Shown one piece after another: positions 1 through 64,000 of a DNA stretch of 64,000 nucleotides (position 1 is its first letter; every line of letters begins with the position of its first letter). Origin of the DNA: Arenicola marina (lineage: Eukaryota; Annelida; Polychaeta; Arenicolidae). The position numbers and the translations under genes were made by a program. Below the pieces are notes generated by a model. The model had not been told where the DNA came from. It searched no databases and saw nothing but the letters and a program-made list of their open reading frames with translations. The DNA is taken from positions 7,316,001 through 7,380,000 of the forward strand of contig OZ025255.1 of assembly GCA_964019135.1 (NCBI GenBank). The letters are read 5' to 3'.

Positions 1-3000
1 ATACTCTGGTTAAAGGTATGTCGGACGCCTAACAAATGGCATATTAACAATCTGGTCGAAGGTACGTCGGGCCCATAACTAATGGCACATTGGTAATCTG
101 GTCGAAGGTATGTCTGGCGCCTAACTAATGGCATATTAGCACTCTGGTCGAAGGTATATCGGACGCCTAACTAATGGCATATTAGCATTCTGGTCGAAGG
201 TGTGTCGAACGCCTAACTAATGGCATATTTGCACTCTGGTCGAAGGTATGTTGGACGCCTAAGTTATGGCATATTAGCACTCTGGTCGAAGGTATGTCGG
301 ACGCCTAAGTTATGGCATATTAGCACTCTGGTCGAAGGTATGTCGGACGCCTAAGTTATGGCATATTAGCACTCTGGTCGAAGGTATGTCGGACGCCAAA
401 GTTATGGCATATTAGCACTCTGGTCGAAGGTACGCCTGGCGCCTAACTAATGGCATATTAGCACTCTGGTCGAAGGTATGTCGGACGCCTAAGTTATGGC
501 ATATTAGCACTCTGGTCGAAGGTATGTCTGACGCCTAACTAATGGCATATTAGCACTCTGGTCGAAGGTACGTCTGGCGCCTACCTAATAGCATATTAGC
601 TCTCTGGTCGAAGGTATGTCGGACGCCTAACTAATGGCATATTAGCACTCTGGTCGAAGGTATGTCGGACGCCTAACTTATGGTATATTAGCACTCTGGT
701 CGAAGGTACGTCTGGCGCCTAACTAATGGCATATTGGCAATCTGGTCGAAGGTATGTCGGACGCCTAACTAATGGCATATTAATACTCTGGTCAAAGGTA
801 TGTCGGACGCCTAACTCCTGGTATATTAGCACTCTGGTCGAAGGTACGTCTGGCGCCTACCTAATAGCATATTAGCTCTCTGGTCGAAGGTATGTCGGAC
901 GCCTAACTAATGGCATATTAGCACTCTGGTCGAAGGTATGTCGGACGCCTAACTTATGGTATATTAGCACTCTGGTCGAAGGTACGTCTGGCGCCTAACT
1001 AATGGCATATTGGCAATCTGGTCGAAGGTATGCCGGACGCCTAACTAATGGCATATTAATACTCTGGTCAAAGGTATGTCGGACGCCTAACTTATGGTAT
1101 ATTAGCACTTTGGTCGAAGGTACGTCTGGCGCCTAACTTATGGCATATTGGTAATCTGGTCGAAGGTATGTCGGACGCCTAACTAATGGCATATTAGCAC
1201 TCTGGTCGAATGTATGTCGGACGCCTTACTTATGGTATATTAGCACTCTGGTCGAAGGTACGTCTGGCGCCTAACTTATGGCATATTGGCAATCTGGTCC
1301 AAGGTATGCCGGACGCCTAACTAATGGCATATTAATACTCTGGTCAAAGGTATGTCGGACGCCTAACAAATGGCATATTAACACTCTGGTCGAAGGTACG
1401 TCGGGCCCATAACTAATGGCACATTGGTAATCTGGTCGAAGGTATGTCTGGCGCCTAACTAATGGCATATTAGCACTCTGGTCGAAGGTATATCGGACGC
1501 CTAACTAATGGCATATTAGCATTCTGGTCGAAGGTGTGTCGAACGCCTAACTAATGGCATATTTGCACTCTGGTCGAAGGTATGTTGGACGCCTAACTAA
1601 TGGCATATTAGCACTCTGGTCGAAGGTATGTCGGACGCCTAACTAATGGCATATTTGCACTCTGGTCGAAGGTATGTTGGACGCCTAACTAATGGCATAT
1701 TAGCACTCTGGTCCAAGGTATGCCGGACGCCTGACTAATGGCATATTAATACTCTGGTCAAAGGTATGTCGGACGCCTAACAAATGGCATATTAACACTC
1801 TGGTCGAAGGTACGTCGGGCCCATAACTAATGGCACATTGGTAATCTGGTCGAAGGTATGTCTGGCGCCTAACTAATGGCATATTAGCACTCTGGTCGAA
1901 GGTATATCGGACGCCTAACTAATGGCATATTAGCATTCTGGTCGAAGGTGTGTCGAACGCCTAACTAATGGCATATTTGCACTCTGGTCGAAGGTACGTC
2001 GGGCCCATAACTAATGGCACATTGGTAATCTGGTCGAAGGTATGTCTGGCGCCTAACTAATGGCATATTAGCACTCTGGTCGAAGGTATATCGGACGCCT
2101 AACTAATGGCATATTAGCATTCTGGTCGAAGGTGTGTCGAACGCCTAACTAATGGCATATTTGCACCCTGGTCGAAGGTATGTTGGACGCCTAAGTTATG
2201 GCATATTAGCACTCTGGTCGAAGGTATGTCGGACGCCTCAGTTATGGCATATTAGCACTCTGGTCGAAGGTATGTCGGACGCCTAAGTTATGGCATATTA
2301 GCACTCTGGTCGAAGGTATGTTGGACGCCTAACTAATGGCATATTAGCACTCTGGTCGAAGGTACGTCTGGCGCCTAACTAATGGCATATTAGCACTCTG
2401 GTCGAAGGTATGTCGGACGCCTAAGTTATGGCATATTAGCACTCTGGTCGAAGGTATGTCGGACGCCTAAGTTATGGCATATTAGCACTCTGGTCGAAGG
2501 TATGTTGGACGCCTAACTAATGGCATATTAGCACTCTGGTCGAAGGTATGTCGGACGCCTAACTAATGGCATATTAGTACTCTGGTCGAAGGTATGTTGG
2601 ACGCCTAACTAATGGCATATTAGCACTCTGGTCGAAGGTACGTCGCGTGCATAACTAATGGCATGTTGGTAACCTGCCCAAAGGTATGTCGGACGCCTAA
2701 CTAATGGCATATTGGTAATCTGGTCGAAGGTAGGTCGGACGCCTAACTAATGGCATATTAGCACTCTGGTCGAAGGTACGTCTGACGCCTAACTAATGGC
2801 ATATTAGCACTCTGGTCGAAGGTACGTCTGGCGCCTACCTAATGGCATATTAGCACTCTGGTCGAAGGTATGTCGGACGCCTAACTTATGGTATATTAGC
2901 ACTCTGGTCGAAGGTACGTCTGGCGCCTAACTAATGGCATATTGGCAATCTGGTCGAAGGTATGTCGGACGCCTAACTAATGGCATATTAATACTCTGGT

Positions 3001-4436
3001 CGAAGGTATGTCGGACGCCTAACTCTTGGTATATTAGCACTCTGGTCGAAGGTACGTCTGGCGCCTAACTTATGGCATATTGGCAATCTGGTCGAAGGTA
3101 TGTCGGACGCCTAACTAATGGCATATTAATACTCTGGTCAAAGGTATGTCGGACGTCTAACAAATGGCATATTAACACCCTGGTCGAAGGTACGTCGGGC
3201 CCATAACTAATGGCACATTGGTAATCTGGTCGAAGGTATGTCAGACGCCTAACTAATGGCATAATGGTAACCTGGTCGAAGGTATGTCTGGCGCCTAACT
3301 AATGGCATATTAGCACTCTTGTCGAAGGTGTGTCGAACGCCTAACTAATGGCATATTTGCACTCTGGTCGAAGGTATATTGGACGCCTAACTAATGGCAT
3401 ATTAGCACTCTGGTCGAAGGTATTTCGGACGCCTAACTAATGGCATATTGGTAATCTGGTCGAAGGTATGTCGGACGTCTAACTAATGGCATATTGGTAA
3501 TCTGGTCGAAGGTATCTCGGACGCCTAACTAATGGCATATTGGTAATCTGGTCGAAGGTATTTCGGACGCCTAACTAATGGCATATTGGTAATCTGGTCG
3601 AAGGTATTTCGGACGCCTAACTAATGGCATATTGGTAATCTGGTCGAAGGTATGTCGGACGCCTAACTAATGGCATATTGGTAATCTGGTCGAGGGTATT
3701 TCGGACGCCTAAGTTATGGCATATTGGTAATCTGATCGAAGGTATGTCGGACGCCTAACTAATGGCATATTGGTAATGTGGTCGAAGGTATTTCGGACGC
3801 CTAAGTTATGGCATATTGGTAATCTGGTCGAAGGTATGTCGGACGCCTAACTAATGGCATATTGGTAATCTGGTCGAAGGTATGTCGGACGCCTAACTAA
3901 TGGCATATTGGTAATCTGGTCGAAGGTATTTCGGACGCCTAACTAATGGCATATTGGTAATCTGGTCGAAGGTATTTCGGACGCCTAAGTTATGGCATAT
4001 TGGTAATCTGGTCGAAGGTATGTCGGATGCATAACTAATGGCATAGTAGCACTCTGGTCGAAGGTACGTCTGGCGCCTAACTAATGGCATATTGGTAATC
4101 TGGTCGAAGGTATGTCGGACGCATAACTAATGGCATAGTAGCACTCTGGTCGAAGGTACGTCTGGCGCCTAACTAATGGCATATTGGTAATCTGGTCGAA
4201 GGTATGTCGGACGCATAACTAATGGCATAGTAGCACTCTGGTCGAAGGTACGTCTGGCGCCTAACTAATGGCATATTGGTAATCTGGTCGAAGGTATGTC
4301 GGACGCATAACTAATGGCATAGTAGCACTCTGGTCGAAGGTACGTCTGGCGCCTAACTAATGGCATAGTAGCACTCTGGTCGAAGGTACGTCTGGCGCCT
4401 AACTAATGGCATATTGGTAATCTGGTCGAAAGTATG
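1..4436. repeat. 46-bp satellite array, about 96 units
   Basis: Head-to-tail units of 46 bp fill the first 4.4 kb and run off the left edge of the window. Nearly every unit contains GGCATATT and CTGGTCGAAGGTA. Marker variants keep exact register: the CGTCGGGCCCAT variant starts at 65, 1399, 1813, 1997 and 3193, and every spacing is an exact multiple of 46. Variant classes are interspersed, with a repeated multi-unit block at about 1349-1590 and 1765-1980. The last 400 bp is an alternating dimer of 92 bp (GCATAACTAATGGCATAG at 4029, 4121, 4213, 4305). The array ends in a degenerate unit near 4430. Open frames on the minus strand arise because three units make 46 codons; I read them as non-coding. 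Confidence 0.97.
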
Positions 4437-5378
4437 CAAGGTAGGTCGTGGAGACCTATACCTGCAGCCTGGATACTGTACGGGGGAGCAAGGTGATCAG
4501 TTTATCGGCGACTGTGCGTATTCCTATGTAAACATAGCTCGCCGGAATCAAGCGGGTTTCCCGCAGGGGAGATCTAGGCCACAGCTATAGGCCCTTCTCA
4601 AAATTTATGCATGCGGCACCAGAACGAGCAACGCGAAGCGTCGGTGGCAACATTGCGCACTGACGTGTTCCCTACTGTGTTAATGGCAGCTGAAAACAGC
4701 TTCCACCAAGTGCTCAAGGACAAAAATATACGCCAAGAATGGATGGTAATAATCCGAAGTGATGGTGGGCCTAATTTTTAGGTATTCGTTCACTTATTGC
4801 CACTGTTATTTGAAGAGAATAGTCGAATGTATCGCCTAAAATTTAGTTTACTTGGGACTACAACGCTGACCCTACATTGCAGTCACTAACAGTAACACGT
4901 CGTCGCTCGGCAAGGCCTACCGGTATCCTATCTGGATATTGCATGGTCGAGTGAAAATGACATTGAAACCAGATGGCCCTTCGAGATCCCGCCTTGCCCA
5001 AGGCCAATGATAGTCACAATTTTGTTTCTTGGCTTTGTGTGACAGATTTATTTTTTTACTCTTGACACTAAACAGTGAGGTATGACGCATGGATTGACTC
5101 AACAACAACAACTCAGTAGCTTGAAAAGAGCTAAATGAAGAAGTTCAATCATTATTTGATTATTTAAAGTGGTTCAAACTAAATGAGAAACACATAATTT
5201 AATGGCGTGCCCTATGTGTCAGTTGGCCTTATCTCAAATTAATGGGGCAGTCTCCATCTCCATACAGTCACCTCTCTGGGGCCATCTCTTTCTTGGGGGG
5301 TTACCCCATGGAGTACTGTGGTGGGGATATGTTAATACATGTAATTCTGCATGTATTTACTATTCCTCTTTCTGACAG
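4437..5378. other. Single-copy sequence, nothing recognised
   Basis: Flank of the 46-bp satellite. I find no coding region with family resemblance, no RNA gene and no repeat with a partner elsewhere in the window. Confidence 0.6.
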
Positions 5379-5574
5379 ATTACAACTAGCACTGATGTGC
5401 TGGGAGCAATTTACCAAAGACGATTTTAATTGGAGAAAGACCTGGCGCCGTTCCCTCCAGACTCACGTCAAGTTTGGGTGCATAATAGTGACCATTACTG
5501 TGGTTTACATCGTCCGCATATATTCTTACCCACTATATAACATATGGGAGCTAGAAAAAGACATCGTGCTGTAA
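5379..5574 (+). CDS. Possible terminal exon of a membrane protein, unidentified
   Basis: A pyrimidine-rich stretch ending TTTCTGACAG provides a plausible splice acceptor at 5377-5378. The frame that follows is open for 64 codons to a TAA at 5572. It encodes a basic segment (WRRSLQTHVKFG) and then one strongly hydrophobic stretch (IIVTITVVYIVRIYSYPLY), and ends ELEKDIVL. A polyadenylation signal AATAAA lies at 5766. The same frame is open upstream to an ATG at 5242, but that part looks less protein-like. Basic residues before a single membrane segment and a short polar tail would fit the last exon of a membrane protein. I do not recognise a family, and a chance open frame is a real possibility. 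Confidence 0.25.
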
Positions 5575-5964
5575 ACAAAACATATCAACATGATTAGGTG
5601 TGTTTCTCATGACATTGTAAGACCCACATACATACACATCCGACACATATACCACTGAAGCTGTCCAAGAGAAGCCTCAAGTGATAGACGAATTCTGACA
5701 CAGGTGCAAATGAAAAGCAAATCCCCGGAAAAAAATACAAGAACCTCAGTCAAACTTGATGAGAAAATAAATCGTCATTGGGCGTTTTGGACTTTTACAA
5801 TGGTATGATAATCGTTTGTAAAAGGCTTTTCTAATTGCCATGTGTCTCGAACCGTCAGCCCAGCATCTTCAGGTTGCAAAGACTCCTGCAATGTATGCCT
5901 ACAACCGGCATCCACTGCTTGAACGATAATAATTAATGCAATTATAATGTAACACGGAGCATTA
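5575..5964. other. Single-copy sequence before the 4.6-kb duplication
   Basis: Apart from the AATAAA at 5766 I see nothing in it. The left edge of the duplicated segment is at 5965. Confidence 0.5.
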
Positions 5965-6006
5965 TTAGCGAGCTCTAGCGAGCTATTATGGTAACGTATA
6001 CGAAGA

Positions 6007-6010
6007 GAAA

Positions 6011-6041
<31 letters not shown>

Positions 6042-6076
6042 CAAATAAATAAATAAATAAAAAATAAAAAATAAAT
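6007..6076. repeat. (AAAT)n microsatellite
   Basis: Tetranucleotide run with a few interruptions. A counterpart at about 10608-10668 in the second copy has a different repeat count. Confidence 0.9.
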
Positions 6077-6803
6077 GTTTGGCTTGCCATACATTGCCAT
6101 ACTATACGATTCAAAAAACGTCGGCCGCGCGTAATGGCCGAGAATGAAGGCGATAATAGGAGCCATTTCAGAAAGTTCCAGACTATATAACAGAATATAC
6201 GCCTAAAATTATTATTTTATTGCTTTATTTGTCTGAATAATGAAGGATTATGATTATGAAAACTATAAAACATTGATTACATTTTTATTCACCATTTCTC
6301 CCGGCTACTAGCGGAACGCCCTCTGTTGGGACATTGATGCTAACATCCGGAAAATGCGAACCCTGGCGAACGCGTTCGAAACTCGACTCAAACTTTTGTT
6401 TGTTTTTGCTGTTTGGCATAGATCTAAGTGATAAGAAATTTGGACGAGGTGTGTATTATTTTTGAAAGTCATCTGTTTATTTCAACTGATTGCTATGACA
6501 GTTTTCATGAATATTTCAGCCCCTGGTTGTCAATTTTTTAAGTCAGACAAGTGACCAAGTCGAGTGTCGTCTTCGCGTCGGTTTGTCAAACAGTGACAAA
6601 CTGTCGTGTCACTGTCAACCCTGGTCAAATTAGACAAATAACTGACTCAGTCGTTGATTTGTTGACGTCTACTTGTCAGTACGTTTTGTTGAGATTGAAG
6701 GTTGGTATTTTGATATAAAACCATCTAACTTGACAGCTTTGGCTAATTTTGATCTTGAACTAAAGTTTTAGTCCAAGCTAAAACAAGTCAGATAGTCATA
6801 GAT

Positions 6804-6902
6804 TAGCCTCAATGTTCAGACGGTACAGTCTTGACACTTGTTCTTGTGACTGTAACAGTGGGTAACAGACTGTCAAACTGTAACGTCTGAACATTCAGGC
6901 TA
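6804..6902. mobile_element. Foldback MITE with 9-bp target duplication (copy 1)
   Basis: An imperfect palindrome with arms of about 30 nt. It starts TAGCCTCAATGTTCAGACG and ends with the inverted form CGTCTGAACATTCAGGCTA. It is flanked by GTCATAGAT (6795-6803) and GCCATAGAT (6903-6911), a 9-bp direct repeat with one mismatch. Long inverted repeats with a 9-bp duplication suggest a Mutator-like (MULE) MITE. The family is inferred from duplication length only. Confidence 0.75.
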
Positions 6903-7036
6903 GCCATAGATATCATATGCCATGATATGGATATGGTCAGGGAGACAAGAATGTCTGATGATATCAATCTGGTCTGGTTGAAAGAACAAGCATAGCTGTG
7001 GTCAACACCAGTGTCAGTGACCCTGACAAGTGACAG

Positions 7037-7164
7037 TAGCCTGAAAGTTCAGACGCTACAGTCCTGACACTTGTTCTTGGTGACTGTACTGTGACTGTGC
7101 AAAAGGTGACTGTACAGTCACCAAGAACAAGTGTCAGGACTGTAGCGTCTGAACTTTCAGGCTA
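7037..7164. mobile_element. Foldback MITE, perfect 53-nt arms
   Basis: Left arm 7037-7089 and right arm 7112-7164 are exact inverted copies of 53 nt around a 22-nt loop. The ends TAGCCTGAAAGTTCAGACG match the MITE at 6804-6902, so both belong to one family. The right flank is CCCTGACAG. The left flank is the same motif interrupted by seven bases, which the second copy of the duplication lacks. Confidence 0.85.
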
Positions 7165-7336
7165 CCCTGACAGAAGTAGGCCTATTGCTATTTGGAATGC
7201 AGATTTTACTTTGATGTTTTTGGAATCATGTTTAGACAGAGTTATTTTGGGCCAATTGGGGCCTTTGGCTTTAAACGACTGTCTGTGACTGTAAAACTAA
7301 AAAGTAGGTAGGGTAAACACTAAATTTTCCATATGA

Positions 7337-7842
7337 CATCAAATTTCAGCTGCAGTTTTTGCCTTTTTAAATATAACAATTTAATTCTGGTCTCTAGTAT
7401 GATTCCAAACCTATATTTTAGATGCCTCCACCCATGAAATATATATAACTCTAATTTGAAGAGTTTATTTGAGACAGATTAAATAGGATTTTAAACAAAA
7501 ACTGTAAATATTTTATTACTGGTATATATTATTTATAGATCTATACTATTTCCTAACATTTGACACCTTTTGCCTAATTCTGACACATATATCTAGGACA
7601 TCAAAATTTCAGCTGCAGTTTTTGCCTTTTTAAATATAACAATTTAATTCTGGTTTCTAGACTCCAAACCTATATTTCAAATGCCTCCACCCCTGAAATA
7701 TATAATTTGAAGAGTTTAATTGAGAAAAATTAAACAGGAGTTTAAACCAAAACTGTAAATATTTTAAGAATATTTTATTATATATTGTTCACATGACTTA
7801 CTATTTACTTTTTTTGACACATTTTGCCTACTTTTGACACCC
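7337..7842. repeat. Diverged tandem pair, 262-bp period
   Basis: Two consecutive copies start at 7337 and 7599 with CATCAAA(A)TTTCAGCTGCAG and end with variants of TTTGACACxTTTTGCC. Divergence is substantial, with several indels. No coding potential is seen. Confidence 0.75.
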
Positions 7843-8360
7843 CAGGATAATTCAGATTTATTCACAACCATATCACTCATCTATGATTTGAAAAAATTGC
7901 TGTTTTTCAGTGCTATTTTTGTTAATTTTCAAATGATTTTAATCTATATAACTTATTTAAATTCATGCCATTATTACGATTTTTAATCAAATGCAGAATT
8001 ATATATTTTATCCCTCTTAAAGCAACATTTTAAGTTTAAAATTGTCCCAATACAATCATTTTCAATGTCAAATGTCAAAAACTGGTTTCCCTGCCAGACA
8101 AATATAGATCTAGATAACCATCACAAAACAATATAGGACATACAAATATTTTCATATCCAGTCTATTTGGGCATGAAATTTAAACATATCACTGGCAAAA
8201 ATATAGCTAGGATATCAACAGTTTAACAAATATTGAATGAAATCCCTTTTTCTCGAAACGAAACAGCCCCTCTTAAAATGTCAAGCTTTGAGTATATTCA
8301 CACAAAAAATGGTTGTACTTTGTATTGTCAACATCCCCTTGCTGACAAATAATTCAAATA

Positions 8361-8565
8361 TTAATCAAAAAGGCAACAATTATTTAATAAAAAGTTTAAT
8401 AAAAAAAAGGCAACAATTATTGAATTAAAAGTTTATTAAAAAAGGCAACAATTATTGAATTAAAAGTTTAATAAAAAAAAAAACAATTATTGGATTTAAA
8501 GTTTAATAGAAAAAGCAACAATTATTGAATTAAAAGTTTAATAAAAAAAAGGCAACAATTACTGA
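8361..8565. repeat. AT-rich minisatellite, units of about 36 bp
   Basis: About six units of the form GGCAACAATTATTGAATTAA followed by AAGTTTAAT and an A-run. The second copy of the 4.6-kb segment (about 12945-13095) has fewer units, so the array length has changed since the duplication. Confidence 0.8.
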
Positions 8566-8949
8566 AACAACGGTTTTAGTAGTTCATATTGATAAGCAAC
8601 ACAAATGTGTACCATTTTGAGGATCAGAAAACTGTCTGGACTACTCCTACTCAAGCAGTATTACTTTCAAATAGAGATACCAAGTATACATCATAAACAG
8701 GGTTTAGCATGTAAAAGTGTCTACCGGTAAATAGGCAATAGGCAACATATGGTCAGTTTACTTCATTTGACTTATACACTGGTGCGACTTATCTATGGCT
8801 CAAGTCTAATAATTTCTCAAAATTGGTGGGTGTGACTTATACACTGGAAATTTGGTAACATATGCCCAGTTTACTTATCCCTTTTTATGTTTACTTTCTA
8901 AAAACATTTTTTCTGAGAGATACCAATATTACATTGGTAGCAAATTGTA

Positions 8950-9265
8950 TAGATCTAGGATGATAGAAGAAGACGGATGATGATAAAACATACATTGTAC
9001 TTCTGACATGTGGTGAGTGTTCAAGAAACTTACTTGTGGTGTATTTAGCAACAGTTCAGTATATGTTCTCATGGACAGGTCACAACCGCATAAAGCCTGC
9101 TATAAAACATGTTATAGATTGCTAGAATGGTAGAAGAAGAAGAAGGATGATGATAAAACATACTTCTGTTATGGTGTGAGTGTTCAAGAAGCTTACTCAT
9201 GGTGTATTTAGCAATTGTTCAGTATCTGTTCTCATGGATAGGTCACAACAGGCAATGAAAATATG
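8950..9265. repeat. 170-bp internal tandem duplication
   Basis: The motif GGATGATGATAAAACATAC recurs at 8975 and 9145. Each is followed by a diverged copy of GAGTGTTCAAGAAxCTTACT and TGTTCTCATGGA. The assembly gap in the second copy falls inside the corresponding duplication. Confidence 0.75.
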
Positions 9266-10102
9266 TTTTTCATGAAGGAGTTACCTCCGAAAATAGTTTT
9301 AATAGAAATGATATAGATCTATTAAAGTCTATCTAATATAAATAGAAATATTTATGGACATGTTGTCATCAATTTTTTTTGGCCATATTGGGGCATATTT
9401 AGCTTTTTTATGAACATATACCTGGTACATAGATAGGTATAGATTGCTATAAATCTATGACCAGCTATAAACTTGATTTAAAAATATCTCATCAACCTAT
9501 ATATAATTTTAGCAAAAGGAAAAAAGGATAAAAAATGAATAAGATATTAATTATCATAAAATAGATCTAATATGATTAATTATAGACTCAAGCAACTACT
9601 TATTTTTGTATTTCTCTGCATATATGACTTTAAGCCCAAATATTACCGTTAAACAACTAAGCCATCCATCTTATTTTTAATTAAAAGAAATAGATAAAAA
9701 CATCAGTTCTATAACTTAAATAAGATATTTCAGTATGGGTAGTTTTAAGAATATAAACTACTTCAGCTAATACAGCAGATATAAGACAGCATCTAGTCAA
9801 CTCGACCAACGACATGCCCGACCCATCACCTACTCAACCCCAAGCCAACTCGACCCCAAGCTAACTCAACCTCAAACCAACTATACCTGTGTTGGTTTTG
9901 GGTCTAGTTGTCTAGAAACCTATAAGATTAGGAGAGCTGGCTCCTGCAGTTGATACAGCAGCTTCAAGAGCTAGGCCTTTATTATTTTTTAATTTGGGTG
10001 AGCTCGCAACTTAGGCAATGCCTATTCATATTATTATTGCAATAGTAATATTTTTAATTCGAATATTAATTGATCAACTGCACTTTATCGTCTCAACCCG
10101 AT
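9265..10102. other. AT-rich sequence, no gene seen
   Basis: AT-rich DNA with a short run of degenerate CAACTCGACC-like repeats at about 9795-9885. I see no gene or structured RNA. Confidence 0.5.
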
Positions 10103-10498
10103 TTATTTATTAGCCATAGCTAGACGATCCATGGAGTGACCCCCAGATTTTAGATGTTCCAATACAAGCTTCTGGATCATGCTGTTGTCATCAGCCTCAG
10201 TGTACTTTTTCAAATGCCAGGCTCGTGTACTGAAGGGTATCTTGGGACGTTTTGGAATACGCCAGGACTTGCTTTCATGACAGTTTCAAACTTGCCTCTC
10301 ATGTTATGAATATAAACTTTGAACTTTAAACGTTGAACTAGCCTTTGCTGCTGTGGTTATGTCCTGACAATTTACTACACTTTGTGACATATTCTTCAAC
10401 AAATGTAAATATATAGCCAAGAACGATAAAAAGTCACGATCGCTCTGTTTAACCGACGGATTATGCGAAACACCCGAGAGGTTAGTGCCAGTCGCCAT
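10103..10498 (-). pseudogene. Possible small gene or retrocopy, unidentified
   Basis: On the minus strand an ATG at 10498 in good context (ACATGGCG) opens a protein-like frame MATGTNLSGVSHNPSVKQ that continues to about codon 55. In the same frame, from about 10270, there is a second protein-like block containing SWRIPKRPKIPFSTRAW and EADDNSMIQKLVLEHLK, ending at a TAA at 10103-10105. Two stop codons and about 60 bp of AT-rich sequence separate the blocks. I cannot find clear splice signals there. The blocks look like real protein rather than random sequence. It could be a two-exon gene with a very short intron, a decayed retrocopy, or chance. I do not recognise the family. Confidence 0.3.
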
Positions 10499-11390
10499 GT
10501 TATAGCGCCGCATGCAGTAAGACCGCTGCCATGGTAGCCTCGTTCTGGATTATTCATGAGATAATAGCGAGCTCTAGCGAGCTATTATGGTAACGTATAC
10601 GAAGAGAAAAAATAAATAAATAAATAAATAAAAAAATAAATAAATAAATAAAAAATAAATAAATAATTTTTTTTCGGCTTGCCATACATTGCCATACTAT
10701 GCGATTCAAAAAACGTCGGCCGCGCGTCATGGCCGAGAATGAAGGCGATAATAGGAGCCATTTCAGAAAGTTCCAGACTATATAACAGAATATACGCCTA
10801 AAATTATAATTTTATTGCTTTATTTGTCTGAATATTGAAGGATTATGATTATGAAAACTATAAAACATTGATGACATTTTTATTCACCATTTCTCCCGGC
10901 TCTACTAGCGGAACGCCCTCTGTTGGGACATTGATGCTAACATCCGGCAAATGCGAACCCTGGCGAACGCGTTCGAAAATCGACTCAAAGTTTTGTTTGT
11001 TTTTGCTGTTTGGCATAGATCTAAGTGATAAGAAATTTAGACGAGGTGTGTATTATTTTTGAAAGTCATCTGTTTATTTCAACTGATTGCTATGACAGTT
11101 TTCATGAATATTTCAGCCCCTGGTTGTCAATTTTTTAAGTCAGATAAGTGACCAAGTCGAGTGTCGTCTTCGCGTCGGTCTGTCAAACTGTCGTGTCACT
11201 GTCAACCCTGGTCAAATTAGACAAATAACTGACTCAGTCGTTGATTTGTTGACGTCTACTTGTCAGTACGTTTTGTTGAGATTGAAGGTTGGTATTTTGA
11301 TATAAAACCATCTAACTTGACAGCTTTGGCTAATTTTGATCTTGAACTAAAGTTTTAGTCCAAGCTAAAACAAGTCAGATAGTCATCGAT

Positions 11391-11489
11391 TAGCCTGAAT
11401 GTTCAGACGGTACAGTCTTGACACTTGTTCTTGTGACTGTAACAGTAAGCATTAGACTGTCAAACTGTAACGTCTGAACATTCAGGCTA
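11391..11489. mobile_element. Foldback MITE with 9-bp target duplication (copy 2)
   Basis: Counterpart of 6804-6902. It starts TAGCCTGAATGTTCAGACG, closer to a perfect inverted repeat than the first copy. Its flanks are GTCATCGAT (left) and GCCATAGAT (right). Confidence 0.75.
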
Positions 11490-11605
11490 GCCATAGATAT
11501 CATATGGATATGGTCAGGGAGACAGGAATGTCTGATGAAATCAATCTGGACTGGTTGAAAAACAAGCATAGCTGTGGTTTACACCAGCGTCAGTGACCCT
11601 GACAG

Positions 11606-11738
11606 TAGCCTGAAAGTTCAGACGCTAGGGCAGTCCTGACACTTGTTCTTGGTGACTGCGCTACAGTCCTGACACTTGTTCTTGGTGACAGTCACCAAGA
11701 ACAAGTGTCAGGACTGTAGCGTCTGAACTTTCAGGCTA
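11606..11738. mobile_element. Foldback MITE, left arm partly duplicated
   Basis: Counterpart of 7037-7164. It is flanked by an exact 9-bp direct repeat CCCTGACAG (11597-11605 and 11739-11747). In its left arm the segment CAGTCCTGACACTTGTTC is present twice, and the loop has shrunk to almost nothing, so the centre now pairs directly across GGTGACAGTCACC. Confidence 0.85.
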
Positions 11739-13662
11739 CCCTGACAGAAGTAGGCCTATTGCTATTTGGAATGCAGATTTTACTTTTATGTTTTTGGAAT
11801 CATGTTTATACCGAGTTATTTTGGGCCAATTGGGGCCTTTGGCTTTAAACCACTGTCTGTGACTGTAAAACTAAAAAGTAGGTAGGGTAAACACTAAATT
11901 TTCCATATGACATCAAATTTCAGCTGCAGTTTTTGCCTTTTTAAATATAACAATTTAATTCTGGTCTCTATTATGATTCCAAACCTATATTTTAGATGCC
12001 TCCACCCATGAAATATATATAGCTCTAATTTGAAGAGTTTATTTGAGACAGATTAAATAGGATTTTAAACAAAAACTGTAAATATTTTATTACCGGTATA
12101 TATTGTTCATAGATCTATACTATTTCCTAACATTTGACACCTTTTGCCTAATTCTGACACATATGTCTAGGACATCAAAATTTCAGCTGCAGTTTTTGTC
12201 TTTTTAAATATAACAATTTAATTCTGGTTTCTAGACTCCAAACCTATATTTCAAATGCCTCCACCCCTGAAATATATAATTTGAAGAGTTTAATTGAGAA
12301 AAGTTAAACAGGAGTTAAAACCAAAACTGTAAATATTTTAAGAATATTTTATTATATATCGTTCACATGACTTACTATTTCCTTTTTTTGACACATTTTG
12401 CCTACTTTTGACACCCCAGGATAATTCAGATTTATTCACAACCATATCACTCATCTATGATTTGAAAAAATAGCTGTTTTTCAGGGCTATTTTTGTTAAT
12501 TTTCAAATGATTTTAATCTATATAACTTATTTAAATTAATGCCATTATTACGATTTTTAATCAAATGCAGAATTATATATTTTATTACCCTTAAAGCAAC
12601 ATTTTAAGTTTAAAATTGTCCCAATACAATCATTTTCCATGTCAAATGTCAAAAACTGGTTTCCCTGCCAGACACATATAGATCTAGATAACCATCACAA
12701 AACAATATAGGACATACAAATATTTTCACTTCCAGTCTATTTGGGCATGAAATTTAAACATATCACTGGCAAAAATATAGCTAGGATATCAACAGTTTAA
12801 CAAATATTGAATGAAATCCCTTTTCCCGAAACTAAACAGCCCCTCTTAAAATGTCAAGCTTTGAGTATATTCACACAAAAAATGGTTGTACTTTGTATTG
12901 TCAACATCCCCTTGCTGACAAATAATTAAAATATGAATCAAAAAAAGCAACAATTATTTAATAAAAAGTTTAATAAAAAAAGGCAACAATTATTGAATTA
13001 AAAGTTTAATAAAAAAAAAAACAATTATTGGATTTAAAGTTTAATAGAAAAAAACAACAATTATTGAATTAAAAGTTTAATAAAAAAGGCAACAATTACT
13101 GAAACAACGGTTTTAGTAGTTCATATTGATAAGCAACACAAATGTGTACCATTTTGAGGATCAGAAAACTGTCTGGACTACTCCTACTCAAGCAGTATTA
13201 CTTTCAAATAGATACCAAGTATACATAATAAACAGGGTTTAGCATGTAAAAGTGTCTACCGGTAAATAGGCAATAGGCAACATATGGTCAGTTTACTTCA
13301 TTTGACTTATACACTGGTGCGACTTATCTATGGCTCAAGTCTAATAATTTCTCAAAATTGGTGGGTGTGACTTATACACTGGAAATTTGGTAACATATGC
13401 CCAGTTTACTTATCCCTTTTTATGTTTACTTTCTACAAATATTTTTTGTGAGAGATACCAATATTACATTGGTAGCAAATTGTATAGATCTAGGATGATA
13501 GAAGAAGACGGATGATGACAAAACATACATTGTACTTCTGACATGTGGTGAGTGTTCAAGAAACTTACTCGTGGTGTATTTAGCAACAGTTCAGTATATG
13601 TTCTCATGGACAGGTCACAACCGCATAAAGCCTGCTATAAAACATGTTATAGATTGCTAGAA

Positions 13663-13862
13663 NNNNNNNNNNNNNNNNNNNNNNNNNNNNNNNNNNNNNN
13701 NNNNNNNNNNNNNNNNNNNNNNNNNNNNNNNNNNNNNNNNNNNNNNNNNNNNNNNNNNNNNNNNNNNNNNNNNNNNNNNNNNNNNNNNNNNNNNNNNNNN
13801 NNNNNNNNNNNNNNNNNNNNNNNNNNNNNNNNNNNNNNNNNNNNNNNNNNNNNNNNNNNNNN
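13663..13862. other. Assembly gap, 200 N
   Basis: Exactly 200 undetermined bases, which looks like a fixed placeholder, so the true distance is unknown. Its right edge corresponds to the end of a C-rich homopolymer region (compare 33510-33549 and 57900-57932). Confidence 0.98.
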
Positions 13863-15060
13863 CAATAAATTAAGTACCCCACCCCCACTCGCAGGGCCCA
13901 GCGGCAAACAGTGTACAAACAGGCGGGGTGGCACCATTTTCATTGTTCATTAGGGACGTTTAAGAAAATGGGGCGGGTGAGGACTCCTGCCCCTGTGTCA
14001 GCCCCTGCTCTCACTAATTTGTGGGTATTCGCGACATCAGGGGTATTCCCCTCCCTCGGAAATGGATGTGGAATTAACGGTTAAGGCGAGCATTCACCTT
14101 TGGAAAATGCCGGAAAAGTAGCAATTGATCCCGCTCCGACTGTCAGCTAGCCTACCTTTATTTCCGAGGGAGGCCGGGGGGGATATTTTTCATCAAAATA
14201 CACTTTCAGAAATAAAATAAAATAATCCTGAAAAAAATGAACTCACAAAACCCACATTTCATATGTAAACCAACATTAGAAGAGAACGTCTGGGAATTTA
14301 GGTTAAATTTGGGCGGGTACCCCATCAACCCCCTCCATACTATTCATCACGCCGGCGGACCCCGCGGCACGAAGCCAGCGATGAATCTCTTTCAGTTACG
14401 GCCAGCACACAATTTGTACGTTAGTGCGCACCGCTTCTCGGCAGGAGGTGCAACTGCAAACATGGTGGAGCTTGATTCGTTTTCGGTTGTTACTGCCACT
14501 GGTGCAAAGTTGTTGTTTCTCGCGCTCCAGGATGCCAACAATTCTACCGCGCAAAATTAAACGCTAATACCTTTTTCTGCAAGTTATATTGGTAAGAGAG
14601 CGCTGTACAATGTGTAGATTCACTTAAAGCGGGTGTCCAACCTAATTAAATCGCGATCTGCACCGAAAGTTTACATCTTAAAATTAAATTGGCGAGTGTT
14701 AACGCTTCGTTTCGGCCGATTGGTAAGGAGAAAAAAATTAAGGCAACCCGCCCCCATCAATGTCAAGCAGAGCGCCATTTTGCCGGGAGCAGTGACGCAT
14801 ATTGTGACTATTCATATAGCACCGCCTTACGTTATAACTCGCGGAGAGAGAGATCAGGGCCGCGATTTACAGATGAACAGCGGCAGTTCCAAGCCTCGCA
14901 GTAGTGCAAGATCTTAGTGTTTCATTGCAAAATACCGTCCAAACAAATTGATATACGTCTTGCGACGATTGACTCTGCAACAATGCCATGATTGGAGTTA
15001 GAATCGCATCTATTTATATTAGCGATTATCACGCGCTCCTGTTTTGCTCACACAATAGGC
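13863..15060. other. GC-rich non-coding stretch, copy A
   Basis: Contains a YY1-like GCGCCATTTTG at about 14770 and several short open frames with no family resemblance. All are preserved identically in copies B and C, which only reflects the recency of the duplication. I do not call a gene. Confidence 0.4.
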
Positions 15061-15063
15061 GCA

Positions 15064-15110
15064 ATTTCCGGTTTGAATAAATTAGAATATCGCCTCCTGA
15101 TTGGTCAATC
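15064..15110. promoter_or_regulatory. Promoter-like cluster: ETS, CHR-like and CCAAT motifs, copy A
   Basis: Within 47 bp there is an ETS-type TTTCCGG (minus-strand CCGGAAA), a TTTGAA (15072-15077, the cell-cycle CHR hexamer) and an inverted CCAAT box in TGATTGGTCAAT (ATTGG at 15100-15104). CCAAT and CHR at about 30 bp spacing are typical of mitotic gene promoters. On the minus strand CCAAT comes first, but the hexamer then reads TTCAAA. There is no transcript evidence. Confidence 0.3.
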
Positions 15111-15309
15111 GCGGACACGCCTCCAAAAAGGGCTGCCGCCTGGGTAGGCGGCGAAATTGTGCCTGGCGGTCACTTCTAGATTTTATTGTGAGCTACAGAT
15201 AGAACGAAAAATTCTATAATTTGGAGGATAGACAATTGGGTATTATATGAATCGGTAAAGCAGCGTTAGAGGCCAGGCTGGCGGTTCCCTTTAAGGAGGT
15301 TCCCGGCAT

Positions 15310-15330
15310 CACTGTGGCGCCATCTGGTGG
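15310..15330 (-). promoter_or_regulatory. CTCF-type core site, copy A
   Basis: The minus strand reads CCACCAGATGGCGCCACAG. This fits the bilaterian CTCF core CCASYAGRKGGC at every position (15319-15330). Present in all three units. Confidence 0.45.
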
Positions 15331-15658
15331 ACTATGCCGCTGCGATCTGGCGATAAGCTGGTACCGCCGCTCATACTCATACTTGTAAGTGAGCGAGCGA
15401 GCGAAGTTGGGCCGCGGAACCAGGCTAATCTGCCGAATGCTCTATTGTCCGCAGGGCGTCATCGTTTATTTCTTGTTTATGTAACAAAGTCGCAAAACTG
15501 ATGCGCTGTAAAGGAAATTGCTAGCCAAACGCAAGTCCAAGCAAACTAAAGCACTTATTGGGATGTATAAATATATCTTTGAACGAACTGACAATAGAAA
15601 GAAGCCGGCAAATTACATAGCGTTGACCACAGAGGCACAGTAAATCAGTGGGAGAGGC

Positions 15659-15677
15659 GGGGGGGGGGGGGGGGGGA
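15659..15677 (+). repeat. Poly-G tract, copy A
   Basis: Homopolymer G run in GC-rich context. Its length differs slightly among copies A, B (about 35346) and C (about 59729). Confidence 0.9.
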
Positions 15678-15679
15678 GT

Positions 15680-16962
15680 GGAGGGGGCGCAGGGATCCCC
15701 CACATCATCGTAGGCCTATATGCTTACACGTTTGGTTGCTTAAATGTTTTCATGTAAATTTGATAACACGAAGTATCTTATTCAATCTTGTGAGTACTTT
15801 TCGTGTCTCTAGTTCAGCGTGTTTCCCATTCCGACCCTCAGAATTACTGGCACAATTTCCATGTTCAGAGTAATTTTACGAAAAAAACAAGGTAGAAGAC
15901 CCATATATTTTGTTACAGACACATTTTTATTAACTTTGTCTAAGCCGTTTGTTTTCTGTTCAATATTTCGTGTCGAAATTCCAAAATTCTCCATTGACAG
16001 CCATTATAAAATTAGATGTGACCTCCTACCTCTTCAAAGTCATTTTGACAGAAAAGTAGGCAGAAGACTGAAGAAGAATATCTTTTTTATGTTATTTTAT
16101 CGTTTTGGATACACATTACAATACACATTGTTTTCGAAACTTTGTTTCCGAAACTTTGTTTCCGAAACGTTGTGCCCGAAAGCGACCAGTACACATCTAA
16201 ATGTTTTTGCGACACGAAGGTCCCGAAACTTCTCTTTGATTTGTCCTACCTTTCGCCCTCTCTGTCGAGGTAAGTCCACTTACTGGATTTCTGCGACACA
16301 AAGTACCAGCATTTTTATTTAGGTCACTTCTTTGGCCAATGGACATTCGCATCAAATGGCTGACAATCCAGCCGCTGCCTGCGGAGCTGCTGTTGTTTTA
16401 TGGCAAGCCAAAGTGGAATTTAATAGAGTATTTGCACATTGGGCTATAAAGTCTCGTTCGATTAGACTTCCGGTTTACTCATTTTGGGGACAAACAAACG
16501 AAGCATGTGTTCGGAACGAGTTTAGAATCTCTGCGCACACTGGTATTCTGACTATCTGTGACGTAGGCGTCACGTGTATGTTACGCAAAGAAAGAGACTG
16601 GGAACCAGACTACCTGCGCAAAAGCCAGGCGCCGAGGGATTCTGAGCGATATGTGGGGGAACAAATTTCACTAACTCAATAAGTCAGCAGTCTTCATTAT
16701 TCTTATTTTATTTTGGAGATTTTAAAGGGTCAAATGTCTTGACCTGATCATATCAACAGAACACATTGTCTTTCAGGCAGCGGCTTGTCAGGAGCACGTG
16801 AAACCAATGGCGACGCTAGTTGCTCTTTCGCGTCTTGCTCCGAAAGCGGTTCGAGAACTTGGGCGTGGCCGGTATGGTGAGCGGCTTGTCGCTCGGATGC
16901 CCTACGCCTTGTGCACGGGCGCAGGTGTGCAGGTCTGCAAACAAGTGACACGTGTATACAAT
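15680..16962. other. Unassigned stretch, copy A
   Basis: Holds two longish open frames on the plus strand (167 codons from 15819 and 116 codons from 16332). Neither resembles a known protein, and the first includes near-repeats of TTTCCGAAACTTTG, so I treat them as chance frames. Confidence 0.4.
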
Positions 16963-17212
16963 ATCGTCACTGACGTTATACAGGCAGCAACATCGTCACT
17001 AACGTTATACAGGTAGGAACATCGTCACTAACGTTATATAGGTTGGAACATCGTCACTAACGTTATGCAGGTAGGAACATCGTCACTAACGTTATACAGG
17101 CAGCAACAGCGTCACTAACGTTATATAGGTAGGAACATCGCCACTAACGTTATACAGGTAGGAACATCGTCACTAACGTTATGCAGGTAGGAACATCGTC
17201 ACTAACGTTATG
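16963..17212. repeat. 29-bp minisatellite, copy A
   Basis: About 8.6 units containing CATCGTCACTAACGTTATA and CAGGTAGGAA. Register is exact (ATCGTCAC at 16963, 16992, 17021). In copy B this array is split by a LINE. Confidence 0.93.
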
Positions 17213-18570
17213 CGTGCGCCACTAGATGAACAAATTGATGAACCTCGGTGATTAGACGTTTGACACAGATAAATTCATCTATCTGGCCACATACTGAATA
17301 TCAGATATATGTTGTTCTTCCCCGTCTTATATATTTTGTATTATCTTCCAATTCTTCACCGTGTGTATTGTTTAACTGAGCGCGAAACTTCTGTTGGGAG
17401 TCTTGGCTGTGATTTACGCTATATAATTTCCTAATTATCTTGAGTATAGGAGGCAAATAAACAGTACATGGTATCCTGTTAGTAGCGAATACATATAGTA
17501 TTATTGTACGTTTAATTGTTAACCACTGAGTCGGCATAGAGGTCAGAGTAACAGATAACGCTGGAGATACCATAAGAAAAATACTGATTATCAAATGAAA
17601 TAAAACTGTTATGTGGACCATGCACAATTAGGAACGCTTTGAAGTCTCAAACTTCAGTGAGATTCCTTGAACACTGGTATATCTTTATACATCTGAAATC
17701 TTCAACAGTCGTTTTCTTGTGCCTTTAGCGCTCTACCCTGTAACTTCATTGTCAATCATAGCTGCGACTTCCACTGCGACAAATGAAACAGAATTTCAAA
17801 TAACGAATTCATTTGCTGATCATATACAGCTGGCTGAAATCTGGGTGGTTATGTTGATTTTATTACATCTCACTTAATGTTGATTTACCTTTTTGATACG
17901 AAAATGGAAAAAAAATTCACTAGTTAATATAAACGCTACTAATAACTTGGAAATTGTGCGTATTGGTCGGTCCAAATGGTGATGACATCCAAGTGCCCAA
18001 TAAGAATAAGCATCTTTATTATCTTTAAAAAGTGTGTCACTGATAATAATATTGTACAGTTCGCACCCTGTCACCTAAAAGCTGGGGCACGTTTCACCCT
18101 AACCCTGGTACATGCCTCTCTGACCACGCCCGTAAACGGAGCAAGGGTGAGAGCCCCTGGGTGAGACCCATGCCGCTCACCAGGCCTAACATTAGAAATC
18201 GCGGACCGGTGGCTCAAGTTGAAGGTCCTAATAGAATAAATATGCAGTGCCTACCCGTCAAGTTGCTCCATTAGATTCTTGAAGCTTTGACTTTCGTAGG
18301 ACAATCATTTCTTTGGTCGGTAGCGTATTTTTTCAGGTGTTCGCGATGCTTTGGTATAAGTAGCAGTGCCGCGACAGAGTTCTGCGGTGTCGCGGGATAG
18401 ACACGTTTGACACATCACAGCCGAAACGGCGATGTTTATTAGGTGTCTGAATTAATAAAATGAAGCAATCGTGTTTTCTGCAAGGTGTGATATATATATA
18501 TATATGTAGCTTGGACTTAGTTTGGCGGGAAAGAGCTCAATATGCAACTTTAATAAATGAACCCTCTTAC
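17213..18570. other. AT-rich stretch, no gene recognised, copy A
   Basis: Intron-like sequence on either reading. It contains a short (AT)n tract at about 18488-18505 and a 2-bp CT copy-number difference between copies near 18117. The 108-codon minus-strand open frame at 17301-17627 has no recognisable features. Confidence 0.4.
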
Positions 18571-18670
18571 CTTGTGCGACTCCTGAGCCAGCTTGCGCCT
18601 CTGCGCCGATTGCTTGCGCATCTCCTTGGGCTTGACGGCATTGGTCCCGACAGTGAATTTTGGCTTTCTC
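18571..18670 (-). CDS. Host exon, basic segment, possibly of a TPX2-like gene, copy A
   Basis: Minus-strand exon of 100 bp with a strong acceptor (a T/C-rich tract ending CGCACCCCTAG) and a good donor (CACAAG then GTAAGA). Its first base completes an AAG codon started by the exon at 19967, and it ends in phase 0. It encodes 33 residues including RKPKFTVGTNAVKPKEMRK and QSAQRRKLAQESHK. The matching phase and both splice sites make a genuine exon pair likely. The basic, KPKF-containing composition is compatible with the N-terminal part of TPX2, a microtubule and Aurora A binding protein, but I cannot confirm that by eye. The recognisable TPX2 exon in this unit lies on the opposite strand. No partner exons are visible downstream on this strand. 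Confidence 0.5.
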
Positions 18671-18758
18671 CTAGGGGTGCGAACGGAAATGGAAAAAAGA
18701 AGAAGAAATGAATTGGGTGTTCGGGGCTAATTTTGTGCACACAAGCAAAGGGTTAAAC

Positions 18759-19041
18759 TGAGCCTAACAGGTTGTAATAAATGTATATTCAGGACGCGTT
18801 AACCAGTTTTGGTCATATCGCGTCAATCCAATGAGAGAAGGAAATTAAGGGAGAGTGGAGCCATGTCCCCGGGGGTAACTCCCTTGCTCTTTGCAAAGAA
18901 GGACATGGGATCATTATCCTGCGACCACAAAGACATGGCCACAGCGGGGCTCGAACTATCGACCCACGTGCCGTTAGGCTCTCAGGTGGCCAAAGGAAGC
19001 AATGCGAGCGCTCTATTCCACTGAGCTACCGGGCCGGCCCC
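18759..19041 (-). mobile_element. tRNA-derived SINE, first of a head-to-tail pair, copy A
   Basis: On the minus strand it reads GGTAGCTCAGTGGAATAGAGC (box A region, TAGCTCAGTGG), then a box B-like GTTCGAGCC, then a tRNA-unrelated body with GGACATGGCTCC and a tail ending CTGAATATACA. The motif TGAGCCTAA borders it at 18759 and recurs at 19042. Confidence 0.75.
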
Positions 19042-19228
19042 TGAGCCTAAAAGGTTGTAATAGTTGTATATTCAGGACGCTTTAACCACTTTCGGTCATA
19101 TCGCGTCAATGGGAGTAGTAAGGGAGAGTGGAGCCATGTCCCCGGGGGTAATCCCCCTGCTCTTTGTGAAGAAGGACATGGGATCTTTATCCTGCTACCT
19201 GCTTCCACTGTGCTACCGGGCCGGCCCC
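19042..19228 (-). mobile_element. tRNA-derived SINE lacking most of its tRNA head, copy A
   Basis: Same family and orientation as the preceding SINE, but about 90 bp of the tRNA-related head (boxes A and B) is missing between GGATCTTTATCCTGC and TACCGGGCCGGCCCC. Bordered by TGAGCCTAAAAG at 19042 and 19229. Confidence 0.7.
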
Positions 19229-19345
19229 TGAGCCTAAAAGAAACTGCCCGGGACGATGAATGATGCATGGATGAAACAGACCCAGGCTTAGATGCTTCTT
19301 TGATCTTGCCCTAACCGCTACACCAGGGAGGCCCCGTTGGCGTGA

Positions 19346-19577
19346 GGGACCGCCTCGATAGCTCAGTGGGTTTGGAACCTGAGAGGCTAACGGCACGCGG
19401 ATCGGTGGTTCGCGCCCCGCTGTGGCCAGTTCCGTGCGGTCGCAAGATAGAGATACCATGTCCTTCGCGAAAAGTAGGGGGTTACCCCCCGGGACATGGC
19501 CCCACTCTCCCTTCATTCTCCCATTGACGCGATACGACCAAAAGTGGTTAATGCGTCGCGAATATACAATCAACCAA
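19346..19577 (+). mobile_element. tRNA-derived SINE with 12-bp target duplication, copy A
   Basis: Plus-strand copy of the same family: box A TAGCTCAGTGGG, box B-like GGTTCGCGCC, body with GGGACATGGCCCC, AT-rich tail. It is flanked by an exact direct repeat CCGTTGGCGTGA at 19334-19345 and 19578-19589, the expected product of LINE-driven insertion. Confidence 0.88.
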
Positions 19578-19817
19578 CCGTTGGCGTGAACGGAAATATT
19601 GGTGTCAATGATGGGTGATATATAAAACAAAAAGCCCAAAGAAAACAACACAGATAGCTAGAGCCGTTTCCCACCAAAACAATACGAATCCACTAAACCA
19701 TGAAATGACACATAACATTTTTATCTTCGGCCCGTTTGGTGTACTAAAGGGTTAAATTAGGCCAAGGAACTTCACTGAACAGTGACTGATTTAGACGAAA
19801 TATCTCTCAGATTACAT

Positions 19818-19890
19818 CCCTTAAACCGGGTTTCGAACCAGGGACCCGATCTGCAGTCGAGCGTTCTACCACTCGGCCACGGCGGGTTCC
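19818..19890 (-). tRNA. tRNA-Cys-like relic (pseudo-tRNA or SINE head), copy A
   Basis: The minus strand shows GTGGCCGAGTGGTAGAACGC (D arm, box A), an anticodon arm CTCGA-CTGCAGA-TCGGG with anticodon GCA (Cys), and GGTTCGAAACC (box B). The acceptor ends do not pair well, and the T stem has a mismatch. I therefore read it as a tRNA pseudogene or a tRNA-Cys-headed SINE rather than a working tRNA. Confidence 0.6.
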
Positions 19891-19966
19891 ACTCAACCAG
19901 GAGTAACGGGTCTCAAAGCGACTACAATACGTGAAAATAGCGTAAACTGAGGAACCATTAACTTAC

Positions 19967-20152
19967 TTGAGGACGGTCGCGGTGCCGGGCACGGTCTTTT
20001 TGCCCTGTCCAGCGCTGGAGGGGTGAATGGGGGGCTTGTTGCTGCAGGTGGTCTTGCCAAGCGGGATGCTTGACGCGGACGCGTTGCTGGATGTTCTCTT
20101 CATCACTGGTTGGTTGGCATCCGTCCGTCGGCGAAAGACGATGGATTTGCAG
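19967..20152 (-). CDS. Host exon next to a LINE, possibly of a TPX2-like gene, copy A
   Basis: Minus-strand exon ending in a consensus donor (CTCAA then GTAAGT). It encodes a Ser/Lys/Pro-rich low-complexity segment including KSIVFRRRTDANQPVMK and a run ending KKTVPGTATVLK. Splicing to the exon at 18571-18670 keeps the frame. I find no credible acceptor: only a few bases separate the readable exon from the stop codon of a LINE (TAA at 20164-20166) in the same frame. The upstream end of the exon may therefore have been displaced by the insertion. The 20152 limit is a guess. The product is not identified with confidence; TPX2 is one candidate because a TPX2 exon lies 8 kb away on the other strand. 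Confidence 0.45.
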
Positions 20153-20163
20153 CTTTGTTTGGT

Positions 20164-21527
20164 TTAAGTTATACGATACGTAACGCGGCATTTACGCTGA
20201 TGACTGAGTAAGCCTATCTGTGATCGACAGAGCTTTCCGCAGTCATCGCAACGGTGACCTGTCAATAGATCTTGGTTTGTGCTCGCTGGTGGACGCCTAG
20301 ATTGGCGTTTCAAGTCCAGTTTCACAAACCATAGCGAGTCGTGGTGGGCCATTCCGTCACGCACGACACGTGCCCATCCCCTCTTTTTTGATGCCAAGTC
20401 CTCCCAAAAATCTGGATCGATGCCGAAAGCCTTCATGTCCCGCTTACAAACATCCTTAAAGCTAAGCTTTGGCCGTCCAGTTGGCCTTTTGCCGTCAACG
20501 AGTTCACCGCATAGCACATCCTTGGGAATGTGTTTATCTTGCACACGATGAACGTTCCCAAGCCAACGTAGATGACTTTGCTTCACAAGAGCAAGAATGC
20601 TTGGTAGGTTGGCCCTGGCTAACACTTCAGCATTCGTGATCTTGTCTTGCCAAGATATGCCTAAAATGTTTCGCAGGCAACGAAAATGGAAGTTATTCAA
20701 TTTACTTTCTTGGCTGCAATACGTAGTCCACGTGTCACTGCCATACAGCAAGCTACTTAGAACGCACGCCCTGTAGATTAGCATTTTGGTGCAAATGGTA
20801 AGTTTTGAATTACGCTGAGCACGTTTGTTTAACCTACCAAACATGGTGGCCGCCTTCCCAATTCGAGTATTTATTTCCTCGTCCAGGGATAGATTATCCG
20901 TGACGGTACTTCCCAGGTAACAAAACTTATTAACCACCTCTAAAGACATGTTGTTAAGGGTAATCACTGGCGGTGTGATAGCCCCTTGGCTCAGTACGAC
21001 TGTTTTTTTAACACTAATAGTCAAAGCAAATAAAGTACACGCATTTGAGAGCCGATCCATGAGTCTCTGTAGCTGGCTTTCTGAGTGCGCAACCAACACT
21101 GCGTCGTCAGCGAATAGCAGTTCTCTTATTAGGAAGCGCCTCCGCTTGGACTTAGCGCGCAACCTTGAAGGGTTGTACAGGTTCCCATCAGATCTGGTGT
21201 GTAAGTAAACACCCTCCGCATCCTCATAAAATGCGTGAGAAAGAAGCATAGAGAAGAAGATGCCAAATAAAGTTTGCGCAAGAACACAACCCTGCTTCAC
21301 GCCATTTCTGACTTGGAAGCTCTCGGACGTTGCTCCGTCGAACTGTACTGTGCTGAACGAGTGTTCATGAAAGTAGCGGATAAGGTTAAGTAGTCTGCGG
21401 GGGCACCCAATAGACTCCAATATTTTGTACAAGCCAGATCTGCTGACAGCATCAAAAGCCTTGGTAAGATCAACAAAAGCAAGGTAGAGGGGCTTGTGTT
21501 GTTCTCTACATTTCTCTTGAAGTTGAG
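20164..21527 (-). pseudogene. 5'-truncated LINE: reverse transcriptase and C-terminal zinc finger, copy A
   Basis: The 3' part of a non-LTR retrotransposon ORF2. The open frame reaches 21639, but the first 38 or so codons are not LINE sequence; resemblance starts at QLQEKCREQ. The reverse transcriptase core is present: LAFVDLTKAFD (53-63), GVKQGCVLAQTLF (113-125) and LLFADDAVLV (about 174-183), followed by the thumb region and a DVLCGELVDGKRPTGRPK block. Near the C-terminus is a Cys/His cluster, CDDCGKLCRSQ...HQRKC. The endonuclease and the N-terminal RT motifs are absent. The clade is not resolved by eye. It is dead because of 5' truncation, although the remaining frame is open. Its stop lies next to the host exon at 19967-20152. 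Confidence 0.85.
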
Positions 21528-21745
21528 CCCCCTGCGGGTTCGGGGGAAAGTAGAATAGGCCCGATGCACCTCCATGTTTAACATCTGCATGTCTTAAGAG
21601 GCGACTAAATGGAGGCGAACCGTATGCCGTGGTTCGCAACCCGTGTCGGAGGAAGACGGGACTCTGCTGGTTGAGTGGAAACTCTGTTTCTGCAAGATAC
21701 CAGTTTGACCCTTATTTCTCCTAGACGGGAGGTCAGATTTGGCCC
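21528..21745 (-). mobile_element. Possible SINE body joined to the truncated LINE, copy A
   Basis: Directly upstream of the truncated LINE, the minus strand reads TTTAGTCGCCTCTTAAGACA and then CCCCCGAACCCGCAGGGGG. From memory, similar AGTCGCCTCTTACGAC...CCCGCAGGGG blocks recur in invertebrate short retroposons. I cannot verify the match here, and no target duplication was found. Confidence 0.3.
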
Positions 21746-21965
21746 GGTCTGATCAATCGGCTCGTCACGACAAGTCCAAGGATTCTTGTTCAACAACATC
21801 ATATCAAGAACATTTTCACCCTATTATTCATACAACCGTATGCAATGAGTCTTTTGAGACACCTCATATTTCAGTTGCTCTGAACAAGATCCTGTTAGGA
21901 CGGTGGCTTGGGCTAATCAAGTGGCAAATACCTCTTTTTTTCCAACAGAAGAATAAGTATTTGTT

Positions 21966-23348
21966 ATGCGAGTATACCGTCTGTGTATCCTTGGCACTGG
22001 GTGCTGGAGTACCGCACCGAATCAGTGTCCCGAGAGGGCTCCGAGGTGGGTGGGGACCACGGACGGTGAAATATTTAAACCCAACAGGAGTACCCAAGAA
22101 AAAAACCCCACACCTGCCGAAACAAAAGCACGAGAAGAACGATCCAATAAGAAACTTCGAACAAGCTCTCCTACACATCAACCAAATCAACAAAACGACA
22201 ATTTTTCAAGATTTTTGATGGCACACGCCACAAATCCAGATTTACCTCTTTCGAAATTGTCACCATTTGCACTGGATAAGGCCATCCAAAGTCTGGCCGG
22301 AGAACCAAAAGATGTCAAACGACTCCGCTCCGGTGACCTCCTCATCGAGGTCACACGGAAGAGTCATGCTGACAACCTCCTCCGAGCCACGACCCTCCTC
22401 CATATCCCAGTTACAATAACTCCTCACCGTACCCTCAACAATAGCCGAGGTGTCATCCGGTGCAGAGACCTACAAATGTGTTCTGACACAGAGATAGTTA
22501 CCGAGTTGGCCTCACAGAATGTCATGGAGGCCAAACGGATATCAATCACGAAAAATGGAGAAAGAATTCCAACAAATACTATAATTCTCACATTTGCATC
22601 CCACATCCCTCCTACAACAATAAAAGCTGGATACCTTCGTGTACCAGTCGACATCTATATACCAAACCCACTACGCTGTTTCCAATGCCAACGCTTCGGC
22701 CACGGAAAGAACAACTGCAGGAGGCAAGTCACCTGTGCTCGCTGTGGCGACGAGGGCCATGAAGAAACCTCCTGCAGCAAACCGAGTCACTGCGTAAACT
22801 GCAAAGGCAGTCACTACGCATACTCAAAACAGTGTCCAATGTGGCAAAAAGAAAAAGAGGTACAGACAATAAAAACTAAAAATTCCATATCCTATCCCGA
22901 AGCGAGAAAAGTAATAGAAAGTAGAACTACAAATGTAACTGGAAACAAAGCATTCGCTGAAGTGACGGGCTCGACCCAAACCAAATCCAATGAAACAACA
23001 CCAAAACCAAACATGGTTTCCATAGGGATAAACACTGTTTATTCTTGGCCACCAGATGCAGAATTCACAATTACAACAGAAACCCCAGAGGAGACAGGAA
23101 CATCCAGCCAGACAGAGCCCATGATAGAAATTCAAACAAAGACACCTGCAAAGAAACCTCCTACAAAATCCACTCCAAAACCCACCACCCACAAACTGAA
23201 CAAATCGAAACCAGCAAAACTAAACCGACCACCCAAGGGATCAACGGATCCCATCAAAGTACATAACAAATACTCGCAACTAGAGGAGGAGGACGATGAG
23301 GAAATGGAGACAAGAAAACACAAGGCAGATACGCCACCCATATCATAA
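21966..23348 (+). CDS. LINE ORF1: nucleic-acid-binding protein with three zinc knuckles, copy A
   Basis: 460 codons from the first ATG. The block SRFLMAHATNPDLPLSK (80-96) just before and across an internal ATG at 22218 looks like the conserved start of the family's ORF1, so translation probably begins upstream of 22218, though not necessarily at 21966. An RRM-like region follows (about 95-230). Knuckles are at C238-C251 (CX2CX4HX4C), C257-C270 (same spacing) and C276-C290 (CX2CX3HX6C). A Thr/Lys/Pro-rich tail and an acidic stretch (LEEEDDEEME) follow. In this family ORF1p coats the element RNA. The frame is intact. The stop at 23346-23348 is three bases before the ATG of ORF2, which suggests coupled translation. 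Confidence 0.88.
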   Translation: MRVYRLCILGTGCWSTAPNQCPERAPRWVGTTDGEIFKPNRSTQEKNPTPAETKAREERSNKKLRTSSPTHQPNQQNDNFSRFLMAHATNPDLPLSKLSPFALDKAIQSLAGEPKDVKRLRSGDLLIEVTRKSHADNLLRATTLLHIPVTITPHRTLNNSRGVIRCRDLQMCSDTEIVTELASQNVMEAKRISITKNGERIPTNTIILTFASHIPPTTIKAGYLRVPVDIYIPNPLRCFQCQRFGHGKNNCRRQVTCARCGDEGHEETSCSKPSHCVNCKGSHYAYSKQCPMWQKEKEVQTIKTKNSISYPEARKVIESRTTNVTGNKAFAEVTGSTQTKSNETTPKPNMVSIGINTVYSWPPDAEFTITTETPEETGTSSQTEPMIEIQTKTPAKKPPTKSTPKPTTHKLNKSKPAKLNRPPKGSTDPIKVHNKYSQLEEEDDEEMETRKHKADTPPIS

Positions 23349-26300
23349 ACCATGGCTTCCATTATACAATGGAATTGTCGATGAAATCCTCTTGCTAAAG
23401 CAGGACCACAACCCCATAGCGTTTTGTCTCCAAGAAACATTCATCAAAAACCAAGGCGATATAACAATTAGTGGATATACATCATATGATAATCTAGGAC
23501 TTAATACGGGAGATAAAATCACAGGCGGAGTTAGTATCCTTATAAAGGAGAAAACTCCACACAGCCAAATACCCTTGCAGACCAACCTACAAGCTATGGC
23601 CATACGAATAACATTACACAAAACCATAACCCTGTGCTCTATCTATATTCCACCTAATTTACGTCCAACACGACTAGAACTAGAAAATATAATAAAACAA
23701 CTTCCTGCGCCGTATATACTTCTTGGAGATTTCAATGCCCATCATACGATATGGGGTTGTAAAGACATACAACCCAAGGGCCGCCTGCTAGAGGACTTTA
23801 TCTTAAAAAACAATACCGTTCTGCTCAACGATGGCTCGATAACTTATATACACCCTGGGAATGGTGCCAAAACGGCTATAGACCTAACTATAGCCCATCC
23901 CAGTCTATGCCTTGATTTCAACTGGAAAGTGGAAGATGATCTTCACGGCAGTGACCACTTCCCTATCCTTCTTACTAGCCAATTTCCCGCTCCAGATGAA
24001 AATATTGCTCACTGGAAGCTAAATAAGGCTGACTGGACTGCTTTTAAAAAAATGTGCTTTGAAAAACTCACAACAGCCAACTTTCAAGGTATACCAGACC
24101 CAATAGCCCTCTTCAGCGAAATACTTCATAAAATAGCTGAAGACACCATTCCCAAAACCTCGACCAATCTCAAAATACAAAAGAAGCCATGGTTTAACGA
24201 TGAATGCCGTGAGGCCGTACAACAACGAAAACAGGCTCAGCGAGAACTCCAAATACATCCTACTCCAGGAAATATCCTCAAATATAAACAAGTGCGAGCA
24301 CAGACCCGCCGCACAATACGAACAACAAAAAGGGAATCCTGGAGAAACTATGTCTCCAAACTTGGAAATAAAACAACCACTAAGAAAACGTGGCGAGCCA
24401 TACAGAAGATCAGTGGGAAAAAAGCAAATAACAGCATAAACCACCTGATTCATGAAAACACAACCCTCACCGAACCAGTGCAAATAGCCAATACCTTGTC
24501 GAAAGCCTTTGCAACAAATTCTTCCTCCAAAAATTACACGGCTAAATTCCAAAGATACAAGGCGGTTAGTGAGAGGAAAAAACTCAATTTCAAATCCAAA
24601 AATGATGAATATTACAATAGCCTCTTCTCCATAGAGGAACTCCAGTCTGCCCTGAGGAAAACTAACAACACTTCTCCAGGGCCAGACAATATCCCATACC
24701 AATTCCTGAAACAACTACCCGATACATCCTTGGAACTTCTTCTCGACATATTCAACTTCATTTGGCAAACCGGGCAAATACCCCCATCGTGGAAAAAAGC
24801 GATAGTCATTCCTATCCCTAAGCCTGGGAAGGATCACACCAATCCTTCTTCTTACCGACCAATAGCTCTTACAAGCTGTATATGTAAAACACTAGAAAAG
24901 ATGATAAATAACCGCCTTACATATTTTCTGGAAACAAATAATATCATCACTAAGTTCCAGAGTGGCTTTCGACAAAACAGAAATACCACCGATAATTTAA
25001 TACGATTGGAGACCTATATACGCGAGGCATTCATCAAAAAAGAACACGTGGTGGCAGTATTCTTTGACCTTGAAAAGGCATATGACACCACATGGAAATA
25101 TGGTATTTTAAAAGACCTCCATGATATGGGACTCAGAGGTCATATGCCAAATTTTATTCAAGAATTCCTAAACAGACGTCTATTTCAGACAAGGGTCGGA
25201 ACTACCCTCTCCGAAGTATACGATCAGGAGATGGGGGTTCCCCAAGGCAGTATCCTATCTGTAACCCTTTTTAGTATTAAAATCAACAGCATCATAAAAT
25301 GTCTCACTAACAACATAGATCCTTCTCTATTTGTTGATGATTTTTTGGCCTGTTTCAGGTCCAAACATATGCACACAATAGAAAGGCAACTACAAATGAA
25401 CCTCAATAAGTTACAACAATGGTGCGATGAGAACGGATTTAAATTTTCAAAAACTAAAACAGTGTGTATGCACTTCTGTCAACTCCGGAAACTCCATCCG
25501 GAACCTGAACTTAAAATGAATGGGGATCAAATACCAGTTGTGCCAGAAACAAAATTTCTCGGCCTTTTATTCGATAAAAAACTGACTTTTATACCCCATA
25601 TCAAACAATTAAAACAGAAATGTACCAAAGCACTTAATATAATTAAAGTGCTATCTAACACAGAATGGGGAACAGAAAGAGAGACATTATTAAATATCTA
25701 CAGAGCCCTGATACGGTCACGGCTGGATTATGGGTCGATGATTTACGGATCAGCACGCAAATCATATTTGCAGATGCTGGACCCTGTGCACAACCAAGCA
25801 CTTCGTTTATGTCTGGGAGCTTTCCGCACATCTCCTGCGGAAAGCCTGTACGTGGAGTCTGCTGAGCCATCTCTATACTACCGTAGAGATAAATTAGCAC
25901 TACAATACGCACTTAAGCTCAAAACGAATCCCAATAATCCTACCTTTGAAGACTTATTCCATCCAAAGTTTACAACACTATTTGAAAACAAACCAAAGAC
26001 AATACCCACCTTTGGAATTCGAGTCAATAACCTTTTGACAAGATACAATATAAATTTCAACGATATACGAACCTGGCACCTCCCAGAAATCCCACCATGG
26101 GAAATGGAATCTCCAAAAGTTCTATTAGAACTAACAACTTACAACAAATCTGACACAGACCCATCACAATTTATAGAACTTAAACATGCTATTCACAATC
26201 AACACCCGAACCATTTCTCTATATATACCGATGGCTCAAAAGACTCCCACAGGGTGGGCGCTGCAGCTGTGGCTGGTGAACACCAGTGCAGCAACCGCCT

Positions 26301-27012
26301 CCCAGACCAATGTTCGATATACACCGCGGAAGCGGTGGCTCTAATGATGGCACTTGAATATGCAGAACAATCACTTCATGACAACTTTATCATATACTCA
26401 GATTCATTATCCTGTATACAAGCCATAAAATATCGGAAATATGAAAATCCCTTAATACAAGATATACTTATAAAATGTCATGATTTAATATGCAATGGAA
26501 AGGCGGTAGTGTTCTGCTGGATCCCTAGCCACATAGGCATAGAGGGCAACAGTCTAGCAGACGCTGCCGCCAAAGAAGCTCTAAATGACGACGTCCTTCC
26601 AGTCCAGTTTCCATACTCGGACTTGAAGCCGTACATCCAAAACGAAATTACTAAACATTGGCAGTCGTCCTGGGACGAGCAATCCTCCAACAAATTGCAA
26701 CGGCTTCAGCCTACTGTGGGTACCAAACGGCCAAGAATCCGCGGTAGGCGGAGGGACGTTGTCATTCAAAGACTCCGAATTGGACATACGTACCTTACCC
26801 ATTGCTACCTCCTCAAAGGAGAACCACCTCCCGAATGTGTTCCCTGTCAGGAACCCCTGACTGTGGAGCACATTCTGTTGAGGTGTGTTGACTTTCAACA
26901 AACAAGGGATCAATATTACAGAGCAGAAACTATAAAAGAACTATTTAATAATATACCACAGCAAAAGATTTTAGATTATTTATCGGCAATAAATCTAGTC
27001 CAGTGCATATGA
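23296..27012 (+). pseudogene. LINE ORF2: endonuclease, reverse transcriptase, RNase H; start region damaged, copy A
   Basis: Long open frame (1238 codons) whose first 20-odd codons are out-of-frame ORF1 sequence. The natural start is the ATG at 23352 in ideal context (ACCATGG). It encodes MASIIQWNCR, the usual start of this endonuclease including its catalytic Asn, and then meets a TGA in that frame. The long frame picks up at VDEILLLKQ, so a short deletion and frame change appear to have removed the junction. The rest is well kept: QETF, LLGDFNAH (D145, N147), GSDHFPI (D220), RT with GVPQGS and FVDD (679-682), RNase H with YTDGS (D979), AEAVAL, YSDS and NSLAD, then a CX2C...HX4C finger. As it stands it should not produce a complete endonuclease. 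Confidence 0.85.
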
Positions 27013-27437
27013 TATATCTAGTCAACGTTTACAGCCAAACAGTGCAAAAGATTTTAGATCATTTATCTACAATAAATCTAGTCCAATGCATATGATATAT
27101 TCAACGTTTGCTGCCAAACAGTGCATTTTGCTGTAATTATTAATCTCAAAAGCTTGGTTTTAAAAACCAACTCATGGTTTTATATTCTGACAATTTTTGA
27201 CTTTACCGTTTCGCCATTCTTCACTTTCATGGTTTTATGACAATCTACTCAATCATTTTACTTGATATCTTCAGGGTTTTATTAAACTATTAATCGATTC
27301 CACAAAGACTGCATTCATGGTTTTATTCATATCACATGTATTGATTTTCAGGGTTTTAATATTGACTAATATTGACCAGTATGGCACGATATAGCCTTCC
27401 AGGCTGAAAGTGCCGTTAAGCCCCAATCAAATCAAAC

Positions 27438-27887
27438 CATACATTCTAGGTATTGGTTTGGTCCTTACGCAATGTCAAAATGGCGATATTGTGAATTGTT
27501 CATACAATGAAGTTACAATTGGCAGCAATTAGATATGGGGTGGGAATGTTTTTGTCCGAGATGGAGTGGTCCACCACGGTGTGCACTGGTTTGAGAGATT
27601 CCAAATGGGACGTCAGATTAGGAGCAAAAGTCGGCACTAAATGATAGGGCATCTATGTAATGACTGGGAGGCTCTGCCACTCTCAAAGTAAGCTTATCCA
27701 TCCTAAAATGTCTCTGCATGTCTATCTGATATGGTTTGGCAATGGTGCCGGTACCGTTTACAATTTTCTGCTCACGGATCATATATCTTGAGATTGGGAA
27801 TGAGTTGGGAATTAAACAAGACTTCATTGTTTAATAGCTAGTGAACTCGGTTTTCAGCCACATGATGCTAGCTCATCTGTTCCCCAG
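27438..27887. other. Stretch between LINE and TPX2 exon, copy A
   Basis: Probable intron or flank. It ends in a pyrimidine-rich acceptor (CATCTGTTCCCCAG). Nothing else is recognised. Confidence 0.5.
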
Positions 27888-28082
27888 CTTCAGTTGGAGG
27901 AGAGTCAGGGACCCAAGCTGCGCCGCAAGCCCCTGTCCGTCCCGCGCCCGGGCATCCCCTTCCAGCCCAAACTGGTCCACAAGACGACAAAAGTGGCTCC
28001 ATTCTCCTTCGAGCAGCGAACCAAGGAAATGATGGCGCACAAGGAACAAGTGATCCAACAAGTCTACGAGGAGGAACGGCGG
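27888..28082 (+). CDS. TPX2: TPX2 exon (spindle assembly factor), single exon, copy A
   Basis: Acceptor TTCCCCAG at 27886-27887 opens a 195-bp, phase-0 exon encoding 65 residues. It includes RKPLSVPRPGIPFQPKLVH, KTTKVAPFSFEQRTKEM and KEQVIQQVYEEERR. This has the layout of the TPX2 repeat in animal TPX2 (PVPxYGVPFxPxI...EICPFSFDxRDKERQ in the human protein): a VPFxPK segment, the PFSF core and a charged helix. TPX2 binds microtubules, importin-alpha and Aurora A during spindle assembly. The donor is poor (CGGCGG then GTGGGG) and runs straight into the G-rich minisatellite, so the exon end is uncertain. No neighbouring exon of the same strand is visible in the window, so it may be a gene fragment carried in the tandem unit. 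Confidence 0.6.
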
Positions 28083-28215
28083 GTGGGGAGGGGGTGGCTG
28101 GTGATTAAGTTCTATTCTTATTATATTTATTCATAGTAGTACTAATTTATTGATACTGGGAAATATACAGGGATATATACATTGCATATAGATTAATGGA
28201 AGGATATATAAATAT

Positions 28216-30305
28216 ATGTAGCGCAGGGGTGGGGAGGGGGAAGCTGTAGCGCAAGGGTGGGGAGGGGGTAGCTGTAGCGCAAGGGTGGGGAACGGGTAGC
28301 TAGAATACATGGGTGGGGAGCGGGTAGCTAGAATACACGGGTGGGGAGCAGGTAGCTAGAATTCACGGGTGGGGAGCGGGTAGCTAGAATTCACGGGTGG
28401 GGAGCGGGTAGCTAGAATACACGGGTGGGGAGCGGGTAGCTAGAATACACGGGTGGGGAGCGGGTAGCTAGAATACACGGGAGGGGAGCGGGTAGCTAGA
28501 ATACACGGGTGGGGAGCGGGTAGCTAGAATACACGGGTGGGGAGCGGGTAGCTAGAATACACGGGTGGGGAGCGGGTAGCTAGAATACACGGGTGGGGAG
28601 CGGGTAGCTAGAATACACGGGTGGGGAGCGGGTAGCTAGAATACACGGGTGGGGAGCGGGTAGCTAGAATACACGGGTGGGGAGCGGGTAGCTAGAATAC
28701 ACGGGTGGGGAGGGGGTAGCTGGAATACACGGGTGGGGAGGGGGTAGCTGGAATACACGGGTGGGGAGGGGGTAGCTAGAGCACACGGGTGGGGAGGGGG
28801 TAGCTTGAGCACACGGGCGGGGAGGGGGTAGCTAGAGCACACGGGCGGGGAGGGGGTAGCTAGAGCACACGGGCGGGGAGGGGGTAGCTAGAGCACACGG
28901 GCGGGGAGGGGGTAGCTAGAGCACACGGGCGGGGAGGGGGTAGCTAGAATTCACGGGTGGGGAGCGGGTAGCTAGAATTCACGGGTGGGGAGCGGGTAGC
29001 TAGAATACACGGGTGGGGAGCGGGTAGCTAGAATACAAGGGTGGGGAGCGGGTAGCTAGAATACACGGGTGGGGAGCGGGTAGCTAGAATACACGGGTGG
29101 GGAGCGGGTAGCTAGAATACACGGGTGGGGAGCGGGTAGCTAGAATACACGGGTGGGGAGCGGGTAGCTAGAATACACGGGTGGGGAGCGGGTAGCTAGA
29201 ATACACGGGTGGGGAGCGGGTAGCTAGAATACACGGGTGGGGAGCGGGTAGCTAGAATACACGGGTGGGGAGGGGGTAGCTAGAATACACGGGTGGGGAG
29301 GGGGTAGCTAGAATACACGGGTGGGGAGGGGGTAGCTAGAATACACGGGTGGGGAGGGGGTAGCTAGAGCACACGGGTGGGGAGGGGGTAGCTAGAGCAC
29401 ACGGGCGGGGAGGGGGTAGCTAGAGTACACGGGTGGGGAGCGGGTAGCTGGAGTACATGGGTGGAGAAGGGGTAGCTGGAGCACACGGATGGGGAGGTGA
29501 TGGCTAGAGACCGGTGGGGATGGGGTGGCTTGAGAGGGGGTGGTTAGAGCACAGGTGTGGGGATGGGGTTACTGGAGCACAGGGGTGGGGAGGGGGTTAC
29601 TGGAGCACAGGGGTAGGGAGGGGTGGCGGGAGCGCAAGGGTGGGGAGAGGGTAGCTGGAACACAAGGTTCCAGAGGGGGTGGCTGGAGCACATGGGTGGG
29701 GAGGGGATAGCTAGAGCATACGGGTTGGGAGGGGGTAGCTGGAGACGGGTGGGGAGGTGTTGAGGAGGGGGTGGCTAGAGTCGGGTGGGGAGCTGGTGGC
29801 TAGAGACGGGTGGGGAGGGGTGGTTACAGACAGGTGGGGAGGGGGTGGCTAGAGATGGATGGGAAGGGGGTGGCTGGAGGCTGGTGAGGAGAGGGTGGCT
29901 GGAGGCGGTTGGGAGGGGGTAGCTGGAGCACAAGGGTGTGGAGGGGGTAGCTAGAGTACACGGGTGGGGAGGGGGTAGCTAGAGTACACGGGTGGGGAGG
30001 GGGTAGCTAGAGTACACGGGTGGGGAGGGGGTAGCTAGAGTACACGGGTGGGTAGGGGTAGCTGTAGCGCAAGGGTGGGGAGGGGGTGGCTGGAGTACAC
30101 GAGTGGGGGGGGGTGGCTATGGCTTGAGCACACGAGTGGGGAGGGGTGTGGCTAGAAGCGGGTTGGGAGGTTTGTGGCTGGAGCACACGGGTGGGGAGGG
30201 GCTAGCTGAAGCACACGGGTGGGGAGGGTTGACTGGTGGGAAGGGTGTGGCTAGAGACGGGTGGGGATGGGGTGGCTGGAGACGGGTGTTGATTGAGTGG
30301 CTGGA
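28216..30305 (+). repeat. 28-bp G-rich minisatellite, copy A (about 2.1 kb)
   Basis: Core unit of 28 bp: GGGTGGGGAGCGGG plus TAGCTAGAATACAC. It is very regular to about 29480, then degenerate to about 30305. Variant blocks carry GAGCACAC and GGGCGGGGAGGGGG. Each unit has three or more runs of at least three G. Apparent open frames in it are products of the repeat. Confidence 0.95.
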
Positions 30306-30810
30306 AACTAATTGATAATCTTATTATATTTATTGATATTAATACTAAATCATTAATACCGTGAAAAATACATATGAGGGATATAATTTGCATATAGATT
30401 AATGGAAGGATCTATAAATTGCATAAATAAATAAACAAAATTCAACAACATGTATTTATTTATTGAATGATTGAATATAAAAAAGAAAAGACATCGGGAA
30501 CAAAACACCTGGCCTAACGGAACTTAGTGCAGAAGTGCGGTAGCTTGGAGTTTTAGTTAAATCCTTTTAATTGGTCTTTATATATCTGGTCGTCTCTCCA
30601 ACCAGACAAGTCTGTCGAGAGGACGGTCCGTCATGGCCGTTTCTGCAAAATGAACAGAATATCAGCAGGTTTATAATCCGTTAAAGGCGGAAATGGTTTA
30701 TTAAGTGAAACAAGCAGTTGATGTTTACTAAAATATTTAATAAAATTTACGCAAATTAGCGAGCAAGTTGATACCATATAGAACAAGCTTCTTGATGTTT
30801 ACTAAAACCT
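30306..30810. other. AT-rich flank, no gene seen, copy A
   Basis: AT-rich sequence between the minisatellite and the first foldback element. It repeats TTGATGTTTACTAAAA (30718 and 30792) but shows no coding region. Confidence 0.5.
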
Positions 30811-31192
30811 GACATTTGCTCAACAATGGAGCACATGAGGACCCGAAGCAAGCGTTGGCCGTCTTTGCAGTCGCTATCTGTCCATATATGGACCTACGTG
30901 ATAACACCATGAAAGAACCCACCCCAAAGCATCTAAACCGTGCCAATACAAACTGATGGTTGTCCAACTAAGTGTAAAAATTTCGGCTCCTGCTCAAATG
31001 TCCCATCAGTTCGGATTAACACTATTTGGATACTCTGAGGTTACCCATTTCATAATATCAACACATAAATCCACAGATGAACCAATAACGCCCGTAGAGA
31101 TTGTCAAAGTCCACTTCAGCATTAACTTCGGCATCTGGAAACTAACGTCGAGCCGGTATGCTGGTCCTTTGTCGGGCTTCGCAATTGATGAC
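30811..31192. mobile_element. Diverged foldback element 1, copy A
   Basis: Begins GACATTTGC and ends with a decayed inverse (TTCGCAATTGATGAC). The left arm, read on the minus strand, resembles the right arm around AAAGTCCACTTCAG. It is a diverged relative of the element at 31642-32062, 869 bp away at the shared GTCTTTGCAG motif, with its left arm shortened. Confidence 0.5.
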
Positions 31193-31489
31193 ACTTTCAA
31201 CGAATTTGCGACGACGAAGACTTGTCAATTCCAACTAATAACCACAACTTTTGCCCTTGTAAAAAGTGAAAGCCATTTTCCACTCAAACGTTACGCTTGT
31301 ATTCACTCCCCGGTTCAGGTGATTTGATGGCAGTCTGCTTTAGGGGAGCGTCCGTCCTGTGTGGGTGCGTGATGGACGGGAGGTTGGTGCGTCAGATCTC
31401 CCACCAGACACGTCTGCAGATGACTTTGTCCGTTAGGGCCGTATCTACAAACTGAAGAGAATATCATCGTTTGAGAGAGTCCCATGTTT

Positions 31490-31523
31490 ATATGGTATCG
31501 CAGGGAACATCACGATACCATAT
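31490..31523. repeat. Short perfect hairpin, copy A
   Basis: ATATGGTATCG and its exact inverse CGATACCATAT around a 12-nt loop. The motif GATACCATATAGAAC also occurs at 30770, outside the hairpin. Confidence 0.7.
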
Positions 31524-31641
31524 AGAACAAAGACATGGCGACCAAGTGGAAATAGGCCTCAGGGTGTTCATCAAACATCAACGCATAGGATCTTAACTTT
31601 TTGAAACGACCTCGTCGCCGTAACTTCGTTGCAAGTCATTC

Positions 31642-32062
31642 GACATTTGCAAAACCCAACAATGGAGTCGCATAATGACCCGAAGTAGGCCCCGAAATAC
31701 CGAAGTAAGCGCCGAAATGAACTTTGGCTGTCTTTGCAGTCGCTATCTGTTCATATATGGACCTACGTGATAACACCATGAAAGAACCCACCCCAAAGCA
31801 TCTAAACCGTGCCAATAAAAACTGATGGTTGTCCAACTAAGTGTAAAAATTTCGGCTCCTGCTCAAATGTCCCATCAGCTCGGATTAACACTATTTTGAT
31901 ACTCCGAGGTTACCCCTTTCATAATATCAACACATAAATCCACACCTGAACAAAAAGCTCCCGTAGAGACAGTCAAAGTCCACTTCAGCGTTAACTTCAG
32001 CATCGCGGAGCTAACGTCGAACCGTTATGCGGTCCCATTGTAGATTCTTTGCAAATGTTGAC
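31642..32062. mobile_element. Diverged foldback element 2, copy A
   Basis: Long imperfect inverted repeat with arms of about 120 nt (about 31642-31765 and 31935-32062). Ends are GACATTTGCAAA and TTTGCAAATGTTGAC. On the minus strand the left arm carries CCAAAGTTCATTTCGGCGC and the right arm on the plus strand carries TCAAAGTCCACTTCAGCG. Open frames on both strands here look like side products of this symmetry. No target duplication was identified. Confidence 0.6.
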
Positions 32063-32337
32063 TGTCAACGAAGTGGCGGAGACTATAGGAAGTTTCAAAC
32101 CCAACCTCAGAATCCAAGCTACGTTTGTGAACAAAACTGCCCGCCCATCACCACTCAACCATTACGTCGCTGTCCGTCTGCTGAGCTCAGCAGATTTGCC
32201 TACAATCGCCTTAGGCCCGCACTTGTTCAAATGAAAATTTTGAAAGAATCACGCTTTCCCTTAATAATGGTCTAACATAAGACCGTATCGTGCCATCCAG
32301 GTAATGTTCAATCACAACTGCTAAAATCCGTGCAAGT

Positions 32338-32507
32338 TGACGATTCCGCAGTACTTGAACCCTGAAAGTGAGTAATCATGCGAGTGTATTGATCAATCGC
32401 AGCTGCTACAAATTCTTGTAAGCTGACGATTCCGCAGTACTTGAAACCTGAAAGTGAGTAATCATGCGAGTGTATTGATCAATCGCAGCTGCTACAAATT
32501 CTTGTAA
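32338..32507. repeat. 85-bp tandem duplication, copy A
   Basis: TGACGATTCCGCAGTACTTG occurs at 32338 and 32423. The two copies are nearly identical. Confidence 0.85.
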
Positions 32508-32824
32508 GCTACTGGCGAATGACGCTCCATTTTGGAACTCTTCAAGGATGAAGGTAATAATGTACTTTAGCAGACGACAACTGTCTGTCACACTCAGCTG
32601 AAGCTAGCTGAGTCTGTCGGGATGTAATAACAGAAGGAGAGGAAGAGGAAACCAAACTTGACAGAGGTTTTGTGTCTTCCCCGGGTGACAGAAGTAGACA
32701 GTCAAACGGAAAGAGCTTATAAACGTCGCCAAGTAGCGCTGAGCAGCACCTGTCGAGGTGAGCACAATGGCGGATCCAGCAATTTGTAAAGGGAGGGGTC
32801 CATGGGAAACCTGCGAACGATGTG

Positions 32825-33549
32825 GCGGTGGGGGGGGGGGGGGGGCTGAACGAGGGGGTGGGGGGCGGGGGGTACACGCCTCAGATGGCTTAAGTTTGGC
32901 ATTAAAAATGGCATTCTTTCTCATTCCTCCGCGCGCATATTGCCGTTCAAACGGTACGATCAAAATCTGGCACAAGAGCATAGGCCGAATCAGGGGCGGA
33001 TCTAGCGGCGGGTGGGGGCGCAGGTTAGGGGTGTTTCACTGTAAAAGTCTGGCTTCACGGCGAAGTACACCGCAAAGTGACATGTTGCAGGTGCAACCCA
33101 GTGGCAGTAACCCACCCCTTCAACCAAATGGATGTTTAAGGCGAAATTTATCAAGGACCCTTATGCCGTTTTCCCCCGCAAAATCAAGGCCATCTGATCC
33201 GTCACCCCCCCCCCCCACCCCCACCGACCCTCGGCTGCTAGTTTTTAGACATCGCCCCCCCCCCCCACGTTTCCAGATTAAATTCCCTGCTAGGCGCGAT
33301 CTAAATCTATTTCTCGCGAATATTTCTTTTTGGGTATTATTGATGAAAAAGATATCCCCATAGAGCGGATGGTTACAAACTTCTGACCGGAGGGGGGGGG
33401 GGGGAGGCTCTGAAAATGTGAGTTCATAGACGGGCGGATTTTGGAGGTAAAACGCCCCGACCGAGCGAATTTCGATGGTAAAACCTCGACCGAGCGGATG
33501 GGGGAGGAGGGGGGGCTTTACCGCGGACCCCCCACCCCCCCAAACCGAG
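32825..33549. repeat. Cluster of long G and C homopolymers, copy A
   Basis: Poly-G at about 32830-32845, poly-C at about 33206-33216 and 33256-33267, poly-G at about 33391-33403, and a C-rich end at 33519-33540. Tract lengths differ from the copy B counterparts (57210-57932). Open frames of Pro or Gly runs here are not genes. Confidence 0.85.
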
Positions 33550-34750
33550 CAATAAATTAAGTACCCCACCCCCACTCGCAGGGCCCAGCGGCAAACAGTG
33601 TACAAACAGGCGGGGTGGCACCATTTTCATTGTTCATTAGGGACGTTTAAGAAAATGGGGCGGGTGAGGACTCCTGCCCCTGTGTCAGCCCCTGCTCTCA
33701 CTAATTTGTGGGTATTCGCGACATCAGGGGTATTCCCCTCCCTCGGAAATGGATGTGGAATTAACGGTTAAGGCGAGCATTCACCTTTGGAAAATGCCGG
33801 AAAAGTAGCAATTGATCCCGCTCCGACTGTCAGCTAGCCTACCTTTATTTCCGAGGGAGGCCGGGGGGGATATTTTTCATCAAAATACACTTTCAGAAAT
33901 AAAATAAAATAATCCTGAAAAAAATGAACTCACAAAACCCACATTTCATATGTAAACCAACATTAGAAGAGAACGTCTGGGAATTTAGGTTAAATTTGGG
34001 CGGGTACCCCATCAACCCCCTCCATACTATTCATCACGCCGGCGGACCCCGCGGCACGAAGCCAGCGATGAATCTCTTTCAGTTACGGCCAGCACACAAT
34101 TTGTACGTTAGTGCGCACCGCTTCTCGGCAGGAGGTGCAACTGCAAACATGGTGGAGCTTGATTCGTTTTCGGTTGTTACTGCCACTGGTGCAAAGTTGT
34201 TGTTTCTCGCGCTCCAGGATGCCAACAATTCTACCGCGCAAAATTAAACGCTAATACCTTTTTCTGCAAGTTATATTGGTAAGAGAGCGCTGTACAATGT
34301 GTAGATTCACTTAAAGCGGGTGTCCAACCTAATTAAATCGCGATCTGCACCGAAAGTTTACATCTTAAAATTAAATTGGCGAGTGTTAACGCTTCGTTTC
34401 GGCCGATTGGTAAGGAGAAAAAAATTAAGGCAACCCGCCCCCATCAATGTCAAGCAGAGCGCCATTTTGCCGGGAGCAGTGACGCATATTGTGACTATTC
34501 ATATAGCACCGCCTTACGTTATAACTCGCGGAGAGAGAGATCAGGGCCGCGATTTACAGATGAACAGCGGCAGTTCCAAGCCTCGCAGTAGTGCAAGATC
34601 TTAGTGTTTCATTGCAAAATACCGTCCAAACAAATTGATATACGTCTTGCGACGATTGACTCTGCAACAATGCCATGATTGGAGTTAGAATCGCATCTAT
34701 TTATATTAGCGATTATCACGCGCTCCTGTTTTGCTCACACAATAGGCGCA

Positions 34751-34797
34751 ATTTCCGGTTTGAATAAATTAGAATATCGCCTCCTGATTGGTCAATC
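34751..34797. promoter_or_regulatory. Promoter-like cluster: ETS, CHR-like and CCAAT motifs, copy B
   Basis: Same motifs and spacing as 15064-15110. Confidence 0.3.
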
Positions 34798-34996
34798 GCG
34801 GACACGCCTCCAAAAAGGGCTGCCGCCTGGGTAGGCGGCGAAATTGTGCCTGGCGGTCACTTCTAGATTTTATTGTGAGCTACAGATAGAACGAAAAATT
34901 CTATAATTTGGAGGATAGACAATTGGGTATTATATGAATCGGTAAAGCAGCGTTAGAGGCCAGGCTGGCGGTTCCCTTTAAGGAGGTTCCCGGCAT

Positions 34997-35017
34997 CACT
35001 GTGGCGCCATCTGGTGG
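34997..35017 (-). promoter_or_regulatory. CTCF-type core site, copy B
   Basis: Identical to 15310-15330. Confidence 0.45.
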
Positions 35018-36650
35018 ACTATGCCGCTGCGATCTGGCGATAAGCTGGTACCGCCGCTCATACTCATACTTGTAAGTGAGCGAGCGAGCGAAGTTGGGCC
35101 GCGGAACCAGGCTAATCTGCCGAATGCTCTATTGTCCGCAGGGCGTCATCGTTTATTTCTTGTTTATGTAACAAAGTCGCAAAACTGATGCGCTGTAAAG
35201 GAAATTGCTAGCCAAACGCAAGTCCAAGCAAACTAAAGCACTTATTGGGATGTATAAATATATCTTTGAACGAACTGACAATAGAAAGAAGCCGGCAAAT
35301 TACATAGCGTTGACCACAGAGGCACAGTAAATCAGTGGGAGAGGCGGGGGGGGGGGGGGGGGGGAGTGGAGGGGGCGCAGGGATCCCCCACATCATCGTA
35401 GGCCTATATGCTTACAAGTTTGGTTGCTTAAATGTTTTCATGTAAATTTGATAACACGAAGTATCTTATTCAATCTTGTGAGTACTTTTCGTGTCTCTAG
35501 TTCAGCGTGTTTCCCATTCCGACCCTCAGAATTACTGGCACAATTTCCATGTTCAGAGTAATTTTACGAAAAAAACAAGGTAGAAGACCCATATATTTTG
35601 TTACAGACACATTTTTATTAACTTTGTCTAAGCCGTTTGTTTTCTGTTCAATATTTCGTGTCGAAATTCCAAAATTCTCCATTGACAGCCATTATAAAAT
35701 TAGATGTGACCTCCTACCTCTTCAAAGTCATTTTGACAGAAAAGTAGGCAGAAGACTGAAGAAGAATATCTTTTTTATGTTATTTTATCGTTTTGGATAC
35801 ACATTACAATACACATTGTTTTCGAAACTTTGTTTCCGAAACTTTGTTTCCGAAACGTTGTGCCCGAAAGCGACCAGTACACATCTAAATGTTTTTGCGA
35901 CACGAAGGTCCCGAAACTTCTCTTTGATTTGTCCTACCTTTCGCCCTCTCTGTCGAGGTAAGTCCACTTACTGGATTTCTGCGACACAAAGTACCAGCAT
36001 TTTTATTTAGGTCACTTCTTTGGCCAATGGACATTCGCATCAAATGGCTGACAATCCAGCCGCTGCCTGCGGAGCTGCTGTTGTTTTATGGCAAGCCAAA
36101 GTGGAATTTAATAGAGTATTTGCACATTGGGCTATAAAGTCTCGTTCGATTAGACTTCCGGTTTACTCATTTTGGGGACAAACAAACGAAGCATGTGTTC
36201 GGAACGAGTTTAGAATCTCTGCGCACACTGGTATTCTGACTATCTGTGACGTAGGCGTCACGTGTATGTTACGCAAAGAAAGAGACTGGGAACCAGACTA
36301 CCTGCGCAAAAGCCAGGCGCCGAGGGATTCTGAGCGATATGTGGGGGAACAAATTTCACTAACTCAATAAGTCAGCAGTCTTCATTATTCTTATTTTATT
36401 TTGGAGATTTTAAAGGGTCAAATGTCTTGACCTGATCATATCAACAGAACACATTGTCTTTCAGGCAGCGGCTTGTCAGGAGCACGTGAAACCAATGGCG
36501 ACGCTAGTTGCTCTTTCGCGTCTTGCTCCGAAAGCGGTTCGAGAACTTGGGCGTGGCCGGTATGGTGAGCGGCTTGTCGCTCGGATGCCCTACGCCTTGT
36601 GCACGGGCGCAGGTGTGCAGGTCTGCAAACAAGTGACACGTGTATACAAT
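35018..36650. other. Unassigned stretch, copy B
   Basis: Equivalent of 15331-16962, including a poly-G tract at about 35346-35364. One substitution is visible at 35417 (A, where copies A and C have C). No gene called. Confidence 0.4.
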
Positions 36651-36695
36651 ATCGTCACTGACGTTATACAGGCAGCAACATCGTCACTAACGTTA
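36651..36695. repeat. 29-bp minisatellite, left part, copy B
   Basis: Left remnant of the array at 16963-17212. It is interrupted after GTTA (36692-36695), the target duplication of the LINE. Confidence 0.92.
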
Positions 36696-37010
36696 ATAAT
36701 AATAATAATAATCAGTTTATTGCCAAAAGAAAACACAAATTACATTCATTGAGTACATCTTTACAATACATTTATAGTGGCAAGAGCAGAAGCCAAAGGC
36801 TTATTCGCTCGTATATGGTGAACGTGGTTAGAGTTGAAATTGATTTGCCAGCAAGCTAACAAAGAAAGAAAGCGAGAAGAGAACAGTCAAAAGTAAATAA
36901 TTAAATAAATAAACATAAAAGTAAAGGAGCCATTGAATGTTGATTAAGGTCTAGCACAGCTAGCCACAGTAAAAAAAAATAAAAAAAAAAAAAAATGTAA
37001 AGGCAACAGA

Positions 37011-40000
37011 CTATTCAACAGTGACCGTGTTTAATATAATGCGTTTAACTTCTTTCTTAAACATGTATTTTGACGTGCAAAAATTTACCTTTCTAAGCCA
37101 TTTATTAAATATCCTGGGACCCGTGGTTCTTATTCCCTTTTCAGATAAAGTAGTCTTTGGTTTATGTACCCGCAGATGAGTAGACGCCCTTGTATTATAA
37201 CTGTGTACTTGCGACGTTGGAGTAAATATATCAGCGATAGTCCTGGGAATTGTACCTTGGTAGTAATTATACATAGTTATAACTATTTTATATTCATTTA
37301 GATAAACAATTGGTATCAAATTATACTTTAAGAAGAGTGGTTTTGTGTGTGAAAGCCTTGGTACTCCCGATATTATTCTAATGGCTCTTTTCTGCAACGT
37401 AATGAGAGGTTTTAAATATTTATGACATGTACCGCCCCAAACTTCGTTGGCATAGTCAAGGTAAGGGTAAATAAAGCTGGAGTACAAGGTGCGTAGGGTG
37501 TCGCTGTTTAACAGCTTTCTTGCTTTCACCAAAATACCTATTCCCCGAGCAACCTTTCCCTTAATATATTGGATATGTTCATTCCATGTTAAATTAGCAT
37601 CTAGTTGAACTCCTAAGAATTTCAGACTTGATACTTGCATAATTGTCTCTCCTGCAAGCCTAACCTCCGGACAATGATGAAGTTTCTTTTTGGCAGACCT
37701 AAATACCATATACTTTGTCTTTTTAATGTTTAAGGTTAATTTATTTAACCGCAGCCAGTACCTTACTTTATCCCTCTCGTTATTGAGTGTCAGGATCATT
37801 TGATCGATATTTTTACCCGATATGAAAAAATTGGCATCATCAGCAAATAATATACCAAATAATAAGGAGCTGACATTTGTGAGATCATTAATGTAGATCA
37901 AAAAGAGAAGCGGCCCTAATACAGAACCTTGTGGAACCCCGTCTGCAATTTTAGAGGTAGACGAGTTAATGTTATTATATTCGACATATTGTTTACGTTC
38001 GTAAAGATAGCTTCTGAACCAGTTTAATGATATACCTCTGACTCCAAACTTTTCCAATTTTAAAAGCAGGATGTCATGATTAACAGTATCAAAAGCTTTT
38101 GACAAGTCCAGAAATAATCCTATGGTGTAGTCTCCTTCGTCGATAGCAGTAGAAATTTTATCTACAAGGAGCATAAGGGCCAGCGAAGTGGAATGATTTG
38201 ACCTGAATCCAAATTGGTGTTCATACAGCAAGTTGTATTTATTAATAAAGTTGATAAGCCTTTTATACATTAATTTTTCAAATATCTTTGAAAACGTTGA
38301 GAGGACTGATACTGGACGATAATTGCTAAATAGTTTATCGTCACCATTTTTAAAAACAGGAATTACCTTTGCGATTTTTAGCTCATCTGGAAAAACTCCC
38401 TGGCTGAAGGAGAGATTTATTATGTGTGTCAGCGGGCTCTTAAGCGTATGCAAGGCCGATTTTATTACTTTAGCCGAGATTGACTCCCAGCCCGGGGAGC
38501 TATCTTTTAGGGAACCGATAATTGCACAAATTTCAGTTTCAGTCACGGGATCAAGGAAGAATGTTTTAATATTATTTGTCGTTACGAATTTTAGGGGGGA
38601 TTCATTCTGCGTGGGGATGGCCTTAGACAGCGTTGAACCTATATTTACAAAAAAATGGTTGAAACCGTTGGCAATCTGAGAGCCATCTGAAGTTAACTTG
38701 TCGTTATAGACAAATTGCGTCTGGTTTCGGATAGATTTATTTTTATTGATGACCTCCTTGATTGTTTGCCATGTTTTCGTTAGATTGCCTTGGTTATTTT
38801 GTATTAATTGTTGATAGTGTAGTTTCTCGGCCTGTCTAAGCACTAAAAGAAGCTTATTTTTATAGTTTTTATATTGTCGTGTATGCTCATCATTGGGTTG
38901 AGTTTTAGTTTTATGATATAACTTATTCTTTATGGCAATTGATGTTTTCAGACCAGATGTGAGCCAGGGTTTTCTATTTTTATACCCGGAGCGGGTCTTT
39001 AAAGCTGGGAAGGAGGACTCGTAAATGTTACACACGACATTATGTAGCCTTGTGTACGCCTGTTGCGTATCAGTACACTCTGCTATTCCTGCCCAATCAT
39101 AATCTGTCATTTTTTCATTAAATAAAGAAATGTTTCGTTGACTGAGGTTGCGCCTCCGTAAAACACTATTCGTGTCAGGTATTTTGATTGTTCTACTTAT
39201 GTAAAAGATGGGAAAATGGTCAGTAATATCAGTGTACATAATACCTTGTATCGGTTTGTTGCAGATGTTATTAGTAATAATGTTATCAATTAGGGTTGCA
39301 GTTGTATTTGTAACCCTAGTCGGCTTGTTTATCACTGGGAAAAGGGAATGACTAAATACAGTATTAACAAATTCAGCCGTTGGTCTATGGGTTTCGTTAT
39401 TCAGCAGATTTATTTTATAATCTCCCGCTAAATAATAGATTTTCTTTTCTCCATCAAGCTTATTTAACAAGTCAGAGAACATGTCATTGAAAACCTGTAT
39501 ACTCTTATTAGGAGGGCGGTAGATGGCCCCAATGAGAATATTTGGTTCCTTGGAATTGCACCCAGTATCAAGCTCCACAAACAACGCTTCTATGTGTTCA
39601 TTGAATACATCTAGATCACCTCTCAGTGTACAGTTAATATTATCACGGATGTATAGCGACACCCCCCCACCTCGCTTCTCCGCCCTATAATTGCTGATTA
39701 GGCGATAACCATCCATACCATACAGGTCGTGATTACTCTCTGTAAACCATGTTTCTGTCAAAGCATATACCGGAAAATTATACGATAATGTTTCGAGATA
39801 ACACTTAAAATGTGCAAAATTCTTTTGTGCGCTTCTGATGTTCATGTGCATCACGGAAAATGCCGTGTCATTAATATCACCATCTGCTATTAACTTATTA
39901 AATCCGTCTTCTAGATAATAGTCACAGTTTGCATATGGTTGCATAATTTCGTGATAAAAGTTCATATCCGGATCAATATCATCCAACGGGCAGTCGGTGT

Positions 40001-40313
40001 TGGAATTCAATTCAAAAGGATTAAAAAGCAGTTGTTCCAGTACATCTAATGGTATTGAGCAACTATTCCAACTGCCTTCAGTAATAGCCATCATGAATTC
40101 GTTATCGTTCACAATATCATTAAAAGGAAACATCTCTGACGTACATTTCACACAATACCAGGTCTCATGGGATGTTATGCTGTTTGGGCGACTTTTGGTA
40201 ATGCCACTTAAACAATTAGCGTGAAACGTTTTCTTACAGATGACACATTCAACTTGATACGCATGCTTCAAGATCTTTTTCTTGCATACAGGACACTGTG
40301 GCTTATATAACAT
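37011..40313 (-). CDS. LINE ORF2: PHD-type finger, AP endonuclease, reverse transcriptase
   Basis: 1100 codons, uninterrupted. Residues 7-57 form a C4HC3 PHD-type finger (C7, C10, C23, C26, H31, C34, C54, C57). The endonuclease begins at about 152 with MHMNIRSAQ (N158), LTETWF (E187), GAIYRPPN and ITDHFPIF. Its GDFN motif, however, reads G-D298-Y299-K300, so the usual Asn is Lys. The reverse transcriptase has NYRPVSVLS, HQFGFR, FLDLSKAFDTV, GVPQGSVLGPLLF and FADD (823-826), then the thumb and a C-terminal region ending RIILNTVTVE. The protein would nick DNA and copy element RNA onto the target. There is no RNase H. The start ATG at 40313 lies directly before the finger. Confidence 0.93.
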   Translation of the reverse strand: MLYKPQCPVCKKKILKHAYQVECVICKKTFHANCLSGITKSRPNSITSHETWYCVKCTSEMFPFNDIVNDNEFMMAITEGSWNSCSIPLDVLEQLLFNPFELNSNTDCPLDDIDPDMNFYHEIMQPYANCDYYLEDGFNKLIADGDINDTAFSVMHMNIRSAQKNFAHFKCYLETLSYNFPVYALTETWFTESNHDLYGMDGYRLISNYRAEKRGGGVSLYIRDNINCTLRGDLDVFNEHIEALFVELDTGCNSKEPNILIGAIYRPPNKSIQVFNDMFSDLLNKLDGEKKIYYLAGDYKINLLNNETHRPTAEFVNTVFSHSLFPVINKPTRVTNTTATLIDNIITNNICNKPIQGIMYTDITDHFPIFYISRTIKIPDTNSVLRRRNLSQRNISLFNEKMTDYDWAGIAECTDTQQAYTRLHNVVCNIYESSFPALKTRSGYKNRKPWLTSGLKTSIAIKNKLYHKTKTQPNDEHTRQYKNYKNKLLLVLRQAEKLHYQQLIQNNQGNLTKTWQTIKEVINKNKSIRNQTQFVYNDKLTSDGSQIANGFNHFFVNIGSTLSKAIPTQNESPLKFVTTNNIKTFFLDPVTETEICAIIGSLKDSSPGWESISAKVIKSALHTLKSPLTHIINLSFSQGVFPDELKIAKVIPVFKNGDDKLFSNYRPVSVLSTFSKIFEKLMYKRLINFINKYNLLYEHQFGFRSNHSTSLALMLLVDKISTAIDEGDYTIGLFLDLSKAFDTVNHDILLLKLEKFGVRGISLNWFRSYLYERKQYVEYNNINSSTSKIADGVPQGSVLGPLLFLIYINDLTNVSSLLFGILFADDANFFISGKNIDQMILTLNNERDKVRYWLRLNKLTLNIKKTKYMVFRSAKKKLHHCPEVRLAGETIMQVSSLKFLGVQLDANLTWNEHIQYIKGKVARGIGILVKARKLLNSDTLRTLYSSFIYPYLDYANEVWGGTCHKYLKPLITLQKRAIRIISGVPRLSHTKPLFLKYNLIPIVYLNEYKIVITMYNYYQGTIPRTIADIFTPTSQVHSYNTRASTHLRVHKPKTTLSEKGIRTTGPRIFNKWLRKVNFCTSKYMFKKEVKRIILNTVTVE

Positions 40314-41441
40314 TATCTTCCATAATGACTCTTCCCCTCAAAAGACTCACAACAATAGCCCCAACGTATATTACAGAAACAAAAGCAGAACCAGAAACAA
40401 CGGACTTCACGAACTAACATAAATCAATCAATTACCCGATTGAGCTGAGCTGGTGGTCTATCAGCTCGCTTACAGCAACAACTGTATTGTGTTAACCATA
40501 AGCACACGTGACACTCAATGCCCCTTCCAATCGTAGAGTAGGTCAAACTAAACTCACTAAGAACTGCGGTCCTATGTCTAGTTTGTAAGTGAACAGGTAC
40601 AACTCGATATAACAGGTCATGACGTGTCAATGCCCATTTCCGTCATTGCAGTAAACCTTTTAGTTTGCATAAATAAACAAAGACATGCATCAACTCATTT
40701 ACTCCAGTACTGGCCTGCATACCCAATAAGTTCACTTGGATCTAAGCTGTTTTCTGTTGCAATTTACAAGACCGAGATTAAACTCCGACTCAATAACACC
40801 ATTGGTGACACCATTCACAGTTAGGGGGTCAAGGAGTTGAAGGGCCAAGACAGGGAGACCTGGTAGGTTAGGTGACATCCACCCTCACGTCTTAAAAGAT
40901 TACGTGCGCAGGACATACTGCAGCCGGGGACTTCATGGCCTTGTATCGTCACGTATCATAGTCAGGCTGAGCATTACCGGAGCAGTTAACAGAGGGGGTC
41001 GATACACAACAGAATTGTTAAAGCTAATAGACAGACACAAATTCATGGTCCCAGTGAAGGAGTTGGTTTTCCATCAAAATAACACATAGCTACATTCCAC
41101 ATGCCCAGTGTGAGCAGATTAAAATTAGCTGCACTCGCTACGCCACCCCTCATGATTGCAACGACTAATTTGGGAAGGCCCTGTCACTATGAGCAGTTAC
41201 TGAACGCTGCTGTTAACAGGCACTGCGGCCTAATAGACAATCATACGTTTAGATATAACATATCCATATTATACACATCTTCTCGGCGTTTATATCACAT
41301 ACAGCAAGACAATTTAATAATAAAAAACGATTCGTTTACCTTATAATATGTCGTATAGGATACCAGTTAATCAGTGGGAAATAATCATTGATTTTACCTT
41401 ATTGATCTAATATACTGTGGTATTATACTGTGGGGCGGACC
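40314..41441 (-). other. Long spacer between LINE ORF1 and ORF2
   Basis: 1128 bp without a coding region I can support on either strand. It belongs to the insertion, because no part of it occurs in copies A or C. It could hold an internal promoter or ribosome-entry function, a nested insertion, or a decayed segment; the sequence does not decide. Confidence 0.5.
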
Positions 41442-42758
41442 TTATTCTGATGACAGGCGGTAGACCTCGACCGCGTTATCCACAGCATTCTCGATCAGCT
41501 GATATTTTAGTGAGCCAAGATGTCTGTCTGCCGTGAACCGGGTAACAAAGACCGCGATGTTGTGGAGATTTTTTCTCTGGAGTAGGTATTTGATGTACCT
41601 GCCTGCCCCATGGTCCCCATCGTCCTGGTAACCATCGCAATGGTTCACGTCCTTCTGTGGCTTCAGGCGGTACGCCGCTACATTGTGGGCCGCTCCCGCC
41701 TTATCTGGATTTGTCATGAGCTTGCGGTAGGCGGTCTGCACATCGTTCAAGGTGTTTACCTGGGCAATTGTGGCTGTTGCACTGGATCCCTTCATATACG
41801 TGATATCTCCGTGAATAAGTCTGGGCGGGGCCTTCTCAAGGCTTTCACGCTCTCCTGGCTGAATGGTGAGTATTTCATTTACTTTGACGGCTGGTAGGGG
41901 ATCGATCTGTTTTTCATTGTTCACGTACAGTCCATCATTAGTGACCCGCGTTGTGATGGCAACATCCGGGCCCACTCGCTGTCTGATGGCGTGAGCACGT
42001 TCTCCATATCCCTTTCGCCTTTCAAGTAACTCTTGTGGAAAGTGGGGGGTGATTTTAATGCAGTCCCTGCCTTTCGGGAGTTTCTTGTGGCCAAATTCAA
42101 GCACAGACATTACGTCACTGTAGTTAAGCAGTCTCACAATAATCGGTCTTGGTTTTGCTGCACCTGATATTCTTCTCGAGCCAAGTCGATGACAGCTCTG
42201 GATAAGGGGGGGAGGGCCATGGTATGCGTGGCTAGTCAGAATGTCCAGGAATTTACGGCCACAATTTTCGGGGTGGTGAGGGGGACCTGTGGTATCCTCT
42301 GGTAACTGGTGTATTAACAGGTTATTCCTCATGGAGTACTCACGTAAGTTCATGCACTCTGCTTTGACATCACGCAGCATGGCGTCATGCTTAGCAACGA
42401 TGCTTTTTATGAATGAAAGTTCCCTTTTTAAGTCCGAGTTTTCCTTGAGCAGTATTCCAACGTATCCATAATTTTCATCCGCATTTTGTTCCATGTAGGT
42501 TAGTCTCTCCGTGACCCCCTCATTGCCATGCATGTCGCATGTTAGCACGTCCTGCTGGGCCGACAGTATATCCACCTTGGCGTGGAGAGACTCACAACAG
42601 CCTCCATCCACGTCAACACCGGTCTCAGTTGGTGGTGGCGGCAACCGCAATTTCTCCCCATCATCGCTCATGTTGATCCGAGAGAGGCTTCGACAAAGTG
42701 TAAAAGTCTTTTTTTGTGGTTTGTCGTTACTGCTGGTTCGATTTCTTTTCCTCCCCAT
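41442..42758 (-). CDS. LINE ORF1: L1-ORF1-like RNA-binding protein fused to an IMPACT/UPF0029-like domain
   Basis: 438 codons, uninterrupted. Residues 1-30 are basic. About 55-140 is probably helical or coiled coil (KENSDLKRELSFIKSIVAK). From 144, RNNLLIHQLPED opens an L1-ORF1-type RRM (Transposase_22-like), with PRPIIVRLLNYSDVMSVL and a C-terminal part KITPHFPQELLERRKG (235-250) to about 300. Residues about 318-433 resemble the IMPACT/YigZ (UPF0029) domain: GSSATATIAQV, AHNVAAYRL (357-365), a QDDGDHGAGR box (378-387) like the family's EDDGE..GxGR, then NIAVFVTRFTADRHLG (400-415) where the family has VVVSRWYGGxxLG. The RRM-like part should bind element RNA. What the IMPACT-like part does here is unknown; in host IMPACT this N-terminal-type fold is linked to translation control through GCN1. 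Confidence 0.85.
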   Translation of the reverse strand: MGRKRNRTSSNDKPQKKTFTLCRSLSRINMSDDGEKLRLPPPPTETGVDVDGGCCESLHAKVDILSAQQDVLTCDMHGNEGVTERLTYMEQNADENYGYVGILLKENSDLKRELSFIKSIVAKHDAMLRDVKAECMNLREYSMRNNLLIHQLPEDTTGPPHHPENCGRKFLDILTSHAYHGPPPLIQSCHRLGSRRISGAAKPRPIIVRLLNYSDVMSVLEFGHKKLPKGRDCIKITPHFPQELLERRKGYGERAHAIRQRVGPDVAITTRVTNDGLYVNNEKQIDPLPAVKVNEILTIQPGERESLEKAPPRLIHGDITYMKGSSATATIAQVNTLNDVQTAYRKLMTNPDKAGAAHNVAAYRLKPQKDVNHCDGYQDDGDHGAGRYIKYLLQRKNLHNIAVFVTRFTADRHLGSLKYQLIENAVDNAVEVYRLSSE

Positions 42759-42891
42759 AGGCCGGCTGTGTCTACCTTATTCAGGGCAGAAAATGGTGTT
42801 GCTTGTTGCTGGTTAACGTTTTAAAAAGTTGATTGTTTTGAGACCACCGCTGGCACACGTCTTACTCTGCCGCCATCTCAGTAACAGTACA
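42759..42891 (-). promoter_or_regulatory. 5' UTR of the CR1/L2-like LINE
   Basis: 133 bp from the mapped insertion boundary to the ORF1 ATG. It begins near TACTGTTACTGAGATGGCGG. LINEs of this kind carry an internal promoter here, but no specific motif beyond a YY1-like GATGGCGG is seen. Confidence 0.5.
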
Positions 42892-43100
42892 GTTATACAG
42901 GTAGGAACATCGTCACTAACGTTATATAGGTTGGAACATCGTCACTAACGTTATGCAGGTAGGAACATCGTCACTAACGTTATACAGGCAGCAACAGCGT
43001 CACTAACGTTATATAGGTAGGAACATCGCCACTAACGTTATACAGGTAGGAACATCGTCACTAACGTTATGCAGGTAGGAACATCGTCACTAACGTTATG
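42892..43100. repeat. 29-bp minisatellite, right part, copy B
   Basis: Continuation of the array after the LINE, starting with the second GTTA. Confidence 0.92.
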
Positions 43101-44456
43101 CGTGCGCCACTAGATGAACAAATTGATGAACCTCGGTGATTAGACGTTTGACACAGATAAATTCATCTATCTGGCCACATACTGAATATCAGATATATGT
43201 TGTTCTTCCCCGTCTTATATATTTTGTATTATCTTCCAATTCTTCACCGTGTGTATTGTTTAACTGAGCGCGAAACTTCTGTTGGGAGTCTTGGCTGTGA
43301 TTTACGCTATATAATTTCCTAATTATCTTGAGTATAGGAGGCAAATAAACAGTACATGGTATCCTGTTAGTAGCGAATACATATAGTATTATTGTACGTT
43401 TAATTGTTAACCACTGAGTCGGCATAGAGGTCAGAGTAACAGATAACGCTGGAGATACCATAAGAAAAATACTGATTATCAAATGAAATAAAACTGTTAT
43501 GTGGACCATGCACAATTAGGAACGCTTTGAAGTCTCAAACTTCAGTGAGATTCCTTGAACACTGGTATATCTTTATACATCTGAAATCTTCAACAGTCGT
43601 TTTCTTGTGCCTTTAGCGCTCTACCCTGTAACTTCATTGTCAATCATAGCTGCGACTTCCACTGCGACAAATGAAACAGAATTTCAAATAACGAATTCAT
43701 TTGCTGATCATATACAGCTGGCTGAAATCTGGGTGGTTATGTTGATTTTATTACATCTCACTTAATGTTGATTTACCTTTTTGATACGAAAATGGAAAAA
43801 AAATTCACTAGTTAATATAAACGCTACTAATAACTTGGAAATTGTGCGTATTGGTCGGTCCAAATGGTGATGACATCCAAGTGCCCAATAAGAATAAGCA
43901 TCTTTATTATCTTTAAAAAGTGTGTCACTGATAATAATATTGTACAGTTCGCACCCTGTCACCTAAAAGCTGGGGCACGTTTCACCCTAACCCTGGTACA
44001 TGCCTCTGACCACGCCCGTAAACGGAGCAAGGGTGAGAGCCCCTGGGTGAGACCCATGCCGCTCACCAGGCCTAACATTAGAAATCGCGGACCGGTGGCT
44101 CAAGTTGAAGGTCCTAATAGAATAAATATGCAGTGCCTACCCGTCAAGTTGCTCCATTAGATTCTTGAAGCTTTGACTTTCGTAGGACAATCATTTCTTT
44201 GGTCGGTAGCGTATTTTTTCAGGTGTTCGCGATGCTTTGGTATAAGTAGCAGTGCCGCGACAGAGTTCTGCGGTGTCGCGGGATAGACACGTTTGACACA
44301 TCACAGCCGAAACGGCGATGTTTATTAGGTGTCTGAATTAATAAAATGAAGCAATCGTGTTTTCTGCAAGGTGTGATATATATATATATATGTAGCTTGG
44401 ACTTAGTTTGGCGGGAAAGAGCTCAATATGCAACTTTAATAAATGAACCCTCTTAC
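43101..44456. other. AT-rich stretch, no gene recognised, copy B
   Basis: Equivalent of 17213-18570. Lacks one CT dinucleotide near 44006. Confidence 0.4.
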
Positions 44457-44535
44457 CTTGTGCGACTCCTGAGCCAGCTTGCGCATCTCCTTGGGCTTGA
44501 CGGCATTGGTCCCGACAGTGAATTTTGGCTTTCTC
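44457..44535 (-). CDS. Host exon with in-frame 21-bp deletion, copy B
   Basis: Same exon as 18571-18670, with both splice sites kept, but seven codons shorter (79 bp). The residues between EMRK and LAQESHK (QSAQRRK) are missing. The deletion lies between two copies of CTTGCGC present in A and C, so slippage between direct repeats explains it. Phase is preserved. Confidence 0.5.
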
Positions 44536-44623
44536 CTAGGGGTGCGAACGGAAATGGAAAAAAGAAGAAGAAATGAATTGGGTGTTCGGGGCTAATTTTG
44601 TGCACACAAGCAAAGGGTTAAAC

Positions 44624-44906
44624 TGAGCCTAACAGGTTGTAATAAATGTATATTCAGGACGCGTTAACCAGTTTTGGTCATATCGCGTCAATCCAATGAG
44701 AGAAGGAAATTAAGGGAGAGTGGAGCCATGTCCCCGGGGGTAACTCCCTTGCTCTTTGCAAAGAAGGACATGGGATCATTATCCTGCGACCACAAAGACA
44801 TGGCCACAGCGGGGCTCGAACTATCGACCCACGTGCCGTTAGGCTCTCAGGTGGCCAAAGGAAGCAATGCGAGCGCTCTATTCCACTGAGCTACCGGGCC
44901 GGCCCC
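44624..44906 (-). mobile_element. tRNA-derived SINE, first of pair, copy B
   Basis: Counterpart of 18759-19041. Confidence 0.75.
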
Positions 44907-45093
44907 TGAGCCTAAAAGGTTGTAATAGTTGTATATTCAGGACGCTTTAACCACTTTCGGTCATATCGCGTCAATGGGAGTAGTAAGGGAGAGTGGAGCC
45001 ATGTCCCCGGGGGTAATCCCCCTGCTCTTTGTGAAGAAGGACATGGGATCTTTATCCTGCTACCTGCTTCCACTGTGCTACCGGGCCGGCCCC
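44907..45093 (-). mobile_element. tRNA-derived SINE without head, copy B
   Basis: Counterpart of 19042-19228, with the same internal loss. Confidence 0.7.
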
Positions 45094-45210
45094 TGAGCCT
45101 AAAAGAAACTGCCCGGGACGATGAATGATGCATGGATGAAACAGACCCAGGCTTAGATGCTTCTTTGATCTTGCCCTAACCGCTACACCAGGGAGGCCCC
45201 GTTGGCGTGA

Positions 45211-45442
45211 GGGACCGCCTCGATAGCTCAGTGGGTTTGGAACCTGAGAGGCTAACGGCACGCGGATCGGTGGTTCGCGCCCCGCTGTGGCCAGTTCCGT
45301 GCGGTCGCAAGATAGAGATACCATGTCCTTCGCGAAAAGTAGGGGGTTACCCCCCGGGACATGGCCCCACTCTCCCTTCATTCTCCCATTGACGCGATAC
45401 GACCAAAAGTGGTTAATGCGTCGCGAATATACAATCAACCAA
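45211..45442 (+). mobile_element. tRNA-derived SINE with 12-bp target duplication, copy B
   Basis: Counterpart of 19346-19577. CCGTTGGCGTGA flanks it on both sides. Confidence 0.88.
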
Positions 45443-45682
45443 CCGTTGGCGTGAACGGAAATATTGGTGTCAATGATGGGTGATATATAAAACAAAAAGC
45501 CCAAAGAAAACAACACAGATAGCTAGAGCCGTTTCCCACCAAAACAATACGAATCCACTAAACCATGAAATGACACATAACATTTTTATCTTCGGCCCGT
45601 TTGGTGTACTAAAGGGTTAAATTAGGCCAAGGAACTTCACTGAACAGTGACTGATTTAGACGAAATATCTCTCAGATTACAT

Positions 45683-45755
45683 CCCTTAAACCGGGTTTCG
45701 AACCAGGGACCCGATCTGCAGTCGAGCGTTCTACCACTCGGCCACGGCGGGTTCC
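45683..45755 (-). tRNA. tRNA-Cys-like relic, copy B
   Basis: Counterpart of 19818-19890, with the same poorly pairing acceptor ends. Confidence 0.6.
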
Positions 45756-45831
45756 ACTCAACCAGGAGTAACGGGTCTCAAAGCGACTACAATACGTGAA
45801 AATAGCGTAAACTGAGGAACCATTAACTTAC

Positions 45832-46017
45832 TTGAGGACGGTCGCGGTGCCGGGCACGGTCTTTTTGCCCTGTCCAGCGCTGGAGGGGTGAATGGGGGGC
45901 TTGTTGCTGCAGGTGGTCTTGCCAAGCGGGATGCTTGACGCGGACGCGTTGCTGGATGTTCTCTTCATCACTGGTTGGTTGGCATCCGTCCGTCGGCGAA
46001 AGACGATGGATTTGCAG
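45832..46017 (-). CDS. Host exon next to a LINE, copy B
   Basis: Counterpart of 19967-20152. The donor GTAAGT is intact. Splicing to 44457-44535 stays in frame. Confidence 0.45.
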
Positions 46018-46028
46018 CTTTGTTTGGT

Positions 46029-47392
46029 TTAAGTTATACGATACGTAACGCGGCATTTACGCTGATGACTGAGTAAGCCTATCTGTGATCGACAGAGCTT
46101 TCCGCAGTCATCGCAACGGTGACCTGTCAATAGATCTTGGTTTGTGCTCGCTGGTGGACGCCTAGATTGGCGTTTCAAGTCCAGTTTCACAAACCATAGC
46201 GAGTCGTGGTGGGCCATTCCGTCACGCACGACACGTGCCCATCCCCTCTTTTTTGATGCCAAGTCCTCCCAAAAATCTGGATCGATGCCGAAAGCCTTCA
46301 TGTCCCGCTTACAAACATCCTTAAAGCTAAGCTTTGGCCGTCCAGTTGGCCTTTTGCCGTCAACGAGTTCACCGCATAGCACATCCTTGGGAATGTGTTT
46401 ATCTTGCACACGATGAACGTTCCCAAGCCAACGTAGATGACTTTGCTTCACAAGAGCAAGAATGCTTGGTAGGTTGGCCCTGGCTAACACTTCAGCATTC
46501 GTGATCTTGTCTTGCCAAGATATGCCTAAAATGTTTCGCAGGCAACGAAAATGGAAGTTATTCAATTTACTTTCTTGGCTGCAATACGTAGTCCACGTGT
46601 CACTGCCATACAGCAAGCTACTTAGAACGCACGCCCTGTAGATTAGCATTTTGGTGCAAATGGTAAGTTTTGAATTACGCTGAGCACGTTTGTTTAACCT
46701 ACCAAACATGGTGGCCGCCTTCCCAATTCGAGTATTTATTTCCTCGTCCAGGGATAGATTATCCGTGACGGTACTTCCCAGGTAACAAAACTTATTAACC
46801 ACCTCTAAAGACATGTTGTTAAGGGTAATCACTGGCGGTGTGATAGCCCCTTGGCTCAGTACGACTGTTTTTTTAACACTAATAGTCAAAGCAAATAAAG
46901 TACACGCATTTGAGAGCCGATCCATGAGTCTCTGTAGCTGGCTTTCTGAGTGCGCAACCAACACTGCGTCGTCAGCGAATAGCAGTTCTCTTATTAGGAA
47001 GCGCCTCCGCTTGGACTTAGCGCGCAACCTTGAAGGGTTGTACAGGTTCCCATCAGATCTGGTGTGTAAGTAAACACCCTCCGCATCCTCATAAAATGCG
47101 TGAGAAAGAAGCATAGAGAAGAAGATGCCAAATAAAGTTTGCGCAAGAACACAACCCTGCTTCACGCCATTTCTGACTTGGAAGCTCTCGGACGTTGCTC
47201 CGTCGAACTGTACTGTGCTGAACGAGTGTTCATGAAAGTAGCGGATAAGGTTAAGTAGTCTGCGGGGGCACCCAATAGACTCCAATATTTTGTACAAGCC
47301 AGATCTGCTGACAGCATCAAAAGCCTTGGTAAGATCAACAAAAGCAAGGTAGAGGGGCTTGTGTTGTTCTCTACATTTCTCTTGAAGTTGAG
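46029..47392 (-). pseudogene. 5'-truncated LINE (RT and zinc finger), copy B
   Basis: Protein identical to the copy at 20164-21527. The open frame continues to 47504 through non-LINE sequence. Confidence 0.85.
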
Positions 47393-47610
47393 CCCCCTGC
47401 GGGTTCGGGGGAAAGTAGAATAGGCCCGATGCACCTCCATGTTTAACATCTGCATGTCTTAAGAGGCGACTAAATGGAGGCGAACCGTATGCCGTGGTTC
47501 GCAACCCGTGTCGGAGGAAGACGGGACTCTGCTGGTTGAGTGGAAACTCTGTTTCTGCAAGATACCAGTTTGACCCTTATTTCTCCTAGACGGGAGGTCA
47601 GATTTGGCCC
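47393..47610 (-). mobile_element. Possible SINE body joined to truncated LINE, copy B
   Basis: Counterpart of 21528-21745. Confidence 0.3.
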
Positions 47611-47830
47611 GGTCTGATCAATCGGCTCGTCACGACAAGTCCAAGGATTCTTGTTCAACAACATCATATCAAGAACATTTTCACCCTATTATTCATACAA
47701 CCGTATGCAATGAGTCTTTTGAGACACCTCATATTTCAGTTGCTCTGAACAAGATCCTGTTAGGACGGTGGCTTGGGCTAATCAAGTGGCAAATACCTCT
47801 TTTTTTCCAACAGAAGAATAAGTATTTGTT

Positions 47831-49213
47831 ATGCGAGTATACCGTCTGTGTATCCTTGGCACTGGGTGCTGGAGTACCGCACCGAATCAGTGTCCCGAGA
47901 GGGCTCCGAGGTGGGTGGGGACCACGGACGGTGAAATATTTAAACCCAACAGGAGTACCCAAGAAAAAAACCCCACACCTGCCGAAACAAAAGCACGAGA
48001 AGAACGATCCAATAAGAAACTTCGAACAAGCTCTCCTACACATCAACCAAATCAACAAAACGACAATTTTTCAAGATTTTTGATGGCACACGCCACAAAT
48101 CCAGATTTACCTCTTTCGAAATTGTCACCATTTGCACTGGATAAGGCCATCCAAAGTCTGGCCGGAGAACCAAAAGATGTCAAACGACTCCGCTCCGGTG
48201 ACCTCCTCATCGAGGTCACACGGAAGAGTCATGCTGACAACCTCCTCCGAGCCACGACCCTCCTCCATATCCCAGTTACAATAACTCCTCACCGTACCCT
48301 CAACAATAGCCGAGGTGTCATCCGGTGCAGAGACCTACAAATGTGTTCTGACACAGAGATAGTTACCGAGTTGGCCTCACAGAATGTCATGGAGGCCAAA
48401 CGGATATCAATCACGAAAAATGGAGAAAGAATTCCAACAAATACTATAATTCTCACATTTGCATCCCACATCCCTCCTACAACAATAAAAGCTGGATACC
48501 TTCGTGTACCAGTCGACATCTATATACCAAACCCACTACGCTGTTTCCAATGCCAACGCTTCGGCCACGGAAAGAACAACTGCAGGAGGCAAGTCACCTG
48601 TGCTCGCTGTGGCGACGAGGGCCATGAAGAAACCTCCTGCAGCAAACCGAGTCACTGCGTAAACTGCAAAGGCAGTCACTACGCATACTCAAAACAGTGT
48701 CCAATGTGGCAAAAAGAAAAAGAGGTACAGACAATAAAAACTAAAAATTCCATATCCTATCCCGAAGCGAGAAAAGTAATAGAAAGTAAAACTACAAATG
48801 TAACTGGAAACAAAGCATTCGCTGAAGTGACGGGCTCGACCCAAACCAAATCCAATGAAACAACACCAAAACCAAACATGGTTTCCATAGGGATAAACAC
48901 TGTTTATTCTTGGCCACCAGATGCAGAATTCACAATTACAACAGAAACCCCAGAGGAGACAGGAACATCCAGCCAGACAGAGCCCATGATAGAAATTCAA
49001 ACAAAGACACCTGCAAAGAAACCTCCTACAAAATCCACTCCAAAACCCACCACCCACAAACTGAACAAATCGAAACCAGCAAAACTAAACCGACCACCCA
49101 AGGGATCAACGGATCCCATCAAAGTACATAACAAATACTCGCAACTAGAGGAGGAGGACGATGAGGAAATGGAGACAAGAAAACACAAGGCAGATACGCC
49201 ACCCATATCATAA
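47831..49213 (+). CDS. LINE ORF1 with three zinc knuckles, copy B
   Basis: 460 codons, open. Identical to the copy A protein except Lys for Arg in VIESxTTNV. Confidence 0.88.
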   Translation: MRVYRLCILGTGCWSTAPNQCPERAPRWVGTTDGEIFKPNRSTQEKNPTPAETKAREERSNKKLRTSSPTHQPNQQNDNFSRFLMAHATNPDLPLSKLSPFALDKAIQSLAGEPKDVKRLRSGDLLIEVTRKSHADNLLRATTLLHIPVTITPHRTLNNSRGVIRCRDLQMCSDTEIVTELASQNVMEAKRISITKNGERIPTNTIILTFASHIPPTTIKAGYLRVPVDIYIPNPLRCFQCQRFGHGKNNCRRQVTCARCGDEGHEETSCSKPSHCVNCKGSHYAYSKQCPMWQKEKEVQTIKTKNSISYPEARKVIESKTTNVTGNKAFAEVTGSTQTKSNETTPKPNMVSIGINTVYSWPPDAEFTITTETPEETGTSSQTEPMIEIQTKTPAKKPPTKSTPKPTTHKLNKSKPAKLNRPPKGSTDPIKVHNKYSQLEEEDDEEMETRKHKADTPPIS

Positions 49214-52200
49214 ACCATGGCTTCCATTATACAATGGAATTGTCGATGAAATCCTCTTGCTAAAGCAGGACCACAACCCCATAGCGTTTTGTCTCCAAGA
49301 AACATTCATCAAAAACCAAGGCGATATAACAATTAGTGGATATACATCATATGATAATCTAGGACTTAATACGGGAAATAAAATCACAGGCGGAGTTAGT
49401 ATCCTTATAAAGGAGAAAACTCCACACAGCCAAATACCCTTGCAGACCAACCTACAAGCTATGGCCATACGAATAACATTACACAAAACCATAACCCTGT
49501 GCTCTATCTATATTCCACCTAATTTACGTCCAACACGACTAGAACTAGAAAATATAATAAAACAACTTCCTGCGCCGTATATACTTCTTGGAGATTTCAA
49601 TGCCCATCATACGATATGGGGTTGTAAAGACATACAACCCAAGGGCCGCCTGCTAGAGGACTTTATCTTAAAAAACAATACCGTTCTGCTCAACGATGGC
49701 TCGATAACTTATATACACCCTGGGAATGGTGCCAAAACGGCTATAGACCTAACTATAGCCCATCCCAGTCTATGCCTTGATTTCAACTGGAAAGTGGAAG
49801 ATGATCTTCACGGCAGTGACCACTTCCCTATCCTTCTTACTAGCCAATTTCCCGCTCCAGATGAAAATATTGCTCACTGGAAGCTAAATAAGGCTGACTG
49901 GACTGCTTTTAAAAAAATGTGCTTTGAAAAACTCACAACAGCCAACTTTCAAGGTATACCAGACCCAATAGCCCTCTTCAGCGAAATACTTCATAAAATA
50001 GCTGAAGACACCATTCCCAAAACCTCGACCAATCTCAAAATACAAAAGAAGCCATGGTTTAACGATGAATGCCGTGAGGCCGTACAACAACGAAAACAGG
50101 CTCAGCGAGAACTCCAAATACATCCTACTCCAGGAAATATCCTCAAATATAAACAAGTGCGAGCACAGACCCGCCGCACAATACGAACAACAAAAAGGGA
50201 ATCCTGGAGAAACTATGTCTCCAAACTTGGAAATAAAACAACCACTAAGAAAACGTGGCGAGCCATACAGAAGATCAGTGGGAAAAAAGCAAATAACAGC
50301 ATAAACCACCTGATTCATGAAAACACAACCCTCACCGAACCAGTGCAAATAGCCAATACCTTGTCGAAAGCCTTTGCAACAAATTCTTCCTCCAAAAATT
50401 ACACGGCTAAATTCCAAAGATACAAGGCGGTTAGTGAGAGGAAAAAACTCAATTTCAAATCCAAAAATGATGAATATTACAATAGCCTCTTCTCCATAGA
50501 GGAACTCCAGTCTGCCCTGAGGAAAACTAACAACACTTCTCCAGGGCCAGACAATATCCCATACCAATTCCTGAAACAACTACCCGATACATCCTTGGAA
50601 CTTCTTCTCGACATATTCAACTTCATTTGGCAAACCGGGCAAATACCCCCATCGTGGAAAAAAGCGATAGTCATTCCTATCCCTAAGCCTGGGAAGGATC
50701 ACACCAATCCTTCTTCTTACCGACCAATAGCTCTTACAAGCTGTATATGTAAAACACTAGAAAAGATGATAAATAACCGCCTTACATATTTTCTGGAAAC
50801 AAATAATATCATCACTAAGTTCCAGAGTGGCTTTCGACAAAACAGAAATACCACCGATAATTTAATACGATTGGAGACCTATATACGCGAGGCATTCATC
50901 AAAAAAGAACACGTGGTGGCAGTATTCTTTGACCTTGAAAAGGCATATGACACCACATGGAAATATGGTATTTTAAAAGACCTCCATGATATGGGACTCA
51001 GAGGTCATATGCCAAATTTTATTCAAGAATTCCTAAACAGACGTCTATTTCAGACAAGGGTCGGAACTACCCTCTCCGAAGTATACGATCAGGAGATGGG
51101 GGTTCCCCAAGGCAGTATCCTATCTGTAACCCTTTTTAGTATTAAAATCAACAGCATCATAAAATGTCTCACTAACAACATAGATCCTTCTCTATTTGTT
51201 GATGATTTTTTGGCCTGTTTCAGGTCCAAACATATGCACACAATAGAAAGGCAACTACAAATGAACCTCAATAAGTTACAACAATGGTGCGATGAGAACG
51301 GATTTAAATTTTCAAAAACTAAAACAGTGTGTATGCACTTCTGTCAACTCCGGAAACTCCATCCGGAACCTGAACTTAAAATGAATGGGGATCAAATACC
51401 AGTTGTGCCAGAAACAAAATTTCTCGGCCTTTTATTCGATAAAAAACTGACTTTTATACCCCATATCAAACAATTAAAACAGAAATGTACCAAAGCACTT
51501 AATATAATTAAAGTGCTATCTAACACAGAATGGGGAACAGAAAGAGAGACATTATTAAATATCTACAGAGCCCTGATACGGTCACGGCTGGATTATGGGT
51601 CGATGATTTACGGATCAGCACGCAAATCATATTTGCAGATGCTGGACCCTGTGCACAACCAAGCACTTCGTTTATGTCTGGGAGCTTTCCGCACATCTCC
51701 TGCGGAAAGCCTGTACGTGGAGTCTGCTGAGCCATCTCTATACTACCGTAGAGATAAATTAGCACTACAATACGCACTTAAGCTCAAAACGAATCCCAAT
51801 AATCCTACCTTTGAAGACTTATTCCATCCAAAGTTTACAACACTATTTGAAAACAAACCAAAGACAATACCCACCTTTGGAATTCGAGTCAATAACCTTT
51901 TGACAAGATACAATATAAATTTCAACGATATACGAACCTGGCACCTCCCAGAAATCCCACCATGGGAAATGGAATCTCCAAAAGTTCTATTAGAACTAAC
52001 AACTTACAACAAATCTGACACAGACCCATCACAATTTATAGAACTTAAACATGCTATTCACAATCAACACCCGAACCATTTCTCTATATATACCGATGGC
52101 TCAAAAGACTCCCACAGGGTGGGCGCTGCAGCTGTGGCTGGTGAACACCAGTGCAGCAACCGCCTCCCAGACCAATGTTCGATATACACCGCGGAAGCGG

Positions 52201-52877
52201 TGGCTCTAATGATGGCACTTGAATATGCAGAACAATCACTTCATGACAACTTTATCATATACTCAGATTCATTATCCTGTATACAAGCCATAAAATATCG
52301 GAAATATGAAAATCCCTTAATACAAGATATACTTATAAAATGTCATGATTTAATATGCAATGGAAAGGCGGTAGTGTTCTGCTGGATCCCTAGCCACATA
52401 GGCATAGAGGGCAACAGTCTAGCAGACGCTGCCGCCAAAGAAGCTCTAAATGACGACGTCCTTCCAGTCCAGTTTCCATACTCGGACTTGAAGCCGTACA
52501 TCCAAAACGAAATTACTAAACATTGGCAGTCGTCCTGGGACGAGCAATCCTCCAACAAATTGCAACGGCTTCAGCCTACTGTGGGTACCAAACGGCCAAG
52601 AATCCGCGGTAGGCGGAGGGACGTTGTCATTCAAAGACTCCGAATTGGACATACGTACCTTACCCATTGCTACCTCCTCAAAGGAGAACCACCTCCCGAA
52701 TGTGTTCCCTGTCAGGAACCCCTGACTGTGGAGCACATTCTGTTGAGGTGTGTTGACTTTCAACAAACAAGGGATCAATATTACAGAGCAGAAACTATAA
52801 AAGAACTATTTAATAATATACCACAGCAAAAGATTTTAGATTATTTATCGGCAATAAATCTAGTCCAGTGCATATGA
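49161..52877 (+). pseudogene. LINE ORF2 with damaged start region, copy B
   Basis: Same damage as copy A: the natural ATG (49217) encodes MASIIQWNCR and then a stop, and the long frame enters downstream from another register. The shared lesion shows it predates the tandem duplication. One residue differs (GDKITG in A, GNKITG here). Confidence 0.85.
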
Positions 52878-53302
52878 TATATCTAGTCAACGTTTACAGC
52901 CAAACAGTGCAAAAGATTTTAGATCATTTATCTACAATAAATCTAGTCCAATGCATATGATATATTCAACGTTTGCTGCCAAACAGTGCATTTTGCTGTA
53001 ATTATTAATCTCAAAAGCTTGGTTTTAAAAACCAACTCATGGTTTTATATTCTGACAATTTTTGACTTTACCGTTTCGCCATTCTTCACTTTCATGGTTT
53101 TATGACAATCTACTCAATCATTTTACTTGATATCTTCAGGGTTTTATTAAACTATTAATCGATTCCACAAAGACTGCATTCATGGTTTTATTCATATCAC
53201 ATGTATTGATTTTCAGGGTTTTAATATTGACTAATATTGACCAGTATGGCACGATATAGCCTTCCAGGCTGAAAGTGCCGTTAAGCCCCAATCAAATCAA
53301 AC

Positions 53303-53752
53303 CATACATTCTAGGTATTGGTTTGGTCCTTACGCAATGTCAAAATGGCGATATTGTGAATTGTTCATACAATGAAGTTACAATTGGCAGCAATTAGATA
53401 TGGGGTGGGAATGTTTTTGTCCGAGATGGAGTGGTCCACCACGGTGTGCACTGGTTTGAGAGATTCCAAATGGGACGTCAGATTAGGAGCAAAAGTCGGC
53501 ACTAAATGATAGGGCATCTATGTAATGACTGGGAGGCTCTGCCACTCTCAAAGTAAGCTTATCCATCCTAAAATGTCTCTGCATGTCTATCTGATATGGT
53601 TTGGCAATGGTGCCGGTACCGTTTACAATTTTCTGCTCACGGATCATATATCTTGAGATTGGGAATGAGTTGGGAATTAAACAAGACTTCATTGTTTAAT
53701 AGCTAGTGAACTCGGTTTTCAGCCACATGATGCTAGCTCATCTGTTCCCCAG
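53303..53752. other. Stretch between LINE and TPX2 exon, copy B
   Basis: Equivalent of 27438-27887, with the acceptor retained. Nothing else seen. Confidence 0.5.
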
Positions 53753-53947
53753 CTTCAGTTGGAGGAGAGTCAGGGACCCAAGCTGCGCCGCAAGCCCCTG
53801 TCCGTCCCGCGCCCGGGCATCCCCTTCCAGCCCAAACTGGTCCACAAGACGACAAAAGTGGCTCCATTCTCCTTCGAGCAGCGAACCAAGGAAATGATGG
53901 CGCACAAGGAACAAGTGATCCAACAAGTCTACGAGGAGGAACGGCGG
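53753..53947 (+). CDS. TPX2: TPX2 exon, copy B
   Basis: Same 65-residue exon as 27888-28082, with the same acceptor and weak donor. It again lies directly before the G-rich minisatellite and has no visible partner exons. Confidence 0.6.
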
Positions 53948-54080
53948 GTGGGGAGGGGGTGGCTGGTGATTAAGTTCTATTCTTATTATATTTATTCATA
54001 GTAGTACTAATTTATTGATACTGGGAAATATACAGGGATATATACATTGCATATAGATTAATGGAAGGATATATAAATAT

Positions 54081-54687
54081 ATGTAGCGCAGGGGTGGGGA
54101 GGGGGAAGCTGTAGCGCAAGGGTGGGGAGGGGGTAGCTGTAGCGCAAGGGTGGGGAACGGGTAGCTAGAATACATGGGTGGGGAGCGGGTAGCTAGAATA
54201 CACGGGTGGGGAGCAGGTAGCTAGAATTCACGGGTGGGGAGCGGGTAGCTAGAATTCACGGGTGGGGAGCGGGTAGCTAGAATACACGGGTGGGGAGCGG
54301 GTAGCTAGAATACACGGGTGGGGAGCGGGTAGCTAGAATACACGGGAGGGGAGCGGGTAGCTAGAATACACGGGTGGGGAGGGGGTAGCTAGAGTACACG
54401 GGTGGGGAGGGGGTAGCTAGAGTACACGGGTGGGTAGGGGTAGCTGTAGCGCAAGGGTGGGGAGGGGGTGGCTGGAGTACACGAGTGGGGGGGGGTGGCT
54501 ATGGCTTGAGCACACGAGTGGGGAGGGGTGTGGCTAGAAGCGGGTTGGGAGGTTTGTGGCTGGAGCACACGGGTGGGGAGGGGCTAGCTGAAGCACACGG
54601 GTGGGGAGGGTTGACTGGTGGGAAGGGTGTGGCTAGAGACGGGTGGGGATGGGGTGGCTGGAGACGGGTGTTGATTGAGTGGCTGGA
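54081..54687 (+). repeat. 28-bp G-rich minisatellite, contracted, copy B (about 0.6 kb)
   Basis: Same flanks and same first units as the copy A array, but 1483 bp shorter (about 53 units). The switch point is at about 54370, where the copy jumps from the GAGCGGG core type to the late GAGGGGG/AGAGTACAC type. Confidence 0.95.
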
Positions 54688-55192
54688 AACTAATTGATAA
54701 TCTTATTATATTTATTGATATTAATACTAAATCATTAATACCGTGAAAAATACATATGAGGGATATAATTTGCATATAGATTAATGGAAGGATCTATAAA
54801 TTGCATAAATAAATAAACAAAATTCAACAACATGTATTTATTTATTGAATGATTGAATATAAAAAAGAAAAGACATCGGGAACAAAACACCTGGCCTAAC
54901 GGAACTTAGTGCAGAAGTGCGGTAGCTTGGAGTTTTAGTTAAATCCTTTTAATTGGTCTTTATATATCTGGTCGTCTCTCCAACCAGACAAGTCTGTCGA
55001 GAGGACGGTCCGTCATGGCCGTTTCTGCAAAATGAACAGAATATCAGCAGGTTTATAATCCGTTAAAGGCGGAAATGGTTTATTAAGTGAAACAAGCAGT
55101 TGATGTTTACTAAAATATTTAATAAAATTTACGCAAATTAGCGAGCAAGTTGATACCATATAGAACAAGCTTCTTGATGTTTACTAAAACCT
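54688..55192. other. AT-rich flank, no gene seen, copy B
   Basis: Equivalent of 30306-30810. Confidence 0.5.
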
Positions 55193-55574
55193 GACATTTG
55201 CTCAACAATGGAGCACATGAGGACCCGAAGCAAGCGTTGGCCGTCTTTGCAGTCGCTATCTGTCCATATATGGACCTACGTGATAACACCATGAAAGAAC
55301 CCACCCCAAAGCATCTAAACCGTGCCAATACAAACTGATGGTTGTCCAACTAAGTGTAAAAATTTCGGCTCCTGCTCAAATGTCCCATCAGTTCGGATTA
55401 ACACTATTTGGATACTCTGAGGTTACCCATTTCATAATATCAACACATAAATCCACAGATGAACCAATAACGCCCGTAGAGATTGTCAAAGTCCACTTCA
55501 GCATTAACTTCGGCATCTGGAAACTAACGTCGAGCCGGTATGCTGGTCCTTTGTCGGGCTTCGCAATTGATGAC
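55193..55574. mobile_element. Diverged foldback element 1, copy B
   Basis: Counterpart of 30811-31192. Confidence 0.5.
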
Positions 55575-55871
55575 ACTTTCAACGAATTTGCGACGACGAA
55601 GACTTGTCAATTCCAACTAATAACCACAACTTTTGCCCTTGTAAAAAGTGAAAGCCATTTTCCACTCAAACGTTACGCTTGTATTCACTCCCCGGTTCAG
55701 GTGATTTGATGGCAGTCTGCTTTAGGGGAGCGTCCGTCCTGTGTGGGTGCGTGATGGACGGGAGGTTGGTGCGTCAGATCTCCCACCAGACACGTCTGCA
55801 GATGACTTTGTCCGTTAGGGCCGTATCTACAAACTGAAGAGAATATCATCGTTTGAGAGAGTCCCATGTTT

Positions 55872-55905
55872 ATATGGTATCGCAGGGAACATCACGATAC
55901 CATAT
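55872..55905. repeat. Short perfect hairpin, copy B
   Basis: Counterpart of 31490-31523. Confidence 0.7.
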
Positions 55906-56023
55906 AGAACAAAGACATGGCGACCAAGTGGAAATAGGCCTCAGGGTGTTCATCAAACATCAACGCATAGGATCTTAACTTTTTGAAACGACCTCGTCGC
56001 CGTAACTTCGTTGCAAGTCATTC

Positions 56024-56444
56024 GACATTTGCAAAACCCAACAATGGAGTCGCATAATGACCCGAAGTAGGCCCCGAAATACCGAAGTAAGCGCCGAAAT
56101 GAACTTTGGCTGTCTTTGCAGTCGCTATCTGTTCATATATGGACCTACGTGATAACACCATGAAAGAACCCACCCCAAAGCATCTAAACCGTGCCAATAA
56201 AAACTGATGGTTGTCCAACTAAGTGTAAAAATTTCGGCTCCTGCTCAAATGTCCCATCAGCTCGGATTAACACTATTTTGATACTCCGAGGTTACCCCTT
56301 TCATAATATCAACACATAAATCCACACCTGAACAAAAAGCTCCCGTAGAGACAGTCAAAGTCCACTTCAGCGTTAACTTCAGCATCGCGGAGCTAACGTC
56401 GAACCGTTATGCGGTCCCATTGTAGATTCTTTGCAAATGTTGAC
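56024..56444. mobile_element. Diverged foldback element 2, copy B
   Basis: Counterpart of 31642-32062. Confidence 0.6.
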
Positions 56445-56719
56445 TGTCAACGAAGTGGCGGAGACTATAGGAAGTTTCAAACCCAACCTCAGAATCCAAG
56501 CTACGTTTGTGAACAAAACTGCCCGCCCATCACCACTCAACCATTACGTCGCTGTCCGTCTGCTGAGCTCAGCAGATTTGCCTACAATCGCCTTAGGCCC
56601 GCACTTGTTCAAATGAAAATTTTGAAAGAATCACGCTTTCCCTTAATAATGGTCTAACATAAGACCGTATCGTGCCATCCAGGTAATGTTCAATCACAAC
56701 TGCTAAAATCCGTGCAAGT

Positions 56720-56889
56720 TGACGATTCCGCAGTACTTGAACCCTGAAAGTGAGTAATCATGCGAGTGTATTGATCAATCGCAGCTGCTACAAATTCTTG
56801 TAAGCTGACGATTCCGCAGTACTTGAAACCTGAAAGTGAGTAATCATGCGAGTGTATTGATCAATCGCAGCTGCTACAAATTCTTGTAA
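56720..56889. repeat. 85-bp tandem duplication, copy B
   Basis: Counterpart of 32338-32507. Confidence 0.85.
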
Positions 56890-57204
56890 GCTACTGGCGA
56901 ATGACGCTCCATTTTGGAACTCTTCAAGGATGAAGGTAATAATGTACTTTAGCAGACGACAACTGTCTGTCACACTCAGCTGAAGCTAGCTGAGTCTGTC
57001 GGGATGTAATAACAGAAGGAGAGGAAGAGGAAACCAAACTTGACAGAGGTTTTGTGTCTTCCCCGGGTGACAGAAGTAGACAGTCAAACGGAAAGAGCTT
57101 ATAAACGTCGCCAAGTAGCGCTGAGCAGCACCTGTCGAGGTGAGCACAATGGCGGATCCAGCAATTTGTAAAGGGAGGGGTCCATGGGAAACCTGCGAAC
57201 GATG

Positions 57205-57932
57205 TGGCGGTGGGGGGGGGGGGGGGCTGAACGAGGGGGTGGGGGGCGGGGGGTACACGCCTCAGATGGCTTAAGTTTGGCATTAAAAATGGCATTCTTT
57301 CTCATTCCTCCGCGCGCATATTGCCGTTCAAACGGTACGATCAAAATCTGGCACAAGAGCATAGGCCGAATCAGGGGCGGATCTAGCGGCGGGTGGGGGC
57401 GCAGGTTAGGGGTGTTTCACTGTAAAAGTCTGGCTTCACGGCGAAGTACACCGCAAAGTGACATGTTGCAGGTGCAACCCAGTGGCAGTAACCCACCCCT
57501 TCAACCAAATGGATGTTTAAGGCGAAATTTATCAAGGACCCTTATGCCGTTTTCCCCCGCAAAATCAAGGCCATCTGATCCGTCACCCCCCCCCCCCCCA
57601 CCCCCACCGACCCTCGGCTGCTAGTTTTTAGACATCGCCCCCCCCCCCACGTTTCCAGATTAAATTCCCTGCTAGGCGCGATCTAAATCTATTTCTCGCG
57701 AATATTTCTTTTTGGGTATTATTGATGAAAAAGATATCCCCATAGAGCGGATGGTTACAAACTTCTGACCGGAGGGGGGGGGGGGGGAGGCTCTGAAAAT
57801 GTGAGTTCATAGACGGGCGGATTTTGGAGGTAAAACGCCCCGACCGAGCGAATTTCGATGGTAAAACCTCGACCGAGCGGATGGGGGAGGGGGGGGGGCT
57901 TTACCGCGGACCCCCCACCCCCCCAAACCGAG
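57205..57932. repeat. Cluster of long G and C homopolymers, copy B
   Basis: Counterpart of 32825-33549 with different tract lengths, for example a longer C run near 57586-57599. Confidence 0.85.
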
Positions 57933-59133
57933 CAATAAATTAAGTACCCCACCCCCACTCGCAGGGCCCAGCGGCAAACAGTGTACAAACAGGCGGGGTG
58001 GCACCATTTTCATTGTTCATTAGGGACGTTTAAGAAAATGGGGCGGGTGAGGACTCCTGCCCCTGTGTCAGCCCCTGCTCTCACTAATTTGTGGGTATTC
58101 GCGACATCAGGGGTATTCCCCTCCCTCGGAAATGGATGTGGAATTAACGGTTAAGGCGAGCATTCACCTTTGGAAAATGCCGGAAAAGTAGCAATTGATC
58201 CCGCTCCGACTGTCAGCTAGCCTACCTTTATTTCCGAGGGAGGCCGGGGGGGATATTTTTCATCAAAATACACTTTCAGAAATAAAATAAAATAATCCTG
58301 AAAAAAATGAACTCACAAAACCCACATTTCATATGTAAACCAACATTAGAAGAGAACGTCTGGGAATTTAGGTTAAATTTGGGCGGGTACCCCATCAACC
58401 CCCTCCATACTATTCATCACGCCGGCGGACCCCGCGGCACGAAGCCAGCGATGAATCTCTTTCAGTTACGGCCAGCACACAATTTGTACGTTAGTGCGCA
58501 CCGCTTCTCGGCAGGAGGTGCAACTGCAAACATGGTGGAGCTTGATTCGTTTTCGGTTGTTACTGCCACTGGTGCAAAGTTGTTGTTTCTCGCGCTCCAG
58601 GATGCCAACAATTCTACCGCGCAAAATTAAACGCTAATACCTTTTTCTGCAAGTTATATTGGTAAGAGAGCGCTGTACAATGTGTAGATTCACTTAAAGC
58701 GGGTGTCCAACCTAATTAAATCGCGATCTGCACCGAAAGTTTACATCTTAAAATTAAATTGGCGAGTGTTAACGCTTCGTTTCGGCCGATTGGTAAGGAG
58801 AAAAAAATTAAGGCAACCCGCCCCCATCAATGTCAAGCAGAGCGCCATTTTGCCGGGAGCAGTGACGCATATTGTGACTATTCATATAGCACCGCCTTAC
58901 GTTATAACTCGCGGAGAGAGAGATCAGGGCCGCGATTTACAGATGAACAGCGGCAGTTCCAAGCCTCGCAGTAGTGCAAGATCTTAGTGTTTCATTGCAA
59001 AATACCGTCCAAACAAATTGATATACGTCTTGCGACGATTGACTCTGCAACAATGCCATGATTGGAGTTAGAATCGCATCTATTTATATTAGCGATTATC
59101 ACGCGCTCCTGTTTTGCTCACACAATAGGCGCA

Positions 59134-59180
59134 ATTTCCGGTTTGAATAAATTAGAATATCGCCTCCTGATTGGTCAATC
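59134..59180. promoter_or_regulatory. Promoter-like cluster: ETS, CHR-like and CCAAT motifs, copy C
   Basis: Same as 15064-15110. Confidence 0.3.
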
Positions 59181-59379
59181 GCGGACACGCCTCCAAAAAG
59201 GGCTGCCGCCTGGGTAGGCGGCGAAATTGTGCCTGGCGGTCACTTCTAGATTTTATTGTGAGCTACAGATAGAACGAAAAATTCTATAATTTGGAGGATA
59301 GACAATTGGGTATTATATGAATCGGTAAAGCAGCGTTAGAGGCCAGGCTGGCGGTTCCCTTTAAGGAGGTTCCCGGCAT

Positions 59380-59400
59380 CACTGTGGCGCCATCTGGTGG
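59380..59400 (-). promoter_or_regulatory. CTCF-type core site, copy C
   Basis: Same as 15310-15330. Confidence 0.45.
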
Positions 59401-61031
59401 ACTATGCCGCTGCGATCTGGCGATAAGCTGGTACCGCCGCTCATACTCATACTTGTAAGTGAGCGAGCGAGCGAAGTTGGGCCGCGGAACCAGGCTAATC
59501 TGCCGAATGCTCTATTGTCCGCAGGGCGTCATCGTTTATTTCTTGTTTATGTAACAAAGTCGCAAAACTGATGCGCTGTAAAGGAAATTGCTAGCCAAAC
59601 GCAAGTCCAAGCAAACTAAAGCACTTATTGGGATGTATAAATATATCTTTGAACGAACTGACAATAGAAAGAAGCCGGCAAATTACATAGCGTTGACCAC
59701 AGAGGCACCGTAAATCAGTGGGAGAGGCGGGGGGGGGGGGGGGGGAGTGGAGGGGGCGCAGGGATCCCCCACATCATCGTAGGCCTATATGCTTACACGT
59801 TTGGTTGCTTAAATGTTTTCATGTAAATTTGATAACACGAAGTATCTTATTCAATCTTGTGAGTACTTTTCGTGTCTCTAGTTCAGCGTGTTTCCCATTC
59901 CGACCCTCAGAATTACTGGCACAATTTCCATGTTCAGAGTAATTTTACGAAAAAAACAAGGTAGAAGACCCATATATTTTGTTACAGACACATTTTTATT
60001 AACTTTGTCTAAGCCGTTTGTTTTCTGTTCAATATTTCGTGTCGAAATTCCAAAATTCTCCATTGACAGCCATTATAAAATTAGATGTGACCTCCTACCT
60101 CTTCAAAGTCATTTTGACAGAAAAGTAGGCAGAAGACTGAAGAAGAATATCTTTTTTATGTTATTTTATCGTTTTGGATACACATTACAATACACATTGT
60201 TTTCGAAACTTTGTTTCCGAAACTTTGTTTCCGAAACGTTGTGCCCGAAAGCGACCAGTACACATCTAAATGTTTTTGCGACACGAAGGTCCCGAAACTT
60301 CTCTTTGATTTGTCCTACCTTTCGCCCTCTCTGTCGAGGTAAGTCCACTTACTGGATTTCTGCGACACAAAGTACCAGCATTTTTATTTAGGTCACTTCT
60401 TTGGCCAATGGACATTCGCATCAAATGGCTGACAATCCAGCCGCTGCCTGCGGAGCTGCTGTTGTTTTATGGCAAGCCAAAGTGGAATTTAATAGAGTAT
60501 TTGCACATTGGGCTATAAAGTCTCGTTCGATTAGACTTCCGGTTTACTCATTTTGGGGACAAACAAACGAAGCATGTGTTCGGAACGAGTTTAGAATCTC
60601 TGCGCACACTGGTATTCTGACTATCTGTGACGTAGGCGTCACGTGTATGTTACGCAAAGAAAGAGACTGGGAACCAGACTACCTGCGCAAAAGCCAGGCG
60701 CCGAGGGATTCTGAGCGATATGTGGGGGAACAAATTTCACTAACTCAATAAGTCAGCAGTCTTCATTATTCTTATTTTATTTTGGAGATTTTAAAGGGTC
60801 AAATGTCTTGACCTGATCATATCAACAGAACACATTGTCTTTCAGGCAGCGGCTTGTCAGGAGCACGTGAAACCAATGGCGACGCTAGTTGCTCTTTCGC
60901 GTCTTGCTCCGAAAGCGGTTCGAGAACTTGGGCGTGGCCGGTATGGTGAGCGGCTTGTCGCTCGGATGCCCTACGCCTTGTGCACGGGCGCAGGTGTGCA
61001 GGTCTGCAAACAAGTGACACGTGTATACAAT
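59401..61031. other. Unassigned stretch, copy C
   Basis: Equivalent of 15331-16962, including a poly-G tract at about 59729-59745. No gene called. Confidence 0.4.
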
Positions 61032-61281
61032 ATCGTCACTGACGTTATACAGGCAGCAACATCGTCACTAACGTTATACAGGTAGGAACATCGTCACTAA
61101 CGTTATATAGGTTGGAACATCGTCACTAACGTTATGCAGGTAGGAACATCGTCACTAACGTTATACAGGCAGCAACAGCGTCACTAACGTTATATAGGTA
61201 GGAACATCGCCACTAACGTTATACAGGTAGGAACATCGTCACTAACGTTATGCAGGTAGGAACATCGTCACTAACGTTATG
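61032..61281. repeat. 29-bp minisatellite, uninterrupted, copy C
   Basis: Same length as in copy A. It preserves the empty site of the copy B LINE. Confidence 0.93.
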
Positions 61282-62639
61282 CGTGCGCCACTAGATGAAC
61301 AAATTGATGAACCTCGGTGATTAGACGTTTGACACAGATAAATTCATCTATCTGGCCACATACTGAATATCAGATATATGTTGTTCTTCCCCGTCTTATA
61401 TATTTTGTATTATCTTCCAATTCTTCACCGTGTGTATTGTTTAACTGAGCGCGAAACTTCTGTTGGGAGTCTTGGCTGTGATTTACGCTATATAATTTCC
61501 TAATTATCTTGAGTATAGGAGGCAAATAAACAGTACATGGTATCCTGTTAGTAGCGAATACATATAGTATTATTGTACGTTTAATTGTTAACCACTGAGT
61601 CGGCATAGAGGTCAGAGTAACAGATAACGCTGGAGATACCATAAGAAAAATACTGATTATCAAATGAAATAAAACTGTTATGTGGACCATGCACAATTAG
61701 GAACGCTTTGAAGTCTCAAACTTCAGTGAGATTCCTTGAACACTGGTATATCTTTATACATCTGAAATCTTCAACAGTCGTTTTCTTGTGCCTTTAGCGC
61801 TCTACCCTGTAACTTCATTGTCAATCATAGCTGCGACTTCCACTGCGACAAATGAAACAGAATTTCAAATAACGAATTCATTTGCTGATCATATACAGCT
61901 GGCTGAAATCTGGGTGGTTATGTTGATTTTATTACATCTCACTTAATGTTGATTTACCTTTTTGATACGAAAATGGAAAAAAAATTCACTAGTTAATATA
62001 AACGCTACTAATAACTTGGAAATTGTGCGTATTGGTCGGTCCAAATGGTGATGACATCCAAGTGCCCAATAAGAATAAGCATCTTTATTATCTTTAAAAA
62101 GTGTGTCACTGATAATAATATTGTACAGTTCGCACCCTGTCACCTAAAAGCTGGGGCACGTTTCACCCTAACCCTGGTACATGCCTCTCTGACCACGCCC
62201 GTAAACGGAGCAAGGGTGAGAGCCCCTGGGTGAGACCCATGCCGCTCACCAGGCCTAACATTAGAAATCGCGGACCGGTGGCTCAAGTTGAAGGTCCTAA
62301 TAGAATAAATATGCAGTGCCTACCCGTCAAGTTGCTCCATTAGATTCTTGAAGCTTTGACTTTCGTAGGACAATCATTTCTTTGGTCGGTAGCGTATTTT
62401 TTCAGGTGTTCGCGATGCTTTGGTATAAGTAGCAGTGCCGCGACAGAGTTCTGCGGTGTCGCGGGATAGACACGTTTGACACATCACAGCCGAAACGGCG
62501 ATGTTTATTAGGTGTCTGAATTAATAAAATGAAGCAATCGTGTTTTCTGCAAGGTGTGATATATATATATATATGTAGCTTGGACTTAGTTTGGCGGGAA
62601 AGAGCTCAATATGCAACTTTAATAAATGAACCCTCTTAC
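61282..62639. other. AT-rich stretch, no gene recognised, copy C
   Basis: Equivalent of 17213-18570. Confidence 0.4.
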
Positions 62640-62739
62640 CTTGTGCGACTCCTGAGCCAGCTTGCGCCTCTGCGCCGATTGCTTGCGCATCTCCTTGGGC
62701 TTGACGGCATTGGTCCCGACAGTGAATTTTGGCTTTCTC
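62640..62739 (-). CDS. Host exon, basic segment, copy C
   Basis: Full 100-bp form as in copy A, with QSAQRRK present and both splice sites intact. Its partner exon would begin just beyond the window. Confidence 0.5.
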
Positions 62740-62827
62740 CTAGGGGTGCGAACGGAAATGGAAAAAAGAAGAAGAAATGAATTGGGTGTTCGGGGCTAAT
62801 TTTGTGCACACAAGCAAAGGGTTAAAC

Positions 62828-63110
62828 TGAGCCTAACAGGTTGTAATAAATGTATATTCAGGACGCGTTAACCAGTTTTGGTCATATCGCGTCAATCCAA
62901 TGAGAGAAGGAAATTAAGGGAGAGTGGAGCCATGTCCCCGGGGGTAACTCCCTTGCTCTTTGCAAAGAAGGACATGGGATCATTATCCTGCGACCACAAA
63001 GACATGGCCACAGCGGGGCTCGAACTATCGACCCACGTGCCGTTAGGCTCTCAGGTGGCCAAAGGAAGCAATGCGAGCGCTCTATTCCACTGAGCTACCG
63101 GGCCGGCCCC
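62828..63110 (-). mobile_element. tRNA-derived SINE, first of pair, copy C
   Basis: Counterpart of 18759-19041. Confidence 0.75.
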
Positions 63111-63297
63111 TGAGCCTAAAAGGTTGTAATAGTTGTATATTCAGGACGCTTTAACCACTTTCGGTCATATCGCGTCAATGGGAGTAGTAAGGGAGAGTGG
63201 AGCCATGTCCCCGGGGGTAATCCCCCTGCTCTTTGTGAAGAAGGACATGGGATCTTTATCCTGCTACCTGCTTCCACTGTGCTACCGGGCCGGCCCC
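63111..63297 (-). mobile_element. tRNA-derived SINE without head, copy C
   Basis: Counterpart of 19042-19228. Confidence 0.7.
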
Positions 63298-63414
63298 TGA
63301 GCCTAAAAGAAACTGCCCGGGACGATGAATGATGCATGGATGAAACAGACCCAGGCTTAGATGCTTCTTTGATCTTGCCCTAACCGCTACACCAGGGAGG
63401 CCCCGTTGGCGTGA

Positions 63415-63646
63415 GGGACCGCCTCGATAGCTCAGTGGGTTTGGAACCTGAGAGGCTAACGGCACGCGGATCGGTGGTTCGCGCCCCGCTGTGGCCAGTT
63501 CCGTGCGGTCGCAAGATAGAGATACCATGTCCTTCGCGAAAAGTAGGGGGTTACCCCCCGGGACATGGCCCCACTCTCCCTTCATTCTCCCATTGACGCG
63601 ATACGACCAAAAGTGGTTAATGCGTCGCGAATATACAATCAACCAA
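63415..63646 (+). mobile_element. tRNA-derived SINE with 12-bp target duplication, copy C
   Basis: Counterpart of 19346-19577. Confidence 0.88.
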
Positions 63647-63886
63647 CCGTTGGCGTGAACGGAAATATTGGTGTCAATGATGGGTGATATATAAAACAAA
63701 AAGCCCAAAGAAAACAACACAGATAGCTAGAGCCGTTTCCCACCAAAACAATACGAATCCACTAAACCATGAAATGACACATAACATTTTTATCTTCGGC
63801 CCGTTTGGTGTACTAAAGGGTTAAATTAGGCCAAGGAACTTCACTGAACAGTGACTGATTTAGACGAAATATCTCTCAGATTACAT

Positions 63887-63959
63887 CCCTTAAACCGGGT
63901 TTCGAACCAGGGACCCGATCTGCAGTCGAGCGTTCTACCACTCGGCCACGGCGGGTTCC
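63887..63959 (-). tRNA. tRNA-Cys-like relic, copy C
   Basis: Counterpart of 19818-19890. Confidence 0.6.
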
Positions 63960-64000
63960 ACTCAACCAGGAGTAACGGGTCTCAAAGCGACTACAATACG

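Follow-up and report, generated by a model that had tools for sequence, protein, structure and literature searches.

The open frame at 41442-42758 of the window, by which we mean the whole stretch of 64,000 nucleotides analysed here, is ORF1 of a recently inserted LINE, and in the protein that it encodes an L1-type RNA-binding core, with an RRM and at least the first part of a CTD, is fused to a C-terminal UPF0029/IMPACT-YigZ domain. An earlier note on this DNA had proposed that a LINE ORF1 is here joined to a domain of the IMPACT/YigZ family, and the Pfam, profile and fold matches described below bear this out. The uninterrupted frame of 438 codons that it reported is present from ATG to stop, but on the minus strand; the plus strand carries many stops over the same positions. 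The three motifs it had singled out, AHNVAAYRL, QDDGDHGAGR and NIAVFVTRFTADRHLG, all occur in ORF1 and in the order claimed, and its residue numbering for the parts of the protein was approximately correct. The features of the element are as follows.

42892..42895, no strand: target-site duplication GTTA at the 5' end of the element (junction letters; 4-bp overlap of the flank alignments)
36696..42891, minus strand: whole LINE insertion, 6,196 bp (two near-identical paralogues in the window lack exactly this segment, with breakpoints at 17004-17007 and 61073-61076)
42759..42891, minus strand: 5' untranslated region, 133 bases (end of the element to the ORF1 ATG)
41442..42758, minus strand: ORF1, 438 aa, with an N-terminal region, L1-type RRM/CTD and UPF0029 domain (frame, Pfam, family profile)
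41859..42341, minus strand: L1-ORF1p-like RRM and CTD region, approximately residues 140-300 (profile A1 against 2ykp, 2yko, 2ldy and 2w7a; the end of the CTD lies outside the match)
41472..41789, minus strand: UPF0029/IMPACT-YigZ domain, residues 324-429 (PF01205, E 1.4e-15; fold match to 1vi7, 6bqi and 2cve)
41559..41603, minus strand: basic helix GRYIKYLLQRKNLHN specific to the LINE domains, at residues 386-400 (net charge over the 20 columns in which the helix lies)
40314..41441, minus strand: inter-ORF spacer, 1,128 bases (length nearly equal in four other copies of the family, on C20, C5, C17 and C176)
37011..40313, minus strand: ORF2, 1100 aa, with a weak N-terminal PHD finger, an endonuclease region and a reverse transcriptase (Pfam)
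36696..36712, minus strand: simple repeat (ATT)n at the 3' end, closely preceded by AATAAA (sequence)
36692..36695, no strand: target-site duplication GTTA at the 3' end of the element (junction letters; 4-bp overlap of the flank alignments)

Structure and insertion of the element

GTTA flanks the LINE at both junctions and is found once in each of the two unoccupied copies, the flanks of occupied and unoccupied copies being 99.0-99.97% identical. The exact absence of the segment from two copies, together with the duplication of GTTA, thus defines 36696-42891 as one insertion unit of 6,196 bp; the target of the insertion was a short tandem repeat. The reverse transcriptase of ORF2 is matched by Pfam RVT_1 with an E of 6.5e-37, while the N-terminal PHD match is weak (E 0.0019, 18.6 bits against a cut-off of 24) and the endonuclease matches of ORF2 in Pfam fall below their cut-offs (PF14529, E 0.02; PF03372, E 0.14). 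Judging from the motifs of the reverse transcriptase, the (ATT)n end and the type of ORF1, the element is a probable member of the APE-type CR1/L2 lineage. No Rfam family reached its gathering score over 36500-43100.

The UPF0029 domain and its fold

PF01205 matches residues 324-429 of ORF1 over profile positions 2-106 of 107, its 57.6 bits lying well above the gathering score (27), and UPF0029 is the sole Pfam family listed for the window ORF1 at E values up to 1. The family is also matched by each of the 14 members of A1, a hand-picked set of ORF1s of which several are partial. With the single sequence as query, phmmer found one solved relative, the IMPACT homologue 6bqi (yeast Yih1; E 0.0015), and the family profile built from A1 matched Yih1 at 9e-12 over the C-terminal domain. 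A model of the domain, for which no alignment was used, is of moderate confidence (pLDDT 61.8, pTM 0.63) and runs strand-strand-helix-strand-helix-strand-helix; its three best matches among solved structures are 1vi7, yeast Yih1 (6bqi) and the Thermus homologue (2cve); 1vi7 we take to be E. coli YigZ. The C-terminal tail of ORF1 is not disordered, and its model has the YigZ/IMPACT fold. Below the YigZ and Yih1 rows, the list of matching structures mixes unrelated enzymes with exosome subunits, ribosomal proteins and translation factors, some of these chains being EF-G domain IV and S9. The UPF0029 domain belongs to the S5-domain-2-like fold class, among whose members are several RNA- and ribosome-bound proteins.

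A second profile, A2, comprises 16 LINE domains; 22 candidates had passed the filter on length and identity, and L033, L034, L047, L048, L054 and L055 were left out. With this profile Yih1 reaches 52 bits, a host exon 17 and E. coli YigZ 6. Since Yih1 stands so far above YigZ, the LINE domain is of the IMPACT kind, with a single yeast stretch, a single bacterial sequence and a single host exon as the outside comparison. The domain is closer to eukaryotic Yih1 than to the E. coli form, and the genome also has a probable IMPACT exon of its own. The capture of a host domain, as previously proposed, is supported in part, its direction being putative. A viral source was also considered and rejected: the single IMG/VR stretch that matched a pattern encodes no relative, as judged by a search limited to close relatives, and the structures of BFVD all stayed above E 0.001 (best, 0.023).

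The LINE domains have kept some of the hallmarks of the family and changed others. All 16 A2 domains have A.H.....R and DG..G..R without exception, and the first D of DDG is nearly invariant. In contrast, not one of these 16 rows has an intact R[WF][WY]GG loop, which the host exon and Yih1 both possess; the window sequence reads RFTADRHLG at this position. The helix that follows DDG is basic (GRHxRYLLxR), the 20-column stretch containing it having a net charge of +2 to +6 in all 16 LINE domains; for Yih1 and for E. coli YigZ, a small outside reference of two, the value is 0. Over the whole domain the charge ranges from 0 to +9 in the LINE domains, as compared with -3 and -5 for Yih1 and YigZ.

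The L1-like core

An L1-ORF1-like RRM region had been noticed previously, and the family profile confirms it against human LINE-1 ORF1p, whereas Pfam makes no such call: no L1 ORF1 family was found by Pfam in the window ORF1 or in any of the 14 members of A1. The A1 profile matches 2ykp with an E of 2.7e-5 and 2yko with 3.2e-5, and across 2ykp, 2yko, 2ldy and 2w7a the values run from 2.7e-5 to 0.045, so that an RRM of the L1ORF1p type is present. The match takes in the RRM, with the last part of the coiled coil before it and only the start of the CTD after it, when read with the limits that we assume for coiled coil and CTD in the human ORF1p structures. A joint model of residues 138-438 reached a pLDDT of 38, and the packing of RRM, CTD and UPF0029 domain is not read from it.

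Copies of the family and spread of the domain

The genome searched comprises 867 Mb in 762 contigs. Among the best 96 of 1325 candidates, ORF1 is present in full length and at 99-100% identity on C8 (the window copy), C17, C5 and C20, and as a partial copy on C176. In all five, ORF2 matches lie 1.13-1.14 kb downstream of ORF1; stops interrupt the ORF2 of the C5 and C17 copies. The family of the window LINE has been mobile recently, and as one unit.

The domain itself reaches much further. When the genome was searched with PF01205, 150 of 150 scored places (the best 150 of 289 candidates) lay above the cut-off, and a repeat in which a distant member of the family served as query gave 150 scored places (the best 150 of 630 candidates), 111 of them new. 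Together, the first list and the new places mean that at least 261 places in the genome match the UPF0029 domain. Only some of these were read as sequence, namely 58 partly overlapping loci (L001-L058), to which the window was added; the UPF0029 domain is present in 59 of these 59 sequences and the RRM region in 57. A reverse transcriptase or endonuclease follows downstream on the same strand in 18 of the 20 longer loci, L039-L058, the exceptions being L039 and L049. We conclude that the fusion of ORF1 with UPF0029 is old in this genome, widespread and under purifying selection. Some ORF2s are 55-56% identical to that of the window (for example at C2:2869766, C8:30167566 and C12:40365116), and by eye no upstream ORF1 or UPF0029 accompanies them among the matches listed (for example the best 150 of 974).

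One of the UPF0029 places is an exon, at about 2329-2450 of L059, that reads NVIVIVTRWYGGIHLGPDRFKHINNC and that is most likely part of the host IMPACT gene. A minisatellite at about 40-1650 of the same locus, on the minus strand, lies about 0.7 kb upstream of this exon; its unit is 41 bases, as judged from frame offsets of 41 bases, and it reads as a 40-residue stretch (VTWWADPPTQHERESLGGRSLLPNTSVSHLVGG...) with stops every 123 bases.

These results also bear on whether the joining could be an artefact, that is, a chance resemblance of motifs, an assembly join or a host exon adjoining a LINE, and none of them favours this. The Pfam and fold matches of the UPF0029 domain, the single unspliced frame of ORF1, the excess over the PF01205 cut-off at every scored place across the genome and the target duplication that bounds the insertion, with two unoccupied sites, refute it, and we regard its probability as vanishingly small.

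Selection and history

Among nine ORF1s, pS exceeds pN in the UPF0029 domain in 36 of 36 pairs, with pS at 0.63-0.89 and pN at 0.25-0.45; for the RRM/CTD of the same nine (36 pairs) the figures are 0.71-0.95 and 0.28-0.48. The dN/dS check suggested earlier thus gives the direction of the difference in every pair, but no ratio is quoted because synonymous divergence is saturated or nearly so. Judged from these comparisons, the protein is conserved as firmly in the UPF0029 domain as in the RNA-binding core.

Distances in the RRM/CTD and in the UPF0029 domain agree (Mantel r 0.64, p 0.0002) over the 17 elements that remained from 50 once near-duplicates were removed, and both parts of ORF1 have therefore been inherited together. 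For the reverse transcriptase (RT), a first comparison, in which RT matches were accepted from either strand and from any place in the locus, gave r -0.06 and p 0.53 against UPF0029 and r 0.19 and p 0.27 against the RRM (n=8). A second, restricted to RTs on the same strand and at most 5.2 kb downstream, gave r 0.62 and p 0.003 against UPF0029 (n=12) and r 0.52 and p 0.025 against the RRM (n=10), the filter having been chosen after the first result. The agreement of ORF1 with RT is weaker than that between RRM/CTD and UPF0029, and depends on the filter.

One ORF1 appears to have passed from one ORF2 lineage to another. The ORF1 of L043/L058 falls inside the group formed by L044, L054, L056 and L057, with a support of 0.97 for the domain alone and 1.00 for ORF1, whereas the RT of L043/L058 groups with those of the window and L052 (0.90), and with L045 outside (1.00), apart from L044/L054/L056/L057. 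A direct pairing of the L043/L058 and window RTs has a support of 0.20, in a tree that contains a very long L052 branch. L043 has a third of the RT, in which it is 54% identical to the window and 30-36% to the L044/L054/L056/L057 group. Moreover, the ORF2 of L058 begins with a Cys/His finger like that of the window, and the spacer is of similar length. It appears likely that in L043/L058 a whole ORF1 was exchanged between ORF2 lineages. ORF1 exchange is inferred for CR1 and L2 elements by Metcalfe and Casane, in the part of their paper available to us (PMC4120745). Unlike those of the window family, the ORF2 open frames of L040 and L056 begin without a PHD-like finger, and the inter-ORF spacer of L040 is shorter than in the window family.

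What the domain may do

Our proposal combines the observed fusion with a predicted role: ORF1 would be an RNA-packaging protein in which UPF0029 serves as an accessory nucleic-acid- or RNP-binding module, a reading to which we give about an even chance. The protein would act as an RNA-coating chaperone in the manner of L1 ORF1p. Its UPF0029 domain would have been remodelled by losing the RWYGG loop known from host IMPACT and by acquiring a basic helix behind the conserved DDG loop, and may help to retain the element RNA, or to place the RNP close to the translating ribosome, rather than being a free regulator of GCN2.

Alternatively, the domain may act in translation or stress signalling, as also proposed in the earlier note. 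ORF1p would then rival host IMPACT or engage GCN1/GCN2 (or actin, or CDK1), allowing translation of the element RNA during stress. The homology to IMPACT/Yih1 is in keeping with this, as is the finding that a Yih1 fragment, 133-258, which contains the ancient domain, still bound Cdc28 (PMC4503747, as far as its text was available). However, in the available parts of two studies it is mainly the RWD that binds Gcn1 and inhibits Gcn2: changes in the RWD lower Gcn1 binding, and the RWD alone, when overexpressed, inhibits growth under amino acid starvation (PMC7140605; PMC4503747). One of the two, in the portion seen, reports that the regions sufficient for binding Gcn1, actin and the ribosome extend into the linker between the RWD and the ancient domain (PMC7140605 or PMC4503747), and the 'ancient' UPF0029 domain itself is said there to have no known function (PMC7140605; PMC4503747, both in part). 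Pfam gave no RWD match for the window ORF1 with E values allowed up to 1, nor, with a limit of 0.1, for any of the 14 family members, of which several are partial. Because the binding of Gcn1 is mainly the task of the RWD, and no RWD was found, the idea of an action through GCN1/GCN2 loses its main support; the RWYGG loop, too, is missing from all 16 LINE domains. We therefore consider signalling improbable, and the alternative offered in the same earlier note, an extra RNA-binding fold, fits better as a predicted role.

A different possibility is that UPF0029 still recognises, through its conserved DDG and A.H.....R face, an ancestral ligand of its family and carries the corresponding activity into the element RNP. 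The invariance, or near invariance, of these residues in the aligned LINE families speaks for it, and the features common to Yih1 and YigZ sit in loops on one side of the molecule (PMC4503747, available part). Against it, the second conserved loop, RWYGG, is intact in no LINE domain of the 16, and the ligand of the family is not named in the available parts of PMC7140605 and PMC4503747. On balance we think it unlikely, if still worth keeping in view. The domain could also be a passive passenger or structural cap that only stabilises the protein, for which any folded domain would suffice, and the same available parts of PMC7140605 and PMC4503747 give no direct function of the domain that would speak against this. 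Nevertheless, pN lies far under a saturated pS in all 36 pairs, with a strength equal to that in the RRM/CTD, and specific residues are invariant, which makes mere passivity quite unlikely.

Going beyond the accessory binding module that we favour, one may imagine that a LINE lineage acquired a domain from a eukaryotic regulator of translation, built it into the protein that packages its RNA and uses it to tie the RNP to the translating ribosome or to blunt the stress arrest of translation in the host, the module having spread across ORF2 lineages by ORF1 exchange. This is a long shot; if true, the domain would be a retrotransposon-encoded handle on translation.

Relation to known elements and proteins

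The element resembles LINEs of the L2/CR1 lineage with an L1-type ORF1 (type II, 'transposase 22'), especially subtype IIB of L2 subgroup 5, in that these likewise carry an RRM like that of human L1ORF1p, together with a CTD; in subtype IIB, a stop and a start follow ORF1, and then a PHD finger, probably at the start of ORF2 (PMC4120745, available part). Unlike subtype IIB, the window ORF1 ends in a UPF0029 domain, and the PHD match at its ORF2 is weak. Esterase-bearing (type IV) and PHD-bearing LINE ORF1s also have an extra domain and signs of exchange, but the domain is a different one; the ORF1 domains listed in that survey of 448 elements, as far as its text was available, are coiled coil, RRM, CTD, CCHC, PHD, esterase, and zinc finger or leucine zipper (PMC4120745). 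A term search of the main text found none of UPF0029, IMPACT or YigZ (PMC4120745). LINE ORF1s are known, from the same available text (PMC4120745), to swap accessory domains such as zinc knuckles, PHD and esterase; UPF0029 adds one to these and is apparently a new addition, as we found no report of a UPF0029 or IMPACT domain in a LINE in the open-access literature, Repbase and subscription journals lying outside this scope, so that an earlier notice there is possible. The added domain is an ancient one that occurs in both prokaryotes and eukaryotes, and a translational regulator has it as well. Moreover, the many selected natural variants within one genome form a ready alignment for mapping the face of UPF0029 that matters.

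With IMPACT/Yih1 (6bqi) the LINE domain shares the UPF0029 'ancient' domain, its fold and, in Yih1, the DDG and A.H.....R positions. It differs from IMPACT/Yih1 and from the probable host IMPACT gene in that it has no RWD match, has lost RWYGG and gained a basic helix, and lies, intronless, inside a LINE. E. coli YigZ (1vi7) is far more distant in sequence, as the 6 bits of its score against the 52 of Yih1 indicate, and both YigZ and Thermus TT1547 (2cve), with chains of 190-206 residues, have a further part beyond the UPF0029 domain.

Other features of the window

From 13863 to 64000 the window contains near-identical duplicates (99.0-99.97%) of one stretch, preceded by a run of 200 N at 13663-13862. 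The duplicates could reflect either a very recent tandem duplication or an effect of assembly. They fall into three sets.

13863-17007, 33550-36695 and 57933-61076: duplicate set 1
17004-28742 and 42892-54610: duplicate set 2
29783-36695 and 54148-61076: duplicate set 3

A second LINE lies on the plus strand at 21966-27012 and 47831-52877, occurring twice as part of the duplicated stretch; its ORF1 is Cys-rich (zinc-knuckle-like, by eye) and its ORF2 has EN, RT and RNase H. A long tandem satellite with a 46-bp unit starts at window position 3, where the repeat finder reported 93 overlapping copies. A minisatellite with a period of 28 bases occupies about 28200-30300 and 54080-54610, and differs in length between the two duplicates; at 28-30 kb it is strongly G-rich and skewed.
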